Assembly (NCBI GenBank): GCA_902363145.1
Contig: CABIZB010000001.1
Coordinates: 248,001 to 312,000 of the forward strand
Direction of reading: 5' to 3'
From: Oscillospiraceae bacterium
Lineage (GTDB): Bacteria > Bacillota > Clostridia > Oscillospirales > Ruminococcaceae
DNA length: 64,000 bases
Positions 1 to 64,000 of the stretch are shown here, piece after piece (the first letter of the stretch is position 1; each line of letters opens with the position of its first letter). The notes beneath the pieces were generated by a model. The model was not told the origin of the DNA. It was given only the letters and a program-made list of their open reading frames with translations, and ran no database searches. The translations under genes were made by a program, and so were the position numbers.

Positions 1-2
1 TT

Positions 3-1589
3 ACCTATGAGAATAAATTCGTAAACACTCTTATAGACAGACTTTTTATTTTTGTAAACAAGCGGTATGAAAAGCTTAAAGCCGTATCCTCCAGCGAAGA
101 AGTATTTGCCATGGAGTACAACACGGCTTTTGAATCGGGCAGCGGCAGAAAAATGAAAATGACGCTGAACATCGAGACCTCCGATTCACTTGAAGCTGCC
201 GATGAGAACGGTTCGACTATATGGGACAGAGTTGAAAAAATACGCAGGATAGTTGAAGGCTACAAGTCATCGCCTTTCTGCCAGCAGATGGGACAGAACT
301 ATATCCGCCCGCCTGTTATGAGAACGAATGCGATTATGAAAAATGTTGACCTCAAGGCGTGCCTTGTGCTATGGCAGTTCATTGAGGGGTATGACAAAAC
401 AGGCTATGAGATAAATGTTTCCGATTCCGCTCAGAAGCCCGATAAGGAGTATGTGGAAAATCTTTATGACCTTTCGGCGCTCAATCTCCTGCTTTTCAGG
501 TCGTTTACTCAGGACAGCGAAGCTGAGGTGCTTAAAACCCAGAAAAGCAAGGCTGCCGCACCCCGTGTTCTGAGAAAATTTGACAAGGTGAGCTATGATG
601 AGCATGAGCTTGTCATTGGCGGTGACAGGCTGACCGATGATGCCGCTTTGGCTCAGGATAACATTTCCGAAAATGAAAAAATACTTGCCGAGATCGACAA
701 GATAATAAAGATAGAGACCGAATACTACAAAGCGGAAGAGCAGAAGCGGCTGGAAGCCGAGGAAAAGGAGCGCAGAAGACAGGAAGAGGAAAGACGTATT
801 GAAGAAGAGCGCAGGCTTGCCAGAGAAAAGGCTGAACGTGAGGAGCAGGAGCGGCTTGAAAAAGCCCGCCTTGAAGCTCTCAGGCTGGAAAAGGAACGCA
901 TTGAGAGTGAAGAACAGGAACGTCTTGAACGTGAGCGCATAGAGCGTGAACGTGCCGAGCTGGAAGAGCAGAAGCGCCTTGATGCCGAGCGTGATGAGCT
1001 TGAAAAGATGATAAATGCCGAGATGGACAAGCTTGAAACCGAGAAGCAGAGCCAGAAGGCAGAGGAAGAACGTCTCAGGCACGAGCGTGAGGAAAGGGAA
1101 AAGCTCAGAGCGGAAAAGCTTAAAGAAATGCGTGCATATCTTGAGCAAAAAAGCTTTGACGAGATATATCCCGAGTATTCAAAAAATCCTATCCATGTTA
1201 TCAGGCGAAGTCTGCGCAGGCTCATATCCCTTATAAGGCAGGACGGCGCTGTTATCAGAGAGGGCGATTCGGACGATCCGAAGCTTATCGAGCGTATAGC
1301 TGCCGAGGCTGCCGCCAAGGCTCAGGCTCAGCGAGATGAAAAGGAAATGGCTGAGATGCAGGTGCTTTACGAAAAATATACGCCGAATTTCAGGCAGAGA
1401 ACAAGGCAGAGCTTCAAAGCATTGTTTGCCCCAAAGCGTAAAAAGGTTTATGTTATGCCTGCGCAGATGCCTGTTCAGCGTTCTCCCAAGGAGCAGAGGG
1501 CTTATGACAGGCAGATGAAGGAGCTTTTCAGAAAATATCATGTAAGCTTCATAACAAAGCTTATCAGAAAGATTAAGAAAGAATACTAA
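3..1589 (+). CDS. Coiled-coil protein with three basic C-terminal repeats (5' partial)
   Basis: The reading frame is open from the first bases of the window, so the true start lies upstream; the first internal ATG is at 111. The N-terminal part is a mixed folded region. A long Glu/Arg-rich coiled coil follows, at roughly residues 200-340 counted from the ATG at 111. The C-terminal part holds three similar basic amphipathic motifs, near IYPEYSKNPIHVIRRSLRRL, LYEKYTPNFRQRTRQSF and LFRKYHVSFITKLIRKI. No signal peptide is visible, so it is probably cytoplasmic. The N-terminal piece faintly recalls DUF2357 proteins, but I cannot confirm this. It precedes the SipW locus on the same strand, but a MITE and about 240 bp separate them. 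The stop codon TAA is also the left target duplication of the MITE. Function unknown. Confidence 0.8.
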   Translation, partial: TYENKFVNTLIDRLFIFVNKRYEKLKAVSSSEEVFAMEYNTAFESGSGRKMKMTLNIETSDSLEAADENGSTIWDRVEKIRRIVEGYKSSPFCQQMGQNYIRPPVMRTNAIMKNVDLKACLVLWQFIEGYDKTGYEINVSDSAQKPDKEYVENLYDLSALNLLLFRSFTQDSEAEVLKTQKSKAAAPRVLRKFDKVSYDEHELVIGGDRLTDDAALAQDNISENEKILAEIDKIIKIETEYYKAEEQKRLEAEEKERRRQEEERRIEEERRLAREKAEREEQERLEKARLEALRLEKERIESEEQERLERERIERERAELEEQKRLDAERDELEKMINAEMDKLETEKQSQKAEEERLRHEREEREKLRAEKLKEMRAYLEQKSFDEIYPEYSKNPIHVIRRSLRRLISLIRQDGAVIREGDSDDPKLIERIAAEAAAKAQAQRDEKEMAEMQVLYEKYTPNFRQRTRQSFKALFAPKRKKVYVMPAQMPVQRSPKEQRAYDRQMKELFRKYHVSFITKLIRKIKKEY

Positions 1590-1750
1590 GAACCCGTCTT
1601 CACAAGCATATGCGCACGTCTTTTCGGCAAATTTTGCCGCAGACTGCGTTAAAAATCCTTGCCGGGCGAAAGCTCGCCTGCGGATTTTTGCCTACTCTGC
1701 AACAAAATTATGCTCGAAAATCCGCACACATTTCTTATGAAGACAGGTTC
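1590..1750 (+). repeat. MITE-1 copy A (161 bp)
   Basis: Imperfect palindrome over its whole length, starting GAACCCGTCTTCACAAG and ending with the near inverse CTTATGAAGACAGGTTC. It is flanked by TAA on both sides (1587-1589 and 1751-1753). The left TAA is the stop codon of the preceding gene. It matches the copies at 4923-5083 and 42246-42406 except for one base (T at 1674, C in the others). It contains no transposase gene, so it is a non-autonomous element. Confidence 0.9.
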
Positions 1751-1779
1751 TAATACTGATTCTCAAACAACCTATAGAA

Positions 1780-1807
1780 CGATCAAAGATTAGCGATCAA
1801 AGATTAG
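1780..1807. repeat. 14-bp tandem repeat upstream of sipW
   Basis: Two exact copies of CGATCAAAGATTAG (1780-1793 and 1794-1807) lie 20 bp upstream of the signal peptidase start. They could be a regulator site or a small tandem duplication. A TATAAG-like sequence follows directly, but no convincing -35 box was found. Confidence 0.6.
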
Positions 1808-1827
1808 TATAAGAAAGGCAGCTTTCT

Positions 1828-2493
1828 ATGGCAAAGAGCAAATCAGGCGCAAATGTGATAAAGCTGGCAGGTCAGTTTATTGCATGGGCAGTGCTGATAA
1901 TCATAACGATGCTGACGGCATACATAATGATATCAAATATGCAGAACAAGCCTGCGGTGCTTTTCGGTAGGAGTATTGTCAAGGCTGTCAGCGGAAGCAT
2001 GGAGCCGTCCATTCACAGCGGCGACTATATCATGATAGAAAAGACTGACAGCTCGGAGCTTAAAGCAGGGGATATAATCTGTTTTTATTCTCATGACAGC
2101 GCAATATACGGTATGCTCAACACCCACAGGATAGTGAGGATACTTGATGACGGCAGCTTTGTTACAAAGGGCGATGCCAACAGCGCTGAGGATCCTTCCA
2201 CTGTGACATCTGACACTATTGTTGGAAAATACGCGGGTAAGGTCAGATTTCTCAGGTGGATCAATTCCTTTGCATCGGCAAAAAAACTGATACTTGCAGC
2301 CGTGGTCATAGTAATGTCCGCAACTGCCGTGTATGAGGTCATTACTATTGCAAAGGTCTCAGCCGAATGCAGGGCAAACAGGAAAAATAATGATGATGCA
2401 GTGCGTGAGGCTATCGAAAAGGAAAAGCAAAAGCTTTATGAACAGGGCTACGAGCCTGAAAACACTGACGATAAAAGGAGTGAGGACATCTGA
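1828..2493 (+). CDS. sipW: SipW-like signal peptidase I
   Basis: A membrane serine protease that removes signal peptides outside the cell membrane. The 221-residue protein has an N-terminal membrane segment (about 10-36), the catalytic SGSMEP motif with Ser57, a histidine (His100, in NTHRI) where bacterial-type enzymes have lysine, KGD at Asp116, and a C-terminal membrane segment (about 150-175). The Ser/His form marks the archaeal/ER-like SipW subfamily, which in Bacillus processes TasA-type fibre proteins. Start ATG follows AGAAAGG at good spacing. It leads a run of closely spaced genes for secreted proteins, which are its likely substrates (inference). The overall family is clear; the symbol is by similarity. 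Confidence 0.93.
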   Translation: MAKSKSGANVIKLAGQFIAWAVLIIITMLTAYIMISNMQNKPAVLFGRSIVKAVSGSMEPSIHSGDYIMIEKTDSSELKAGDIICFYSHDSAIYGMLNTHRIVRILDDGSFVTKGDANSAEDPSTVTSDTIVGKYAGKVRFLRWINSFASAKKLILAAVVIVMSATAVYEVITIAKVSAECRANRKNNDDAVREAIEKEKQKLYEQGYEPENTDDKRSEDI

Positions 2494-2507
2494 ATCAGGA
2501 AAAAATC

Positions 2508-2942
2508 ATGAAAGCCAAAATGATAACGGCTATTCTTGTGGCTGTGGCCTCGCTTCTGGCTGTGTTTGTTTTTGCAGGGCTTTATTTTAATGAGCGCCAG
2601 AGGATTCGCACCGATTACATTGCGCAGTTTGAGGAAAACCTTTTGCAGGCAGCCAAAGAGATCGACACCTACAGCGAAAAGGGAACGGACTATGACCTGC
2701 ATTACAGCATGGCGGTATCCGACCTCGGAGCAGCAAGGGCAATGATATTCTGTGTTAGCGATTACACCGAAAAGCAGAAAATTATAAACGAGATACACTA
2801 CTGTTTCATAAAGTACCCCGAACAGATGAGAGATAAGCTTCCCGAAGCTTCACAGGCGTTTCACGATGTTGCCGATCACCTTGACAAGGGTTATGACGAA
2901 TTAATGGCGATAATCGAGTCTGTGGACAAGCTCGGAAATTAA
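2508..2942 (+). CDS. Small membrane-anchored protein, unknown function
   Basis: A 144-residue protein with a single N-terminal membrane segment (about 5-26) followed by a predicted helical extracytoplasmic part. It starts 15 bp after the sipW stop, behind CAGGAAAA, so the two are likely co-transcribed. The segment lacks the AWFT-like motif of the SipW-processed proteins downstream, so it may remain in the membrane, perhaps as an assembly factor or anchor (inference). I do not recognise a family. Confidence 0.8.
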   Translation: MKAKMITAILVAVASLLAVFVFAGLYFNERQRIRTDYIAQFEENLLQAAKEIDTYSEKGTDYDLHYSMAVSDLGAARAMIFCVSDYTEKQKIINEIHYCFIKYPEQMRDKLPEASQAFHDVADHLDKGYDELMAIIESVDKLGN

Positions 2943-2962
2943 AATACAGAGGAGAGCGCATT

Positions 2963-3223
2963 ATGTTTGAACAGAAAAAGTACAAGCAGGAAATAAAAAG
3001 ATGCAGAGCGACCATAGAAGAGATCGAGAGAAAGCGTTCACGTTCCCAGTCAGCTCTTGTTCAGGCTATTCTTTTGCAGGAGGAACCTAACGAAGCGGAC
3101 GTTGAATGGTTCAACAAATACACGGGCGAAATATCCGCCTGCCGTAATCATATGGCTGAAATGCAGAAAAAGCTTGATGCCTATATGGCTGAAAAGCAGG
3201 ATAAGAAAAAGAAGAAAAAATAA
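2963..3223 (+). CDS. Small charged coiled-coil protein
   Basis: An 86-residue, highly charged, helical protein ending in six lysines, preceded by GAGGAGAG. No signal peptide or membrane segment is visible, so it is probably cytoplasmic. It lies 20 bp after its upstream neighbour and 36 bp before the next gene, inside the SipW locus, which suggests an accessory role in that system. No family is recognised. The regular heptad-like pattern suggests a helical hairpin. Confidence 0.75.
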   Translation: MFEQKKYKQEIKRCRATIEEIERKRSRSQSALVQAILLQEEPNEADVEWFNKYTGEISACRNHMAEMQKKLDAYMAEKQDKKKKKK

Positions 3224-3259
3224 TCAGTACCAATATATGCGGGAAAGGAGCGGTCTGCT

Positions 3260-4246
3260 GTGGCAAAGGACGGCAAGAATATATCGGGCACTGCAAAGCC
3301 TATAATATTTATGCTTTGTGCGGCAGGCGCACTTATCATGCTTCTGGCTGCTTTCTATTCTTTCGGCTGGTTCACCAACAACAAGGAGACCTCCGGAGAT
3401 ATGGCGGCGCTGAAGGCCACAGATGCGGATTTTGAGCTTGCAGCTGTGGGGGAAAGCGGCATATATGATGATTACCTTACCGCAGCTGACGGTATAAGCC
3501 GTAGCAATATCAGCACAGGCAGTCTGTTCGGCAGGATATCTCCCGTTTCCACAGGCAGCGGCAGAGCTTCTGTAAAATGGGTCATGAGCGACGACAGCAA
3601 TTTCGGCAACTCATCTAAATCCGGAACAGGCATACAGCCGGGAAGCTCGGGAATGCTCACATTTTATGTTATTCCCAACCGTGACCTTGAGCAGCTTGAC
3701 CTTACTTTTTCACTTGATACCGTTCTTTACACATCGGCTGCACAGCCCAATAAGGACAATACCGACTGCATAATAGATGCAGGGGAGCCTGAGGCTGAGC
3801 TTGTGAAGGGTCATATCCTTTTTTTCAGGAGTTATGATGAAAAAACAGGGCTTTATTCTGATATGATAACAGATACGTTTGATTTTTCCCGGCAGAATGT
3901 AAAAACGGATACGGCATACAGGCAGGATATCTACTGGGTGTGGCCATACATGGCAGCTCAGCTTATACTTCCGCAGGATGACATCGGCTTTGTCGGAAAC
4001 GATCACAGCAAGCTTATCTCAGATGAGGACACGGCAGCATTAAAAAAAGACATGGCAAAGAACCCCGGCAGATATTTTGCCGATTCCGATGGGGATATTT
4101 CCATATCCGAGGACGAGCTTAACAGCATTACGGGTGTCAACAGCGATCAATACATCACGGTTAATGCCTATTGGAACGAAGCAGACCAGAAGATAGGCAA
4201 AAAAGTAGGATATATCGAGCTGCAGGTATCAAATACCGAGCAGTGA
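3260..4246 (+). CDS. Secreted protein with SipW-dependent-type N-terminus
   Basis: A 328-residue protein starting at GTG, chosen because GGAAAGGAG lies 9 bp upstream. After a short basic stretch comes a hydrophobic segment (about 14-36) ending in FGWFTNNKET. This resembles the A-x-A-W-F-T motif of SipW-processed proteins such as TasA and camelysin. The mature region is polar and looks beta-rich, and it contains DSDGDISISEDEL, which resembles an EF-hand/dockerin-type calcium loop. It is a likely substrate of the SipW peptidase encoded upstream and a possible fibre subunit or its cap (inference). Confidence 0.82.
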   Translation: MAKDGKNISGTAKPIIFMLCAAGALIMLLAAFYSFGWFTNNKETSGDMAALKATDADFELAAVGESGIYDDYLTAADGISRSNISTGSLFGRISPVSTGSGRASVKWVMSDDSNFGNSSKSGTGIQPGSSGMLTFYVIPNRDLEQLDLTFSLDTVLYTSAAQPNKDNTDCIIDAGEPEAELVKGHILFFRSYDEKTGLYSDMITDTFDFSRQNVKTDTAYRQDIYWVWPYMAAQLILPQDDIGFVGNDHSKLISDEDTAALKKDMAKNPGRYFADSDGDISISEDELNSITGVNSDQYITVNAYWNEADQKIGKKVGYIELQVSNTEQ

Positions 4247-4262
4247 TTGTGGAGAGGTTCAG

Positions 4263-4922
4263 ATGAAAGGCAAAGGAAAACGGCTGCTTATTGCATTTGC
4301 AATGACAGTGCTGATATTCGCAGGTTCGGCAACGGCATACGCATGGTTCACATACCAGCGCAGGCTGACTACCATAACAAAGATAAATGCCCCCACTGCT
4401 CTTATTATCGGAGCGGGTCAGAAAGAAAGCTCGCAGAACATTGATATCGGAGAAATAAATGTTGAGGACGAGGCAGGAAAAAAGGACTTTGTGTTCAGCG
4501 TTTATTCAGATGAATCTGTGTCAAATTACAAGCTGCAGATAGCGCATACCACAAATATCGACTTTACCTATACTGTTTTCCCGGCGCAGGAGCAGCAGGG
4601 GAGCGGAGACGTCGAATATGTTGATGAGGACGGCACTGCACATTATTATAGCAAAAGCGGCAGTGCTGCTTCGGGCAAGTATCTCAATCTTGGCAGCGAC
4701 GGAAAAAAAGCTGACGACAGTCTCCACAAGGAGTCATACGACAGTTATAAAAATGTGCAGGAGAATGCAGAGCCTCTTTACTGGCAGAGCGATGAGATAC
4801 AGCCTGAAAACAACAGCGGTCAGGGGTTTGTAGATTATTATATCCTCGAGATAAGCTGGAATGATGATGTGCGAAATGACAAAGAGACTGATATGGTGTA
4901 TCTGACAGCGGGTATTGTATAA
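4263..4922 (+). CDS. TasA-like secreted protein with SipW-dependent signal
   Basis: A 219-residue protein starting at an ATG preceded by GGAGAGG. The N-terminal hydrophobic segment (about 7-27) ends in ATAYAWFTYQ, the best match in this locus to the SipW signal motif. The mature part starts with a TITKINAPTALIIGAG strand-rich region, as in TasA/CalY-type fibre subunits. It lies 16 bp after its upstream neighbour. Its TAA stop is also the left target duplication of a MITE-1 copy, so the C-terminus is unchanged by the insertion. The role as a fibre subunit is an inference. Confidence 0.84.
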   Translation: MKGKGKRLLIAFAMTVLIFAGSATAYAWFTYQRRLTTITKINAPTALIIGAGQKESSQNIDIGEINVEDEAGKKDFVFSVYSDESVSNYKLQIAHTTNIDFTYTVFPAQEQQGSGDVEYVDEDGTAHYYSKSGSAASGKYLNLGSDGKKADDSLHKESYDSYKNVQENAEPLYWQSDEIQPENNSGQGFVDYYILEISWNDDVRNDKETDMVYLTAGIV

Positions 4923-5083
4923 GAACCCGTCTTCACAAGCATATGCGCACGTCTTTTCGGCAAATTTTGCCGCAGACTGCGTTAAAAATCCTTGCCGGGC
5001 GAAAGCCCGCCTGCGGATTTTTGCCTACTCTGCAACAAAATTATGCTCGAAAATCCGCACACATTTCTTATGAAGACAGGTTC
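4923..5083 (+). repeat. MITE-1 copy B (161 bp)
   Basis: Identical by eye to the copy at 42246-42406 and one base different from 1590-1750. It is flanked by TAA at 4920-4922 (the stop codon of the upstream gene) and 5084-5086. It separates the TasA-like gene from the next secreted-protein gene, so it may act as a processing or termination hairpin within the operon. An open frame runs from inside the element into the next gene. Confidence 0.92.
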
Positions 5084-5114
5084 TAAAAATCCGAGTAATA
5101 CCGGTGATATAAAT

Positions 5115-6068
5115 ATGAAAACTAATGTAAAAAATAAAAAGCGTATTGGCATAGCAGTCCTGATCTCTGTCATAATTCTGACAGTTATCAGCGCTGCGGT
5201 AAGTGCGGTTTATATAAATCAGAATATAGTCAAAAAGGTTGTTTCCACCAAGGGCGCAGGCGGAACCCCGTTTTCTTCAAATTACCTTCTTCTTGTTCCC
5301 AAGGAAACTTCTGTGTTCGCCATGAAGACCATCTACTGCTCGGAGGGAGCGGACACGGCACAGTTTGTTATAAATGTGTGCAACTATGTGCAGAATGATC
5401 CCTCAAATGTAAATGAAAATGACATCAGCTACACTCTGACCCTTACTTTGATGGATATTGACGGTTCGGTATATTCAAAGGATACAGAGGGACTGTCCGT
5501 TACCGACAATGACGGCACCGCCCACAGCTTCTCGTCAGGAGTATGTACGATATCGGGTCAGCTTCTTGAAAAAAATCAGAGGAGCGTAAATACCTATACG
5601 ATAATCGTTCCAAAGCAGATGGTTGGAGCTGTTCAAATGAGCGCTGTGGCGGAGCCTTCCGACAGCAGTTCATACAGTGCCGCAAACGGCAATAAGCTGG
5701 GAAGAACATTTACTTTTGCGGAATACAATGCCTCTGCCACCACATGGACAGGCAGCTTTTCCGAGACTGATGCCGATGGTTATGATGCTTTCAACTACAT
5801 CATACGTGGACAGGGCAAGGGTACTGTTATACTGACATGGGACGCTTCTCAGCTTGAAATAAACAAGATTTTCCTTGACAGCAACGGTTTGCAGAGAAAT
5901 GTCACATCAAGCGGAAATATGAAGTCACTCAGCTTTGACGTGGATTCTACTGACGGCCTGAACCGCTATGACATACAGTTCTACAAGACCGAGAACGGCG
6001 TTTATACCGATATGGAGACGATAAACGGATACGTGACCGTTAATTTCAGCGAAGCCGATTCGCAGTAA
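5115..6068 (+). CDS. Secreted or membrane-anchored protein of the SipW locus
   Basis: Start ATG at 5115 gives a 317-residue protein with a basic N-terminus and a hydrophobic segment (about 11-35). A beta-rich polar ectodomain follows. The frame is open further upstream to 4992, but those 41 codons are mostly MITE-1 sequence, so I reject that longer start. The ribosome binding site at 5115 is weak, possibly because the MITE displaced the original leader (inference). The N-terminal segment lacks a clear WFT motif. It may be an anchor or minor fibre component; no family is recognised. Confidence 0.8.
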   Translation: MKTNVKNKKRIGIAVLISVIILTVISAAVSAVYINQNIVKKVVSTKGAGGTPFSSNYLLLVPKETSVFAMKTIYCSEGADTAQFVINVCNYVQNDPSNVNENDISYTLTLTLMDIDGSVYSKDTEGLSVTDNDGTAHSFSSGVCTISGQLLEKNQRSVNTYTIIVPKQMVGAVQMSAVAEPSDSSSYSAANGNKLGRTFTFAEYNASATTWTGSFSETDADGYDAFNYIIRGQGKGTVILTWDASQLEINKIFLDSNGLQRNVTSSGNMKSLSFDVDSTDGLNRYDIQFYKTENGVYTDMETINGYVTVNFSEADSQ

Positions 6069-6098
6069 AGTTTTTTAGCGTTTGATAGGAGCAATCTT

Positions 6099-9000
6099 AT
6101 GAAATACAGATCAAAAAGCAGATTTACAGCCTTGTTAACTGCGATAGCGATGATCGCAAGCAATTTCACCGCAAGCAGTCCCGTTTCAAGGTATGTATTA
6201 AATGAAATAAATGTAAGTGCTGCCGATGGAGCAGAGGGGGAGACTACAACTGCCCCTCAGGAGACGACTGTTACCACGGTGACGGGTGAAGCTGACGTTC
6301 CCAATGATACGGAGCAGTCGGACAGTTCATCTGAAACTGCTGTGACCGAGGTATCGCAGAACGACAGCACTAACACAGCAGACGATACGGACGGAACTTC
6401 TGTGCCCTCTGATGACACGACTGTGCCTGACGGCACAGAAGACGATGCAGCCGAAGATGACGGTGACAATGCCGATGATACATCTGTTTCCGACAATGTT
6501 ATCACCATAAACACCTCCGAGCAGTTTGTGGAGTATTCAAAAAATTATGAGGCAGACCCTGCAAAATATCAGAATATTGATGTTTCCATTGCTATTACAT
6601 CGGGTAATCTTGATAATCTGGTTGGTTTTGTAAGCATCGGAACTGCCCAGTATCCTTTTGCGGCAAATATTAAGGTAACAAGCGATTCCGAATTCAAGCT
6701 GACCCTTGACCAGCCGCTTTTTGCTTATATATATGACTCTGCAAATATAAATACCGATGTTATAATTTCAAGGTCACTTCCTGTAAGCGGAGATGTGTCC
6801 GATTCAGCGCTGTTTGCGGAGCACGTTATACATGATACTGAAAAAAACACCACTGCACAGTGGAGTGTAAGCTTGATGAACGCAGAGGCAGCCTTCTCCT
6901 CAGTGATAGGAACACTGGGAGAGAATGTAAATGCTAAGCTTACCATAACCAACAATGCAGATTCCGTTTCCGTATCGGGCAGCGGCAGCGCAGGTCTTGC
7001 CTGCGGCAGAATGGAGAAAAATTCATCGCTGACTGTGATAACTTCAGGTAGTGCTTCTTACAATGTTTCCTCCTCAAGCGGAAACGCAGGCGGAATGATC
7101 GGTACCATGGCAGATGGCAGTGCATTTACCCTGAACAATGAATTCGCCTTAACGGGAGAAGTAACTGCAGCAGGATATGCAGGCGGTCTGGTGGGCTATG
7201 CGGAAAATGCGTCTGTTTCTTTTGAGGGTACCGCAATGGTATCGGGAACGGTCGGCGGAGCTTTGGCTACAGGCGGCGTTTTCGGATATTATAAAAGTTC
7301 GGAAGCTGAAAACAGCTTTGATATCTCAAGATATGCTGTCAGCTGCACCCTTAACGGAGAAAACTCCGGCGGACTTTTCGGAAAGCTTGAAAACAGCGGA
7401 AATATGACTATAAACAAAAGTAATACCGAAGCCGCTGATATAAGCGTTAACAGAACATCTTCCGACAAGCAGATCTTTGGCGGACTTATAGGCACATATC
7501 TTTCGGAAAGTACAAGCAACTCTCTTACTATAAGCGGGATCTCTGTGTCTGCCGATAATTCGGCAGGCGGTGCGGAATATTTCGGCGGACTTATGGGCAA
7601 GGCAGATGACGATTCATATATCAGGCTGGAAAATGTAAGCGTTTCTGCATCAGGCTGCAAAAATGTAACAAGCTTTGGCGGAATTGCAGGCTATGCGGAC
7701 AAGGCTTTTATTGATGCCGAAAATGTAACGGTAAATACTAACGGCGATTTTATCGGCGGCGGTGTTATCGGAAATATGAACGGCGGCGTTCTGCGCCTTG
7801 GCGGCACTACTGACCTTACAGGTACAAAGGCAGCAGGCGGCGGACAGATAATAGGTACAAGGGGAGCTGCGCTTATTTATGCTCAAAACGGCTGGCAGCT
7901 CAACAGGGGAGAGGCTGCGTCTTTTGATGATATAGGCACATGGGGCGAGGTGCTCAGACTCAGTTCTTCACTTCGTGAGGATAATATCTTTAATATCAAC
8001 GAGACTGAGCATACCGTTACCGTAAAAAGAGCAGGAACCACAGTGGGCAGCCTTGCCGAATTTGCCGTTCTGGCGCTGAATATGCAGCTGAACAGCGGAA
8101 TTTCTTCCGACAGCACGCTTCTTTTTGAAAGCACATCAACAACGAGCACAAGCCTTTTAAGCTCGGATATTACATTAAACTGCAATATAGACCTCTCGGG
8201 CACAGGTATAACAGGTCTTACCCGTGACGACGGTGAGAATGATGCCTATACAGGAACTTTTAACGGCAGCGGTCATACTATCACCCTTGCTGTAGGCGAG
8301 CCTTACGGCTATCGCAGCAATACAGCCCTTGCAGCAGGTGACGCATCCGATGGAAACGGCAGAATATACCGCCATTATTACAGCGGTTTGTTTGCAAAGA
8401 CAGAAAATATTACTTTCAATAACTTAATTGTTGACGGTATTATCAATGTAAAATATACCGATAATGCAAGGTACTATATCGGCGGACTATCAGCATTGCA
8501 CAGCGGAAACATTACCGTTCAGGATCTGACTGTACAGGAAAATATAAATGTGTCAGGCAATACAGGCAATTATTGTTTTGTGGGCGGTATTGCAGGACAA
8601 GCAGCAGAAAATTCATCTCCTGCCATTGTTGTCAGCGGAAGCACCATATCACCCGAGATAAACTGCAGCGGCAATGCGAATTTTATCTGCGGCGGTGCGT
8701 TTGCTGAAATTGGTCAGAATGACAAGTTTTCTGTAACGGCTGATAATGTTAAGCTTGGAGCTGCTGTGACAAACAGCAGTACAGCAGGCAGTAAAAAGGT
8801 CGGGGGATTTATAGGCAATATAAGCAGCAATAATGGAGCAGCATCTGACAGAACCATTTCCCTGACAAATATTACAATAGACAGCGAAAATGTGACCTCT
8901 GCATATGGCGGAGCTTTACTGGGCGAATCATGGAACAACTGTGAGGTGTCTGTCGGTTCTGAGACCGAAAAGGGTATCACCGTAAAAAGCGCAGAGGTCA

Positions 9001-12000
9001 CTCAGAATGGAAACGGTGACTTTGCGGGCTTTGTAACCAATGCTACAGGCTGCTGGAAGGTATATGACGTAAATATTGAAGGAATAACTGTAAGCGGCGC
9101 TTCGGCTGCTTCTTTTGGTATGCTTGTAAATAAGGGCGTTTACAAATATGATAGTATTACAACGGCGCTTTATCTTGAGACAGAAAGCGAAAATGCCTAT
9201 AAAATCGGCAGTGCCGTTATCAGTATCGGTTTAAATACCATTTATGATGAGATCATAGCTACCTGCTCGGGCAGCTTTGATGATGAAGATGCTGTTCTTT
9301 GGAATGATACGTGCGCTGTTGTTTCAATACACACAAGCGGCGGAGCTGTAACAATGGACGGTGCAGGCTGTAATACTTATCAGAATCAGACCTCTGTAAA
9401 AAAGGCAAATCCCTATTCCAGATACTATTATGATCTTGATGTTATCAGAGGTAAGAATGTTTCTGAGCGTACCGATGCCGAAAAGCTTATGCTGTGGAGC
9501 GTAAATCTGTATGCTTACAGCAATATCAAGCAGTATTTCAATGATGCTTTTAATAAGACTTCTATCCCCGCAGGCAATTATGATATGACGGGCTATTCCT
9601 ACTATCCCGTAGATATGCCGTCAGGCATGAATATTGCGGACGGAGCAGTCTTCACATTCTGCAATGATAAGATAGTAAACGGTGAAAAGCCTGCCGTCGG
9701 CGAAAGGTCGCAGCATTATCTTATGCACTGCGGACTTTTCAGAAATTCTGACGGAAACATAACAGCGGGCAATATCACATTTTCGGGCACTGTCGGTGCA
9801 GATACCGACTACAGCGGAGCTATGTTCTGCGGAACTGTTATGGGCTCGGTAAACAGCACAGCAAAAGCTGTCCTGAATGGCATTGTTCTTGACGGCATAA
9901 GAGTAAACAGCACCGAGAGCACAGCTCCATTGCTTATAAATAAAATAGACAGCTATACTGCCCTTGAACTCAGCAATGTAAGCACTACCGAGAAATACAG
10001 GACAGAAAATATCTCTGCTGCCGCTTCAAGCCTTATCGGCGATGTGGGCAGCAGAGACGGAAACTCCAAGGATATCAAGCTCACATTCAGCGGACTTACT
10101 CTGGACGGCAGAAAAGCAGCGGTATCCGACACTGCAGTAAATGCAGCTCTCAGCAAAGCATATAATACCGATATGTCAATTTTCAGCAAGGCAATTCTGC
10201 TCAACAGCTTCAGATTTAAAGCAGGAAGCAACTGCTCGGGTACATATAATTTCAGGCGTGATGAGGACTGGGACGAAGATTCTGCCAAGCATAACGTTGC
10301 ATATGGCATGGAAATATCAGGCTCCAAGGAATACAAGGATATGCAGAAAATGTATTTCAAGAGCGATTCCTACACCGATCCCACAGGCGAAGATGCTGAA
10401 TATGATTTCAGCAGTTTTCTGCCCTATGTTGCGGCATCTTACAGCAAAAATAATTATCATGAGATAAAGGTCAATCAGACCGCTCTGGCAGAGCTGGACA
10501 CAGGCTGCGGAACCTACAATGACCCCTACATAATAAGTCAGGGAAAGCAGCTGGAGCTTCTTGACAAGATACTCAGCAACAACCTTGGCGACAGCGAGGA
10601 CGGCGCAGTTGTAAACTATCAGGAGAACAGCTATTCAGCATGGTGCAATGAGAAAAACAGCCATAAGGTTCTGTTATGGGATGCCGAAAGCAGCTGCTTT
10701 AGATCTGAGGACGGCACAACAAGTATTAAGCTTGCCGACATGCAGAAGACGCTTGCATCGGCTTACTATATGCTTGGCAATGATGTAACCATAACCTCGG
10801 CTGACTTTGTGGGAATAGGAAAAAATGTGCCGTTTAAGGGAGCGGTATTCGGCAATGGTCATGCCATAACCAATGAAACTGTCCAGCCTCTTATTTATCA
10901 GAGCACAGGTGCGGTCATAAAGGATATCACCGTTAATGTAACCGCCAATTTTAAAGGAAAGTTTTCCGCAGCTGCTGACAGCAAGTATGAAACTGACGGC
11001 AACGGCACAACTGCATTTTACGGCGGAGTTATCGGCATAGTAAACGGCGGCGACAACATTATTGATAATGTAAGCGTTGAATTTACAAATGCGGGAACTA
11101 TTGACATTAAATCGGGTACTAATTACGGCAACAAGGCTGTTGGCGGATACATCGGCGTTATCAGATACGGCGGAGTTATTTTCCGCAATATGGACAATGC
11201 TTCACATTCGGGAATTACCGCCGGCATGAATAACATATTCGGAAGCAACGCTCTGCTTTACTGTAATCCCATTATCGGAAGAGTTATTGACGGCTTTGCT
11301 GTGACCGAGACTTCTGCATTCAACGGAGCAGAAGATAAGGTCACTATGAAGAACGGCACAAAGAACTATTCCATTGCGGATATCAGCACGGCTGCCGATA
11401 AAATAAGCTTTGAAAGTAATGACACAAACTCAGGCACAATAAAGATCAGCGATTCCCAGCAGCTTTTTATTCTGAGCTGTATCTCTATGAGCGGTGCGGG
11501 AAGCGCAGATTCAAGCGGATATTCCAAGTTTAGCTACGGTGAGAATAAAATGGTCCGTCATGCACTTTACAGCGATATAGGTACAGATGACTCTGAGGGT
11601 AACACGTCTGATTATGCTGTTGCAAAGACTGACGCTTATGTGAAAAACACAGTTCCGTACATCATATACAAATACACAAATGCAATTAGCGGCTCATATC
11701 CTGCAAGGAACCTGACAAACCACAATTTTGCATTTGATATCGACCTTGCCAAGAACACATATGAACTTCCCGACGGCTTCCGTGGTATCGGTTCGCTCAA
11801 CAGCTCCGATGCTGATATGGCAATGCACATCAACAGCCTGAACGGAAACGGTTCGACTGTTAAGCTGAATATGAGCTTTTACAGGTATGGAAAAGATTAT
11901 GATCGGTATTATAACGATATTAACATCAATAATACAACTTCCGTTGATTGTAAAACCGGATTGGGCTTGTTCAACAATCTTATTCAATCAAGTGATAATG

Positions 12001-15000
12001 AAAACAATACAATTTCAAATCTTACCATCAGCGGTCATGTCGATTATGAGTATTATAAAGATCACAGTGGAAAGAAAAATATTATTTATGAGAATAATAG
12101 TTCTTTCAGCTGTGTAGGTGCTTTGGCGGGTGTAGGCAGTAATTTGCGACTTGATAAGATACAGCTGGAGAAGCTTAGTGTTAATTCGTGTTTTGTTTCA
12201 GGAGGAATAGTCGGCTTTGCAAAGAAACTTGTTCAAATTAAAGACTTGAAATCAGATGATCTGAACGTTAGTGCCAATTTCTTTTCAGGCGGAATAATTG
12301 GAATTGCAGGAAATTGCAATGTGAAGATCGATGGCAGTTCCGATTCAGAAGGATTGATCAGGGGTTCAATTACTTCAGGATCAATAAGTCTGGTCGGTGA
12401 TACAAGCCGTGGTGAAGGTGCATCATTATATGGTGTTGGTATTGGTGCTGCCACTGTTATCGGAGCTTTCCTAAATACCAATAATACTGTGTTAACAAGT
12501 TTATCGGTGACAAACATCAACATAGAAGATCTGGACATCAGTGCACCTCTAATAGGAAGAGCAATGTTAGGCGGTATTGTTGGCTGCTGCGGAAATACTA
12601 CTGCAAAAAATATTCAAAGCCGAATACAGAATGTTGATATTAAAAATGTGGATATCAATAAAGAGGTCAAGAGATTTGCTTTTAACGGAGGGATTATTGG
12701 ACTGGTCAAGGAGGGTGTAAAGAAATGTGAAATAAGCAATGTGAAGATAATCGGTGATAAGAATAATAAAAATACCATAACCGGTTACAGGCACAGTGGC
12801 GGTATTATAGGGTTGACTTCAAGTGATACAATAATTGACAACTGTTTGATTGAGAATTACGAAATAGTCACAGACGAATACGGAGAAGATGTAGGAGGTA
12901 TAGTTGGAAAAATAAATGATAATAAAAGCACTTTGATTGTAAAAAACAGCAAAATCTCGGATTGTGTAATAAAAATCAATGATAATAACAGTAAGAACAG
13001 TGATGGCACTTATTCGGGTGGAATTGTCGGAAAAATGGCTAAAAATTCTTGCTTATATGGCTATAACATTTCATTGGATAATGTTCAGTTTAAAAATAAT
13101 GAAAATAAAAAAGCAGGAGCAGGTGAGATATGCGGCTATATGCAGAACAATACCAAGGTGAAAGTGGTTGGCATCAGCGCAAGAAAAGGTGAGAGCGGAA
13201 TTCCCGCTAATATAATAAGCAAAAAAGACAACATAAATACTGCTCCATCGCTCTGTATCTACGCTGACTATAACGGCAGCTGCCTTGATGAGCCGGCTGC
13301 AAATAAAGAGGCTTCAACTATCAGCAGCGACAGCAATGTTGACGACATGGGAGCATATCCCTATGTAACGGTAAATCCCAAGAATGTTATTGACAAGACT
13401 GCCGACAGTCCTAAGTTCCTTACAGGCGACGGTGCTGACAAATCGGCGGTTGAGGCTATCATAGCCGATATCAGTAAGGGTATGGGTTACATAAATGCTG
13501 CCGATGAGTACAATGATGTCTTCCAAAAGTATGAGGGGAAGCTTACAACCTTCAATGAGAAAACAGGTGCGTCAGTTCCCGATGATTTCTCGGTACTGCT
13601 CATAAATGAGTCCAACTACAGAAAAATCACCGAAATGCTCAACAGCTTTATACATATCCTTACAAATGATACATCTATCAGCAGCTATGCTCAGACAGGC
13701 AGCAGTGTTTTTAGTGTTGACATAATGCCAATGAGACTGAATGAGACAAGCGGAGCTTTTGAATCAGGGGAGAACTTTACCAAGACGCTGGAATACAAAA
13801 ACGGTTATTTCAGAATGACCAACATGGATTATGACAGCAATTACAAGCAGTTTACCCTGATAGACATTCAGTATCTTGACCCTGCCGATACCTCAAAGAC
13901 TGCATATCATCTGTACATTCCCGTTTATGTTGAAAAAATGCTGAATTTTGATTTCATGGCAGCCGCTCTTTCGGGAACGACTTACAATGTAAGCGCATAT
14001 ACCGACGGCAATCCTGTTCTTGAAAACTATGGCACTCCTATTACAGCGCACGTTACATATTCTTACAAGAGAACTGCTGAGGAATGGCAGAATGTTATCA
14101 ACGGCGGAGAAAATCTGCTTACGGCATACGGAAAGTATGTACTTCTGGAAAGCAAGCAAGACCTGCCCGATGATACAAGTCTGGTGCTGGTGGACAGAAA
14201 CAACGGTTCCAAGGCGTATTATTCCACAATAGGCGAGGCTTTTACCGCCTCTGACGATAAGCTGGACTTTTCTAAGTTCAGCACCTCCGACGGCAAAGGA
14301 TTTGAGCCTGTGACTTTCTGCGATCTGCTGAAAAAAGCGGCAGATATCACAGTTTCGCAAGCTGACGACGGAACACTTGTAAAATGCAGCAATGATATTT
14401 CAAAGGCGACCTTTAAGATAGGAGACGATTATTACAGAAAAAAGACAGAATCCGATACAGATGCCTCATTGCTCTACAGCGTGACCCTTACTGCAAAAGA
14501 GGGCATGACCGATGCTGACGGTATTCTTATTCTTGATGAGGATTATTATATCAGCTTTTTCACCAAGGCTGACAACAGCGAGCCAATGAGAAACATCACC
14601 ATGAAATGCGGCTCAAGGCTCGGTGATACTGATATGACTCCCTCACGTCTGGATAACGAAAGTGCATCGGAGAGTATGGTGCATATGATACTCGGAAATC
14701 TGTATGACCAGACCTTTACTTTCAGGACTACCGGCGACCAGGTCATCAACGACAGTAACCGAGTGCTAAAAGCCGAGCTTACCGCTACCATCTCCTTGAA
14801 GTCGGAAAGTGCGGAAAATGTCAAGTCATACCTTAATTATGACTCGATAAAACTGTATCACGGTTTTGTTATTGAAGCCACAAGAACAGACGAAAGCGGC
14901 ACGGACAAGGGTATAAAGGGAAATCCCAGCGTTTCGGGCACATATAAGATAGGCAGCACGGAATACGCTAAGAATTTCTCCAACACGGATTCAGTGATAA

Positions 15001-15818
15001 TGGTATCGGGAGGAACAGAGGAAGCTCCTTTGGACATCAAAGCTCGGCTGATAAGCGGCAGTGTTACCATTACCTGCGATGATATGGTGATAACTTATCC
15101 GGACGGCGAAAGTATTATTGCCCAGTTTCCGGAGCGTAAGGATCGGGACGATACCTACGGAGTTACATTGTCGGCAAGTTCAAACCTTGCTTATGTTTCC
15201 GATAACATTGAGCAGAGCAAGATGTCTGAAAGCAGGAGCGACAGCAACGGCAAATCATACTATCGTGAAAATATTGAGGCTGCCACACTGAGCTACAATC
15301 TCCCTTCAAATTCACCCAATGAGATGATAAGGCTCGGTATCAACGGCCTTGATACCAATGACAAGATCACGGCAGTGGGTTATTACAATGTTCTCAACCT
15401 GCCTGAGTCTGCCATCAGCAAGGCGAAAAAGGTAAGCTTTACGCTTTCGCTGTATCAAAAGACAGACAGCGGTATCTATGATGCTGTTCCGATAGCGGAA
15501 TATCTTGAGAACATAATACTTTATGACAAAAACGGTACAGCCAAAGCCCCTGTATCAAGCGGAGATTCTTATGAGTATGTATTTGACAGGGAAACCGAGC
15601 TGAATTATGAAGCAGGCTCGTTTGAAGTGATATCAAGCTACTCTGTAATAACAGGCGGGGCTTTTGAAAGCAAGGGAAAAACATATTCCAACTACAAGGT
15701 CCAGCTTACTGCCCAGCTGCTTGATGAGAACGGTGAGCCTATTGAAAATTCAGGCTGCAGTGACTATATAATTTATACAAATGCTAAAATCAATTCGCAG
15801 CTAATATCGGTGGGCTGA
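6099..15818 (+). CDS. Giant secreted GLUG-repeat surface protein (3239 aa)
   Basis: Start ATG at 6099 is preceded by ATAGGAGC. An N-terminal signal peptide (about 1-43) is followed by a Thr/Asp/Glu-rich low-complexity linker (about 44-125). A very long array then carries repeated motifs such as FGGLIGTYLS, FGGLMGKADD, FGGIAGYAD and SGGIIGLTS. These match the GLUG-type motif seen in large bacterial adhesins, with a predicted beta-helix or beta-solenoid. The last 700 residues lack these repeats and look like stacked beta domains. No LPxTG sorting signal, membrane anchor or dockerin is visible at the C-terminus, so attachment may depend on the other proteins of this locus. Residues about 1927-2357 are coded by markedly AT-richer DNA. 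The role as an adhesin or fibre is an inference. Confidence 0.88.
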   Translation: MKYRSKSRFTALLTAIAMIASNFTASSPVSRYVLNEINVSAADGAEGETTTAPQETTVTTVTGEADVPNDTEQSDSSSETAVTEVSQNDSTNTADDTDGTSVPSDDTTVPDGTEDDAAEDDGDNADDTSVSDNVITINTSEQFVEYSKNYEADPAKYQNIDVSIAITSGNLDNLVGFVSIGTAQYPFAANIKVTSDSEFKLTLDQPLFAYIYDSANINTDVIISRSLPVSGDVSDSALFAEHVIHDTEKNTTAQWSVSLMNAEAAFSSVIGTLGENVNAKLTITNNADSVSVSGSGSAGLACGRMEKNSSLTVITSGSASYNVSSSSGNAGGMIGTMADGSAFTLNNEFALTGEVTAAGYAGGLVGYAENASVSFEGTAMVSGTVGGALATGGVFGYYKSSEAENSFDISRYAVSCTLNGENSGGLFGKLENSGNMTINKSNTEAADISVNRTSSDKQIFGGLIGTYLSESTSNSLTISGISVSADNSAGGAEYFGGLMGKADDDSYIRLENVSVSASGCKNVTSFGGIAGYADKAFIDAENVTVNTNGDFIGGGVIGNMNGGVLRLGGTTDLTGTKAAGGGQIIGTRGAALIYAQNGWQLNRGEAASFDDIGTWGEVLRLSSSLREDNIFNINETEHTVTVKRAGTTVGSLAEFAVLALNMQLNSGISSDSTLLFESTSTTSTSLLSSDITLNCNIDLSGTGITGLTRDDGENDAYTGTFNGSGHTITLAVGEPYGYRSNTALAAGDASDGNGRIYRHYYSGLFAKTENITFNNLIVDGIINVKYTDNARYYIGGLSALHSGNITVQDLTVQENINVSGNTGNYCFVGGIAGQAAENSSPAIVVSGSTISPEINCSGNANFICGGAFAEIGQNDKFSVTADNVKLGAAVTNSSTAGSKKVGGFIGNISSNNGAASDRTISLTNITIDSENVTSAYGGALLGESWNNCEVSVGSETEKGITVKSAEVTQNGNGDFAGFVTNATGCWKVYDVNIEGITVSGASAASFGMLVNKGVYKYDSITTALYLETESENAYKIGSAVISIGLNTIYDEIIATCSGSFDDEDAVLWNDTCAVVSIHTSGGAVTMDGAGCNTYQNQTSVKKANPYSRYYYDLDVIRGKNVSERTDAEKLMLWSVNLYAYSNIKQYFNDAFNKTSIPAGNYDMTGYSYYPVDMPSGMNIADGAVFTFCNDKIVNGEKPAVGERSQHYLMHCGLFRNSDGNITAGNITFSGTVGADTDYSGAMFCGTVMGSVNSTAKAVLNGIVLDGIRVNSTESTAPLLINKIDSYTALELSNVSTTEKYRTENISAAASSLIGDVGSRDGNSKDIKLTFSGLTLDGRKAAVSDTAVNAALSKAYNTDMSIFSKAILLNSFRFKAGSNCSGTYNFRRDEDWDEDSAKHNVAYGMEISGSKEYKDMQKMYFKSDSYTDPTGEDAEYDFSSFLPYVAASYSKNNYHEIKVNQTALAELDTGCGTYNDPYIISQGKQLELLDKILSNNLGDSEDGAVVNYQENSYSAWCNEKNSHKVLLWDAESSCFRSEDGTTSIKLADMQKTLASAYYMLGNDVTITSADFVGIGKNVPFKGAVFGNGHAITNETVQPLIYQSTGAVIKDITVNVTANFKGKFSAAADSKYETDGNGTTAFYGGVIGIVNGGDNIIDNVSVEFTNAGTIDIKSGTNYGNKAVGGYIGVIRYGGVIFRNMDNASHSGITAGMNNIFGSNALLYCNPIIGRVIDGFAVTETSAFNGAEDKVTMKNGTKNYSIADISTAADKISFESNDTNSGTIKISDSQQLFILSCISMSGAGSADSSGYSKFSYGENKMVRHALYSDIGTDDSEGNTSDYAVAKTDAYVKNTVPYIIYKYTNAISGSYPARNLTNHNFAFDIDLAKNTYELPDGFRGIGSLNSSDADMAMHINSLNGNGSTVKLNMSFYRYGKDYDRYYNDININNTTSVDCKTGLGLFNNLIQSSDNENNTISNLTISGHVDYEYYKDHSGKKNIIYENNSSFSCVGALAGVGSNLRLDKIQLEKLSVNSCFVSGGIVGFAKKLVQIKDLKSDDLNVSANFFSGGIIGIAGNCNVKIDGSSDSEGLIRGSITSGSISLVGDTSRGEGASLYGVGIGAATVIGAFLNTNNTVLTSLSVTNINIEDLDISAPLIGRAMLGGIVGCCGNTTAKNIQSRIQNVDIKNVDINKEVKRFAFNGGIIGLVKEGVKKCEISNVKIIGDKNNKNTITGYRHSGGIIGLTSSDTIIDNCLIENYEIVTDEYGEDVGGIVGKINDNKSTLIVKNSKISDCVIKINDNNSKNSDGTYSGGIVGKMAKNSCLYGYNISLDNVQFKNNENKKAGAGEICGYMQNNTKVKVVGISARKGESGIPANIISKKDNINTAPSLCIYADYNGSCLDEPAANKEASTISSDSNVDDMGAYPYVTVNPKNVIDKTADSPKFLTGDGADKSAVEAIIADISKGMGYINAADEYNDVFQKYEGKLTTFNEKTGASVPDDFSVLLINESNYRKITEMLNSFIHILTNDTSISSYAQTGSSVFSVDIMPMRLNETSGAFESGENFTKTLEYKNGYFRMTNMDYDSNYKQFTLIDIQYLDPADTSKTAYHLYIPVYVEKMLNFDFMAAALSGTTYNVSAYTDGNPVLENYGTPITAHVTYSYKRTAEEWQNVINGGENLLTAYGKYVLLESKQDLPDDTSLVLVDRNNGSKAYYSTIGEAFTASDDKLDFSKFSTSDGKGFEPVTFCDLLKKAADITVSQADDGTLVKCSNDISKATFKIGDDYYRKKTESDTDASLLYSVTLTAKEGMTDADGILILDEDYYISFFTKADNSEPMRNITMKCGSRLGDTDMTPSRLDNESASESMVHMILGNLYDQTFTFRTTGDQVINDSNRVLKAELTATISLKSESAENVKSYLNYDSIKLYHGFVIEATRTDESGTDKGIKGNPSVSGTYKIGSTEYAKNFSNTDSVIMVSGGTEEAPLDIKARLISGSVTITCDDMVITYPDGESIIAQFPERKDRDDTYGVTLSASSNLAYVSDNIEQSKMSESRSDSNGKSYYRENIEAATLSYNLPSNSPNEMIRLGINGLDTNDKITAVGYYNVLNLPESAISKAKKVSFTLSLYQKTDSGIYDAVPIAEYLENIILYDKNGTAKAPVSSGDSYEYVFDRETELNYEAGSFEVISSYSVITGGAFESKGKTYSNYKVQLTAQLLDENGEPIENSGCSDYIIYTNAKINSQLISVG

Positions 15819-15832
15819 TATAGCATATTGGC

Positions 15833-15870
15833 AAATGCACTTTTTCGCTTCGGCGGGAGAGTGCATTTTT
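15833..15870 (+). terminator. Rho-independent terminator of the SipW locus
   Basis: AAATGCACT pairs with AGTGCATTT around a GC-rich loop and is followed by T residues. It lies 15 bp after the stop of the giant surface-protein gene. Confidence 0.85.
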
Positions 15871-15981
15871 CTGTGCCATAAAAAGAGCAGCAGTCAAATT
15901 AGGCTTGAATTTGCATAAAAAACGCCCCTTACTTTGCAATATACAAAATAAGAAGCGTTATATACGAAATATATATGCTGA

Positions 15982-16081
15982 TACTAATCACCAATAAAAC
16001 TATAGACAAAAAATCATCGCATAATCCATATACGCAAGATTATGCTCAATTTTTTGTATAGTTTTTAATTGGTGCTTAGTA
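15982..16081 (+). repeat. MITE-2 copy A (100 bp)
   Basis: Terminal inverted repeats are TACTAATCACCAATAAAA and its near inverse ending in GGTGCTTAGTA; the body is an imperfect palindrome. The flanking duplication is TGA (15979-15981 and 16082-16084). The other att-like repeat at 34490-34742 lacks the element at this point, which serves as an empty-site control and confirms insertion. It is identical by eye to 42143-42242. Confidence 0.93.
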
Positions 16082-16210
16082 TGAAAAGAAGTCCGTAACT
16101 CGGATTTTTTACCCTTTGCGTATATCATAGCTTTGATATATTTTTCTTGATTAAGCAAAAAATGCAATTTTGAAAAAAGCCGCCAAACGACGTATTGAAG
16201 CCGTTTAAAA

Positions 16211-16264
16211 TCAGTCTTCTTCCTCTTCCTCAGGCATATCCCAGTTGTGATATACGTTCTGAAC
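16211..16264 (-). pseudogene. 3' fragment of yebC
   Basis: This encodes the last 17 residues of YebC (VQNVYHNWDMPEEEEED) in the same frame and orientation as the intact gene at 34689-35432, after which similarity stops. It is the remote half of the island's direct repeat and has no start codon. Confidence 0.85.
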
Positions 16265-16368
16265 GCTTTTTATTACAGTAAAGCTGTAATCTATCGAAGC
16301 ATACGTTATAGCCATTTCAGCATAAAACAAAGTACAGAATCTTATTAAGTGTATATTGATATTTGCGG

Positions 16369-16396
16369 AAAAAGACTTTCCGTCATTGGGGAAAGT
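16369..16396 (-). terminator. Terminator at the left end of the island genes
   Basis: On the minus strand ACTTTCC pairs with GGAAAGT over an 8-base loop and is followed by CTTTTT. It lies about 50 bp beyond the stop of the last minus-strand island gene. Confidence 0.6.
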
Positions 16397-16447
16397 ATAT
16401 CATATGTGAGCAGCTTCTGTCAAGCTGAATGATGATATACATAGAAA

Positions 16448-16873
16448 TTATTTTATATCATAGCCTTTCTTTTTTAATCCCTGCACTAAAGCTTCTTCAA
16501 AATCTCTATTTTTCTTCAAGTTATCAGATGTTTCAGAATAAAAATCTCTTCCTTGCGGATACCCTAAAACACCACGATTAACGACGATATCATCAAGCCT
16601 GTAATCTGTTCTTCCATTATTGAGAGGTGCATTATCAATAAGCATAATGCCGTTTTCAATCGGTAATGAAGTCATATTATTTATATCTGATAAGCCGCCA
16701 TTGTCTTTTCTTCGGTTATAGTACAGGGGAGTGTATTTGTCATAAACTGCCGTTTCCACTGCTTTTTTCATGTTTTTCTTAGCTGCCTTAGCAACTTCCT
16801 TTTGCATTACTTTTTTTATATCCCTTTCAGCATATGCCAGCAGGGAATTTAAATTGTCAAATTCTTTTGCCAT
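16448..16873 (-). CDS. Small phage-type protein, unknown function
   Basis: A 141-residue protein with a helical, Lys/Ala-rich N-terminus (LLAYAERDIKKVMQKEV) and a polar C-terminus. The start ATG is preceded by GGAGGTAAT. It lies downstream of the tape-measure gene in the same orientation, 12 bp after its neighbour. The N-terminal pattern resembles HK97 gp10-like or minor tail proteins, but that is only a resemblance. It is probably co-transcribed with the 162-residue gene upstream. Confidence 0.7.
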   Translation of the reverse strand: MAKEFDNLNSLLAYAERDIKKVMQKEVAKAAKKNMKKAVETAVYDKYTPLYYNRRKDNGGLSDINNMTSLPIENGIMLIDNAPLNNGRTDYRLDDIVVNRGVLGYPQGRDFYSETSDNLKKNRDFEEALVQGLKKKGYDIK

Positions 16874-16885
16874 AATTACCTCCGT

Positions 16886-17374
16886 TTAAAAGTTCTTTAA
16901 GTTCATAACACTGCCATCGGGGAATGTAATCGCCGTGACTTCTTCCGATGAACCGCCCTTATCCTTGACAGTCAGAGTAAATACCCTTGTCTCTTCCGTC
17001 TTGTCGGAAAGTAGCCAAGTCTCGGTTACTGTGCATTTCTCGGAGTCATATTCCACACTTGACGGGTGATCAAACTCATAGTCGGTTATAACCTCTGCAT
17101 ACTTATTCCTGTAGTCATGATTCGGCAGATACAGCCTTACCCTCTGACCTACAGTCGTAATATTGCTTTTCTTTGCATCTATCATATAAGCGGCGCCCTC
17201 GGTCTGGATTTCCCATTGAACCGTGCCGTCATTTTTGGTTTGCTGATCTGAAACAAAACCGATGAGGGTTTTGTCGTAGCCTGCCTTTTTGAGTGAATCG
17301 GCAGACAAAGAATTAGGTTTTTGTATAATGTTTGTGCCTAACGCACTAATTCGATTGCTCAAATCCTTCTTCAT
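16886..17374 (-). CDS. Small phage-type protein, probable beta-rich tail-associated protein
   Basis: A 162-residue protein preceded by GAAAGGAATG on the minus strand. After a polar N-terminus it looks beta-rich, with TVGQRVRLYLPNHDYRNKY resembling an OB-like segment found in some phage base-plate or tail proteins. It lies between the tape-measure gene and the 141-residue gene. No family is assigned with certainty. Confidence 0.7.
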   Translation of the reverse strand: MKKDLSNRISALGTNIIQKPNSLSADSLKKAGYDKTLIGFVSDQQTKNDGTVQWEIQTEGAAYMIDAKKSNITTVGQRVRLYLPNHDYRNKYAEVITDYEFDHPSSVEYDSEKCTVTETWLLSDKTEETRVFTLTVKDKGGSSEEVTAITFPDGSVMNLKNF

Positions 17375-17436
17375 AAATACATTCCTTTCTTGTCATAAGT
17401 GCCTACTTGACCTCATGCAGTCTCGCAGACAGAAAT

Positions 17437-17460
17437 AGGGGAGCCCATAAAGAGCTCCCT
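17437..17460 (-). terminator. Possible terminator after the tape-measure gene
   Basis: GGGAGC (17439-17444) pairs with GCTCCC (17454-17459). The U tract on the minus strand is poor (CTATTT), so termination may be partial, leaving some read-through to the two small genes downstream. Confidence 0.4.
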
Positions 17461-17468
17461 TTGTAAAA

Positions 17469-20400
17469 TTAACGTTTACCCTTTTGCTTGTTGTAAGCCA
17501 GATTGATTGACTTGTTCAAAGCGTCGGTATATTCGATAAAACGTTCGTCCAGCTTGTTTTCGATAGCGGATATTGTCTTTTTATCAGCACTGCCTTCAAT
17601 ATTGATCGTACAATTAAACGCAGGCTGAGTGTTGACTTGAACTACATCAGCAGGCTCGATAATCTGATTGGTCTTGATATTCGAGTTGATAGGAATATCA
17701 GCGCTTCTCGTAAACGCCTGAATTGCCTGGGCAACAACTTTAGCTTCTCCGCCGGTTGCCTCGGCTATAGGAACGATACCCTTTTTGCGAGCCCTTTGCT
17801 GCCTCATGTAGTCTGCGAAAGAGCCGGTAAATGTTCCACTTTCAAGTGCCTTTTGATAGTCAGTCTTATTTTTATCATGTTCAGCCTTTGTGGTTGCATT
17901 AACCTTATGGCCCAGACCCTCAACAGGTTCACCGTTGATTATAACAGGTTTCTTTGTAAGCTTATCCGTCTTTTCAGCGGCTACAAGGTTAAAGCCGCCT
18001 GCGGTAACTGTATCTGTGGGCTGCTCCGCATTGTTTTCAGTCTTGTGAATATCATTGCTTTCACTAACAGTTGCGGCAAGGTCATTTATAGCCTTTGTAC
18101 TGTCGGCAAACGCTGTGTTCAGACTGCCCGTCATTTTATCCAGCGCACTGTAATTCAGCTCAAAACCGCCGTCAGTTTCGGTTATCAGACCGCTTTCAAG
18201 TGCCTTTTGCTTTTCGGTCTCCGATAATCTGGAAACTGCCGCATTTACATCACCCGATTTTGTCAGATTGTCAATCAAAGCCCTGTTGCTTTCGGTCTGG
18301 TCGGTATCGCCGCCGATTTTATCAAGGATATCGCTCAGAGTTTCGCATACATCTTCCTGATACTCTTTTTGAGTTTCAAGCGCTTCCTTTTGTGCGCTGT
18401 AATAGTCCTTGGCATCGTCACGCTGTTCTTCCAGAATATCTTTCTGATCTTCAAGAATGGCTTTCTGCTCATCTTTGAGAGCATCTTCCAAGTCCTGTTT
18501 GGCTTCATCAAGATTTTGCTGGGCTTCCTCAATATCTGTGTTATCCGCTTGTGCTTCCCAGCCGTTGTTGGTAAGCACGATATATTTCTTGATACCAGCT
18601 TTGTTAAGCTCCTTTTCGGCTTCCTTTACTTTTTTCTGAGCCTCAAGGATTTTGCGCTTTCTGTCCTCTGCTTCACGTTCCTTGTCAATGGCTTTTATCT
18701 TCTTGTCAATGGCGTTTATTTCGTTATCATAAGTTTTTTCTATCGCATCGGACAATTTTTCAACGGCTTTTATGCGTTCGTTCATCATATCGGAATAATC
18801 GTCTTTGAGTTCACTGATATAATCCTTTTCTGATTCGATTTCCTTCTTATTGATATCGATAAGCTTGTCATTAAGACTGTCAAGGTCATCTGTAAGCTGC
18901 TCAATGTCGTCATTGTCACCGCTTACAGTGCCGTTTTTGATACCGTTAATTCTTGCCTGTGTCTCAGCTATCGCAGAATTAATCTGTTCACGGGCATAGT
19001 CAAACTTATTTGTTGCTGTAGTAGTTGCATTTTCAGCAGCTTCACTCACATCAAGCCATTGCTCTTGAATATTGTGTAAAGTAACGTCCCAGTCATCACA
19101 AGCCTTAATTATATCCTGAATATGCTGTGTGGGATTATCGGTTTCAAGGCTGTTAAAGTCCTCGTCAGTAATGCCAAGCCCTGTATCAACTTTAAGCACA
19201 AGCCCCTTTGTATCAGCTTTTAAGATATCATCAGAGCCTTCGAGTGTTTCGTAAAGATACTTAGCAAGTGTATCATCATCAAGAATTGTGCCGTCTGGGA
19301 GGATAGGTGTGTAGTGTACAGCAACATACTCGCCGTTCTCCTCATCACCCTGCCACAAAAACTCTGAGCTTGATAAAACTGTTGCCGTTGAGCCATCGTC
19401 CATAGCAACTTTAGGACGCTTAGTAAGGTCAACATTGCCCAGTCCGTATTCAGACTGCATTTTCTTGTTAAACTCTTCAAGCTCCTTGTTTGCATTGGGA
19501 ATTTCGATTTTATCATCAAGTGCCTTGTCAGCCAGCTTTTCAAGGTTGTCAATTTTCTTGTCAAAAAGATTTTGTTCACGGTCTGAACGTGCCTTGTAAA
19601 CCTCTTCTTCGTACTTGTTATACTCGTCCTGATATTTAGTAAGGTCGGAGAAATACTGCTTGTATGCACCGTCAAGCCAGTTTATGTATTCGTCCTGTGT
19701 TACCTTATTCATTTCAAGGTCATGGTTCCACTGGGAATACAGCTTGTCAAAGGCTTCTTTGTTTTTGTCTGTATTGTCATTTTCAAAAGATGGAGCGGTA
19801 AGACTTGTTATGTCACCGTTTATCTGGGAGATAAGCCCACGGATATCTTCAATATTCGCCCCACGCTTCGCAAGCTCAAGTGTGATTTCAGATAATCTGC
19901 CTGCATTTGCTTCCATATCGGCTTTTGCAAGGGCTTCATATTCCTGTCTTAAATCCGATACGGCGCTCTGTTCATCTCTGAGCTTATCTTCAAGACTGTT
20001 TTTCTCGTTCACAAGGTCAAGGCGTATCTTTTCCTGTTTCTGAGCATTAAGCTTTTCATAAGCCTGCACATCCAATTTGACCGCTCCTGTGACCTTATCA
20101 GTAACAAGAGCTTCACTGTAGCCAGCTTCCGACAGTTCCCTTATAGTGCTTGCTGATAACTGGCCGTGCTTTTTCTGTTCTTCCAGAGCAGATTTTAAAC
20201 TCTTCTGATTTTTTATGAAGCTGTCTGCGGATTTACTGAGAGCTTCATAAGCCTTCTGAATATCTTCAAGTGACTTTTCATCAACTTCCGCTTTGATAGT
20301 GTTGTCGGGATTGGATTTCCAAGCTGCTATTTTCTGACTTGCGCCCTCTAAGCCTTCTGAAAATAAGTCAGGTATCTTTGTGGCAATTTCAAGCTCATTA

Positions 20401-23297
20401 TCATCAAGCTCTGTTAAAAAGTGCTGCCTGTCTTCATTAGTGGTTTTCGCATACTCAGCTTCACTTGCCGAGCTGTCCTTCGGAATATAAGCAAACATTT
20501 TTTTAGCTGTGGAGAGATTATTATAGTAGCTCTCAAGGTCTGGAAGCTGTTCAGCCAGTATCATTTCAAGATTTTTCTTTATTCTCTTGTCTCCGTCAGC
20601 TGATTTAAGAAGCCCGTCACGCCATACATAATAGCTTTCTTTTCCAAGCCCTTTGATTGAGTTTTCATTGACATAATTGTCAAACAGGTTTTCAGCGACC
20701 ATCTTTTTTTCAGTTTCATAAATACTGCGATTTTCGTCAAGAACTTTTTTCATAGCGGCGGCTTCATTGTTCAAAAGTTCAAGCAGTCTTTCTTCCTCAT
20801 CTGTTCGGTCGGTGTCATTTCCCAGTGCCGATATTATTTCTTGCAGGTTTTCATATTTTTCAATCATATCATCGCCTGCAACCTCAAATTCGGTGTACTG
20901 GAAGAGCAAACCATTATCTGACTTATGCTCTGCACTCTTGAACATATTGATTATTTTATCATCTATATTGTTGAGATCTATTTTTCCGTCAACTGATACG
21001 TCTTCAATGCGGATAATTCCGTCTGTTTGTCCGCCTGTCAAGCCGTTTTGATTGCTCTCTATCTTATTTCTGGCTGTTTTTATTGCAGAAACATTATTAC
21101 CAAGCCATTCGCCACGGGAAGCAATATTGGCAAGTTTGATTTCACGTTCAAGAAGCTCTATGCCCTGTTCACGTTCAAGGTTCAGGTTGTGCAGTGCATC
21201 TTCTGTAAGACCATAAGTATTTGTCAGTTCGTTTTTTAGTTCAATAAGCTGCTGTACCTTTGAGATTTCAGAATCGGAGCTGTCGCATATCTCAGTGTAT
21301 TTGTTTTTTAGCTTTTCAAGTGATTTTACTTGTTCATCGGTCTTTTCAGCAGAATCCCTCGCTGATTGCGCCATATCTTCCTGCTTCTGCTTATATTCGG
21401 ATATTGCTGCTGCCCCTGCTGTTAAAGCCGTTATGACCAAGCCTATTGGATTAGTCGCAATGCTCATTTTGAGAGCTTCCCATGCTCCACGCAGTGAAAA
21501 AGTTGCTGCGGCTGCGGTTCCCTCTGCGGTAATAAGTCTCATAATTGTAAGTTGCGCTCTTGCTTCCGCATCGGTCAACCCCTGCTGTCTGAGAATACTT
21601 ATGCGCTGTTCATTGCTGAGTGCTCTGCTGCTAATAATAAGTCTTTGCTGTGCTTCTGTACACCTGTTATATGCAGCAACAAGCTGATTGGTCTGCTGTG
21701 CTGTAAGACCGCTCCCTTGTCTTGCAAGGTTCATAGCAGCCGTGAAATTTACCACATTATTTCTTACATTAACCAAACCTGTTCCAAGATGGAGCAGTCC
21801 GCTTATTGCTCCTGTAAATACAAGCGCTTTAATACCTGTCTCCATAAGCTTTGTTTTGTCAATAAACTCAACGATCTCGGCAGTATCTACAGCAAGACCC
21901 TTAATAAAGTCTGAACTAACTGTGTTATAAGCGAGACTTTCAAAAGCAGCGGTAAGGCGATTAGTGGCAGCCTCAAGGGAATTTTCATATACCTCAAATT
22001 TCTGATATGCCGTTCCTGCTGAATTAGCCGATACCTCAGACAGTTCCAGCGCACGGTTGAAGTTTTCGAATAGTGTTATGACATTTTCACGCTGATATAC
22101 TCCGCCAAACGCATTTGCAATAGCATTCTGATCAACAGAGGAGAACTTGTCCCATGCCATACCTACATCATATATTACATCTTCAAAATTTCTGAACTCT
22201 GTAACGCTATTTCTAAGTTTTATATCAAACTGAGCCAGTGTCTTTTCAACATCGTTTATTTCTCCGCTGATATCCTTGCCGTCCTCATCTATCCAGTTGT
22301 TAAGCTTGATTTTTCCCATACGTGCCAGTATGGTTTTAAATGATTCACCAACAACACTATCTGATTTTTGAGTTACTTCCGCAACTGTCACAATATATCC
22401 GATAAGAGCATCCATTGATACGCCTGCTACATCTGCGGAGTTCGCACACTTTGACATTGCCTCAGCCAGTCCACCAGCGCTTGTAGCTGATTCAAGGTCA
22501 ACATTAGTCAGTTTATCAACAATGCCTATAACATCGGAAGTTTCAGCTTTAAAACCGTTCATTGTACTTGTCAGATATTTTGTCGCTTCCGCTGCATCTA
22601 TCTGACCTACCTTTGATAATATAACACTGTCCTTGATAAGCTCGTTAGTTTCAGCAACCGATTTACCCTGTCTTAACCATTCATCGGCACCAGATGCAAC
22701 GTCAATAGTAGTAACAGACAGGTCTTTTGCAAGTTCATTGTATTTGCCCATAAGGCTGGCCATTTCAGCATTTGATTTTCCCGTTACTATTTGTAAATCC
22801 GTTTGTGCCTTGTTAAGCTCGGCAGAGGTATCAACAACCTTTCTTATGCCTTGACTAACCTGTTCAAGCACTCTGTACCAGCTGATATATGATTGAAGCA
22901 GACCTTGTATGCCTGTTCTTTGATCTGCAACCTGTTCCTGCTCGTGCTGAACATTGCGTAAATTTGCCTGTGTATCCTGTAATCCTTCATTGTTAACTTC
23001 AACGGGAATACTGATAGGGTTATTCTGTGCCTCTGACTGTAGCTCTTGAGTTGCTCTGTTGAGTGATGACCTGAGTCCAGCACGGTCAATTCTCGCATTT
23101 ACCCGTATAGATTGTGTGTTGCATATTTCACTGATATCTCGCTGAATAGCTGCCCTTGTTGCACCTTTATTCAGCTTGCCTATTAGCTTTATGAAAAACG
23201 GTGTGTTTTCAAGCTTTGTAACATCTGACTGAACATTAGCCTTGCTCAGACTTTGGTTAAGCTTTGCAACAAGCCTTATAAATAAATTGTCTGCCAT
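17469..23297 (-). CDS. Phage tail tape measure protein (TP901 type)
   Basis: Start ATG at 23297 is chosen because AAAGGA lies just upstream; the open frame 34 codons longer has no such site and crosses a divergent promoter. The 1942-residue protein has a PhageMin_Tail-type core at about 150-360 (VVDTSAELNKAQTDLQIVTG, then the ADEWLRQG and MGKIKLNNW regions). An Ala/Gly-rich hydrophobic segment follows near IATNPIGLVITALTAGAAA, then long coiled coils including a strongly charged one in the last third. In phages this protein sets tail length and passes into the host membrane. No head, portal, terminase, tube or sheath gene lies nearby, which is unusual. It is either a remnant or a repurposed protein. 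Confidence 0.92.
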   Translation of the reverse strand: MADNLFIRLVAKLNQSLSKANVQSDVTKLENTPFFIKLIGKLNKGATRAAIQRDISEICNTQSIRVNARIDRAGLRSSLNRATQELQSEAQNNPISIPVEVNNEGLQDTQANLRNVQHEQEQVADQRTGIQGLLQSYISWYRVLEQVSQGIRKVVDTSAELNKAQTDLQIVTGKSNAEMASLMGKYNELAKDLSVTTIDVASGADEWLRQGKSVAETNELIKDSVILSKVGQIDAAEATKYLTSTMNGFKAETSDVIGIVDKLTNVDLESATSAGGLAEAMSKCANSADVAGVSMDALIGYIVTVAEVTQKSDSVVGESFKTILARMGKIKLNNWIDEDGKDISGEINDVEKTLAQFDIKLRNSVTEFRNFEDVIYDVGMAWDKFSSVDQNAIANAFGGVYQRENVITLFENFNRALELSEVSANSAGTAYQKFEVYENSLEAATNRLTAAFESLAYNTVSSDFIKGLAVDTAEIVEFIDKTKLMETGIKALVFTGAISGLLHLGTGLVNVRNNVVNFTAAMNLARQGSGLTAQQTNQLVAAYNRCTEAQQRLIISSRALSNEQRISILRQQGLTDAEARAQLTIMRLITAEGTAAAATFSLRGAWEALKMSIATNPIGLVITALTAGAAAISEYKQKQEDMAQSARDSAEKTDEQVKSLEKLKNKYTEICDSSDSEISKVQQLIELKNELTNTYGLTEDALHNLNLEREQGIELLEREIKLANIASRGEWLGNNVSAIKTARNKIESNQNGLTGGQTDGIIRIEDVSVDGKIDLNNIDDKIINMFKSAEHKSDNGLLFQYTEFEVAGDDMIEKYENLQEIISALGNDTDRTDEEERLLELLNNEAAAMKKVLDENRSIYETEKKMVAENLFDNYVNENSIKGLGKESYYVWRDGLLKSADGDKRIKKNLEMILAEQLPDLESYYNNLSTAKKMFAYIPKDSSASEAEYAKTTNEDRQHFLTELDDNELEIATKIPDLFSEGLEGASQKIAAWKSNPDNTIKAEVDEKSLEDIQKAYEALSKSADSFIKNQKSLKSALEEQKKHGQLSASTIRELSEAGYSEALVTDKVTGAVKLDVQAYEKLNAQKQEKIRLDLVNEKNSLEDKLRDEQSAVSDLRQEYEALAKADMEANAGRLSEITLELAKRGANIEDIRGLISQINGDITSLTAPSFENDNTDKNKEAFDKLYSQWNHDLEMNKVTQDEYINWLDGAYKQYFSDLTKYQDEYNKYEEEVYKARSDREQNLFDKKIDNLEKLADKALDDKIEIPNANKELEEFNKKMQSEYGLGNVDLTKRPKVAMDDGSTATVLSSSEFLWQGDEENGEYVAVHYTPILPDGTILDDDTLAKYLYETLEGSDDILKADTKGLVLKVDTGLGITDEDFNSLETDNPTQHIQDIIKACDDWDVTLHNIQEQWLDVSEAAENATTTATNKFDYAREQINSAIAETQARINGIKNGTVSGDNDDIEQLTDDLDSLNDKLIDINKKEIESEKDYISELKDDYSDMMNERIKAVEKLSDAIEKTYDNEINAIDKKIKAIDKEREAEDRKRKILEAQKKVKEAEKELNKAGIKKYIVLTNNGWEAQADNTDIEEAQQNLDEAKQDLEDALKDEQKAILEDQKDILEEQRDDAKDYYSAQKEALETQKEYQEDVCETLSDILDKIGGDTDQTESNRALIDNLTKSGDVNAAVSRLSETEKQKALESGLITETDGGFELNYSALDKMTGSLNTAFADSTKAINDLAATVSESNDIHKTENNAEQPTDTVTAGGFNLVAAEKTDKLTKKPVIINGEPVEGLGHKVNATTKAEHDKNKTDYQKALESGTFTGSFADYMRQQRARKKGIVPIAEATGGEAKVVAQAIQAFTRSADIPINSNIKTNQIIEPADVVQVNTQPAFNCTINIEGSADKKTISAIENKLDERFIEYTDALNKSINLAYNKQKGKR

Positions 23298-23329
23298 ATT
23301 TTTTTCCTTTCTGTAAACTTTTTTGATGG

Positions 23330-23358
23330 TTGACACATAAAATGTTCTGTGATATAAT
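23330..23358 (+). promoter_or_regulatory. Consensus sigma-A promoter for the zinc-ribbon gene
   Basis: TTGACA (23330-23335), a 17-bp spacer and TATAAT (23353-23358) form a perfect vegetative promoter in the gap between the divergent tape-measure and zinc-ribbon genes, 40 bp before the latter's ATG. Confidence 0.88.
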
Positions 23359-23397
23359 ATACATATAAGATATTTATTTAAATAGTGGGGTGAGAGC

Positions 23398-23790
23398 ATG
23401 TATGAGATGATCTATTGCATAAAAACTAATGAGGAAGCCAAGGCAATAGCCTGTGACCTTTATCCTTGTGTTGAGCTTAGATGCAGTTGTGACCGCTCCG
23501 CTATAGCTTATATTCCTCTTGATAAATTTGAAGCTATCACTGATACATACTGTGTTTTGAAAGACGGGGTTACACTTACCTGTCCTAAGTGCGGAGCAGT
23601 TCACACAAATAAATATATACCTCTTGAAACTAAAATCCAAAGCTCATGGACTAAGTGCCCTTCCTGTGGTTCATTCAATATTGAAAAAATACCTCTTATA
23701 AGCAAAGCGGTTTCCTTTGCTGTTCTGGACGTTCTCTCACCGTATCTTGCTAAAAAATATCACTGTAAAAACTGCGGATGTAAGTTCTGA
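23398..23790 (+). CDS. Zinc-ribbon protein
   Basis: A 130-residue protein behind GGGGTGAG and a perfect promoter. It contains CPKC, CPSCG and CKNCGC motifs, enough cysteines for one or two zinc ribbons, mostly in the second half. The N-terminal half is a small mixed fold. It stands alone, divergent from the tape-measure gene, with its own terminator, like a late-acquired morsel or moron gene in a prophage. Function unknown; a regulatory or counter-defence role would be speculation. Confidence 0.82.
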   Translation: MYEMIYCIKTNEEAKAIACDLYPCVELRCSCDRSAIAYIPLDKFEAITDTYCVLKDGVTLTCPKCGAVHTNKYIPLETKIQSSWTKCPSCGSFNIEKIPLISKAVSFAVLDVLSPYLAKKYHCKNCGCKF

Positions 23791-23794
23791 GATT

Positions 23795-23825
23795 ATCCCT
23801 GCTTCTTCTGAGCAGGGATTTTTCA
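23795..23825 (+). terminator. Terminator of the zinc-ribbon gene
   Basis: ATCCCTGCT pairs with AGCAGGGAT and is followed by TTTTTT. It begins 5 bp after the stop codon. Confidence 0.9.
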
Positions 23826-23862
23826 TTTTGCAAATATCGCTTTCCTATTTTTAAAAGCAAAG

Positions 23863-24261
23863 TTATTTATTTTTCTTAGCGTTCATCTGTTTATGCAACT
23901 CGTAATGTTCTTCAGCTGTTACCCACATGAGATTGTCAGCTCTGTTGTTAAAGCAATTTCCGTCAATATGATGAATGATAGGCTTGTTGTCAGGGTTGGG
24001 GATAAATGTCTCTGCAATAATCTTGTGTAGCCTGACATTTGGGGCTTGACCTTTATCATTTTTCGGATCAACATAATAGTATCTCGACTTGCTCATCAAA
24101 AATGGCTTGATAAGCCTTTTGCAACATATGCTGAATATCCTGCCCATGTTTGATATTATATTTATAGGGTATTTATCTGTCATCTTCCATTGCTCACCCT
24201 CGATGCGGTCAACATATTTGTTATCGGGGCGGTTTAGCTCCTTTTCTGTAATCTTTTTCAT
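23863..24261 (-). CDS. NUMOD4/HNH homing-type endonuclease
   Basis: A 132-residue protein with a NUMOD4-like segment (EQWKMTDKYPINIISNMGRI) and an HNH motif (IIHHIDGNCFNNRADNLMWV). It lies on the minus strand inside the island with gaps on both sides, so it looks like a free-standing homing endonuclease that invaded a phage genome. It is probably active on DNA, since the HNH histidines and asparagine are present. The ATG has only a weak ribosome binding site. Confidence 0.9.
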   Translation of the reverse strand: MKKITEKELNRPDNKYVDRIEGEQWKMTDKYPINIISNMGRIFSICCKRLIKPFLMSKSRYYYVDPKNDKGQAPNVRLHKIIAETFIPNPDNKPIIHHIDGNCFNNRADNLMWVTAEEHYELHKQMNAKKNK

Positions 24262-24443
24262 AGTGCTTTTTTAATCTTTGCTGTATCATTGAAAAACTCC
24301 TTTCGTTCCGAGAGCGCTTCATGCTGTTCTACTCATTTGGTAATAACTGCTGTCAGCGCTCAACTATTTTATTCACTGCCCTTCTGCCTCTAAATTGCTG
24401 TCTGTAAATTTCCTTTATACAACATTGATTAGTACCTCCTTTT

Positions 24444-24650
24444 TTATTCAATAATATTTTGTAGCTTTTTCAAATTCTCGCTCATGTATGCTTCTATGCG
24501 GCTTTCGGCATTGGAGCTTAGTTCTCTGTTATCTTTCAGCCATTCCTGCAAAGACACATAACTGAGCCTTACACGACTCGCAAATTGCGTTTTAGGTATG
24601 CCGCTCATTTCGATAAAAGAGGCGGTTTTTGTTTTTAGTGTTGAGTTCAT
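24444..24650 (-). CDS. Small helix-turn-helix DNA-binding protein
   Basis: A 68-residue protein with the pattern TQFASRVRLSYVSLQEWL, a typical helix-turn-helix of phage Cro or excisionase-like regulators, followed by a short C-terminal helix. The ATG follows GAAAGGAAG on the minus strand. It lies between the HNH gene and an unusual hairpin-rich segment. It could be a Cro-like repressor for the island, but its operator is not identified. Confidence 0.72.
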   Translation of the reverse strand: MNSTLKTKTASFIEMSGIPKTQFASRVRLSYVSLQEWLKDNRELSSNAESRIEAYMSENLKKLQNIIE

Positions 24651-24748
24651 ACGTTATGACTTCCTTTCAAAAATTTGCAAAAAAATACCGCCCATTTTCA
24701 CAGACGGTAAGATGAATAAGGAGTAATTTTTTGTTAGCGGGAGGACAT

Positions 24749-24868
24749 AGGAGTGGCTTTTCACTCACATGCCAGAGGTCACGTTTGTGACAGATAAGAT
24801 GAGACCATTATAGAAGCAAGAATGCAGTATCGTCAGGCGTGACATCAATTTGGCTAAAAAGCACTCCT
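24749..24868. other. Inverted-repeat segment, candidate structured RNA
   Basis: AGGAGTGGCTTTT (24749-24761) can pair with AAAAAGCACTCCT (24856-24868) across about 95 bases. Inside lie the hairpin GTCAC/GTGAC and a local alternative GAGTG/CACTC that competes with the outer stem. No gene overlaps it. It could be a switchable leader, a small RNA or an operator array; the strand is not known. Confidence 0.45.
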
Positions 24869-24915
24869 CAATGTTCCCTACTTATATATATAAAAGGATA
24901 ACGACTTTTGTGAAC

Positions 24916-26145
24916 TTACGCTCCGAGTGCATATCCGATATAATTGTTTCCAGCCCTTTTTATATAGAAAAGTTCTTTGTCAGCAGCATATGAAAAAATG
25001 TGTTTGCCATTCACAAATAATTTGCATTTGCCCGATTTAATGCAAATTATATTTCCGTCCATAACAACCGTATTGTTATTATTTCCGAAACGGCGATAAT
25101 CAGAACTGTCAGTGCTTTTCTTTAGCTTTATGATACTATAGCCGCTCCCATTTGATGATAAGTGCCAGAACTTTTCGTCATTGCCTGTGCCTGTTACAAT
25201 ATTCATTATATCCTTGATATCTTTGTCAAGATGATAACCTGATTTTTCATAGTCGTAAAGCAGTGTTTCAAAGTCAGTCTCGGATATTTCCACACACCTG
25301 ATTGTTGGGATATAATAACCATCATTCTGAAATTTTGTTCTGGATAATTTATATCCGTTAAGGCTCGTCGTGCAGTCGCACAGCATCTTAAAAACATTGT
25401 TTAGCGCTCGTGAATACTGTGATTGTTCAATATGTCCGTATTCCCTGCAATATAGCTCACGCATTTCCGAGTCTTTCGGGAATTTGAACATATTACTCAG
25501 TTCATTATAATGAGGCATATAATATTTTGTTATCAGCCTGATTATATTTTGCTGGACTGCCGCATTCTTTACACATAATGCCGATATATCGCAGCTTTTT
25601 ATGACCTGCTGCATTTCTTTGATACAGCCAAGGTATTCCTTTTTACTCTGACTTTCTGGGTCGGTAACAGCCGTTTCGATATCAACTGTTCTATCAGCTG
25701 TCATATCATACAAGCTGCAAGTTTCGCCGTCTTCATTCTCGGTTTCATCTGTGACTGACATTGCAGAAATACTGATACTCTTATTGATGTATTCCGTGAC
25801 CGCATACTTTAATCGTCCGTACAGCTCTTCTTCCGTTGAAACCGTAAAGCTTTCATCGTTAAAGAGTCTGAACAGTATCATAACAACATCTTTCCTCATG
25901 TCCTGATATGAACCGTTGTAAACCGCTTCATAGTATTTGGGATATTTGCTGCCTTTACTGCGCTTGTAGGGGACTGCGTATTCTCTGTATAGTGCATCTG
26001 ACAGGTTATCAAGAGGGCTGATAAGTGTAAAATCGCTGTGGTCGTAATATCCGCTGTTGTTTAGCTTTACTCTGTCTCTTGCAAGCTGGTTAAATACGTC
26101 CTTATTGCCGTTCCTATAAGCATTAAATATTTCAAATAACGTCAT
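24916..26145 (-). CDS. Hypothetical island protein, possible sigma-like N-terminus
   Basis: A 409-residue protein starting at ATG 26145 behind GAGAGG; the open frame begins 7 codons earlier at a TTG inside the upstream gene, which I reject. The N-terminus (LFEIFNAYRNGNKDVFNQLA) resembles the first helices of some phage-encoded sigma-70-like proteins, but no full sigma region 2 or 4 is evident. The last 80 residues look like a beta-rich module. It starts 13 bp after the Rep-like gene and probably shares its transcript. Function unknown. Confidence 0.75.
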   Translation of the reverse strand: MTLFEIFNAYRNGNKDVFNQLARDRVKLNNSGYYDHSDFTLISPLDNLSDALYREYAVPYKRSKGSKYPKYYEAVYNGSYQDMRKDVVMILFRLFNDESFTVSTEEELYGRLKYAVTEYINKSISISAMSVTDETENEDGETCSLYDMTADRTVDIETAVTDPESQSKKEYLGCIKEMQQVIKSCDISALCVKNAAVQQNIIRLITKYYMPHYNELSNMFKFPKDSEMRELYCREYGHIEQSQYSRALNNVFKMLCDCTTSLNGYKLSRTKFQNDGYYIPTIRCVEISETDFETLLYDYEKSGYHLDKDIKDIMNIVTGTGNDEKFWHLSSNGSGYSIIKLKKSTDSSDYRRFGNNNNTVVMDGNIICIKSGKCKLFVNGKHIFSYAADKELFYIKRAGNNYIGYALGA

Positions 26146-26158
26146 AGGGCAATACCTC

Positions 26159-27049
26159 TCACGCAAAGAGAACTTTTAGTATCTCGACCCTGCTGAAATC
26201 ATTGCCAGCATAGAAGATCAGTGGATTTACGTATATGCGCATATTGGCTTTTTTAGGTGCCCATCTGTAACCGCAGAATACGTATCTTTGACCATCTGCT
26301 TCAAATGTAATATTGTCATAAATATTTATCAGTCTGGAAACCTGATTTTTGTCATAACCTATCGCATCGCAGAACTCACCAATAGTCATAGGAATAATGC
26401 TGCTTTCGTCCTCTTCAAGTGGATTGTGACAGATGATATTATACTTTATATTTACGTAAGGTATCATCTTGAATACATATCCAAGGTGTTTATGCAGTGA
26501 CTGAGGAGTCTGTTCATAAAGTTTGCGGACATATGAAATATACACCCTAACAAAGCGCTTTTCCGTAAGAGGAGCGTCAGCCTTAAACTCTCCCTTTTTG
26601 AAATTCGCTTCGTTGAGGCAATACTGACTCCCTGATTTTATTAGATATCCCTTTTCGGTAATTTCTTTCAAAAATCTTTTGAATGTACTGTCTTCAAGTA
26701 GCATCAGGCTTTGCAGCTGTTCTCTGGTCATAGCATTATTGCCGATTTTTAGGCAGTTATCGTTATAATTCAGCCAAGTAGCAAGATATATAAGCCTTGT
26801 AGCCGTCTGAGGTTTCAGGTCGGATAAATCATACTTTTCACATTTTTCGCCAAATATAAACATAATAAATCCGTCCTCTCTGTGAGTGTTTTTAAAACAT
26901 TCAACTTCGCATTGTCGTTCCTTATATTTTTGATGAACTGCGAGCTGTTTGACTGTGGGCTGCTTAGTAATTTTATTATATGCTTTGTCGTCAATTTCTC
27001 CGCATATTTCGCCTGTGTCATTTTCCACTATACTATAAACTTTACCCAT
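26159..27049 (-). CDS. Winged-helix replication-initiator-like protein
   Basis: A 296-residue protein with an N-terminal region rich in charged residues and a central winged-helix-like part (MTREQLQSLMLLEDSTFKRF, then LKEITEKGYL). This arrangement is common in Firmicutes plasmid or phage initiator and helix-turn-helix proteins. A second possible helix-turn-helix is near MTIGEFCDAIGYDKNQVSRL. The start is preceded by AAGGAGAAGATATTC on the minus strand. It sits beside a repeat-rich gene-free region, a sensible place for an origin. The assignment as initiator is a moderate-confidence inference. Confidence 0.65.
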   Translation of the reverse strand: MGKVYSIVENDTGEICGEIDDKAYNKITKQPTVKQLAVHQKYKERQCEVECFKNTHREDGFIMFIFGEKCEKYDLSDLKPQTATRLIYLATWLNYNDNCLKIGNNAMTREQLQSLMLLEDSTFKRFLKEITEKGYLIKSGSQYCLNEANFKKGEFKADAPLTEKRFVRVYISYVRKLYEQTPQSLHKHLGYVFKMIPYVNIKYNIICHNPLEEDESSIIPMTIGEFCDAIGYDKNQVSRLINIYDNITFEADGQRYVFCGYRWAPKKANMRIYVNPLIFYAGNDFSRVEILKVLFA

Positions 27050-27308
27050 AGGAATATCTTCTCCTTTTTGTTAAACTTCATCATAACTAATCAGTCCTTT
27101 CAATATAATTCTTAATAGTATAATTTCTGGTATCACATTGGACTGTCCTCCCGCATCATAATGTTTCACAAGGCAAGTTAAGTTAATAGTATGTAAAAAT
27201 ATTACAGCTATATTTAGTAACATATTGCATGATATAATGTATCATGTGAAAGTATGCAACTGTTTCGGCTGCCTTGTAAGACTATTATAGGCATAAAGGC
27301 AAATTTTG

Positions 27309-27849
27309 TCAAGCGATTGTGGATGTGATATTGAAAAAGGCAAAATTTGTATATATTAACAAGTCTCTGACTGCAAAATTGTGCAAATTGTCAACTGATT
27401 CAAGTCCCTGTATCTTTGCCTTGAGCTCATCGACACGCTTCATCTTGGCTTCGTATCCTGCGATTTGGTTCTCTTTTTCGGCAAGCTGCTCCTTGATTTT
27501 CAGATACGCCTTATTTGTCGAGAGCTTGCCTTCGTCCCAGTCAGCGAAATCTTCGGGCGTGAGAGTGTCGGCGTTATCGACTATGTATTTCTCTTTTTCG
27601 TACTGCTTACCAGAACCAATACCAACCTTTTCAGCAACTACGTCACGAGTTTGAAGGGTAGGAAAATTTTCCTTACCTTTGCCCCCGTCGCTCATTCTTT
27701 CCCTTGCCTTAACGCTCTCGATTTTTTCAAGTCTGCGTGCATATTCAACTCGCTCTGCCTTTGAGAAATCTTTGCGGACTTCGTTTTCACTGATCTCGAT
27801 GTTGAGCTTCTGCTCATCGGTGAGAGAACCCCACGTTCTGACTGAGTCC
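27309..27849 (-). pseudogene. 5'-truncated ParB-like gene
   Basis: The frame is open from a TAG at 27850-27852 down to 27309. It reads through SLTDEQKLNIEISENEVRKD, then YARRLEKIESVKARERM and GSGKQYEKEKYIVDNADTL. This resembles the middle and C-terminal parts of ParB/Noc-like proteins carried by Firmicutes phages. The N-terminal nuclease-like part is absent and no start codon lies before the GERMS-like internal ATG at 27695, so the gene is decapitated. A short product of 128 residues from 27695 cannot be excluded. The break point lies next to an AT-rich repeat region. Confidence 0.7.
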
Positions 27850-27930
27850 TAAGAAAATTTGACTATTAGGAAAAGTAATTGCCAAATTCTAATAGTATTT
27901 TTTGGAAACTAAGTGCCTCAGAGATACCAG

Positions 27931-28084
27931 CTCGACATTTTTGACCCTTTTTTTTGAGGGTAAAAATGCCACTTTTGATAGATAATATCAGGCGAAAACA
28001 GCATTTTTCGTGCTCGACATTTTTGACCCTTTTTGAAATGCCATTTTCGCTTGATATTATCAGGCAAAAACCCCATTTTCGGTG
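27931..28084. repeat. Two-unit tandem repeat (82 and 72 bp)
   Basis: Each unit begins CTCGACATTTTTGACCCTTT and ends with a segment like ATATTATCAGGC, AAAAACCCC or ATTTTCGGTG. The second unit starts at 28013. It is adjacent to a ParB-like remnant, so it could be part of a centromere-like or origin repeat. Confidence 0.75.
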
Positions 28085-28550
28085 AAGATTTCCCTCTATA
28101 TCTATAGACCGTACCCCCTCTGCTACCCACTGCCATCAACAGCTCCAAGAAGCAACAAGTGATAAGGAAAAGGATTAAAGATTGCTTTCCCGAACAACGT
28201 ATGTTGTGAGGAACAGCGTGAGCAACTACTTTGCGAACGATGAATTTTCCCTCGCACTATAGCCAATAGCCAAGCAATGATAATGCCACTGAGTAGATTT
28301 ATCACTGACTACAAGAGACAGCAAGCCCGATTCCAAGCACTCCGATGTAAAGAGCCAAGGACAGTGCCGTTCCCACTACTATAATAAGCAAAGGACTAAT
28401 GACTTGAAACGTATCACTTCCAACGATAATATATACAGTCAGTGATAAAAAACAACTATTGACCGATCACTATATCCTTTCAAGCTCTGAGAAGAGTCAC
28501 TGTTGTAGTGAATCACGGACTGAGACTGTAACCGCTCCCTTATTGACAAG

Positions 28551-28574
28551 CTCAGGTACTAAAACAGTACTTGA
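28551..28574. promoter_or_regulatory. Perfect-dyad hairpin, possible operator
   Basis: CTCAGGTACT (28551-28560) pairs with AGTACTTGAG (28565-28574) with one G-T style mismatch around AAAA. There is no T run on either side, so it is more like an operator or protein site than a terminator. Confidence 0.5.
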
Positions 28575-28930
28575 GATGCTATTGCCTTGACAGAACGATT
28601 CGTTCACCGAGACACTTTTGCTCTTATCATAGGGAGTCGGTGAAGTGCCGAGTCACTATAACATACAACACGTGTACTGTGTTTTGCCGTCTGCCTGTGC
28701 TAAGGTCGTGTTTTCCGACCTTTCATCACAGCCACTACAGCCAGTGGAGCAACAGCCCTTTATATATCTTCTTTTCTTTTCGGGTCAAAAAGCATACAGT
28801 CGCTGTGCTCCTTACAGCTTTTATGCCCCTTGCGAAAAAGAAAAGAAGCAAAAGAAACTGCACTTAATGATTTTTCTTGACAAGAATTGACTTGAAGCAG
28901 TAGCTATAGCAGTCACTATTATAGCATTGG

Positions 28931-29500
28931 CTAAGTCCTGCTTTGAACTGCATCTCTGAGCCTTTTCTTTAAAATATCTGTTATAAACCGCCACTTTTCG
29001 GAGTGACGGCTTTTTTTTATTTTCGGCTGTGCAACGGAACGAGCAGCATAGAGCGCAGTCTTTCGGGTTGCTTCCAGCTCGGCTCTGAGGGCAGTGATTT
29101 CGGCAAGAACCCGATCATTGGCAACCCCATAGCCACCTGTTCTGCGGATTGCAGGCAGCACTTCCGATGTCACCCAGCGCTTGAACTGCTTTGCTGTGGG
29201 CAGCTTGCTGGAGAGGATGAGGGAATAGAGACCTGATTCGTTGATTATTATCATTTGCTGTGTTCCACCAAGGGCGCCCTGAATTGGGGCGTCCTTTTTG
29301 TCTTCATCATCAACATGTGACATAATGGCATTTCTTGGCTTTGCATATCCCAATATCTCAGCCACATCCTTACCGACGAACCAAGGCTCGCCGTGGATTG
29401 TCAGGGTGCGAATTTGACCAAACTCGCTGTTCTGATAGATGGCGATTGCGGTGGTTGGTGTTGTTGTTGAAGAGTTTCCCTGTTTTTCGTGTTCGGACAA
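28931..29500 (-). CDS. Bro-N family phage antirepressor
   Basis: Residues about 18-115 form a Bro-N domain, with SEFGQIRTLTIHGEPWFVGK, DVAEILGY and LILSSKLPTAKQFKRWVTSE. These are hallmarks of phage antirepressors that bind DNA or repressors during induction. The C-terminal part is short and basic (RVLAEITALRAELEATRK, then KRLRDAV) and lacks the usual KilA-C or ANT domain. The start is a TTG at 29500; the frame stays open further upstream without an ATG, so the start is uncertain and the gene may be truncated at either end. It suggests the island was inducible. Confidence 0.85.
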   Translation of the reverse strand: MSEHEKQGNSSTTTPTTAIAIYQNSEFGQIRTLTIHGEPWFVGKDVAEILGYAKPRNAIMSHVDDEDKKDAPIQGALGGTQQMIIINESGLYSLILSSKLPTAKQFKRWVTSEVLPAIRRTGGYGVANDRVLAEITALRAELEATRKTALYAARSVAQPKIKKSRHSEKWRFITDILKKRLRDAVQSRT

Positions 29501-29617
29501 CTGTATCTGTTGTGAACACTCGGTGCAGTGGGGGAGGTTAGCGGACTGGAATATTATGTGTTCTGAAAAATTAGTGACTATACACGAACACAGTTAATTT
29601 ATTGCCTTTTTCTTGTA

Positions 29618-29640
29618 AACTATACCCCGTTGGTATAGTT
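29618..29640. promoter_or_regulatory. Inverted repeat upstream of the antirepressor
   Basis: AACTATACC (29618-29626) and GGTATAGTT (29632-29640) form a perfect 9-bp dyad with a 5-base loop. It lies about 120 bp upstream of the antirepressor start. ACTTTTT follows on the plus strand, so it could instead terminate a plus-strand transcript, but no plus-strand gene precedes it. An operator is the more likely reading. Confidence 0.5.
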
Positions 29641-29762
29641 ACTTTTTGCCATATTGTTCAGCACTTTTGATATCATACTGACTTAATAGGATATAATTAT
29701 TGGGTTATAAATAAGTATTACATACAAGCTTATCATCTGGGAGACCGAGCCAGCGCCCAAAC

Positions 29763-30081
29763 TGCTACAAGCACACTGTATTAGCTTCTGTGCGGCTCTC
29801 TGAGTGACTTTATTATCAGACGTGAAATTACGCTACAAGAGCAGTAGAACGCCATACAGCGCATTGTAGAAGCTCTGAGAGGGTCACAGTCTGCAAGAAC
29901 CGCCGCCGCATTTGTGACAGCGTTCTTGTCTCTCTGGTCATGTACGGCGCACAGCATCAAGCGCACCCAGACACCCACCAGAACGAATAGAAACGCCCTT
30001 TATAGCTCTTCTGCCTGCCCGATGGTGAATTACCCTACAAATATAAAGTTACTCTCACGGCGCTTGTAGAAGCTCTGAGAG
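29763..30081. repeat. Three diverged direct repeats, each able to form a stem-loop
   Basis: The pattern CTACAAG, about 20 bases, then TTGTAGAAGCTCTGAGAG recurs at about 29763-29808, 29832-29881 and 30035-30081. The first copy is the most diverged. In each of the two better copies CTACAA can pair with TTGTAG. An additional stem CAAGAAC/GTTCTTG lies between copies (about 29894-29927). No convincing gene occupies the 625-bp gap 29501-30125. It may be an origin, a transfer site or a repeated RNA. Confidence 0.6.
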
Positions 30082-30083
30082 CA

Positions 30084-30119
30084 TAAAAAAGAGAGCCGCC
30101 GTTGTTTGGCAAGCTCTCT
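30084..30119 (-). terminator. Terminator of the J-domain gene
   Basis: On the minus strand AGAGAGC pairs with GCTCTCT and is followed by TTTTTT. It begins 6 bp after the stop codon of the J-domain gene. Confidence 0.88.
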
Positions 30120-30125
30120 GTTATT

Positions 30126-30626
30126 TTATGCGGTTGTTATCCGTGCGGCGTGCTGGGTCTTAAATTCTGTACAGCCGTAAAGGTCTTTTATTTCGTCAAG
30201 TGTCATCTTTTTGTGGTTCCGTGTGCCGTCCTCTGGTCTGTGCCAGTACCAAGCTTTTTTATTCTTTGAGAACATGAAGTGCAGGGACTTCAATATTTCT
30301 CTGTAGCTGTAAGTGTTGCCTGTGCACCAAATCCATTTGCCGACCAGCTCTATTGTAAGACCATCACAGCTGATAAGCGACTCTATTATCTTGCGGAACT
30401 CTTCGGGCGTTTCGGTGCTGTCGGTTTCTGCGGTGTATGTGTTGCCCTCTGTGTCGGCGTGAATGTTCTTATAGTGGTTGAAGGCTCTTTCATACTCTGC
30501 GTTGATTTCCTTCATGATCTCTTCTGTTGCCGCTCCGTGCAGGTCTGGGTGATACTGCTTGCAAAGCGTGCGGTATGTGTGCTTTACGTCCTCAAGTGTG
30601 TGTGCTGTTTTGAACCATTTTAACAT
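30126..30626 (-). CDS. J-domain (DnaJ-like) protein
   Basis: Start ATG at 30626 follows AAAGG at fair spacing; a 6-codon longer start at 30644 lacks a site. The 166-residue protein begins with a J domain with the invariant HPD at residues 26-28 (KQYHPDLHG). An acidic linker and a C-terminal domain rich in Trp, Tyr and His follow. J proteins stimulate DnaK. It has no Gly/Phe-rich or zinc-finger region, so it is a specialised class III J protein. It is transcribed from its own consensus promoter and ends at a strong terminator, which suggests a self-contained accessory gene. Confidence 0.88.
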   Translation of the reverse strand: MLKWFKTAHTLEDVKHTYRTLCKQYHPDLHGAATEEIMKEINAEYERAFNHYKNIHADTEGNTYTAETDSTETPEEFRKIIESLISCDGLTIELVGKWIWCTGNTYSYREILKSLHFMFSKNKKAWYWHRPEDGTRNHKKMTLDEIKDLYGCTEFKTQHAARITTA

Positions 30627-30681
30627 AATATCAAGACCTTTCATTTGAGCTTGTTGCTCTTTTGATTCATTTCTTGATATT

Positions 30682-30710
30682 ATTATACTGCTTTAAAGTT
30701 ACATTGTCAA
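30682..30710 (-). promoter_or_regulatory. Consensus promoter for the J-domain gene
   Basis: On the minus strand TTGACA (30710-30705), a 17-bp spacer and TATAAT (30687-30682) form a perfect vegetative promoter about 56 bp before the ATG. Confidence 0.88.
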
Positions 30711-30801
30711 TATAAAAACATACAAAATCATTTATAAACTTACAGCGATAAATATATGCAGCTTGCACATATGTTTATTTGTCAGCTTTAAAATATACAA
30801 A

Positions 30802-31014
30802 TCAATATTCTTTATTAGTTTCTCTATCAATAAAAGTAATTTTCACATCACAATTCAGAGCATCGGCAATATCTTCTAATTTATCAACACCCATTTTATT
30901 TCTTGAAATGAGTCCGCCCAGACTTGCCCTTGAAATATTAAGTTTTTCTGCAAGTTCTACTTGCTTTACGTTTTTATCAATAAGAACTTTTTTTATATAC
31001 TTATCCAGTTCCAT
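30802..31014 (-). CDS. XRE-family transcriptional regulator
   Basis: A 70-residue Cro/C1-type protein: KQVELAEKLNISRASLGGLI is a clear helix-turn-helix, followed by KLEDIADALNCDVKI. The ATG is preceded by GGAGG. It is divergent from the small gene at 31248, with back-to-back consensus promoters, the classic layout of a lysogeny-type switch. It probably represses one or both promoters (inference). Confidence 0.9.
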   Translation of the reverse strand: MELDKYIKKVLIDKNVKQVELAEKLNISRASLGGLISRNKMGVDKLEDIADALNCDVKITFIDRETNKEY

Positions 31015-31056
31015 TTTTTATATTACCTCCAATACATTTTATATGAAACTTATTAA

Positions 31057-31085
31057 ATTATACAGCATTAAAGCGAATTTGTCAA
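31057..31085 (-). promoter_or_regulatory. Consensus promoter for the XRE regulator
   Basis: On the minus strand TTGACA (31085-31080), a 17-bp spacer and TATAAT (31062-31057). Confidence 0.85.
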
Positions 31086-31168
31086 TATACATAGTGCATA
31101 GTTAGTTTTTGTGTTTATTATACAATTTTTACGGCGTATGTTTGTACATTATTTTGTATGTATATATA

Positions 31169-31198
31169 TTGACAAGTATGCTTATATGATGCTATAAT
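31169..31198 (+). promoter_or_regulatory. Consensus promoter for the plus-strand island operon
   Basis: TTGACA (31169-31174), an 18-bp spacer and TATAAT (31193-31198). It faces away from the XRE promoter, about 84 bp apart. Confidence 0.82.
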
Positions 31199-31247
31199 AA
31201 GATACAGTAAAGGACACCACAACAAAAACAATATGGAGGTTAAACAA

Positions 31248-31427
31248 ATGAAAAACACTAATAAAAGAAAAACAATTGATAGATGGGATATAATGACAAA
31301 TTACGGTTACGGTTGGGAATGTGAATGCTCTGAATATACATACAAAGAAGCTAAAAATCGTTACAAAGAATATAAAGAAAACACTAACGCAAGCGTAAAA
31401 CTTGAAAAGCATAGAGAACACAAGTAA
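31248..31427 (+). CDS. Small protein, unknown function
   Basis: A 59-residue basic, Tyr/Lys-rich protein with YGYGWECECSEYTYKEA in the middle. ATG at 31248 is preceded by GGAGG at good spacing; a 5-codon longer start overlaps that site and is rejected. It is the first gene after the island's rightward promoter, so it is an early gene of the switch operon. No family recognised. Confidence 0.72.
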   Translation: MKNTNKRKTIDRWDIMTNYGYGWECECSEYTYKEAKNRYKEYKENTNASVKLEKHREHK

Positions 31428-31509
31428 ACGGCTTCTAAAGGGTTGAGCCTGTCAGCCCTATCCCAAAGGCACACGCCTTATACATTAACATTATTGGAGG
31501 TACTTCACT

Positions 31510-31785
31510 ATGAGTACAAACGAACTTCACGCAGTAATTAAGGAACTCAAAGAGTTCAAGCTTCTCAAAGAAGAGGCAGAGGCACGCATAGCAGAACTTG
31601 AGTGCATTATCAAGTCTGAGATGCGCACACAGGACACCAGCAAGCTTGTTGTTGGCGAATACCGTTGCAGTCTCGCCACTGTTACCAGCAACCGCATCGA
31701 CAGCAAGGCTTTGCAGGAGAACCGCCCCGACATCTACACGGCGTATCTCAAAGCTTCATCTTATGAGCGTTTGACCGTTCGGTAA
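31510..31785 (+). CDS. Small phage-type protein with helical N-terminus
   Basis: A 91-residue protein behind a strong TTGGAGG site. The N-terminal half is a charged coiled coil (LKEFKLLKEEAEARIAELE); the C-terminal half, around YRCSLATVTSNRIDSKAL, is typical of small single-strand annealing or replication accessory proteins of Firmicutes phages, but the match is only by general look. It is probably part of the rightward operon. Confidence 0.75.
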   Translation: MSTNELHAVIKELKEFKLLKEEAEARIAELECIIKSEMRTQDTSKLVVGEYRCSLATVTSNRIDSKALQENRPDIYTAYLKASSYERLTVR

Positions 31786-31897
31786 ACTAAACGCCCTTTG
31801 CAAACCGACATTTGCAGGGGGCAACCGTGACACACGGGGCGGCTACTGTTATTATACAGCGCAACCGCCCCAGATGTCAAGGGATTTCGGAGGTTTT

Positions 31898-32095
31898 ATG
31901 CGTATCAAGGAATATTCGACCCGTGAAGCCGTTGCTTTTCTTGCCGCCAGTGGGTTCACATTCTCAAGGCACGGCAAAGGTGGGCACACCATCTACAGCA
32001 ACGGCACATCAAATATCAGTCTGCCCACGCACAGCAAGACTATAAATAAAATGCTGTTCGCTCGCATCGTCAAGGAAAACAGGCTGAGAGGATAA
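31898..32095 (+). CDS. hicA: HicA-like mRNA interferase toxin
   Basis: A 65-residue protein; ATG at 31898 follows GGAGG, and the 8-codon longer start is rejected. It matches the HicA fold: GFTFSRHGKGGHTIYS with the conserved Gly-His and LPTHSKTINKMLFARIVKE at the end. HicA toxins cleave mRNA and are neutralised by HicB, usually encoded next door. No HicB-like protein (about 130 residues with a degenerate RNase H fold) is evident; the two downstream genes do not resemble it. It may be inactive, orphaned or controlled by an unknown partner. Confidence 0.75.
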   Translation: MRIKEYSTREAVAFLAASGFTFSRHGKGGHTIYSNGTSNISLPTHSKTINKMLFARIVKENRLRG

Positions 32096-32114
32096 GAGCA
32101 AAGGAGACTTCAAA

Positions 32115-32312
32115 ATGAATATACGCAGATGTGTTACACATCTTCTTAACACCATGCCAGAAGCTGTTAAGCAAAGGCTGTGCGGCGTGATGTTTACCGC
32201 TGTCGGCTGTATGTCCGCCATTGTAAGCAATGATAACGGCGCTTATGATATAACGGCGGCTGTAATCATGGTTCCGCTGGGTCTGCTTATGGCGTTTGGC
32301 AAAACTGAATAA
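32115..32312 (+). CDS. Small membrane protein
   Basis: A 65-residue protein behind AAAGGAG. It has one or two hydrophobic segments (LCGVMFTAVGCMSAIV and ITAAVIMVPLGLLMAFG). It lies 20 bp after the HicA-like gene, in the same operon. A holin-like or toxin-like role is possible but unsupported. Confidence 0.65.
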   Translation: MNIRRCVTHLLNTMPEAVKQRLCGVMFTAVGCMSAIVSNDNGAYDITAAVIMVPLGLLMAFGKTE

Positions 32313-32329
32313 TGAAAGGATTTTTGAAA

Positions 32330-32761
32330 ATGGATAATGTAAAACTGAATAACCGCATTTCTGAGGCAGCGCCCCTGTCATTCGATATTGAAGATGTAAA
32401 GATATACCCGTCTTTCCTTGTATTTTCCGTTGATTGGTTTTCACTTCCGTTCAAATACAGGTATGACCTTAAAATGAAGCTTATGGGAGCGCCGCTTGAT
32501 TATGCAGAGCAATATATGACTCTTGATGTCATTGTCCCCATTGATAACGGCAGAATCAGAACTACAGAGGCATTTATGTATATGTCTGATTATCCAACCT
32601 TTAACGGCGCAGATTGGAATGTCCCCATAATTCAAGAGTTTGAAAAGTTTATACGGGGCGAGGAAAGCAACATATCCGATGATTGTGAAAAGATCAATGT
32701 TGACGGTAAGCTTCTGACCCTTTCGGCAAGGATAGAGCCATTAAATTTTTCTATTCAATAA
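32330..32761 (+). CDS. Hypothetical island protein
   Basis: A 143-residue protein; ATG at 32330 follows AAAGGA, while the ATG at 32312 overlaps the previous stop and lacks a site. It appears to be a single soluble alpha/beta domain, with IYPSFLVFSVDWFSLPFKY in the first half. It is the last gene of the rightward operon before the recombinase. No family recognised. Confidence 0.7.
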   Translation: MDNVKLNNRISEAAPLSFDIEDVKIYPSFLVFSVDWFSLPFKYRYDLKMKLMGAPLDYAEQYMTLDVIVPIDNGRIRTTEAFMYMSDYPTFNGADWNVPIIQEFEKFIRGEESNISDDCEKINVDGKLLTLSARIEPLNFSIQ

Positions 32762-32830
32762 CTCCATTCACCCGAATGTTAATGTATGTAGCAACCGCTC
32801 AGCGATGGGCGGTTGCTATATACCCATAAC

Positions 32831-32940
32831 TGTAAAAATAGGGTCTGAGCCTGTTTACAAAGCGTAAAACAATGCACATACCGACCCTATATTTACAAAT
32901 TTTCGATAACTGCAATGCGTAAAAATAGAGTACACCCCAA
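32831..32940. promoter_or_regulatory. res-like inverted repeats upstream of the serine recombinase
   Basis: TGTAAAAATAGGGTC (32831-32845) and GACCCTATATTTACA (32883-32897) form a long inverted repeat. A second set with GTAAAAATAGAGTA (from about 32920) and AAATTTACA (ending about 32947) follows. Paired sites of this kind just upstream of a resolvase gene commonly serve as recombination site and autoregulatory operator. Confidence 0.6.
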
Positions 32941-32967
32941 ATTTACAGTCATAGGAGGTCACACGAC

Positions 32968-33534
32968 ATGAAAATTGCTTATGTAAGAGTTTCCACCGTT
33001 GAGCAGAATGAAGCCAGACAGATTGAAGCCCTTGAGAAGTTCGGCGTTGAAAAATGGTTTACCGAAAAAATTTCAGCAAAGGACACGAACCGCCCACAGC
33101 TCAGAGCAATGCTTGACTTTGCCCGAGAAGGAGACACCATTTATATTCACGATTTTTCAAGACTGGCAAGAAGTACAAAGGACTTGCTTGACATCGTTGA
33201 AACGCTTCACAGCAAAGGCATAACGCTTGTAAGCAACAAGGAAAGCATCGACACATCAACACCAACTGGAAAGCTCATGCTTACGATGATTGCGGCGATC
33301 AATGAATTTGAGCGGACAAATTTGCTTGAACGTCAGAAAGAGGGCATAGCCATTGCAAAGCGTAACGGAAAGTATAAGGGTCGCAAGCCGTTCACATCGG
33401 ATAAGTTCGACGGACTGTACGCCCAGTACATCAAGAGAGAAATCAACAAGACAGAGTTTGCAAAGCAGTTGGAGATATCACGACCCACACTTGACAAGAT
33501 GATACATGAAATGGGTGTGACGGGTATCCGATAA
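32968..33534 (+). CDS. Serine recombinase (resolvase/invertase family)
   Basis: A 188-residue protein behind ATAGGAGG. The catalytic serine is in YVRVSTVEQ (residue 9); ARSTKDLLDIV and the FERTNLLERQKEGI region match the small serine recombinases, and a C-terminal helix-turn-helix (KTEFAKQLEISRPTLDKMI) binds DNA. Members resolve cointegrates or invert segments. The inverted repeats upstream are its probable site. It is convergent with the tyrosine integrase 58 bp away. Confidence 0.93.
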   Translation: MKIAYVRVSTVEQNEARQIEALEKFGVEKWFTEKISAKDTNRPQLRAMLDFAREGDTIYIHDFSRLARSTKDLLDIVETLHSKGITLVSNKESIDTSTPTGKLMLTMIAAINEFERTNLLERQKEGIAIAKRNGKYKGRKPFTSDKFDGLYAQYIKREINKTEFAKQLEISRPTLDKMIHEMGVTGIR

Positions 33535-33591
33535 TCAAGGTTTCAACGGTTATATAAATATTTTGTTCGGGGGCATCAGTCCTCCATTTTT

Positions 33592-34497
33592 TTATAACAA
33601 ATTCATCAATGGACTGGTTTTGATCGACCGCACTGTTATTTCATCATCACGCATACTGTTTAAATAGCGCTGAGTAATCATAATATTGCCGTGCCCCATT
33701 AGCCTACTCAGACTATAAACATCAATGCCGTTTTTTAACTGGCTTTGAGCGAAATAATGACGGCAGGTATGCGGCGAACATCTTATGTCACTCCGAACAT
33801 TGGCTTTTTCCCCAGCGATTTTTACAATTCTTTCGATTGCTTCAACAGTAAGCGGCTGACCCGTTCTTGACAAAAAAAGTCTGTTTGAAATGTTCTTATA
33901 TTCAAAATATCCGCTTCGATACCGCATATATTTCATAAGCATCTTAGCAAGGTAAGGGCTTTGGGCTGCTTGACGTTCCTTTTTACCCTTGCCCATAATG
34001 GAAATTGCATTGCTTGAAATTGCATCCATAGGGAGGCAACACAATTCATAATTGCGTATGCCAGTGTCGAAAAGCATATATAAAATAGTTTTGTTCCTGA
34101 TCTCAAGGTAACTTTTTTCACCGTAAACTGCAAGCATTCTCTTGACTTCCGAATCGTTAAAAGTACGTATAAGAGGCATAGTCTCTTTTGCCCATGGGAT
34201 TTTTTCGCAGGGGTTTGATGATATGTATTCCTCAGATACGGCATATTTGAAAAAAGTTCTGAACACTTTCAAAAGTTCATTCAGATATGTTTCTTTTCTG
34301 CCTTTATCAGATACATACTTGAAAAAGTCTTTGAGATGTATGGATTTAACCTTTTCTATTTCGGTAATGTGATGCTTTTCGGATAAGAACCGTTCAAGAT
34401 AGGCAAGGTTATTTTTATATCCTGATATAGTTTTATGTGAGAATTTTTGAATCTCACAGTTAAGGATATACTCAGCAATAAGCTCTGAAATTTGCAT
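33592..34497 (-). CDS. Tyrosine recombinase (integrase)
   Basis: ATG at 34497 follows TAAGGAG; the open frame starts at a TTG 8 codons earlier, which is rejected. The 301-residue protein has an N-terminal SAM-like DNA-binding domain and a catalytic domain with Arg in DTGIRNYEL, HTCRHYF (H-x-x-R), LMGHGNI (His) and the nucleophile in TQRYLN. All catalytic residues are present. It lies next to the 3' end of yebC at the right border of the island and is the likely integrase of this element. Its leader and first codons are duplicated at the left end (15908 onward). Confidence 0.95.
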   Translation of the reverse strand: MQISELIAEYILNCEIQKFSHKTISGYKNNLAYLERFLSEKHHITEIEKVKSIHLKDFFKYVSDKGRKETYLNELLKVFRTFFKYAVSEEYISSNPCEKIPWAKETMPLIRTFNDSEVKRMLAVYGEKSYLEIRNKTILYMLFDTGIRNYELCCLPMDAISSNAISIMGKGKKERQAAQSPYLAKMLMKYMRYRSGYFEYKNISNRLFLSRTGQPLTVEAIERIVKIAGEKANVRSDIRCSPHTCRHYFAQSQLKNGIDVYSLSRLMGHGNIMITQRYLNSMRDDEITVRSIKTSPLMNLL

Positions 34498-34742
34498 AAA
34501 AAAGCGCTCCTTACTTTGCAATATACAAAATAAGAAGCGTTATATACGAAATATATATGCTGAAAGAAGTCCGTAACTCGGATTTTTTACCCTTTGCGTA
34601 TATCATAGCTTTGATATATTTTTCTTGATTCAGCAAAAAATGCAATTTTGAAAAAAACCGCCAAACGACGTATTGAAGCCGTTTAAAATCAGTCTTCTTC
34701 CTCTTCCTCAGGCATATCCCAGTTGTGATATACGTTCTGAAC
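34490..34742. repeat. Right direct repeat of the island (attR-like)
   Basis: It spans the integrase start, the int-yebC gap and the last 54 bases of yebC. It matches 15908-16264 apart from the MITE-2 in the left copy and a few single-base differences (for example TTCAGC against TTAAGC, and GCGCTCC against CGCCCC). The yebC end is the natural part of the target. A palindrome-like sequence GCGTTATATACGAAATATATATGC lies in both copies and may be an integrase binding site. Confidence 0.8.
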
Positions 34743-35432
34743 ATCGTCGTTTTCTTCGAGGTTTTCAAGGAGAAGGTTCATCTTTCTGATAGCGTCCTCA
34801 TCGGTGAGAGTGGTGTAAGTAGAGGGTATCTGCATAGCCTCAGCGGAGATAACCTTGTAGCCCTTTGCTTCAAGAGCTTCTCTTACTGCGCCAACGTCGG
34901 AAGGCTCAGTCTCGATCTCGATCTCGTCGTCGTCCATGGTAAAGTCGGAAGCGCCGCAGTCGAAGATGTCTTCCATTACCTTGTCCTCGTCAAGACCTGT
35001 GTTCTCAACAATAACAATGCCTTTTTCGGAGAACATGAAGGATACGCAGCCTGTGGTACCCAGGTTGCCGCCGAACTTGTCGAAGTAGTGGCGGATATCG
35101 CCTGCTGTACGGTTCTTGTTGTCGGTAAGAGTCTCAACGATAACAGCAACGCCGCAGGGACCATAGCCCTCGTAAATGTTAGCCTCGTAGTTGGTCTTGT
35201 CGCCGTCGCCCATAGCCTTCTTGATTATTCTGTCGATGTTGTCGTTGGGCACGTTGTTGGACTTTGCCTTTGCAATAAGGTCACGGAGCTTGGAGTTGTT
35301 GTTGGGGTCTCCGCCGCCTTCCTTTACGCAAACGGCGATCTCACGACCGATCTTTGTGAATACCTTAGCCTTAGCGCCGTCGGTAGCTTCCTTTTTCCTC
35401 TTGATATTGTTCCATTTGGAATGTCCTGACAT
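34689..35432 (-). CDS. yebC: YebC/TACO1-family protein
   Basis: A 247-residue protein beginning MSGHSKWNNIKRKK, a hallmark of the family. It has three alpha/beta domains and ends in an acidic tail (MPEEEEED). Family members act as transcription regulators or in translation of difficult proline motifs; which one applies here is not known. It starts behind AAGGAG. Its 3' end is duplicated at the left border of the island, so the island used this gene end as its integration target and restored the reading frame. It lies at the end of a minus-strand cluster of housekeeping genes. Confidence 0.96.
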   Translation of the reverse strand: MSGHSKWNNIKRKKEATDGAKAKVFTKIGREIAVCVKEGGGDPNNNSKLRDLIAKAKSNNVPNDNIDRIIKKAMGDGDKTNYEANIYEGYGPCGVAVIVETLTDNKNRTAGDIRHYFDKFGGNLGTTGCVSFMFSEKGIVIVENTGLDEDKVMEDIFDCGASDFTMDDDEIEIETEPSDVGAVREALEAKGYKVISAEAMQIPSTYTTLTDEDAIRKMNLLLENLEENDDVQNVYHNWDMPEEEEED

Positions 35433-35485
35433 ATTAAAAAACTCCTTTAAATAAATTTAAGTGATTATGTCCGCCTGTCGGCTTT

Positions 35486-36160
35486 CTATGATCTGTCAAT
35501 AAATAACTTATATGATCTGTCTCCGCAGCATATGGGCTTGCCGTGGGAGACGAGTATGCGGTCGGGAGCAAGATCAATGATCCTCTCTATAGCCTCCCTT
35601 GCCCGCAGCGGGCTTTCTGCAGTCATGGGGAACATGGGAAATGGGAGATTTGCCACAGCGTCGCCTGCGTACAGGTCATATCCCACCGAGCTTTTGCACA
35701 GCACTCCTATAGAACCTCTTGTGTGACCCTCCAGATTGACTATAACGCCATCTATGCCATAGGGAGAAAGGTCAGTGCCCTCTTCCACACAGATATCAGG
35801 CTCAAAGCTGTTCATGTGCATACGCATATTCATATCCTTGCGCTTTTTCAGGATATGTCCCCAAGGATTTGTTATGTAATACGGACGTGATGAGCTGTCA
35901 CTCACAAGGCTCATGTCAAGGGGGCTTGCCATTATGGGAGCATTGTACAGCTTTGAAAAATACGCCGCATTCTGCACCTGAGAGGCATGACCGTGGGTGA
36001 GGATTATAAGCTTCACATTGTAGTTCATGAGCCATGTTTCAATGTGATCTCTGTACTGCTCCCTGCCCGTGTCAATAAGCACATCGCCATTTTTGCCCTT
36101 TACTATGTAGCAGCTGACGCCGCCGCATTCTATCATATTGAGGTTTTCATACATTATCAT
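35486..36160 (-). CDS. Metallo-beta-lactamase-fold hydrolase with altered metal motif
   Basis: A 224-residue protein with the MBL order: VLIDTG, LTHGHASQ, LEGHTRGSIGV, LYAGDAVA and VSHGKP. The usual HxHxDH is here HGHASQ, so the Asp and third His that bind the second metal are missing. It may bind only one zinc or have a changed reaction. ATG at 36160 overlaps the preceding gene by 4 bases (ATGA), so translation is coupled to mini-RNase III. Substrate unknown. Confidence 0.85.
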   Translation of the reverse strand: MIMYENLNMIECGGVSCYIVKGKNGDVLIDTGREQYRDHIETWLMNYNVKLIILTHGHASQVQNAAYFSKLYNAPIMASPLDMSLVSDSSSRPYYITNPWGHILKKRKDMNMRMHMNSFEPDICVEEGTDLSPYGIDGVIVNLEGHTRGSIGVLCKSSVGYDLYAGDAVANLPFPMFPMTAESPLRAREAIERIIDLAPDRILVSHGKPICCGDRSYKLFIDRS

Positions 36161-36657
36161 TCGGAGTCCACCTCCGTGTTTTCCCAGATATATTCAAACA
36201 GCTCTCTTATACGCTTGTCCTCGCCCATAAGGCTCAGATATCCGAACAGCGTTTCAAGTGAAGTCGCCTTGTGATATTCCACGGGGTTTGAGCTTTTCGG
36301 AACACTGCTCATACTGCACGAAGCATTCCTGCCCCGCTTCATCACCGCCGCCTCATCTTCCGAGAGCATTGGTTCTATGAGCATTGCCGCCCTTGCCTGA
36401 TAACACGCACGCACCCTTTTTACGGAAGCGGGATGAAGCTTTTTTACAGGCATATTTGCGGTCATGACAAGCTTTTCACGCACCAGCATACTGTAAACCG
36501 CATCGCCCAGAAATGCCAGCGTAAGGGGACTGTATTGATTTACTTCACGCTTTTCTATATCAGCCACCGTCCTTTCAAAGGGGCTTTGCAGCAGGAACTG
36601 TAGTGTCCGCCGCAGTCCTTGTGCCCACATGGTCTTTGAAATGGAACAGCACATCAA
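36157..36657 (-). CDS. mrnC: Mini-ribonuclease III
   Basis: The core YSPLTLAFLGDAVYSMLVRE, then KLHPASVKRVRACYQA, RGRNA and EYHKATSLETLFGYL matches Mini-III, an RNase III-like enzyme without a double-strand RNA-binding domain that matures 23S rRNA. The listed start at 36657 gives 166 residues and overlaps the Nudix gene by about 80 bp, which is long for this family (about 130-140). A GTG at 36567 just after the Nudix stop gives 136 residues and is a likely alternative. Confidence 0.88.
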   Translation of the reverse strand: MMCCSISKTMWAQGLRRTLQFLLQSPFERTVADIEKREVNQYSPLTLAFLGDAVYSMLVREKLVMTANMPVKKLHPASVKRVRACYQARAAMLIEPMLSEDEAAVMKRGRNASCSMSSVPKSSNPVEYHKATSLETLFGYLSLMGEDKRIRELFEYIWENTEVDSE

Positions 36658-37126
36658 TGAACGACTTGTTATATGGAATGAATATCCCCTCGTCTATCAT
36701 CGACTTTATCTCATCAGCGTCAGCCCATTTTACCTGCTGCACTTCCTCATACTGCAGCTTCAGCGATGAAATGTCCACGTCCTTTGTGACGGTGTAGAAA
36801 TCGTCAAAGCCGTGACCGAAATCTATGGTCATAGTCTTTCGAAGCTCAGCGGGGGAGAGCTGTATGCCGACTTCCTCACGGACTTCACGTACAGCCGCAT
36901 CAATGCTGGTGTCGCCTGCCACCGAGCTGCCGCCTACGGTGATATCCCACAAATTGCTCCAGCCGTCCTTAAAGGGCTGCCTTTGCTGGATAAGCATTTT
37001 TCCGTCGGAACTGAAAATGCAGATGTGGACTACCAGATGATAATCCCCGTCCTTCATAGGCTCGCCACGCTTCATGGTCCTGCCTGTTTTATTTCTGTCC
37101 TTATCGTAAATATCCCAAAGCTCCAA
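36575..37126 (-). CDS. Nudix hydrolase
   Basis: A 183-residue protein with the Nudix box GGSSVAGDTSIDAAVREVREEVGI in two parts: GGSSVAGDTSIDAAV and REVREEVGI. This is the metal- and diphosphate-binding helix. The N-terminal MELWDIYDKDRNKTGR resembles IDI-like or YfcD-like Nudix proteins, which hydrolyse nucleoside or isoprenoid diphosphates; the substrate is not known here. The start is TTG at 37126, chosen because AGAGGTGG lies just upstream, 18 bp after the obg stop. The C-terminal tail overlaps the mini-III reading frame. Confidence 0.9.
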   Translation of the reverse strand: MELWDIYDKDRNKTGRTMKRGEPMKDGDYHLVVHICIFSSDGKMLIQQRQPFKDGWSNLWDITVGGSSVAGDTSIDAAVREVREEVGIQLSPAELRKTMTIDFGHGFDDFYTVTKDVDISSLKLQYEEVQQVKWADADEIKSMIDEGIFIPYNKSFIDVLFHFKDHVGTRTAADTTVPAAKPL

Positions 37127-37143
37127 GAGCTGTCCACCTCTGA

Positions 37144-38460
<1,317 letters not shown>

Positions 38461-38476
38461 CTATACAATAATATTT

Positions 38477-38506
38477 ATTATACCACTATTCTGCGTGACT
38501 TGTCAA
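38477..38506 (-). promoter_or_regulatory. Vegetative promoter of the obg cluster
   Basis: On the minus strand TTGACA (38506-38501), an 18-bp spacer and TATAAT (38482-38477), 52 bp before the obg ATG. Confidence 0.85.
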
Positions 38507-38641
38507 TAATTTTTGCAACAAATTCATGGTAATTCGGGCTAAGAATGGCTGCATATAAAAAAGCGGATAAGCTGACAGATTTTCAACAATACAATTCTGA
38601 AAAATGCACAAAAAGTCAGCTGAAACGACCCCTTTAGCTAT

Positions 38642-38670
38642 TGAAACAAACCAAAATACCAATTATAATT
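38642..38670 (+). promoter_or_regulatory. Promoter of the GH5/solute-binding pair
   Basis: TTGAAA (38642-38647), a 17-bp spacer and TATAAT (38665-38670), 43 bp before the ATG of the GH5 gene. It is divergent from the obg promoter. Confidence 0.75.
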
Positions 38671-38713
38671 TAATTATACCAAGCACGAAACGCCAACAGA
38701 AAGGGAGAGCGCA

Positions 38714-39853
38714 ATGAAAAAACGTAGGATACTGCCGCTTATAATGGCAGTGATAATGTCCGCCGCCTGCTTTACGGGCTGCGACAAAAAGGGCGAAATG
38801 CGGGATATGACCACCGCCGAGATCGTGAACGATATGGGCGTTGGCATCAATCTGGGCAACACCTTTGAATCCAGCGGAATGTCACTCAGCTCCGTACAGG
38901 CATACGAAACAGGCTGGGGAAGTCCGACGATCACTCAGAAAATGATACAGGGCTATGCCGACAGCGGCTTCGGCGTTCTCCGTGTACCTGTTGCGTGGTC
39001 AAATCTTATGACAGGCAATTATGACATCGACCACGATTACCTTGCAAGAGTTACCGAGGTCATCGACTGGGCACTTGATACCGGAATGTACGTTATCGTC
39101 AATATCCACTGGGACGGCGGCTGGTTCTCACGCTTTGCCAATGAAGAGGACAGAGATGAATGTATGTACAAGTATGAGCGCATCTGGACTCAGCTTTCCG
39201 ACCATTTCAAGAATTACAGCGATTATCTCATGTTCGAGTCCCTTAATGAAGATGGCGGCTGGGAAGAGATATGGAACCGCAGCAGCGGTGAGGGCGATAA
39301 GGAGCTGTCTTTCGGTATCCTGAACGATATCAACCAGAAATTCGTTGATATCGTAAGAAATTCCGGCGGCAACAACAAAAAGCGCCACCTGCTCATTGCA
39401 GGCTACAACACCGATGTTGAGCTTACCTGCGACGAACTTTTCAAAATGCCCGACGACCCCGCAGGCAGATGTGCAGTTTCCATTCATTACTACACTCCCT
39501 CCACCTTTGCTATCCTTGATAAGGACGCAAGCTGGGGCAAGGCACGCAGCGAGTGGGGTACAGATGCGGATTATGCCGAGCTTAACAGAAATATGGATCT
39601 GCTGAAAACTACCTTTATCGACAAGGGTATCCCGGTTATAATGGGTGAGTTCGGAACCTCCACCAAAAACAAGACCGATGAGATGATAAGAAAGTATCTT
39701 TCCTCTGTCTGCGAAGCGGCATATATCCGTGGAATATGCCCTGTTCTGTGGGATATCACAGGAGTTTTCTACAACCGTCTTGATGCAAAATTTTATGATG
39801 AACAGCTTCTGAGCGACCTCATGGCTGTCAAGGAACTTGAAAGGAACGATTGA
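38714..39853 (+). CDS. GH5-family glucanase, lipoprotein
   Basis: A 379-residue protein with a lipoprotein signal (lipobox FTGC, Cys23), so it is attached to the outer face of the membrane. The catalytic domain is a TIM barrel of glycoside hydrolase family 5: GVGINLGNTFE, LRVPVAW, VNIHWDGGW, acid/base Glu179 in FESLNED, HYYTP, and nucleophile Glu312 in VIMGEFG. This pattern fits endo-beta-glucanases. It has no dockerin or carbohydrate-binding module. It is followed after 1 bp by a solute-binding lipoprotein gene, so the pair probably handles the same glucan (inference). Start behind AAAGGGAG. Confidence 0.94.
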   Translation: MKKRRILPLIMAVIMSAACFTGCDKKGEMRDMTTAEIVNDMGVGINLGNTFESSGMSLSSVQAYETGWGSPTITQKMIQGYADSGFGVLRVPVAWSNLMTGNYDIDHDYLARVTEVIDWALDTGMYVIVNIHWDGGWFSRFANEEDRDECMYKYERIWTQLSDHFKNYSDYLMFESLNEDGGWEEIWNRSSGEGDKELSFGILNDINQKFVDIVRNSGGNNKKRHLLIAGYNTDVELTCDELFKMPDDPAGRCAVSIHYYTPSTFAILDKDASWGKARSEWGTDADYAELNRNMDLLKTTFIDKGIPVIMGEFGTSTKNKTDEMIRKYLSSVCEAAYIRGICPVLWDITGVFYNRLDAKFYDEQLLSDLMAVKELERND

Positions 39854-39854
39854 T

Positions 39855-41300
39855 ATGAGAAATTTCAGAAAAACAGCAGCAATAACAGCAGCAGTGATGC
39901 TTTCCGCAGGCTTTGCAGGCTGCGGCGATTCCTCCTCCGATTCAGGCGAGCATGGCAGACTTCTTGACACTACCTCTGAGGCTACCACTCAGATGACCGT
40001 TGAGATAAACACCGAAACTCTCGCTCCCGAGCAGCAGGAGCAGGTGTCCGCTCTGGCAGAGACCCTTACCGACAAGGAGATGGAGAACAAGACCATCAAG
40101 TGGCTGTCCTTCTATGACCCATGGCATCCCACAGGCTTCGGCAACAGCAAGCCCGTTTCCGTGGAGCTTTTCGAGGAAAAATACGGCGGAGAGATAAAGT
40201 ATTATCCCACCACATGGGCAAATCAGTCCTCCGACCTTTCCACATACGTTCTCAGCGGCGAGGGCATCGACTTCTTCCCCGCAATAGAGGCAATTCCCCA
40301 GTACGTTATCTCAGGCATGACCGAAAGCTACGATGATTATGTTGACTGGGACAGCCCTATCTGGCAGAGCGTTCAGTCCCTGAACGACCAGTATGCCGTA
40401 GGCGGCAAGCATTATCTTATGGCGTGCCAGGCTACTGAGGGCTACGTTGTATATTACAACAAGCAGACCATCGAAAATATGGGCTTTGAGGATCCCGCAG
40501 AGCTTTACGCAAACGGCGAGTGGACACTTGAAAAGTTCAGAGAGATGCTTCTTGGTTTTGTTGATACCGATGCAGGTCAGTACGGTCTGGACGGCTGGTT
40601 CAACTGCACACCTCTTTACCTTGCCAGCGGCGTTCCCTCAATTTCACTGGAAAACGGCAAGGTCAAGAGCAACCTTATGGACCCCTCGCTTGAAAGAGCA
40701 ATGACCTTCCAGTACGATCTTTACAGCAACGGTCTTATCTTTGACAAATCCCTTTTCTCCTATAATCCGCAGATAAACTTCATGGGTGAGGGCAAAGAGC
40801 TGTTCTACATCGGCGGACTTTACGAGATAGAGTCCGACCCCGAGATATGGACAAAAACATTCGGCTCTGCGGAGGATGTTTTCTTTGTCCCCATTCCCCG
40901 TGACGAGCAGGCTGACAAGTATTATTACAATGCTGAGATCGACTGCTACAACCTCTGCAAGGGCGCTCAGAACCCCGAGGGTGTTGCAAGGCTCATGGAG
41001 TGTGTTATCGCTTCCTACAACGATGAAAGCGCTATCAAGATAAGCGATGAAAAGCATAAGAACGATTATGGCTGGTCCGATGAAATGGTTGAGATGAAGC
41101 ACGAAGTCCACAGACTTACTTCCGAAAATCCTGTCCGTGATATCTACGGCGGACTTCCCTACGATTATTCTACTCTCCTCAGCGACAGCATAAATCAGGC
41201 TATAAACGGCACCGACTGGTACTCCACAAGAGATTCCATTGTTGATACCGTAAACACAGGTCTTGAAGAGATAAACGCTCAGATAGACAAGCTCCGGTAA
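39855..41300 (+). CDS. Extracellular solute-binding lipoprotein (sugar type)
   Basis: ATG at 39855 is behind AAAGGAACG; the 6-codon longer start lies inside the GH5 gene. The 481-residue protein has a lipoprotein signal (FAGC) followed by a Ser/Thr/Glu-rich linker and a family-1 solute-binding fold with GYVVYYNKQTIENMGFEDP and the WTLEKFREML region. Such proteins feed ABC importers of oligosaccharides. No permease or ATPase gene lies nearby, so its transporter is elsewhere or it only presents sugar. It is co-transcribed with the GH5 gene and ends at a strong terminator. Confidence 0.92.
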   Translation: MRNFRKTAAITAAVMLSAGFAGCGDSSSDSGEHGRLLDTTSEATTQMTVEINTETLAPEQQEQVSALAETLTDKEMENKTIKWLSFYDPWHPTGFGNSKPVSVELFEEKYGGEIKYYPTTWANQSSDLSTYVLSGEGIDFFPAIEAIPQYVISGMTESYDDYVDWDSPIWQSVQSLNDQYAVGGKHYLMACQATEGYVVYYNKQTIENMGFEDPAELYANGEWTLEKFREMLLGFVDTDAGQYGLDGWFNCTPLYLASGVPSISLENGKVKSNLMDPSLERAMTFQYDLYSNGLIFDKSLFSYNPQINFMGEGKELFYIGGLYEIESDPEIWTKTFGSAEDVFFVPIPRDEQADKYYYNAEIDCYNLCKGAQNPEGVARLMECVIASYNDESAIKISDEKHKNDYGWSDEMVEMKHEVHRLTSENPVRDIYGGLPYDYSTLLSDSINQAINGTDWYSTRDSIVDTVNTGLEEINAQIDKLR

Positions 41301-41307
41301 CAAAAGT

Positions 41308-41344
41308 AATCTCCCTGTGAACGTTATGTTCATAGGGAGATTTT
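41308..41344. terminator. Strong bidirectional terminator
   Basis: AATCTCCCTGTGAAC pairs with GTTCATAGGGAGATT with one G-T style wobble and is followed by TTTT. It separates the solute-binding gene (plus) from the convergent repeat-protein gene (minus). Confidence 0.92.
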
Positions 41345-41359
41345 GTGTTTAGTATAAGA

Positions 41360-42043
41360 TCAGTCTCTTAAAGAGCTTGTGTCGATATTGTCCGTGTCTA
41401 TAACGTTGATGTCGCCGTGAACAAAGCTGTTATCGGGCAGGGTCTTGTCACGGAGAGCGTCGGTGCTCAGAGCATCGGTGTCGATATCCGAGATATCGCT
41501 TTCCGGAGCAGCCTCGGGAGCGTCCCTCAGACCTGTTACTTCGGGAGCTTCGATAGTGGTTTTGGGCTTTCTGTTCCTGCGCTTGTCAATGTCCCTGAAA
41601 AAGCTGTCGGGGTCAAGTGGGTCGGAGGAGGGAGCAGACTCTTCATCGGGTATCTCAAAGGGTATGTAATGAACGGGATTTGCGGTTTTGTCGGGAAGAA
41701 CTTCGTCCATCTCCGCATCAATTTCTTCAACATCAACCGTCTTGATATTACCCAGACCCTCTTCCACGTCAAGGGTCTTGTCTCTAAGTCCGTCAGTGGA
41801 AATTGCATCTGTGTCAAGGTTTGACAGAGTGCTTTCGGGGCGGGGGAGAGGCGCTTCCCTGAGGCCTGTTATCTCGGGGGATTCAATGTTGAAATCCACC
41901 TTTTTAGGCTTGGGCTTTCTTCCCATGTCCTTGAAAAAGTCATCTGCATTGACGGGCTGCTTTATTGGTGATGAAGCGGGCTTGCTTGGAACAGGAGCAG
42001 GTGCGGGAGCTTCATTCTTTTTTGATTTGTTGAATAAGAACAT
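41360..42043 (-). CDS. Acidic protein with internal duplication
   Basis: A 227-residue disordered-looking acidic protein. A Pro/Ala-rich N-terminus is followed by two related units of about 60 residues: the first runs from DDFFKDMGRK to GLRDKTL, the second from DSFFRDIDKR to ALRDKTL. Each contains the pattern ESPEITGLREAP/EAPEVTGLRDAP and LDTDAISTDGLRD/IDTDALSTDALRD. A third short LRD motif ends the protein. No membrane segment. Repeated TGLRxAP and ST(D)xLRD motifs suggest docking sites for another protein. No family recognised. Confidence 0.82.
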   Translation of the reverse strand: MFLFNKSKKNEAPAPAPVPSKPASSPIKQPVNADDFFKDMGRKPKPKKVDFNIESPEITGLREAPLPRPESTLSNLDTDAISTDGLRDKTLDVEEGLGNIKTVDVEEIDAEMDEVLPDKTANPVHYIPFEIPDEESAPSSDPLDPDSFFRDIDKRRNRKPKTTIEAPEVTGLRDAPEAAPESDISDIDTDALSTDALRDKTLPDNSFVHGDINVIDTDNIDTSSLRD

Positions 42044-42142
42044 ATTTTCACTGCTTTCTTGAATGATTTTGGTGCATTTACATCATTATAGCATATTATG
42101 TTCTGTTTGTCTATAGTTTTTTGAAATTAAAGCGGAGTATAA

Positions 42143-42242
42143 TACTAATCACCAATAAAACTATAGACAAAAAATCATCGCATAATCCATATACGCAAGA
42201 TTATGCTCAATTTTTTGTATAGTTTTTAATTGGTGCTTAGTA
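42143..42242 (+). repeat. MITE-2 copy B (100 bp)
   Basis: Identical by eye to 15982-16081. Flanked by TAA at 42140-42142 and 42243-42245. The right TAA is shared with the MITE-1 that follows, so MITE-1 appears to have inserted into this duplication later. Confidence 0.92.
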
Positions 42243-42245
42243 TAA

Positions 42246-42406
42246 GAACCCGTCTTCACAAGCATATGCGCACGTCTTTTCGGCAAATTTTGCCGCAGAC
42301 TGCGTTAAAAATCCTTGCCGGGCGAAAGCCCGCCTGCGGATTTTTGCCTACTCTGCAACAAAATTATGCTCGAAAATCCGCACACATTTCTTATGAAGAC
42401 AGGTTC
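42246..42406 (+). repeat. MITE-1 copy C (161 bp)
   Basis: Identical by eye to 4923-5083. Flanked by TAA at 42243-42245 and 42407-42409. Its right end lies 7 bp from the stop codon of the convergent minus-strand gene at 42414, so it again sits at the 3' end of a gene. Confidence 0.92.
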
Positions 42407-42413
42407 TAAATTA

Positions 42414-43325
42414 TTATTCCTCAAAATCCCTGATAAATCTCATGTAGCCTATGCAGAACTCGCTTTTCCACCAGTTTGCGGCAATGTGGTATTCCGCATA
42501 GTCATTGCACCATATCCATGTTACGGGGAAGCTGCCGTCAGGAAGCTGCATTTGTTTTACAAGCCTGCACTGTTCTTTCAGAAGCTCCTCGTTTCCGCCT
42601 ATGAAAATGCTGTCCTTTGAGCGGATAAAGTCAGCAGGGAGAGATACATATTCCTTTCCCCATTTTGATGTGTCCCTGCAAATGCTGTTATTTACCTGAG
42701 TAATGAGCTTTTCTTTGAAGCTGTCCATGCAGCAAACGTCCGTCCCTGTTATGCAAAGACATTCATAAAGCCTGACAAAGCAGTTCGTTACGTGCATCTC
42801 ATTGAACGGAACATTTGCATCAAACCATTCCACTGCTTGCTTTGCGATGATAAGCGCTTTCTGATAGATCACGCTGTCCTTCTCCGCAAATTTAAGTATA
42901 AACCCTGCCAGCGCCGCAGTGGGATTGTAGCGAAAGTCGCTCTCGCCGTTGTATGCCCACCATATGGCACAGGGATAGTCATTGTTGCTGGGCACAGTGT
43001 TCAGCCACTGGTCATGCGCCTTATCAAAGCAGCTGCCGCTTTCAAGATATCTCAGCATTCCCTTTATTATCGGGTGAGACTTATCCGAAAAGCCTATCTC
43101 GTCAAGTATCTCAGCTGCTTTCCACACGCCCATTGGCAGGGAGTTTGGATTAAAATTGTCCTCCTCCAGTGCGTGACCAAAGCCGCCGTCCTCATTCTGA
43201 AATGCGCTCAGTGCGGTCACAACATCATCTGCGCTGCCGTTTTCAAAATGAAATCTCCACCGTGCAAGCTCCAAAGGTCTTGCGTTCCTGTAAACAAATC
43301 CTCTTGCTTTTTCAAATACTGTCAT
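42414..43325 (-). CDS. Terpenoid-cyclase/prenyltransferase-fold protein
   Basis: ATG at 43325 follows AGGAGGATACC; a 6-codon longer start is rejected because it would overlap the site. The 303-residue protein has QNEDGGFG and QLPDGSFPVTW, which resemble the QW repeats of the alpha/alpha toroid found in squalene cyclases and prenyltransferases. The DxDD motif of true cyclases is not seen, so a sugar- or lipid-binding hydrolase-like role is also possible. It follows the AraC-type regulator gene by 20 bp on the same strand and may be its target. Confidence 0.8.
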   Translation of the reverse strand: MTVFEKARGFVYRNARPLELARWRFHFENGSADDVVTALSAFQNEDGGFGHALEEDNFNPNSLPMGVWKAAEILDEIGFSDKSHPIIKGMLRYLESGSCFDKAHDQWLNTVPSNNDYPCAIWWAYNGESDFRYNPTAALAGFILKFAEKDSVIYQKALIIAKQAVEWFDANVPFNEMHVTNCFVRLYECLCITGTDVCCMDSFKEKLITQVNNSICRDTSKWGKEYVSLPADFIRSKDSIFIGGNEELLKEQCRLVKQMQLPDGSFPVTWIWCNDYAEYHIAANWWKSEFCIGYMRFIRDFEE

Positions 43326-43345
43326 ATGGTATCCTCCTATCATTT

Positions 43346-44200
43346 TTATTTTATGATATCATGATATCCGCTGCCTGTATTGTAAAAAAGCGACATTTTT
43401 GCATTTTCCAGCGCCTGTTTTGGGGTCATGGAGTGATATTTCCTGAAATCCTTCAGCAAATGGGACTGGTCGGTAAAGCCGTATTTCACCACAGCCTCAA
43501 ATATGTCAAAATCCGCCGAAAAGCATATATCCTGCCACAGCTTCTGATATCTCACCAGCGATGAAAAGCTTTTGGGAGATATGCCCATTTTTTCGCTGAA
43601 AATGCGTTCCAGTTTCTTTTTTGATACGGCGTTCTTTTCCGCCAGAGCTGATATTTTTTCTCTTCCGCCCGATGATAATATATCATGTACAGTGTTTATA
43701 AGGCATGAATCTATGCGGTCGGTGCATATTATCCGCATAAGATAATTCTGTGCATACAGCGCACGTTCTTCAATAGTGTTTGTGCTTATGAGCATCGGAA
43801 CCAGTCTGGCGGAGAATGACCCGAAAAATTCATCGGGAGCATATCCGCCGTTGGCAGTTCCCGCAAAGGAGTTTCCCGAAAACAGCGCCGCAGTCCAGGC
43901 ATAAAACCTTATGGCAAAGACCGATGTGCCGTCTGCCATTCCGCTTGAAAGATGGGTGCTTTCGTCAATGGTGCAAAAGCACCCATAGACCTTGCCGCTG
44001 TCATTGTCAATGCGGTAAATTATGTCCATGCAGGTGTCGGGGATAACAAGCTGCGGCTGCATATCAGGGCTGCTTTCATATGTCCAGAAGCAGCGGATAT
44101 ACGGCTTCAGTGCTTCACAGGGAGATATTTCCCTGTACCCGTCCGAGCGGTCAAAGGGCTGGGCTGTTATGGGGCGGTACATTTTTGTAAGTGAAAGCAT
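43346..44200 (-). CDS. AraC-family transcriptional regulator
   Basis: ATG at 44200 follows AAGGAGTTTT; a frame open 56 codons upstream overlaps the next gene and is rejected. The 284-residue protein has an N-terminal sensing domain (YREISPCEALKPYIRCFW resembles DUF6597) and a C-terminal pair of helix-turn-helix motifs (KISALAEKNAVSKKKLERIF and FDIFEAVVKYGFTDQSHLLK, ending FRKYHSMTPKQ). It likely regulates the adjacent toroid-fold gene. Ligand unknown. Confidence 0.92.
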   Translation of the reverse strand: MLSLTKMYRPITAQPFDRSDGYREISPCEALKPYIRCFWTYESSPDMQPQLVIPDTCMDIIYRIDNDSGKVYGCFCTIDESTHLSSGMADGTSVFAIRFYAWTAALFSGNSFAGTANGGYAPDEFFGSFSARLVPMLISTNTIEERALYAQNYLMRIICTDRIDSCLINTVHDILSSGGREKISALAEKNAVSKKKLERIFSEKMGISPKSFSSLVRYQKLWQDICFSADFDIFEAVVKYGFTDQSHLLKDFRKYHSMTPKQALENAKMSLFYNTGSGYHDIIK

Positions 44201-44215
44201 AAAACTCCTTGTTAA

Positions 44216-44240
44216 TAAAAAAGCCGCCGTATTCGGCGGC
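44216..44240 (-). terminator. Terminator after the 339-residue gene
   Basis: On the minus strand GCCGCC pairs with GGCGGC around GAATAC and is followed by TTTTTT. It begins 7 bp after the stop codon at 44247. Confidence 0.9.
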
Positions 44241-44246
44241 AATAGT

Positions 44247-45266
44247 TCAGTCTTTAAAACTGCACTTACGTGCAAACTCCTCAAACATCTCCGTAAGCTT
44301 TTCATCAAGCTTTTTGCGGCTGTTGGGCTTATGAAGCTCCATTGTGCAGTCAAGCAATTCACTTTCATCTATCTGCAATAGATAAGAAATTCGGTGAACG
44401 CTTTTGTTTTTCATTTCGGCACGAAGTTTAAAAATGCCGTGCTCTGCGGACTTTACCTCGAAAAATTCTGCCTTGCCGTGAAGCTTTTCCCATGCCTTGC
44501 GAATATTGCCCTCGCTCATATCACAGTCAAGCTCGGCGGCAATGCCGAGGTAAAATTCCGCTGACGAATCTGCACCCTCTTTGGGAAAATATCCATAACC
44601 CTTGTAAAGCTCTGCCGCTCCGCAGTCATCGCTATCGGAAAAATGTCTGTCACGGGGAGGATAAACTTCAAGCTTTTTGCCTGAGAGCAGCTCGGCTTCA
44701 ACGGGTGGGTACGGGTCAGGCTTTTTCGATGCTTTGTATTCTTCGCATATCCTGAATGCGTCAATAACAGCATTGCCTATATCAGCCGCTGAAGCGGTGT
44801 TTGAAAGTGTAACAGGCTTATCTCCCTCAATGTCGCAATAACCATTGTTGTCAAATGAATTTACCGAAGTTGATACGGAGTACATTCCATGTTCGTCCAT
44901 ATCAACGCCGCTGCAAATATATTTTTTGTTAAAAGCCTTATATGATTTGCATTTTGTTTCTTTCAGATAAAAGCAATCTTCATTGCGTTCTGCACGGGTT
45001 CTTGCATCAACAGGACTTATGCGGATATGTTCAAAGGCATCCAGAACAGCTTTGCCAATAGCATCAGGTGATACGCTATCGTCAAGTGTGCGATACCATG
45101 CCATAGAAGTATAGTAATAACCTATCGTAGTAATATATGGAACAACGATCAGTTGATGTTCGCCTTTGAACACTTCAACCATCCATGGGAAAGCTTTCTC
45201 TTTGCAATATATGTATCTCGTATCATTTTTTTTGATACTCATCAATTCGTCGCATTGTTTCTTCAT
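44247..45266 (-). CDS. Hypothetical protein with duplicated domain
   Basis: A 339-residue soluble protein. Two related segments, SPDAIGKAVLDAFEHIR (about residue 66) and SAADIGNAVIDAFRICE (about residue 158), suggest duplication of one fold. Its pattern resembles immunity proteins of contact-dependent toxin systems (CdiI/DUF1436-like), in which such a helix recurs, but this is weak. No toxin gene is near. The ATG is preceded by GGAACTGAG. Function unknown. Confidence 0.75.
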   Translation of the reverse strand: MKKQCDELMSIKKNDTRYIYCKEKAFPWMVEVFKGEHQLIVVPYITTIGYYYTSMAWYRTLDDSVSPDAIGKAVLDAFEHIRISPVDARTRAERNEDCFYLKETKCKSYKAFNKKYICSGVDMDEHGMYSVSTSVNSFDNNGYCDIEGDKPVTLSNTASAADIGNAVIDAFRICEEYKASKKPDPYPPVEAELLSGKKLEVYPPRDRHFSDSDDCGAAELYKGYGYFPKEGADSSAEFYLGIAAELDCDMSEGNIRKAWEKLHGKAEFFEVKSAEHGIFKLRAEMKNKSVHRISYLLQIDESELLDCTMELHKPNSRKKLDEKLTEMFEEFARKCSFKD

Positions 45267-45353
45267 AGCTCAGTTCCATTTTTTACTGCCTCACTGTAAC
45301 AATGGTATTATGATCTGGCGCAAAGTATTTTTATGCAAGCTGAGTTATCGAAA

Positions 45354-46418
45354 TCAGCAGCTCGCTGATATGTATTCCTTTAATGCAGCGATAAGAGCGT
45401 CAATCTCCTCATCTGTTCCGATAGTTATTCTCAGGTGATCGTCTATTCTCGGCTTGCTGAAATATCTTACATAAATGTCCTTGGTTTTAAGGAATGCGCT
45501 GATGTCGGGAGCCTTGTATTTTGGGTGGTTCGCAAAAAGGAAGTTTGTGCAGCTGTCCTTAACGTCAAAGCCCATTTTGCGCATTTCATCGGTAAGGCGT
45601 GTCCTTGTGGCGATTATTTTTGCAACAGTGTCGCTGAAATATTTCTCGTCCGCAACAGAAGCGCAGCCTGCTTCAATGGCAACGCTGTCGATGGGGTATG
45701 AGTTGTATGAATCCTTTGCGGCTCTCAGGGCTGCGATAAGCTCTGCGCCTGCGGCACAGTAGCCCAGTCTCATACCTGCCATGGAGCGGGATTTTGAGAA
45801 TGTCTGTATAACTGCCAGATTGGGATACTCCTTTAAAAGCGGCAGAGCAGATGTGCCGCCGAAATCAACATATGCCTCGTCGGAGATAACAACGCTGTCT
45901 GGATTTGCGTCCAGTATCTCACGCATAAAGTCAAGCCCTCTGCCGATACTTGTAGGGGCGTTGGGGTTGCAGATGATAACGCCGCCGTTTTCACGCTTGT
46001 AGTCCTCAGCACGGATATTGTAGTTTTCATCTACAGGGATAGTCTCGCAGGGAATGCCCAGCATATCGCACCACACGGGATAAAATGAGTAGGTGATATC
46101 AGGATATATAACGGGCTTGCCTGAGTTGAAAAACGCCCTGAATGACAGCGCCAGAACATCGTCCGAGCCGTTGCCGATGAAGATATTTTCCTCTTTAAGT
46201 CCCAGTCTTGCGGCAATAGCCCTTACCAGCGGCATTGCATTTGCATCGGGATATTTGTTAAGTCCGCCTGCGTTAAAATTGCGTATTACCTCTGCCACTC
46301 CGGGAGCGGGGGGATAGGGATTTTCGTTTGCATTGAGCTTGATAAAGTCCTTTTTTGCGGGCTGCTCGCCTGCAACGTAAGGTTCTATTTTGATGAGATT
46401 GTCTTTCCAGTTTGCCAT
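45354..46418 (-). CDS. hisC: Histidinol-phosphate aminotransferase
   Basis: ATG at 46418 follows AAGGAATG; a 3-codon longer start is rejected. The 354-residue fold-type I PLP enzyme has LNANENPYPP, the SxSKSxxMAGxRxGY-type lysine region (TFSKSRSMAGMRLGY), and IRNFNAGGLNKYPD. It converts imidazole-acetol phosphate and glutamate to histidinol phosphate. No other his gene is adjacent. It follows ligA by 12 bp, probably in the same transcript. Confidence 0.93.
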   Translation of the reverse strand: MANWKDNLIKIEPYVAGEQPAKKDFIKLNANENPYPPAPGVAEVIRNFNAGGLNKYPDANAMPLVRAIAARLGLKEENIFIGNGSDDVLALSFRAFFNSGKPVIYPDITYSFYPVWCDMLGIPCETIPVDENYNIRAEDYKRENGGVIICNPNAPTSIGRGLDFMREILDANPDSVVISDEAYVDFGGTSALPLLKEYPNLAVIQTFSKSRSMAGMRLGYCAAGAELIAALRAAKDSYNSYPIDSVAIEAGCASVADEKYFSDTVAKIIATRTRLTDEMRKMGFDVKDSCTNFLFANHPKYKAPDISAFLKTKDIYVRYFSKPRIDDHLRITIGTDEEIDALIAALKEYISASC

Positions 46419-46430
46419 TGTTATCATTCC

Positions 46431-49371
<2,941 letters not shown>

Positions 49372-49427
49372 AAGAGCCTCCCGATATATGCAAATATTAT
49401 AGTTGCCCCAATGTTATATTATACGTT

Positions 49428-49456
49428 ATTATAATATAAAAATGGCAAAAAGTCAA
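49428..49456 (-). promoter_or_regulatory. Promoter of the lipid-kinase/ligA/hisC cluster
   Basis: On the minus strand TTGACT (49456-49451), a 17-bp spacer and TATAAT (49433-49428). Confidence 0.8.
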
Positions 49457-49541
49457 TTCATTTATACACTTTAAATTATTATTCCGGCAATAATGAGCGT
49501 CCGCTTACACAGTAAAATAAATGTAAAATAATATTTTTTTA

Positions 49542-49571
49542 TTGACTTGACGGAAGAAAATGTAGTATAAT
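49542..49571 (+). promoter_or_regulatory. Promoter of the mgtE leader
   Basis: TTGACT (49542-49547), an 18-bp spacer and TATAAT (49566-49571). It predicts a transcript start near 49578 and so a leader of about 235 bases before mgtE. Confidence 0.8.
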
Positions 49572-49599
49572 AGATATGTTGCAGAATCAAAAAAATTTA

Positions 49600-49790
49600 T
49601 TTGTAAATGTGAGGTGAGCAAAGTGAGCAGCAGTGATAGTCACGGGCGATTGCGGATATGCGTCCCCGTAGGTGTGCGGAGCGTGCCGCTTTGCCGCCGT
49701 TTGATGAATATAGTTCGGACTATGCCCGAATAAACGGGAACCTTTGTCCTGCCCGTTATCACTTTCAATGATGAATTTGCAGCAGATTCT
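49600..49790 (+). ncRNA. Structured mgtE leader, candidate riboswitch
   Basis: Within the 235-base leader, GTGATA...CGGGC (49633-49647) pairs with GCCCGTTATCAC (49751-49762) to close a large domain. Inside are ATAGT-TCGG-ACTAT (49710-49723, a UNCG loop), GCGG/CCGC (49676-49689) and CCCG/CGGG (49725-49738). AGAATC near the 5' end can pair with GATTCT just before the gene. The leader starts GAGGTGAGC, which is like the first bases of the M-box magnesium riboswitch, but the rest of the M-box core as I recall it is not visible. Family unassigned. Confidence 0.65.
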
Positions 49791-49812
49791 TTAATTGAAA
49801 GGTTGGGTATCA

Positions 49813-51246
49813 ATGGAATTTGAAAAAGACAAGGCAATGGAAAATGCTTCGGCTGAAGTTCATATCCCCGATTATGAAAAAGAAATAGCCGGCATAATCA
49901 AGGGCAATTTTTCGCCGAAAGCAATGCAGGAAAAGCTGGGGGATTACCACGGCAAGGATATTGCAGAGGTAATGACCCAGGTCACTCCCGCTGAAAGAAA
50001 AAGGCTGCTGAGGGTGCTTGATGTTTCCGTGCTGGCAGAAATATTCGAGTATGTGCCCGAGGACAGCGCCGCACTTTTCCTTGACGAGATGGATATGAAG
50101 AAAGCAGTTACCTTGCTTTCCGAGCTGGACAGTGATTCCTGTGCAGCTATCCTTCGTGAAATGTCAAAGGAAAAGAGGAATCAGCTCATCGATCTGCTGG
50201 ACGATGAGACCAAAAGAAAAGTAGAGCTTATCGCTTCCTTTGACGAGGACGAGATAGGCAGCAAGCTAAGCGATAATTTTATCGAACTGAAAAATACCAT
50301 GTCCGTAAAATCCGCTATGTCAGCGCTTATCGCACAGGCGGAGGATAATGACAACATCTCCACACTTTTCGTTTCGGACGAAAGCGGGGAGTTTTTCGGT
50401 GCAATGGATCTTAAAGACCTTATTACCGCAAGGCAGGGGCAGCCGCTGGAAGATCTTATCAGCACGTCCTTCCCTTATGTTTACGGCACCGAAAATATCG
50501 ACGATTGTATCGAAAGACTGAAGGATTATTCCGAGGACAGTATCCCCGTGCTTGACAACAACAGCCACATTCTTGGCGTTATCACCGCTCACAGTCTCAT
50601 TGAAGTTGTCGATGACGAAATGGGCGAGGACTACGCAAAGCTGGCAGGTCTTACCGCAGAGGAAGATCTTTCCGAGCCGCTGAGCGCAAGCATTAAAAAG
50701 CGTATGCCCTGGCTTCTGGTGCTGCTGGTGCTGGGAATGTGCGTTTCATCTGTGGTCGGACTTTTTGAAGAGGTAATATCTCAGCTTACCATAATAATGG
50801 CGTTCCAGTCCCTTATCCTTGATATGGCGGGCAACGTGGGAACACAGTCGCTGGCTGTGACTATCCGTGTGCTTACCGATGAGAACATCACATTTAAGGA
50901 AAAGCTTTCCCTTGTGGCAAAGGAAATGAAGATAGGCTTTTCGGGCGGTGTCATACTCGGCGTTATTTCCATACTGTTCGTGGGGCTTTACCTTATGGTG
51001 TTCAAGGCAAAAACAGCCGCTTTCGCATTTGCGGTATCTGCCTGCATAGGTGCGGCGCTGCTGCTTTCAATGGTGATTTCGAGCGCAGTGGGAACACTTA
51101 TCCCTCTGTTTTTCAAGAAGATAAAGATAGACCCCGCAGTTGCATCCGGTCCTCTGATAACCACCATCAACGACCTTGTTGCCGTGGTGACATATTACGG
51201 ACTCAGCTGGATACTGCTCATAAACATAATGAATTTAACAGGGTGA
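49813..51246 (+). CDS. mgtE: Magnesium transporter MgtE
   Basis: ATG at 49813 follows GAAAGG; a 6-codon longer TTG start is rejected. The 477-residue protein has an N-terminal alpha-helical superhelix (residues about 30-125), two CBS domains, and five C-terminal membrane segments with the MgtE core (FQSLILDMAGNVGTQSLAV). It forms a magnesium channel gated by internal magnesium. Its structured leader suggests metal-responsive regulation. It ends at a terminator before radA. Confidence 0.96.
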   Translation: MEFEKDKAMENASAEVHIPDYEKEIAGIIKGNFSPKAMQEKLGDYHGKDIAEVMTQVTPAERKRLLRVLDVSVLAEIFEYVPEDSAALFLDEMDMKKAVTLLSELDSDSCAAILREMSKEKRNQLIDLLDDETKRKVELIASFDEDEIGSKLSDNFIELKNTMSVKSAMSALIAQAEDNDNISTLFVSDESGEFFGAMDLKDLITARQGQPLEDLISTSFPYVYGTENIDDCIERLKDYSEDSIPVLDNNSHILGVITAHSLIEVVDDEMGEDYAKLAGLTAEEDLSEPLSASIKKRMPWLLVLLVLGMCVSSVVGLFEEVISQLTIIMAFQSLILDMAGNVGTQSLAVTIRVLTDENITFKEKLSLVAKEMKIGFSGGVILGVISILFVGLYLMVFKAKTAAFAFAVSACIGAALLLSMVISSAVGTLIPLFFKKIKIDPAVASGPLITTINDLVAVVTYYGLSWILLINIMNLTG

Positions 51247-51256
51247 CAAGCCCATG

Positions 51257-51284
51257 CCCCTGCAATCAAGGTTGCAGGGGTTTT
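51257..51284 (+). terminator. Terminator between mgtE and radA
   Basis: CCCCTGCAA pairs with TTGCAGGGG and is followed by TTTT. It lies 11 bp after the mgtE stop. Confidence 0.88.
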
Positions 51285-51302
51285 ATTGTAAGGAGTATTT
51301 TG

Positions 51303-52706
51303 ATGGCAGCAAAGCTTAAATCGGTTTACATTTGTTCCTCCTGCGGATATGAGTCCGCTAAGTGGAACGGAAGATGCCCCTCCTGCGGCGAGTGGAACAC
51401 CTTTGAGGAAGAGGTGGTGGAGGCTGCGCCCAGAAAGGCGGGAGCAAAGAAAGCCCCCTCCGCTCTTAACGGCGAGGACTGCTCAGACAAGGTGAGAACT
51501 CTCTCCCAGATCGACACTGAAGATGAGATACGCTACTCCACAGGCGCAGGAGAACTGGACAGAGTTCTTGGCGGCGGACTGGTCAAGGGTTCGCTGGTGC
51601 TTCTGGGCGGCGAGCCGGGAATAGGAAAATCCACTCTGCTTTTGCAGATATGCAGCTACTTCGGCAGGGAGCACACCATTCTCTACGTTTCGGGAGAGGA
51701 AAGCGTCCGCCAGGTAAAGCTGAGAGCGGACAGATTGGGCGTTGTCACCACTAACCTGTATCTGCTGAGCATTACCGATGCAGAATCCGTGTGCAGCACC
51801 ATAACCGCCACACGCCCCGATATCGTTATAATCGACTCCATACAGACCATGAATATCCGTGACATAAGCTCCAGCTCGGGCAGCATAACCCAGGTCAGGG
51901 AATGCACAAATATGTTCATGCACCTGGCAAAGGACCTGGAGATCCCTATTTTCCTTGTGGGTCATGTCAACAAGGACGGCGCCATTGCAGGCCCTAAGGT
52001 AATGGAGCATATCGTTGATACGGTGCTGTTTTTCGAGGGAGACCGTCATCAGAGCTACCGTCTGCTGAGAGCGGTCAAGAACCGTTACGGCTCCACCAAC
52101 GAGATAGGCGTTTTTGAGATGCTTGACAACGGTCTTTCTCAGGTGGAAAATCCCTCGGAAATGTTTCTTTCGGGCAGACCCTGCGGCGTTTCGGGAAGCT
52201 GTGTGGGCTGCGTAATGGAGGGCACAAGACCTATCCTTGCGGAGATTCAGGCACTTGTTACCAAAAGCGGATATTCCGCTCCCAGGCGTACTTCCACGGG
52301 CTTTGATTTCAGCCGCCTTGCCATTATCCTTGCGGTGCTTGAAAAGAGAGCGGGACTTTTTTACGGCTCTCTTGATGTATATGTGAACATTGTCGGAGGC
52401 TTCCGCCTTGATGAGCCTGCCGCCGACCTGCCCACAGCACTGGCATTGTACAGCAGTCTTATGGATATGCCCATAAACGAAAAGCTTGTTTCATTCGGAG
52501 AGATAGGTCTGGGCGGCGAGATAAGAAGCATATCAAACGTTTCCCAGCGTATTGCGGAGGCTCAGCGCCTTGGCTTTGAAAAGTGCATCATTCCAAAGAT
52601 GTCACTGCGGCAGATAGACCCCAGGCGGTATAAGATAGGCATAATCGCTGTGTCAAATATCCGCCAGGCATTCGATTATCTCAAAAAAGAAAGAGGAATA
52701 TCCTGA
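51303..52706 (+). CDS. radA: DNA repair protein RadA
   Basis: ATG at 51303 follows AAGGAG; the 20-codon longer frame runs through the terminator and is rejected. The 467-residue protein has a zinc finger (CSSCGYES and CPSCGEW), a RecA-like ATPase (GEPGIGKS Walker A), the RadA-specific KNRYG motif, and a C-terminal Lon-like domain. It promotes branch migration in recombination and repair. The KNRFG-type motif here has Tyr for Phe, a common variant. Confidence 0.96.
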   Translation: MAAKLKSVYICSSCGYESAKWNGRCPSCGEWNTFEEEVVEAAPRKAGAKKAPSALNGEDCSDKVRTLSQIDTEDEIRYSTGAGELDRVLGGGLVKGSLVLLGGEPGIGKSTLLLQICSYFGREHTILYVSGEESVRQVKLRADRLGVVTTNLYLLSITDAESVCSTITATRPDIVIIDSIQTMNIRDISSSSGSITQVRECTNMFMHLAKDLEIPIFLVGHVNKDGAIAGPKVMEHIVDTVLFFEGDRHQSYRLLRAVKNRYGSTNEIGVFEMLDNGLSQVENPSEMFLSGRPCGVSGSCVGCVMEGTRPILAEIQALVTKSGYSAPRRTSTGFDFSRLAIILAVLEKRAGLFYGSLDVYVNIVGGFRLDEPAADLPTALALYSSLMDMPINEKLVSFGEIGLGGEIRSISNVSQRIAEAQRLGFEKCIIPKMSLRQIDPRRYKIGIIAVSNIRQAFDYLKKERGIS

Positions 52707-52810
52707 ATTTTATAAAAAGAACTGTATAATTTTTTCATATAGTCTTTATTTTTTACAAAAGCTGTGATATAATATATATTGAATATTTATTTTTTATCGG
52801 TGGTGGTAAT

Positions 52811-53773
52811 GTGGCGGAAGCGATAGTAAACGTTTCTTCTATGGACAGTATAATAGCTCTTTTCGGCAGATTTGATGAAAATCTGAACATATTGCAGAGG
52901 CAGTACGGCGTGGTCATACTCAGCAGAGGAAATGATATACGCATAAGCGGCGATGAGCCTAACGTTATGAAGGCAAAGGCTGCGGTGGAAGCTCTGGCTG
53001 CAATGGCGGACAAGGGCGAGAACATAAACGAGCAGAGCCTCCGATATATTTTCTCCATGGTTGAGGAAAATTCCGTGAACGAGGCTGTAAAGCTTACCGA
53101 CGGCGGAATATGCGTTACGTCCTCGGGAAAGGTCGTAAAGGCAAAAACTCTCGGACAGAAGAAATATGTTGATGCTATATCCAAGAACACCATTGTAATG
53201 GGCATTGGCCCTGCGGGAACGGGAAAGACTTATCTTGCGGTGGCAATGGCTGTCAAGGCGTTCAAGAATCACGAGATAAACAGGATAATACTTACCCGTC
53301 CAGCAGTTGAAGCGGGCGAGAAGCTGGGCTTCCTCCCGGGCGATCTCCAGAACAAGGTTGACCCTTACCTCAGACCCCTTTATGACGCTCTTTTTGATAT
53401 GATGGGAGCGGAGACCTTTGCAAAGTATATTGAGAAGGGCAGCATTGAGGTCGCACCCCTTGCATATATGAGAGGACGTACTCTTGATGATGCGTTCATC
53501 ATTCTCGATGAGGCGCAGAACACCACAAGGGAGCAGATAAAAATGTTCCTTACCCGTCTTGGCTTCAACAGCAAGATGGTCATTACGGGAGATATCACTC
53601 AGATAGACCTGCCCGATGCAGGAAAATCTGGACTGGTAGATGCCATAAGAGTTCTTAAAAATGTAGATGATATTGCGATAGTCCGTTTCAGCGAAAAGGA
53701 CGTTGTCCGCCACAAGCTGGTACAGGATATTATCAAGGCATACGAAAAGGCAAACGAAGAAAGGAAGAAGTGA
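52811..53773 (+). CDS. phoH: PhoH-family ATPase
   Basis: A 320-residue protein starting at GTG behind GGTGGTGGT. It has an N-terminal KH-like region and a P-loop ATPase domain (GPAGTGKTYLA and FIILDEAQN). It belongs to the PhoH/YbeZ family that works with YbeY in ribosome quality control and RNA processing. The ybeY gene follows 4 bp later, as in many Firmicutes. Confidence 0.95.
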   Translation: MAEAIVNVSSMDSIIALFGRFDENLNILQRQYGVVILSRGNDIRISGDEPNVMKAKAAVEALAAMADKGENINEQSLRYIFSMVEENSVNEAVKLTDGGICVTSSGKVVKAKTLGQKKYVDAISKNTIVMGIGPAGTGKTYLAVAMAVKAFKNHEINRIILTRPAVEAGEKLGFLPGDLQNKVDPYLRPLYDALFDMMGAETFAKYIEKGSIEVAPLAYMRGRTLDDAFIILDEAQNTTREQIKMFLTRLGFNSKMVITGDITQIDLPDAGKSGLVDAIRVLKNVDDIAIVRFSEKDVVRHKLVQDIIKAYEKANEERKK

Positions 53774-53777
53774 TCTT

Positions 53778-54281
53778 ATGCCAAAGCTTAAAGTATATAT
53801 AAAGAACAATCAGAAGAATGTAAAGATACCTGTAGGGCTGAGACTTCTGGTGAGAAAGAGCTGCGCTGCGGTGCTTTCCTATGAGCATTTCGGCAATGAT
53901 GCTGAGGTAAGCGTTTCTTTCGTCAACAACAACGAGATACGCCGCCTTAACAAGCAGTTCAGAGGAAAGGACAAGTCAACCGACGTGCTGTCATTCCCTC
54001 TCGGCGAGGACGGCGTTTACGATATCAATCAGGAAACAGGTGCGCTGCTGCTGGGCGATGTGGTAATCTCCATGGAAACAGCCGTAAAGCAGGCAAAGAC
54101 CTACGGCCATTCGCTGGAGCGTGAGGTTGGCTTCCTGACCGTTCATTCTATGCTCCACCTGCTGGGCTATGACCATGAGACTTCTCCTCTTGACGCTGCA
54201 AATATGCGTGAAAAGGAAGAAGCGATACTGGGCGAGCTTGGCATTTCAAGAGACGTTACCTTCACACCCGATGCTGAATGA
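53778..54281 (+). CDS. ybeY: Endoribonuclease YbeY
   Basis: ATG at 53778 follows GGAAGAAG; the 25-codon longer TTG start overlaps phoH and is rejected. The 167-residue zinc-dependent RNase has the HSMLHLLGYDH metal motif (three histidines), which sits in the right place. It matures 16S rRNA 3' ends. It overlaps the following dgkA frame by 11 bp. Confidence 0.95.
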   Translation: MPKLKVYIKNNQKNVKIPVGLRLLVRKSCAAVLSYEHFGNDAEVSVSFVNNNEIRRLNKQFRGKDKSTDVLSFPLGEDGVYDINQETGALLLGDVVISMETAVKQAKTYGHSLEREVGFLTVHSMLHLLGYDHETSPLDAANMREKEEAILGELGISRDVTFTPDAE

Positions 54282-54737
54282 GCTGAAGGCTTTCTTTAAA
54301 AGCTTTACATACGCTTTTTCGGGCGTGATGCACGCTGTCAGGCATGAGCGTAATATGAGGTTCCATCTCTGCGCTGCTGTGACCGTTTCGGCGGTTTCAG
54401 CTATATATGCGGGATAACACGGGCGGAGCTGCTGGCGGTGGTCATATGTATTTCCTCGGTAATATCCGCAGAGCTTATAAACACTGCGGTGGAGAATGCC
54501 GTTGATGCCGCTTCAAAGAATATATCCCCGAAAGCAAAAGCGGCAAAGGACTGCGCTGCGGGAGCGGTGCTGATATGCGCATTGTTTTCGGCAGTCTGCG
54601 GTGCTGTGATATTTATAAACAGGGAAAGGCTTACCGTTTTATGGGAGTTTTTCTCGGGTAATTTGACAGCTGTTCTCCTTCTTGCGGTATGGCTCATTCT
54701 GGCATTTATGTTTGTTTTTAAACCTAAAAATAATTGA
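54271..54737 (+). pseudogene. dgkA: Undecaprenol/diacylglycerol kinase gene with a frameshift
   Basis: The first part (54271-54414) reads MLNELKAFFKSFTYAFSGV and ends with YAG then TAA. The second part (from 54414 in the +2 frame) resumes with ITRAELLAVVICISSVISAE and runs to 54737. Together they give a normal small three-helix membrane kinase of the DgkA/UndK family. A single base seems missing in the GGGATAAC sequence at 54411-54418. No slippery heptamer is present, so programmed shifting is unlikely; a mutation or a sequencing error remains. It lies between ybeY and era, the usual place. Confidence 0.85.
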
Positions 54738-54753
54738 AAGATGGATTGAATTT

Positions 54754-55674
54754 ATGGATACAAGATCTGTTTTTGTCACCATTGCGGGACGTGCAAATGC
54801 GGGAAAATCTTCCCTGCTGAATAAGCTTGTGGGTGAAAAGATAGCTATGGTCACCGACAAGCCCCAGACTACTCGTACAAAGATAACGGGAGTTCTCACA
54901 AAGGGCGAGATACAGTATGTATTTATCGACACACCCGGTATCCAGAAAGCTAAGAACAAGCTGGGCGAGCATATGAATCAGGCTGTCAAGGACTCGGTAA
55001 CGGGCATTGACGCCATAATCTACGTTGCCGACGTTACAAAGAAGATAAACGAGATAGATATAAACGCCCTGAACAGCTTCAAGGACGGAAAAGCTCCCGT
55101 TATACTGCTGCTCAACAAGATAGACCTGCTTGACGACAAGGGCGCTGTGGCTGACAAGATAGCCGAGTTTTCGCAGATAATGGAGTTCAAGTCTGTCATT
55201 CCCGTAAGCGTTGCGGAGGACGACGGTCTTGACATTCTCATGGACGAGATAAGCGCACTGGCTGTGCCTGCGCCTCACTATTTCCCCGATGATTCCGTTA
55301 CCGACCAGCCTGAAAGGGTCATTATGTCGGAGATAATCAGAGAAAAGGTAATGCTTCTCATGCGTGACGAAATTCCCCACGGAATAGCAGTTACCATCGA
55401 GCAGCTCAGCGAAAGCGTTACAAAAAGCGGTGAGGATATACTGAACATCTCCGCCACCATTTACTGCGAGAGAGAGTCCCACAAGGGCATGATAATCGGC
55501 AAAAAGGGCGCTATGCTCAAGCAGATAGGCAGCCTTGCCCGTGAGGAGCTGGAGGAATTTTTCAGGATACGTGTAAATCTTCAGCTGTGGCTCAAGGTCA
55601 AGGAGGACTGGAGAAACCGTGAGGGACTTATCCGCAACTTCGGATTATCAAATAATACCAATGATATAAAGTAA
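54754..55674 (+). CDS. era: GTPase Era
   Basis: ATG at 54754; the 24-codon longer start lies inside the dgkA region. The 306-residue protein has GTPase motifs (G1 GRANAGKSS, DTPG, NKID) and a C-terminal KH domain (GMIIGKKGAMLKQIG). It binds the 3' end of 16S rRNA in small-subunit assembly. G1 is normally GRPNVGKS; the Pro-to-Ala and Val-to-Ala changes are unusual but keep the Gly-Lys-Ser. Confidence 0.96.
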   Translation: MDTRSVFVTIAGRANAGKSSLLNKLVGEKIAMVTDKPQTTRTKITGVLTKGEIQYVFIDTPGIQKAKNKLGEHMNQAVKDSVTGIDAIIYVADVTKKINEIDINALNSFKDGKAPVILLLNKIDLLDDKGAVADKIAEFSQIMEFKSVIPVSVAEDDGLDILMDEISALAVPAPHYFPDDSVTDQPERVIMSEIIREKVMLLMRDEIPHGIAVTIEQLSESVTKSGEDILNISATIYCERESHKGMIIGKKGAMLKQIGSLAREELEEFFRIRVNLQLWLKVKEDWRNREGLIRNFGLSNNTNDIK

Positions 55675-55718
55675 GGTTCGGGAAATAATTATAGTAAACT
55701 TCTATTGGAGGGTTTGCT

Positions 55719-55904
55719 ATGACTGAGGATTTTTCCCGTGACAGATGGAACGTTTTTGAAAACAGCGGAAGAGTCGCTGATTATCTTTACTATAAAGGCA
55801 TAGGCAGCAGAGAGCTGCCCACATCAAGGTCAGCGGGAGGGGAGCCGTCAGATGCTCATAACCACTGTAGGAGCGGTGATATCGGTAAGGGACGTGGGGG
55901 ATAA
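55719..55904 (+). CDS. YqzL-like small protein
   Basis: A 61-residue protein behind TTGGAGGG. WNVFENSGRVADYLYYKGI matches the short YqzL family, encoded between era and recO in Bacillus and relatives. The last 18 codons overlap recO in another frame. Function unknown; the position supports the assignment. Confidence 0.78.
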   Translation: MTEDFSRDRWNVFENSGRVADYLYYKGIGSRELPTSRSAGGEPSDAHNHCRSGDIGKGRGG

Positions 55905-56637
55905 TGACAGGTTCATCACCGTGCTTTCCCCCGATATGGGCCTTGTGGAAATTTCGGTAAAGGGCGCAAAAAAGCTGGGTTCGGGCAATAATGCCTCAAC
56001 GCAGCTTTTTGCCTGTTCAAAGTTCTGTTTCAGGGAGCGGTCGGGCAGGTATTACCTTAACAGCAGCGAGCCTGTGAAAATATTCTACGGGCTTCGCCTT
56101 GATATGCAGAAGCTTGCCCTTGCGTCTTATTTTTCCGAGATAATAACCTGCGCCGTTACCTCAGGGCAGACCGCAAACGACATATACAGGCTTTTTCTCA
56201 ACAGCCTTTATATGATATCCGAAAAGGAAGCGGACTGCGATTTTATAAAATTCGTTTTTGAGATGAGAGTGTCCGCAGACCTGGGAATGATGCCCGGACT
56301 GCTGGGCTGTGATGAGTGCTACCGCTCCGATGTACCGCTGTATTTTCTCATAAAGCAAGGGATATTCCTCTGCGATGAGCATATGCAGACAAGGGTGCTG
56401 TACCCCAACAAATATAATATTGAGATAACTCCGGGAATGTTTGAGGCTATAAGGTTTGTGTGCCTGTCCGAGCTTGACAGGATATTCAGCTTCAGGCTTT
56501 CCGAGGGCGCTCTTAAAAAGCTGGGCAAAATAAGCGAGCTGTATGCACAGGAGCATTTTGAGAGACATTTCAGGACGCTGGATTTTTATCATTCAATATC
56601 AGCGTCTGCACAATATGAGGATAATAAAAATGAATAA
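55852..56637 (+). CDS. recO: DNA repair protein RecO
   Basis: A 261-residue protein behind GGGAGGGGAG. It has an N-terminal OB fold (GAVISVRDVGDNDRFITVLS), a helical domain, and a zinc-finger-like part with CDECYR and CDEHM. It loads RecA onto SSB-coated DNA with RecR. It overlaps yqzL by 53 bp and mutS2 by 8 bp, so the cluster is tightly coupled. Confidence 0.93.
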   Translation: MLITTVGAVISVRDVGDNDRFITVLSPDMGLVEISVKGAKKLGSGNNASTQLFACSKFCFRERSGRYYLNSSEPVKIFYGLRLDMQKLALASYFSEIITCAVTSGQTANDIYRLFLNSLYMISEKEADCDFIKFVFEMRVSADLGMMPGLLGCDECYRSDVPLYFLIKQGIFLCDEHMQTRVLYPNKYNIEITPGMFEAIRFVCLSELDRIFSFRLSEGALKKLGKISELYAQEHFERHFRTLDFYHSISASAQYEDNKNE

Positions 56638-59026
56638 ACACTATAAAACACTTGAATTACATAAGATAATGGATATGCTGGCGGAGCAGGCAGGAAATGA
56701 CGAGACCCTCCGCATGATATCCGAGCTGGAGCCTGTTACCGATATCGACAAGGTAAGAACAGAGCTTAAAAAGACCGAGGACGCATTCGACCTTTCGGTA
56801 AAATACGGCACACCGCCCTTTTATCGCTTCAAGGATATAAGAGGCTCGCTGCAAAGAGCGCAGTCGGGTTCAAGTCTTACTCTCCGTGAACTGCTTGACG
56901 TGGGCGTGATGCTCAGGCAGATAAGGGGTCTCACCGACTATTACGCTTCCGCAGGAGATGCGGAGAACACGCTTACTCCGCTGTTTACCGAGCTTTCCCC
57001 CAACAAGTGGCTGGAGGATAAGATACAGAACGCCATTCTCAGCGAGGACGAGATCGCCGATACCGCCAGTGCCGAGCTTGCCAACATCAGGCGCAAGATA
57101 GCTCAGGCGGGCATCAGGATAAGAGAGAGCCTTGACAAGATGGTTCGCTCTGCCGACGTGCAGAAGTCGCTGATGGATAACATCGTAACCGTCCGTGACG
57201 GCAGATATGTTCTCCCCGTAAAGGCGGAGTACAAGGGCAACGTAAAGGGTATCGTCCATGCTTCCTCCGCAACAGGCTCCACACTGTTCATCGAGCCTGA
57301 GGCTGTTGTTGAGGCAAATAACGATATCCGTGTTCTCCAGGGCAGGGAGCAGGAGGAGATCGAGCGAATTATCGCCGAGCTTTCCTCCGATTGTGCAGCC
57401 TGCGCCGAGACTATGAAAAATGACTACATGACCTGCGCCGAGCTTAACCTTTACTTTGCAAAATCAAACCTTGGCGCAAAGATGAAGGGCTGTATCCCCG
57501 AGATATCCGATGACGGCGTTCTGGAGCTTAAAAAGGCACGTCACCCCCTTATTGACCCCGATAAGGTCGTTCCCGTGGATATCACCGTGGGCAAGGATTA
57601 CAGCACGCTTATAGTAACAGGCCCCAACACAGGCGGTAAGACCGTTCTGCTGAAAACGGCGGGACTTCTCACAGCCATGACCATGTGCGGACTTATGGTG
57701 CCTGCCGCTGACGGAACAAAGATATCCGTTTTCAGGCATATCCTTGTTGATATCGGCGATATGCAGAGCATCGAGCAGAGCCTTTCCACATTTTCCTCCC
57801 ACATGAGCAACGTGGTGAACATCATCAAGACCGCCGACGAAAGCTCCCTTATCCTTATAGATGAGCTGGGTTCGGGAACCGACCCTGTTGAGGGTGCGGC
57901 TCTGGCGGTTTCAATCATCGAAGCGCTTATGGAAAAGGGCAGCAGGATATTTGTCACCACCCACTACCAGGAGCTGAAAATTTTTGCTATCGAGCATGAA
58001 AATGTAGAGAACGGTTCCTGCGAGTTTGATGTAAAGACCCTCCGGCCCACATACAGGCTCATAATCGGCTCTCCCGGAAAATCAAACGCATTTTCCATTT
58101 CGTCAAAGCTGGGAGTGCCTGCGGATATCATTGCCAATGCAAAGGCACTGGTCTCAGATGATGACCGCCGCTTTGAAGAGGTTGTCACTCAGCTGGAAGC
58201 TTCCAGACGTGCCCTTGACAAGCAGAACACCGAGCTTGCTCAGCTGAAAAAGCAGGCAAAGGAGCAGGCGGAAGCCCTTGAACGTGAGAAGCAGGAGTTT
58301 GAAGCCCGTAAGGACGAGGAGTTTGAAAAGGCACATACCCAGGCAATGCGCATAGTTGAGAACTGCCGCTATCAGTCAGATAAGCTTCTTGAAGAGCTGG
58401 CGGATATCCGCAAGGAGCGCAACAAGGAAGCATTTGATAAGCGCACCAGCGCCGCAAAATCCATGAGCCGCAGCTCTCTCGATAAAATGTATGACGAGGC
58501 AAATCCCGTCCGCAAGAAGGAAAACGAGTATAAGCCTCCACGTCCTTATAAGAGGGGAGACAGCGTTGTTATCGTTGATATAGGCAAAAAGGGAATACTT
58601 GCCAGTGACCCCGATGCCAACGGAAATGTTTTTGTGCAGGTGGGCATTATGAAGACCAAGACCAACGTAAGCCGTCTGCGACTTGCGGAGGAGGACAAGG
58701 TGACTGTGGGCAGCAAAAAGGCTCCCGCAGGCGCAAGAGCGGGAGTTTCCAAAACCAAGGTCAGCGGGAAAATGGAGCGCAGAAGCTCGCTGGAGCTTGA
58801 CATAAGAGGCTGCGCCGTTGACGAGGGCATTCACGAGGTTGATGCTTTCATCGACAACGCCGTAATGGTAAATGCAGGCATAATAACCATTATTCACGGC
58901 AAGGGAACGGGACTTCTGAGACAGGGCATACAGCGCCACCTGAAGCATCACCCATCGGTAAAAAGCTTCCGAAACGGACTTTTCGGCGAGGGCGAGGACG
59001 GCGTTACCGTTGTTGAGCTGAAATGA
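56630..59026 (+). CDS. mutS2: Endonuclease MutS2
   Basis: ATG at 56630 follows GAGG; the 29-codon longer start overlaps recO and is rejected. The 798-residue protein has MutS-like lever and ATPase domains (Walker A GPNTGGKTV, DELGSGTDPVEG, and THYQELK), a long coiled coil, and a C-terminal Smr domain (LDIRG and IIHGKGTGLLR). It limits recombination and rescues stalled ribosomes in some species. It ends the phoH-mutS2 run. Confidence 0.96.
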   Translation: MNKHYKTLELHKIMDMLAEQAGNDETLRMISELEPVTDIDKVRTELKKTEDAFDLSVKYGTPPFYRFKDIRGSLQRAQSGSSLTLRELLDVGVMLRQIRGLTDYYASAGDAENTLTPLFTELSPNKWLEDKIQNAILSEDEIADTASAELANIRRKIAQAGIRIRESLDKMVRSADVQKSLMDNIVTVRDGRYVLPVKAEYKGNVKGIVHASSATGSTLFIEPEAVVEANNDIRVLQGREQEEIERIIAELSSDCAACAETMKNDYMTCAELNLYFAKSNLGAKMKGCIPEISDDGVLELKKARHPLIDPDKVVPVDITVGKDYSTLIVTGPNTGGKTVLLKTAGLLTAMTMCGLMVPAADGTKISVFRHILVDIGDMQSIEQSLSTFSSHMSNVVNIIKTADESSLILIDELGSGTDPVEGAALAVSIIEALMEKGSRIFVTTHYQELKIFAIEHENVENGSCEFDVKTLRPTYRLIIGSPGKSNAFSISSKLGVPADIIANAKALVSDDDRRFEEVVTQLEASRRALDKQNTELAQLKKQAKEQAEALEREKQEFEARKDEEFEKAHTQAMRIVENCRYQSDKLLEELADIRKERNKEAFDKRTSAAKSMSRSSLDKMYDEANPVRKKENEYKPPRPYKRGDSVVIVDIGKKGILASDPDANGNVFVQVGIMKTKTNVSRLRLAEEDKVTVGSKKAPAGARAGVSKTKVSGKMERRSSLELDIRGCAVDEGIHEVDAFIDNAVMVNAGIITIIHGKGTGLLRQGIQRHLKHHPSVKSFRNGLFGEGEDGVTVVELK

Positions 59027-59042
59027 TAAATGATAAAAAAAG

Positions 59043-59073
59043 TCGGACAGGGCATGTGCCTTGTCCGATTTTT
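59043..59073. terminator. Bidirectional terminator between mutS2 and the anti-sigma gene
   Basis: TCGGACAGGGC pairs with GCCTTGTCCGA and is followed by TTTTT. A run of seven A residues on the other side gives a U tract for the convergent minus-strand gene. Confidence 0.92.
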
Positions 59074-59076
59074 GCT

Positions 59077-60372
59077 TTACTCATCAATATTTATTTTCAT
59101 AAGTTGTCCCATATCGTCATAGCAGCGGATATATATAGGCTCACTGCCGCATTGACCGATAAGCGTCTCTGTATCCGCCTGATCGCCACCGTTCACCTCA
59201 CGGCTCGAAAGTCCTGTGAAGATAACAGTCCTTGCAGTGCCGCTTGCTGTGAGTATCATAACGGTTTCACTGCCCTCGTAATTCTGACCCGCAAAGGAAA
59301 CAGTGCCCGTTATGTGGGGATAAAGCTTAAAATATTCCTCGTTGTCAAGGACAAGCACTGTTCCGCCGTTCTCGTCCTCGGTGCGGATTTTTTCAAATAT
59401 GTCGGAAGCACTGCCGCCGAATATTTCGCTGAATTGGTGTATCTCACGGATATCCGATGTGTATGAGACATTGCTTTCGCCGTCCGTTAATGTTACAGAG
59501 GCAATTTCAGCAGTGTGATAATAATATTTTCGAGTGCTTTTATCCAGTGCATACTGCACCTTTTCGTTCATGGCATCGTCGGAGGGTTCAAGGAAAATTT
59601 TCCTGCCCGATTCGCTTTCGATGTCGTTCACAACGGGGACAGCATTTTCGCAAAGCTCGGCGCAGCGTGAATCAATGAGCCAGCCCTCGGCAGTTCTGCG
59701 AATGGGCGCAGTGTTTTCGGAAAGGCTTATTTGAACATTTCCGTATTCATCGGAAACGTTCAGCATGATGATATATTCGTCGCCTATCTGCATTTCGCCC
59801 AGTTCGCCGTCCGCTGTGGGATCGGAGGACACATACATGATATCGGTAAAAGTGCTGTTTGGGGAAACATTATCGGCGTAATAATATTCTATGGGTGACA
59901 GCTCATATTCTATCCGTCCCGTATCGCTTTCGGGAAGATAGTTCTTTGTTATCACCCTGCACCTGAGGATAATATCCGCTTCATCAAGAGAAATATCCTG
60001 CTGTGAAGCATCGGCAGTGACTGCTGCGTGGAAACAGACGTCTGTGGGTTTAATGAACTCACTCAGCAGATGTTCGCTGCCGCTTTCAAGAAATTTGTCA
60101 AGAGACGCAGTGGTCTCGGACATTTCCGCAAGCTCCGCTATGCTTATGTCAGATGTTCCGCTGGAATTCAGATAGGACAACCCGAAGAACGCTGCTGCCG
60201 TCACAGCAGCCGCAGTTATTGTCATGGCAGCTATACGCCGCCTGCTGCTGTGCATTTTTATCCTTTTCTTGGCAATAAGCTCGCCCTTTTCAAAACGGAA
60301 AAGACTGTCAAAATCGGCAGGCTCGCCGGCATTTCTGTCAAATTGTTCCGCATATTTGTTTCTGCCGTTCAT
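59077..60372 (-). CDS. Membrane protein paired with the ECF sigma factor, probable anti-sigma
   Basis: A 431-residue protein with a short cytoplasmic N-terminus, one membrane segment (about 45-67) and a large extracytoplasmic domain. It overlaps the sigma gene by 4 bases, so the two are translationally coupled, as is typical for sigma/anti-sigma pairs. No classical zinc anti-sigma HxxxCxxC is seen in the cytoplasmic part, so it is likely of the RsiV/RsiW-unrelated membrane type (inference). The trigger is unknown. Confidence 0.75.
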   Translation of the reverse strand: MNGRNKYAEQFDRNAGEPADFDSLFRFEKGELIAKKRIKMHSSRRRIAAMTITAAAVTAAAFFGLSYLNSSGTSDISIAELAEMSETTASLDKFLESGSEHLLSEFIKPTDVCFHAAVTADASQQDISLDEADIILRCRVITKNYLPESDTGRIEYELSPIEYYYADNVSPNSTFTDIMYVSSDPTADGELGEMQIGDEYIIMLNVSDEYGNVQISLSENTAPIRRTAEGWLIDSRCAELCENAVPVVNDIESESGRKIFLEPSDDAMNEKVQYALDKSTRKYYYHTAEIASVTLTDGESNVSYTSDIREIHQFSEIFGGSASDIFEKIRTEDENGGTVLVLDNEEYFKLYPHITGTVSFAGQNYEGSETVMILTASGTARTVIFTGLSSREVNGGDQADTETLIGQCGSEPIYIRCYDDMGQLMKINIDE

Positions 60373-60863
60373 ACCGATTCCTCCTTATATAGCTTTTTCA
60401 GTTTTTCACGCCCACGCATCATTCGCACACGCACGGTCGATTCCTTTACTCCCAGCATACGGGCTATCTCCGAGGTGGAGAAGTTCTCGTAATAGAACAG
60501 GTGCAGTGGAACTCTCTCCTTTTCGGGCAGCCGCATCACCGAGCGGAAAAGGTCGGATTCCTCGCCGAAATCCTCTTCATAGGGAACGGTGTCCAGATCA
60601 TCTTCCGAGACGATGCGGGTGAACCATGATGAGCGCAGTGTGTTCTTGCAGATGTTCGACGTAACGGTTATGAGCCACGGCTTTATATGCCCGCAGTCGC
60701 TCAGCTTATCCATGTTCTTATAGTATTTGAGAAAAACTTCCTGCATAACATCGTTGGAGTCTGAACGGTTTTTCATGTAGCTGAATGCAACCGAATAAAC
60801 AAGTCGGCTGCAGCTTTCAAATACATTTTTAAATAGCTGCTGTTTTTCGGCGTCAGTCAGCAT
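60369..60863 (-). CDS. ECF RNA polymerase sigma factor
   Basis: ATG at 60863 follows AGGGGGTG; a GTG 4 codons earlier has no site of its own. The 164-residue protein has region 2 (YSVAFSYMKNRSDSNDVMQE) and region 4 (LPEKERVPLHLFYYENFSTS, then IARMLGVKESTVRVRMMRGR). It redirects RNA polymerase to a small regulon. TGTAAC about 90 bp upstream could be a self-recognised -35 box, but that is untested. Confidence 0.94.
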   Translation of the reverse strand: MLTDAEKQQLFKNVFESCSRLVYSVAFSYMKNRSDSNDVMQEVFLKYYKNMDKLSDCGHIKPWLITVTSNICKNTLRSSWFTRIVSEDDLDTVPYEEDFGEESDLFRSVMRLPEKERVPLHLFYYENFSTSEIARMLGVKESTVRVRMMRGREKLKKLYKEESV

Positions 60864-60899
60864 CTGCCTGTTCACCCCCTGTAATATTTCTATAATTTT

Positions 60900-60931
60900 G
60901 CCCCTCTGATAGTAATACAGATCAGCGGGGC
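60900..60931. promoter_or_regulatory. Inverted repeat between the MATE and sigma genes
   Basis: GCCCCTCTGAT pairs with ATCAGCGGGGC around AGTAATACAG with one mismatch. No U run follows on either strand, so it is a possible weak terminator of the MATE gene or an operator of the sigma gene. Confidence 0.5.
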
Positions 60932-60944
60932 AGATTGTTACAAT

Positions 60945-62297
60945 TTACGAAGAAATTTTTTTCTTCCCGAATGTGGCTTCCATCAGCTGCTTGTCGGAAG
61001 CATATCCTATGATGAGAAGTATGGTCATGAATATCCATACGATAGGCTCCGATATCATTACTCCGAAGTATCCCAGAGCAGGTGCGGCGGTGAATGCGAT
61101 TACCGCCTTTCCAACCATTTCTATAATGCTGCTGGCTACGGGAACTGCCTTTCTGCCAAGTCCCTGCAGAGAACTTCTCAGCACGATAAGCACCGCAAGC
61201 ACAAAGTAGAATGGAGTATTTACACGCATATATTTTGATGCAAGGTCAACGATATACTGCTCGTCCGTGCCTGCTATCCAGCTTACGATGTATGGCGAGA
61301 AAACATATCCGATGATGACCGCCGCAGCCGACCATACCCACGCCATAAGGATAGAGCTTTTTACGCCCTTGCCAGCACGGTCAGGTCTGTTCGCACCGAT
61401 GTTCTGGCTGCAATAGGTGGCGCAGGCGGAGCCGAATGCGGTGTAGGGGAGCATAAGAATGCTGGATATCTTTCTTGCGGCGGTGTGAGCCGCAATGGTC
61501 TTTGTGCCGAAATCATTGATTGCACGCTGGAGAATAAGGGAACCTATCTCGACCAGCGAGAACATAAGCGCAAGCGACAGACCCATAGAGAAAAGCTCCC
61601 ACACCTCTTCCCATGTTATCTTGAATTCCTCGGGCTTTGGGATAAGATAGGGGAAGCGAATCACTATATAAATGCAGCATAGGATAAATGAAACTGCCTG
61701 CGATATGATAGTCGCATACGCCGCTCCCGAAACGCCCATGCCGAATTTTGCAATGAAAAGGATATCAAGTCCCACGTTCATGGCGGAGGATATTATAAGG
61801 AACACCAGAGGAGTTATGCTGTCGCCCACGGCTCTCAGAACACCTGCGGACATATTGTAAAGCATGGCTGTTACCATAAAGAACAGTGTAACGGAGATGT
61901 AGCTGTAAGCCTCATCAAAAATATCTGCGGGAGTGTTCAGCAGGTGCATAAAGGGCTTGATGAAGAATATGCTTGCCACGGTAAGCACTGCCGATACCGC
62001 CAGACCGATGATTATAGTTCCCGCTACCGAGCGGCGCATCTTAACGTTATCGCCTGCGCCGTAGTGCCTTGCGGTTATTATTGAAAAGCCGTTGGTAAGA
62101 CCCGACATAAAGCCGATTATAAGGGTGGAGATATAGCTTGTGGAGCCAAGCGCCGCTATAGCGTCAACGCCGATAGTCCTTCCCACTATAATAGTATCGA
62201 TCATGCTGTAAAGCTGCTGGAAAAGGTTTCCGATAATAATGGGTACCGAAAAGGCGAATATCACCTTGGCGGGATTGCCCGAAGTAAGTTCTTTCAT
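60945..62297 (-). CDS. MATE-family efflux transporter
   Basis: A 450-residue protein with about 12 membrane segments and the MATE pattern (FSVPIIIGNLFQQLYSMIDT near the start, and a related second half). It exports cationic drugs or metabolites in exchange for sodium or protons. The ATG follows AAAGGATAG. It stands alone upstream of the sigma gene. Substrate not predictable. Confidence 0.93.
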   Translation of the reverse strand: MKELTSGNPAKVIFAFSVPIIIGNLFQQLYSMIDTIIVGRTIGVDAIAALGSTSYISTLIIGFMSGLTNGFSIITARHYGAGDNVKMRRSVAGTIIIGLAVSAVLTVASIFFIKPFMHLLNTPADIFDEAYSYISVTLFFMVTAMLYNMSAGVLRAVGDSITPLVFLIISSAMNVGLDILFIAKFGMGVSGAAYATIISQAVSFILCCIYIVIRFPYLIPKPEEFKITWEEVWELFSMGLSLALMFSLVEIGSLILQRAINDFGTKTIAAHTAARKISSILMLPYTAFGSACATYCSQNIGANRPDRAGKGVKSSILMAWVWSAAAVIIGYVFSPYIVSWIAGTDEQYIVDLASKYMRVNTPFYFVLAVLIVLRSSLQGLGRKAVPVASSIIEMVGKAVIAFTAAPALGYFGVMISEPIVWIFMTILLIIGYASDKQLMEATFGKKKISS

Positions 62298-62399
62298 ATG
62301 TTCTATCCTTTCAAAAATATATCAATAGTATAGATTATATCATCGCAAAGGATTTGTCAACAAAGAAATTCAGAGGATTTTATTAAAAAAGTTTGCTTA

Positions 62400-62499
62400 T
62401 ACTAAGCATCAATTAAAAACTATACAAAAAATCGAGCATGATCTTGCGTGTATGGGTTATGTGAAGACTTTTTGTCTATAGTTTTATTGGTGATTGGTA
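62400..62499 (-). repeat. MITE-2 copy C (100 bp, diverged, inverted)
   Basis: Same element as 15982-16081 in reverse orientation with about ten base differences. Flanked by TTA at 62397-62399 and 62500-62502, which is TAA in the element's own orientation. It lies in the promoter region between the MATE and radical SAM genes. Confidence 0.88.
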
Positions 62500-62663
62500 T
62501 TATAATACCTGACATACCGCTGTCATATTACCTGTGATATAATGATAATTGAAGGTATCTGCGATTTAAACATATTTTTTCAAAAACCAATGACAAATTC
62601 GGATAAATGTGTTATAATAAAATAAATACGACAATATCCGACAACATGAGAGGGGGAAGCCGT

Positions 62664-63554
62664 ATGGAGGAAGTAAAGGCTGTTTCCATACTGCACAGGA
62701 ACAAGACCTCGGGCTGGTTCGGCACCGACTATAATATGAACCTTTACAGGGGCTGCTGCCACGGCTGCATATACTGTGACAGCCGCAGCGACTGCTACGG
62801 CATCGGCGACTTTGATTCGGTAAGGTGCAAGGCAAACTCGCTGGAGATCCTCCGTGACGAGCTGCGCAGAAAGGTACATACGGGGGTCATCGGCACGGGT
62901 GCCATGAGCGACCCTTATAATCCATATGAAGAAAAGACTCTACTTACCCGCCATGCGCTGGAGCTTATCGACGCTTACGGCTTTGGCTGTGCAGTGCTTT
63001 CAAAAAGTGCGCTTATGACCCGTGATATTGATATTTTTCTTTCCGTAAAGGAACATTCTCCCATGATGTGCAAGCTTACAGTCACCACCGCCGATGATGA
63101 GCTTTGCAAAAAGCTTGAGCCAAATGTGAGCGTGTCCTCGGAGCGCTTTGAGGCGCTGGCAAAAATGTCGGAAAGCGGACTTTTCACGGGAATAACCATG
63201 ATGCCCGTTCTGCCGTTTATCGAGGACAGCGAGGAGAATATCCGCTCCATTGTCCGCCTTGGGCATGAAGCGGGAGTGCATTTCATATACCCCGCTTTCG
63301 GAGTTACTCTCAGGAACACTCAGCGTGAGCATTTTCTCAGCAGTCTTGACAGCATATTCCCGGGGGAACGGCTGTCGGACAAATATATCCACCGCTTCGG
63401 CAATTCCTATGAATGCACCTGCCCAAATGTAAAAGTGCTGTGGAAAGCATTCACCGAGGAATGTGAAAAATACGGCATACTTTATAAAATGCAGGATATC
63501 ATATCTGCTTCAAAACTGGGGTATGAATACGACCAGATGAGCTTGTTTGAGTAA
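62664..63554 (+). CDS. SPL-family radical SAM protein
   Basis: ATG at 62664 follows GAGAGGGGG; a 19-codon longer start lacks a site. The 296-residue protein has C-x3-C-x2-C (CCHGCIYC) for the 4Fe-4S cluster, near the N-terminus. The rest resembles the Rv2578c/SPL-like family related to spore photoproduct lyase. The full set of spore photoproduct lyase residues is not checked, so the substrate is unknown. It is followed by a strong terminator. Confidence 0.88.
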   Translation: MEEVKAVSILHRNKTSGWFGTDYNMNLYRGCCHGCIYCDSRSDCYGIGDFDSVRCKANSLEILRDELRRKVHTGVIGTGAMSDPYNPYEEKTLLTRHALELIDAYGFGCAVLSKSALMTRDIDIFLSVKEHSPMMCKLTVTTADDELCKKLEPNVSVSSERFEALAKMSESGLFTGITMMPVLPFIEDSEENIRSIVRLGHEAGVHFIYPAFGVTLRNTQREHFLSSLDSIFPGERLSDKYIHRFGNSYECTCPNVKVLWKAFTEECEKYGILYKMQDIISASKLGYEYDQMSLFE

Positions 63555-63557
63555 AAA

Positions 63558-63590
63558 TCCGCTGCCACATTATTGTGACAGCGGACTTTT
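63558..63590. terminator. Terminator shared by the radical SAM gene and the end-of-window gene
   Basis: TCCGCTGCCACA pairs with TGTGACAGCGGA around TTAT with one mismatch and is followed by CTTTT on the plus strand; AAAAA on the other side suits the minus strand. Confidence 0.88.
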
Positions 63591-63598
63591 GCATAATA

Positions 63599-64000
63599 TC
63601 AGTAGCTTTCGGAAAGATAAAGCTGAACTCTGTTCTGGATAGCTTCGGCAGCTTCCTTTGAGCTGATGTTTCCATTAAAATACCGTGACGCTTCCTCACT
63701 GATGATGTCGCTTACGGTGGTGTTGTATTTGTGGATATTCTGCACGGAGCTTATAACGGCGTTTACCTTGTCGATATCCGCCTGAGCAGGCTCGCCGATG
63801 CCCATAGTTCCGCTTGAAAGCATCATATGTCCCATTACGGTTGTGGGGTTTGTGACACGGGAACTGTCGTGGGTCATAGCTTTTTCAGCTTTTTTCTGAA
63901 GTGAATCGTTTCTCACAGGGAAGCAGTCAACGTAGTCCTGATAATCGGGGAGCAGCAGGGTGCGTACAAATCTCCATGCACCCTCCTTATTGACTGAGGA
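63599..64000 (-). CDS. Extracellular solute-binding protein (C-terminal part)
   Basis: The frame is open to the window edge and reads VNKEGAWRFVRTLLLPDYQD, then FPVRNDSLQKKAE, as in the last third of family-1 solute-binding proteins for sugars. Its start and signal peptide lie outside the window. The GTG-started 105-residue version is an artefact of the edge. It belongs to an unseen ABC-type import system. Confidence 0.85.
   Translation of the reverse strand, partial: SSVNKEGAWRFVRTLLLPDYQDYVDCFPVRNDSLQKKAEKAMTHDSSRVTNPTTVMGHMMLSSGTMGIGEPAQADIDKVNAVISSVQNIHKYNTTVSDIISEEASRYFNGNISSKEAAEAIQNRVQLYLSESY

Follow-up and report, generated by a model that had tools for sequence, protein, structure and literature searches.

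The usual view of MITEs defines them by their ends and takes them for decayed insertion sequences (ISs) with an idle middle. Three bacterial repeats are among the known systems closest to the element reported here. Correia elements of Neisseria (NEMIS, CREE) are palindromes of about 106-156 bp which, in the passage of PMC2229807 that concerns them, have TA at their termini, and a passage of PMC2649163 has their hairpins in mRNA bind RNase III, with the RNA cleaved or protected. ERIC of enterobacteria is also palindromic, and its insertion alters mRNA levels via RNase E according to part of PMC10969869. RUP of Streptococcus pneumoniae, in the relevant passage of PMC2229807, is a MITE moved by an IS with which it shares its ends; we liken it to our element by description, and it differs in its IS630 partner and its TA target. 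Here we describe MITE-1, in which an internal loop and a length of about 160 bp persist while the inverted-repeat ends vary widely. Varying ends around a conserved folded middle are the reverse of what is expected for such elements. No description of this element or its shared core was found in open-licence papers, mostly titles and abstracts and hence weak evidence of absence, and neither is mentioned in the passages concerned of PMC10969869, PMC2229807, PMC2267715 and PMC2649163. In Rfam 15, no family reached its gathering score in the window and 15 diverse loci, the best weak match having an E value of 0.4.

The window, a stretch of 64,000 nucleotides from an Oscillospiraceae bacterium, contains three MITE-1 copies (Table 1). 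Its sequence confirms the original prediction of three 161-bp copies with 0-1 differences and TAA on both sides: copies 2 and 3 are the same throughout, and copy 1 differs from them at element position 85 only. The full-length pattern occurs three times in the window and in none of 100 shuffles. Copies 1 and 2 begin directly after the in-frame stops of ORFs of 492 and 219 aa, respectively, whereas 7 bp separate copy 3 from the stop of the convergent ORF 42414-43343(-); the claim that each copy sits at a gene's stop codon therefore does not hold in the window, where two of the three do. At 42140-42409, two unrelated MITEs have a target in common, in the order TAA, MITE-2, TAA, MITE-1, TAA. MITE-2 is another TNA element of 100 bp with ends TACTAA..., present at 15982-16081, 42143-42242 and, in reverse, about 62397-62504; the first of these is inserted in a repeat (15917-16264) with TGA on both sides, and the second copy of that repeat (34499-34742) is an empty site with one TGA. 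Relatives of MITE-2 were also found within a decayed IS5 relic of genome G001 (L144). Pfam families were recognised in two of nine neighbouring ORFs scanned, a signal peptidase S26 and an AraC-type regulator. The window also holds two very long ORFs, 6099-15818 (3239 aa) and 17469-23399 (1976 aa), and the signal-peptidase-like gene (1828-2493) is a few kb from the former.

Table 1 Positions in the window of the MITE-1 copies, their target flanks, the adjoining MITE-2 and the internal loops of copy 2
Feature	Position	Strand	Remark
MITE-1 copy 1	1590-1750	-	161 bp; listed on S, the strand that folds better
MITE-1 copy 2	4923-5083	-	161 bp; identical to copy 3
MITE-1 copy 3	42246-42406	-	161 bp
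Left TAA flank of copy 1	1587-1589	+	Stop of ORF 111-1589; partner TAA at 1751-1753
Left TAA flank of copy 2	4920-4922	+	Stop of ORF 4263-4922; partner TAA at 5084-5086
TAA flanking MITE-2 on the right and MITE-1 copy 3 on the left	42243-42245	.	Right TAA of copy 3 at 42407-42409
MITE-2	42143-42242	.	100 bp; TAA flanks; adjoins copy 3
Outer internal loop, 5' side, copy 2	5023-5029	-	Family ACAAGGM; here AGTAGGC
Outer internal loop, 3' side, copy 2	4977-4983	-	Family RACGCAG; here AACGCAG
Inner internal loop, 5' side, copy 2	5011-5015	-	CGCAG
Inner internal loop, 3' side, copy 2	4990-4994	-	CAAGG

A single pattern scan of species genomes for an element of about 160 bp with both ends returned at least 120 stretches. 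Titles among the matches listed were mostly Ruminococcus, Oscillospiraceae or Clostridia, with one Rickettsiales MAG, one alphaproteobacterium and one record titled Bacteroides. Together with the window, the listed stretches gave at least 125 elements, and the flanking trinucleotides were identical in 99 of the 123 with both flanks, all of them TNA. We pooled 116 of the 125 (leaving out seven from the Rickettsiales MAG and two alphaproteobacterial) with 106 matches of a structural model described below; from these 222 elements, 10 with shared flanks were removed, and the resulting 212 comprise 133 with and 64 without a TNA duplication and 15 near locus ends. Identical TNA flanks were present in 142 of 210 pooled relatives compared with 17-40 in shifted controls, and the predicted MITE with a TNA target is upheld by both sets of counts. 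A single target copy was seen in 2 of 201 joined-flank comparisons. Length is nearly constant, at 160-162 bp in 190 of the 212. The data support MITE-1 as a MITE, that is, a short multicopy element with terminal inverted repeats and no transposase gene inside. At least 11 copies in G001 are identical to the window element despite 69% identity in the single coding region compared, which means that MITE-1 spreads between species and that recent spread is real; over a single coding region G011 is 79% identical to the window, and its full-length copies are 93-95% identical. No full MITE-1 element was found in viral contigs.

Some same-ended sequences have other interiors or hardly any. The Rickettsiales MAG (L001, L015, L057, L060, L063, L082, L104) carries palindromes of about 150-161 bp with the same GAACCTGTCTTC ends and a different, AT-rich interior. 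Derivatives of 46-47 bp with both ends and almost no interior lie at L079:2798-2844, L079:5794-5840, L079:6369-6415, L017:6218 and L020:4856, and paired ends 34 or 32 bp apart suggest many more short derivatives in G004 and others of about 48 bp in G224. The 47-bp pieces were considered as proof of a dispensable core and dropped, with equal flanks in one of five.

The two strands of the element do not fold equally well, an addition to the original prediction. Folded as RNA, the window element reaches -61.3 kcal/mol (z -6.9) on the + strand and -90.7 kcal/mol (z -11.9) on the - strand. A strand defined by a sequence motif (S) folds better in all 118 elements so assigned; the motif is absent from the seven remaining elements of the 125, which all come from the Rickettsiales MAG. 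For an alignment of 25 S-strand sequences, folding gives -57.2 kcal/mol (the other strand, -31.4), with double changes at 32 of 53 pairs. G.U outnumbers A.C by 105:15. At E<=0.001, the model built on this alignment (R1) finds matches in 106 of the 297 family genomes, and in 41 of them the match is below 1e-15; at most nine or seven candidates were scored per genome in this search and the two wider ones described below. In 100 fetched regions, 106 R1 matches below 1e-18 were found, of which S folds better in 103; G.U to A.C is 454:88 in this set, where the strand was chosen by the model. In 40 diverse rows, every one of the 53 pairs shows double changes and 92.4% of cells pair; the figure is 57.3% after shuffling and at most 46.2% after sliding. 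Without two wrong-strand rows, the remaining 38 have 143 G.U and 16 A.C cells. The fitting of alignments A3 and A5 to the model biases them towards its structure.

Within the hairpin lies a conserved asymmetric internal loop, ACAAGGM facing RACGCAG. Across the 38 rows, its columns hold C 37, A 36, G 36 and G 36 facing A 37, C 36 and G 34, with G 36 further on; the model having chosen these rows, part of this conservation is selection. Covariation without pairing links the base after AAGG to the one before ACG: among the 144 scorable of 212 elements, the combinations are C.A 105, A.G 30, A.A 7, A.C 2 and C.G 0, and in the 38 rows C.A 25, A.G 10, A.A 2 and G.C 1. An intrinsic terminator was rejected, as the A and U tracts covary and are not fixed.

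The ends are far more varied. Among the 212 pooled elements, GAACCTGT(C/A)TTCA accounts for 157, followed by GAACYTGTTCYCA (11, with TNA duplications in 10), GGGNNTGTT (10, with TA on both sides in 7 by eye), GAGCCTGTTTA (8), GAACCTGTCCACA (7), other GAGC ends (6) and others (13). Cores can be 84% identical though 20 of 32 end bases differ. Single-linkage clustering places 214 of 227 end sequences in one group via intermediates and leaves 13 singletons, so that separate end exchanges may have been few or many. Five elements have two ends that differ from each other at 4 or more of 16 bases; three of these carry two end types and none has a duplication, which is also lacking in 64 of the remaining 207. 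Such mixed-end elements fit recombination between elements, though they are no proof of it.

Autonomous relatives with similar ends, as envisaged in the original prediction, were found in the form of IS5-family elements of about 805-840 bp (NF033580, DUF4096 plus DDE). They resemble MITE-1 in their ends and TNA duplication and, unlike MITE-1, encode a transposase. The L163 IS (808 bp) has two ORFs, DUF4096 and then DDE, ends with 0 and 2 mismatches and AAA/AAA flanks, and two others measure 822 bp (L310, TTA/TTA) and 840 bp (L320, TGA/TAA). A further IS, L308 of G136 (939-1905, TTA/TTA), measures about 805 bp once its insert is discounted. The ends of this IS are variant, and those of the MITE that it carries, flanked by TCA/TCA, are nearly the same. 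In G001, the ends of an IS5 relic match MITE-1 with one mismatch. The correspondence is not general: in G210 the IS ends are GAACCTGTCTTC but five element copies (L226, L227, L242, L260, L268) have other ends, and in G215 the IS and element ends do not match. The transposase is rare, with matches below E 1e-30 in 7 of 297 family genomes, and although 5 of the 7 are also among the 106 genomes with the element, the association over genomes is not significant (5/7 vs 101/290, p 0.10). On four IS-carrying loci, R1 scores at most 13.8 bits outside inserted copies, which means that the IS has no core. The L163 transposase has no match in viral contigs; in plasmids, 1987 of 1988 records hold relatives below 60% identity. 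Two other candidate partners were dropped. Two MITE-1 copies of G001 bracket a gene for an ISAs1-like transposase (L134:948-2778), whose element directly abuts one MITE end with an end of its own; that element has different ends. For the GGG ends an IS630 partner was considered, with DDE_3 present in two of three GGG-end genomes (G281 and G003, not G128) and none of four others, and those ends were not nearby.

Loop and length occur with varied ends in both Clostridia and Pseudomonadota. By eye, AGG faces AC in 18 of 20 regions of one fetched set (the exceptions are L343 and L352) and in all 18 loci of a second, the stems and ends being different. For R1 at E<=1e-8, the tallies are 48 genomes out of 391 in the class and 34 out of 398 in the phylum of the Rickettsiales MAG. 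Both are upper bounds, because the score reaches 46-57 bits for elements that have the right ends and no core, and as much as 49.5 bits for 47-bp pieces made up of ends only.

For comparison with the known families, we collected 14 Neisseria-type stretches by a Correia pattern and searched 11 of them and two E. coli ERIC loci. A model of the diverse rows (R2) matches the single short Correia element in this set (106 bp) at 24.1 bits (E 2.2e-4), the best of 13 sources, with a second match at E 0.52; R1 gives the same element E 0.11, and R2 matched none of eight long (155-156 bp) Correia copies found by script. The 106-bp copy reads GGACAAGGC...CCGCAG...GGCAAGG...CAACGC, with the motifs in the S order of MITE-1. 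Its family ends in TATAGTGGATTAA, whereas MITE-1 ends in GAACCYGTCTTCAYAAG and thus falls outside the Correia end definition, and the TA of Correia termini contrasts with TNA in MITE-1. ERIC is smaller and has other ends. In two E. coli copies, GACAAG faces AACGCAG on one strand by eye; neither copy was matched by R1 without filters or by R2.

Beyond what we observe directly (the mobility signature, ISs with like ends, the structure, the strand bias and the diversity of ends), we give about even chances to MITE-1 being a passenger hairpin, probably active as RNA, that is under selection on the S strand, is mobilised in trans by the IS5 family and changes its transposon ends. IS5-family transposases would recognise its inverted-repeat ends and duplicate the TNA target on insertion. 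Between the ends, the long hairpin with its asymmetric loop would be held by selection on S and form the lasting part, the ends being replaced, probably when elements recombine with one another or with resident insertion sequences. As for function, the core would most likely work as RNA upon transcript read-through, where, by analogy with Correia and ERIC, a nuclease such as RNase III or E may handle the double-stranded structure and so make insertion near gene 3' ends tolerable.

It is unlikely, in our view, that MITE-1 is an ordinary IS5-derived MITE whose neutral interior palindrome is kept by ancestry, recent horizontal spread and palindrome-correcting template switching. The identical copies in G001, whose compared coding region is 69% identical, are what such spread would leave, and the Rickettsiales MITEs with the same ends and another interior mean that ends can move without this core. 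Template switching, however, gives perfect palindromes without strand bias, and here two alignments show G.U in 7- to 9-fold excess over A.C, with an excess of about 5-fold in a third. This bias already strains the neutral account, and so do the conservation of mismatched loops and the covariation of loop-edge bases that do not pair.

Equally improbable to us is that the S strand acts as single-stranded DNA, the hairpin aiding transposition or replication of its element (as a cruciform or strand-specific hairpin) and not working as RNA. Strand-specific structure is independent of insertion orientation (among 197 copies, the neighbours in the S frame are -- in 70, ++ in 61, +- in 30 and -+ in 28), and this, like the near-constant length, is in keeping with a DNA role. 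DNA, moreover, tolerates G.T better than A.C, which counts on the same side. Against it, we know of no strand-specific single-stranded stage in IS5-type transposition.

The original prediction also had the transposon prefer stop codons. Among the 133 TNA-duplicated copies, 16 are inside called genes and 23 of the other 117 are exactly on a stop compared with 6.75 expected, an enrichment of about 3.4-fold (binomial p 2e-7, with a home-made ORF caller and with same-genome copies not independent). When the count is extended to the 169 non-genic copies as a whole, a stop is hit exactly by 35 (6.1% of null sites) and lies within 50 bp of 95 (25% for the null). The preference is thus a real enrichment but only a bias, with about 80% of non-genic copies off stops. 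Targeting of stop codons by the transposon is very improbable in spite of this excess, since 94 of the 117 are elsewhere and the few copies in divergent gaps (28 of 197, vs 199 of 774 sampled intergenic TNA sites) are the promoter avoidance expected from selection; convergent gaps hold 30 of the 197 copies and 79 of the 774 sites. Any TNA is TAA or TGA on one strand, so the target alone explains a preserved stop; for the excess at stops, a better explanation is that insertions at the 3' ends of genes are tolerated. Of the 34 copies exactly at a stop, with and without duplications taken together, 25 have S antisense to the gene (p 0.009), which means that a simple role of the S strand in the 3' UTR is not supported. 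As a guess, a very stable hairpin right after the stop may disturb termination, and the weaker strand may be preferred there.

More tentatively than the passenger-hairpin reading itself, we suggest that the Ruminococcus MITE, Correia and perhaps ERIC belong to one widespread superfamily of portable hairpins, in which an RNA-active core with a fixed loop would survive by end exchange and be moved by any available TNA- or TA-targeting transposase. In MITE-1, conservation between phyla lies in the middle, and it is the ends that can be replaced. Should this hold, repeats that bear separate names in different bacteria would have a working part in common, and the long-standing puzzle of what such hairpins do would become testable via a loop of a few bases.
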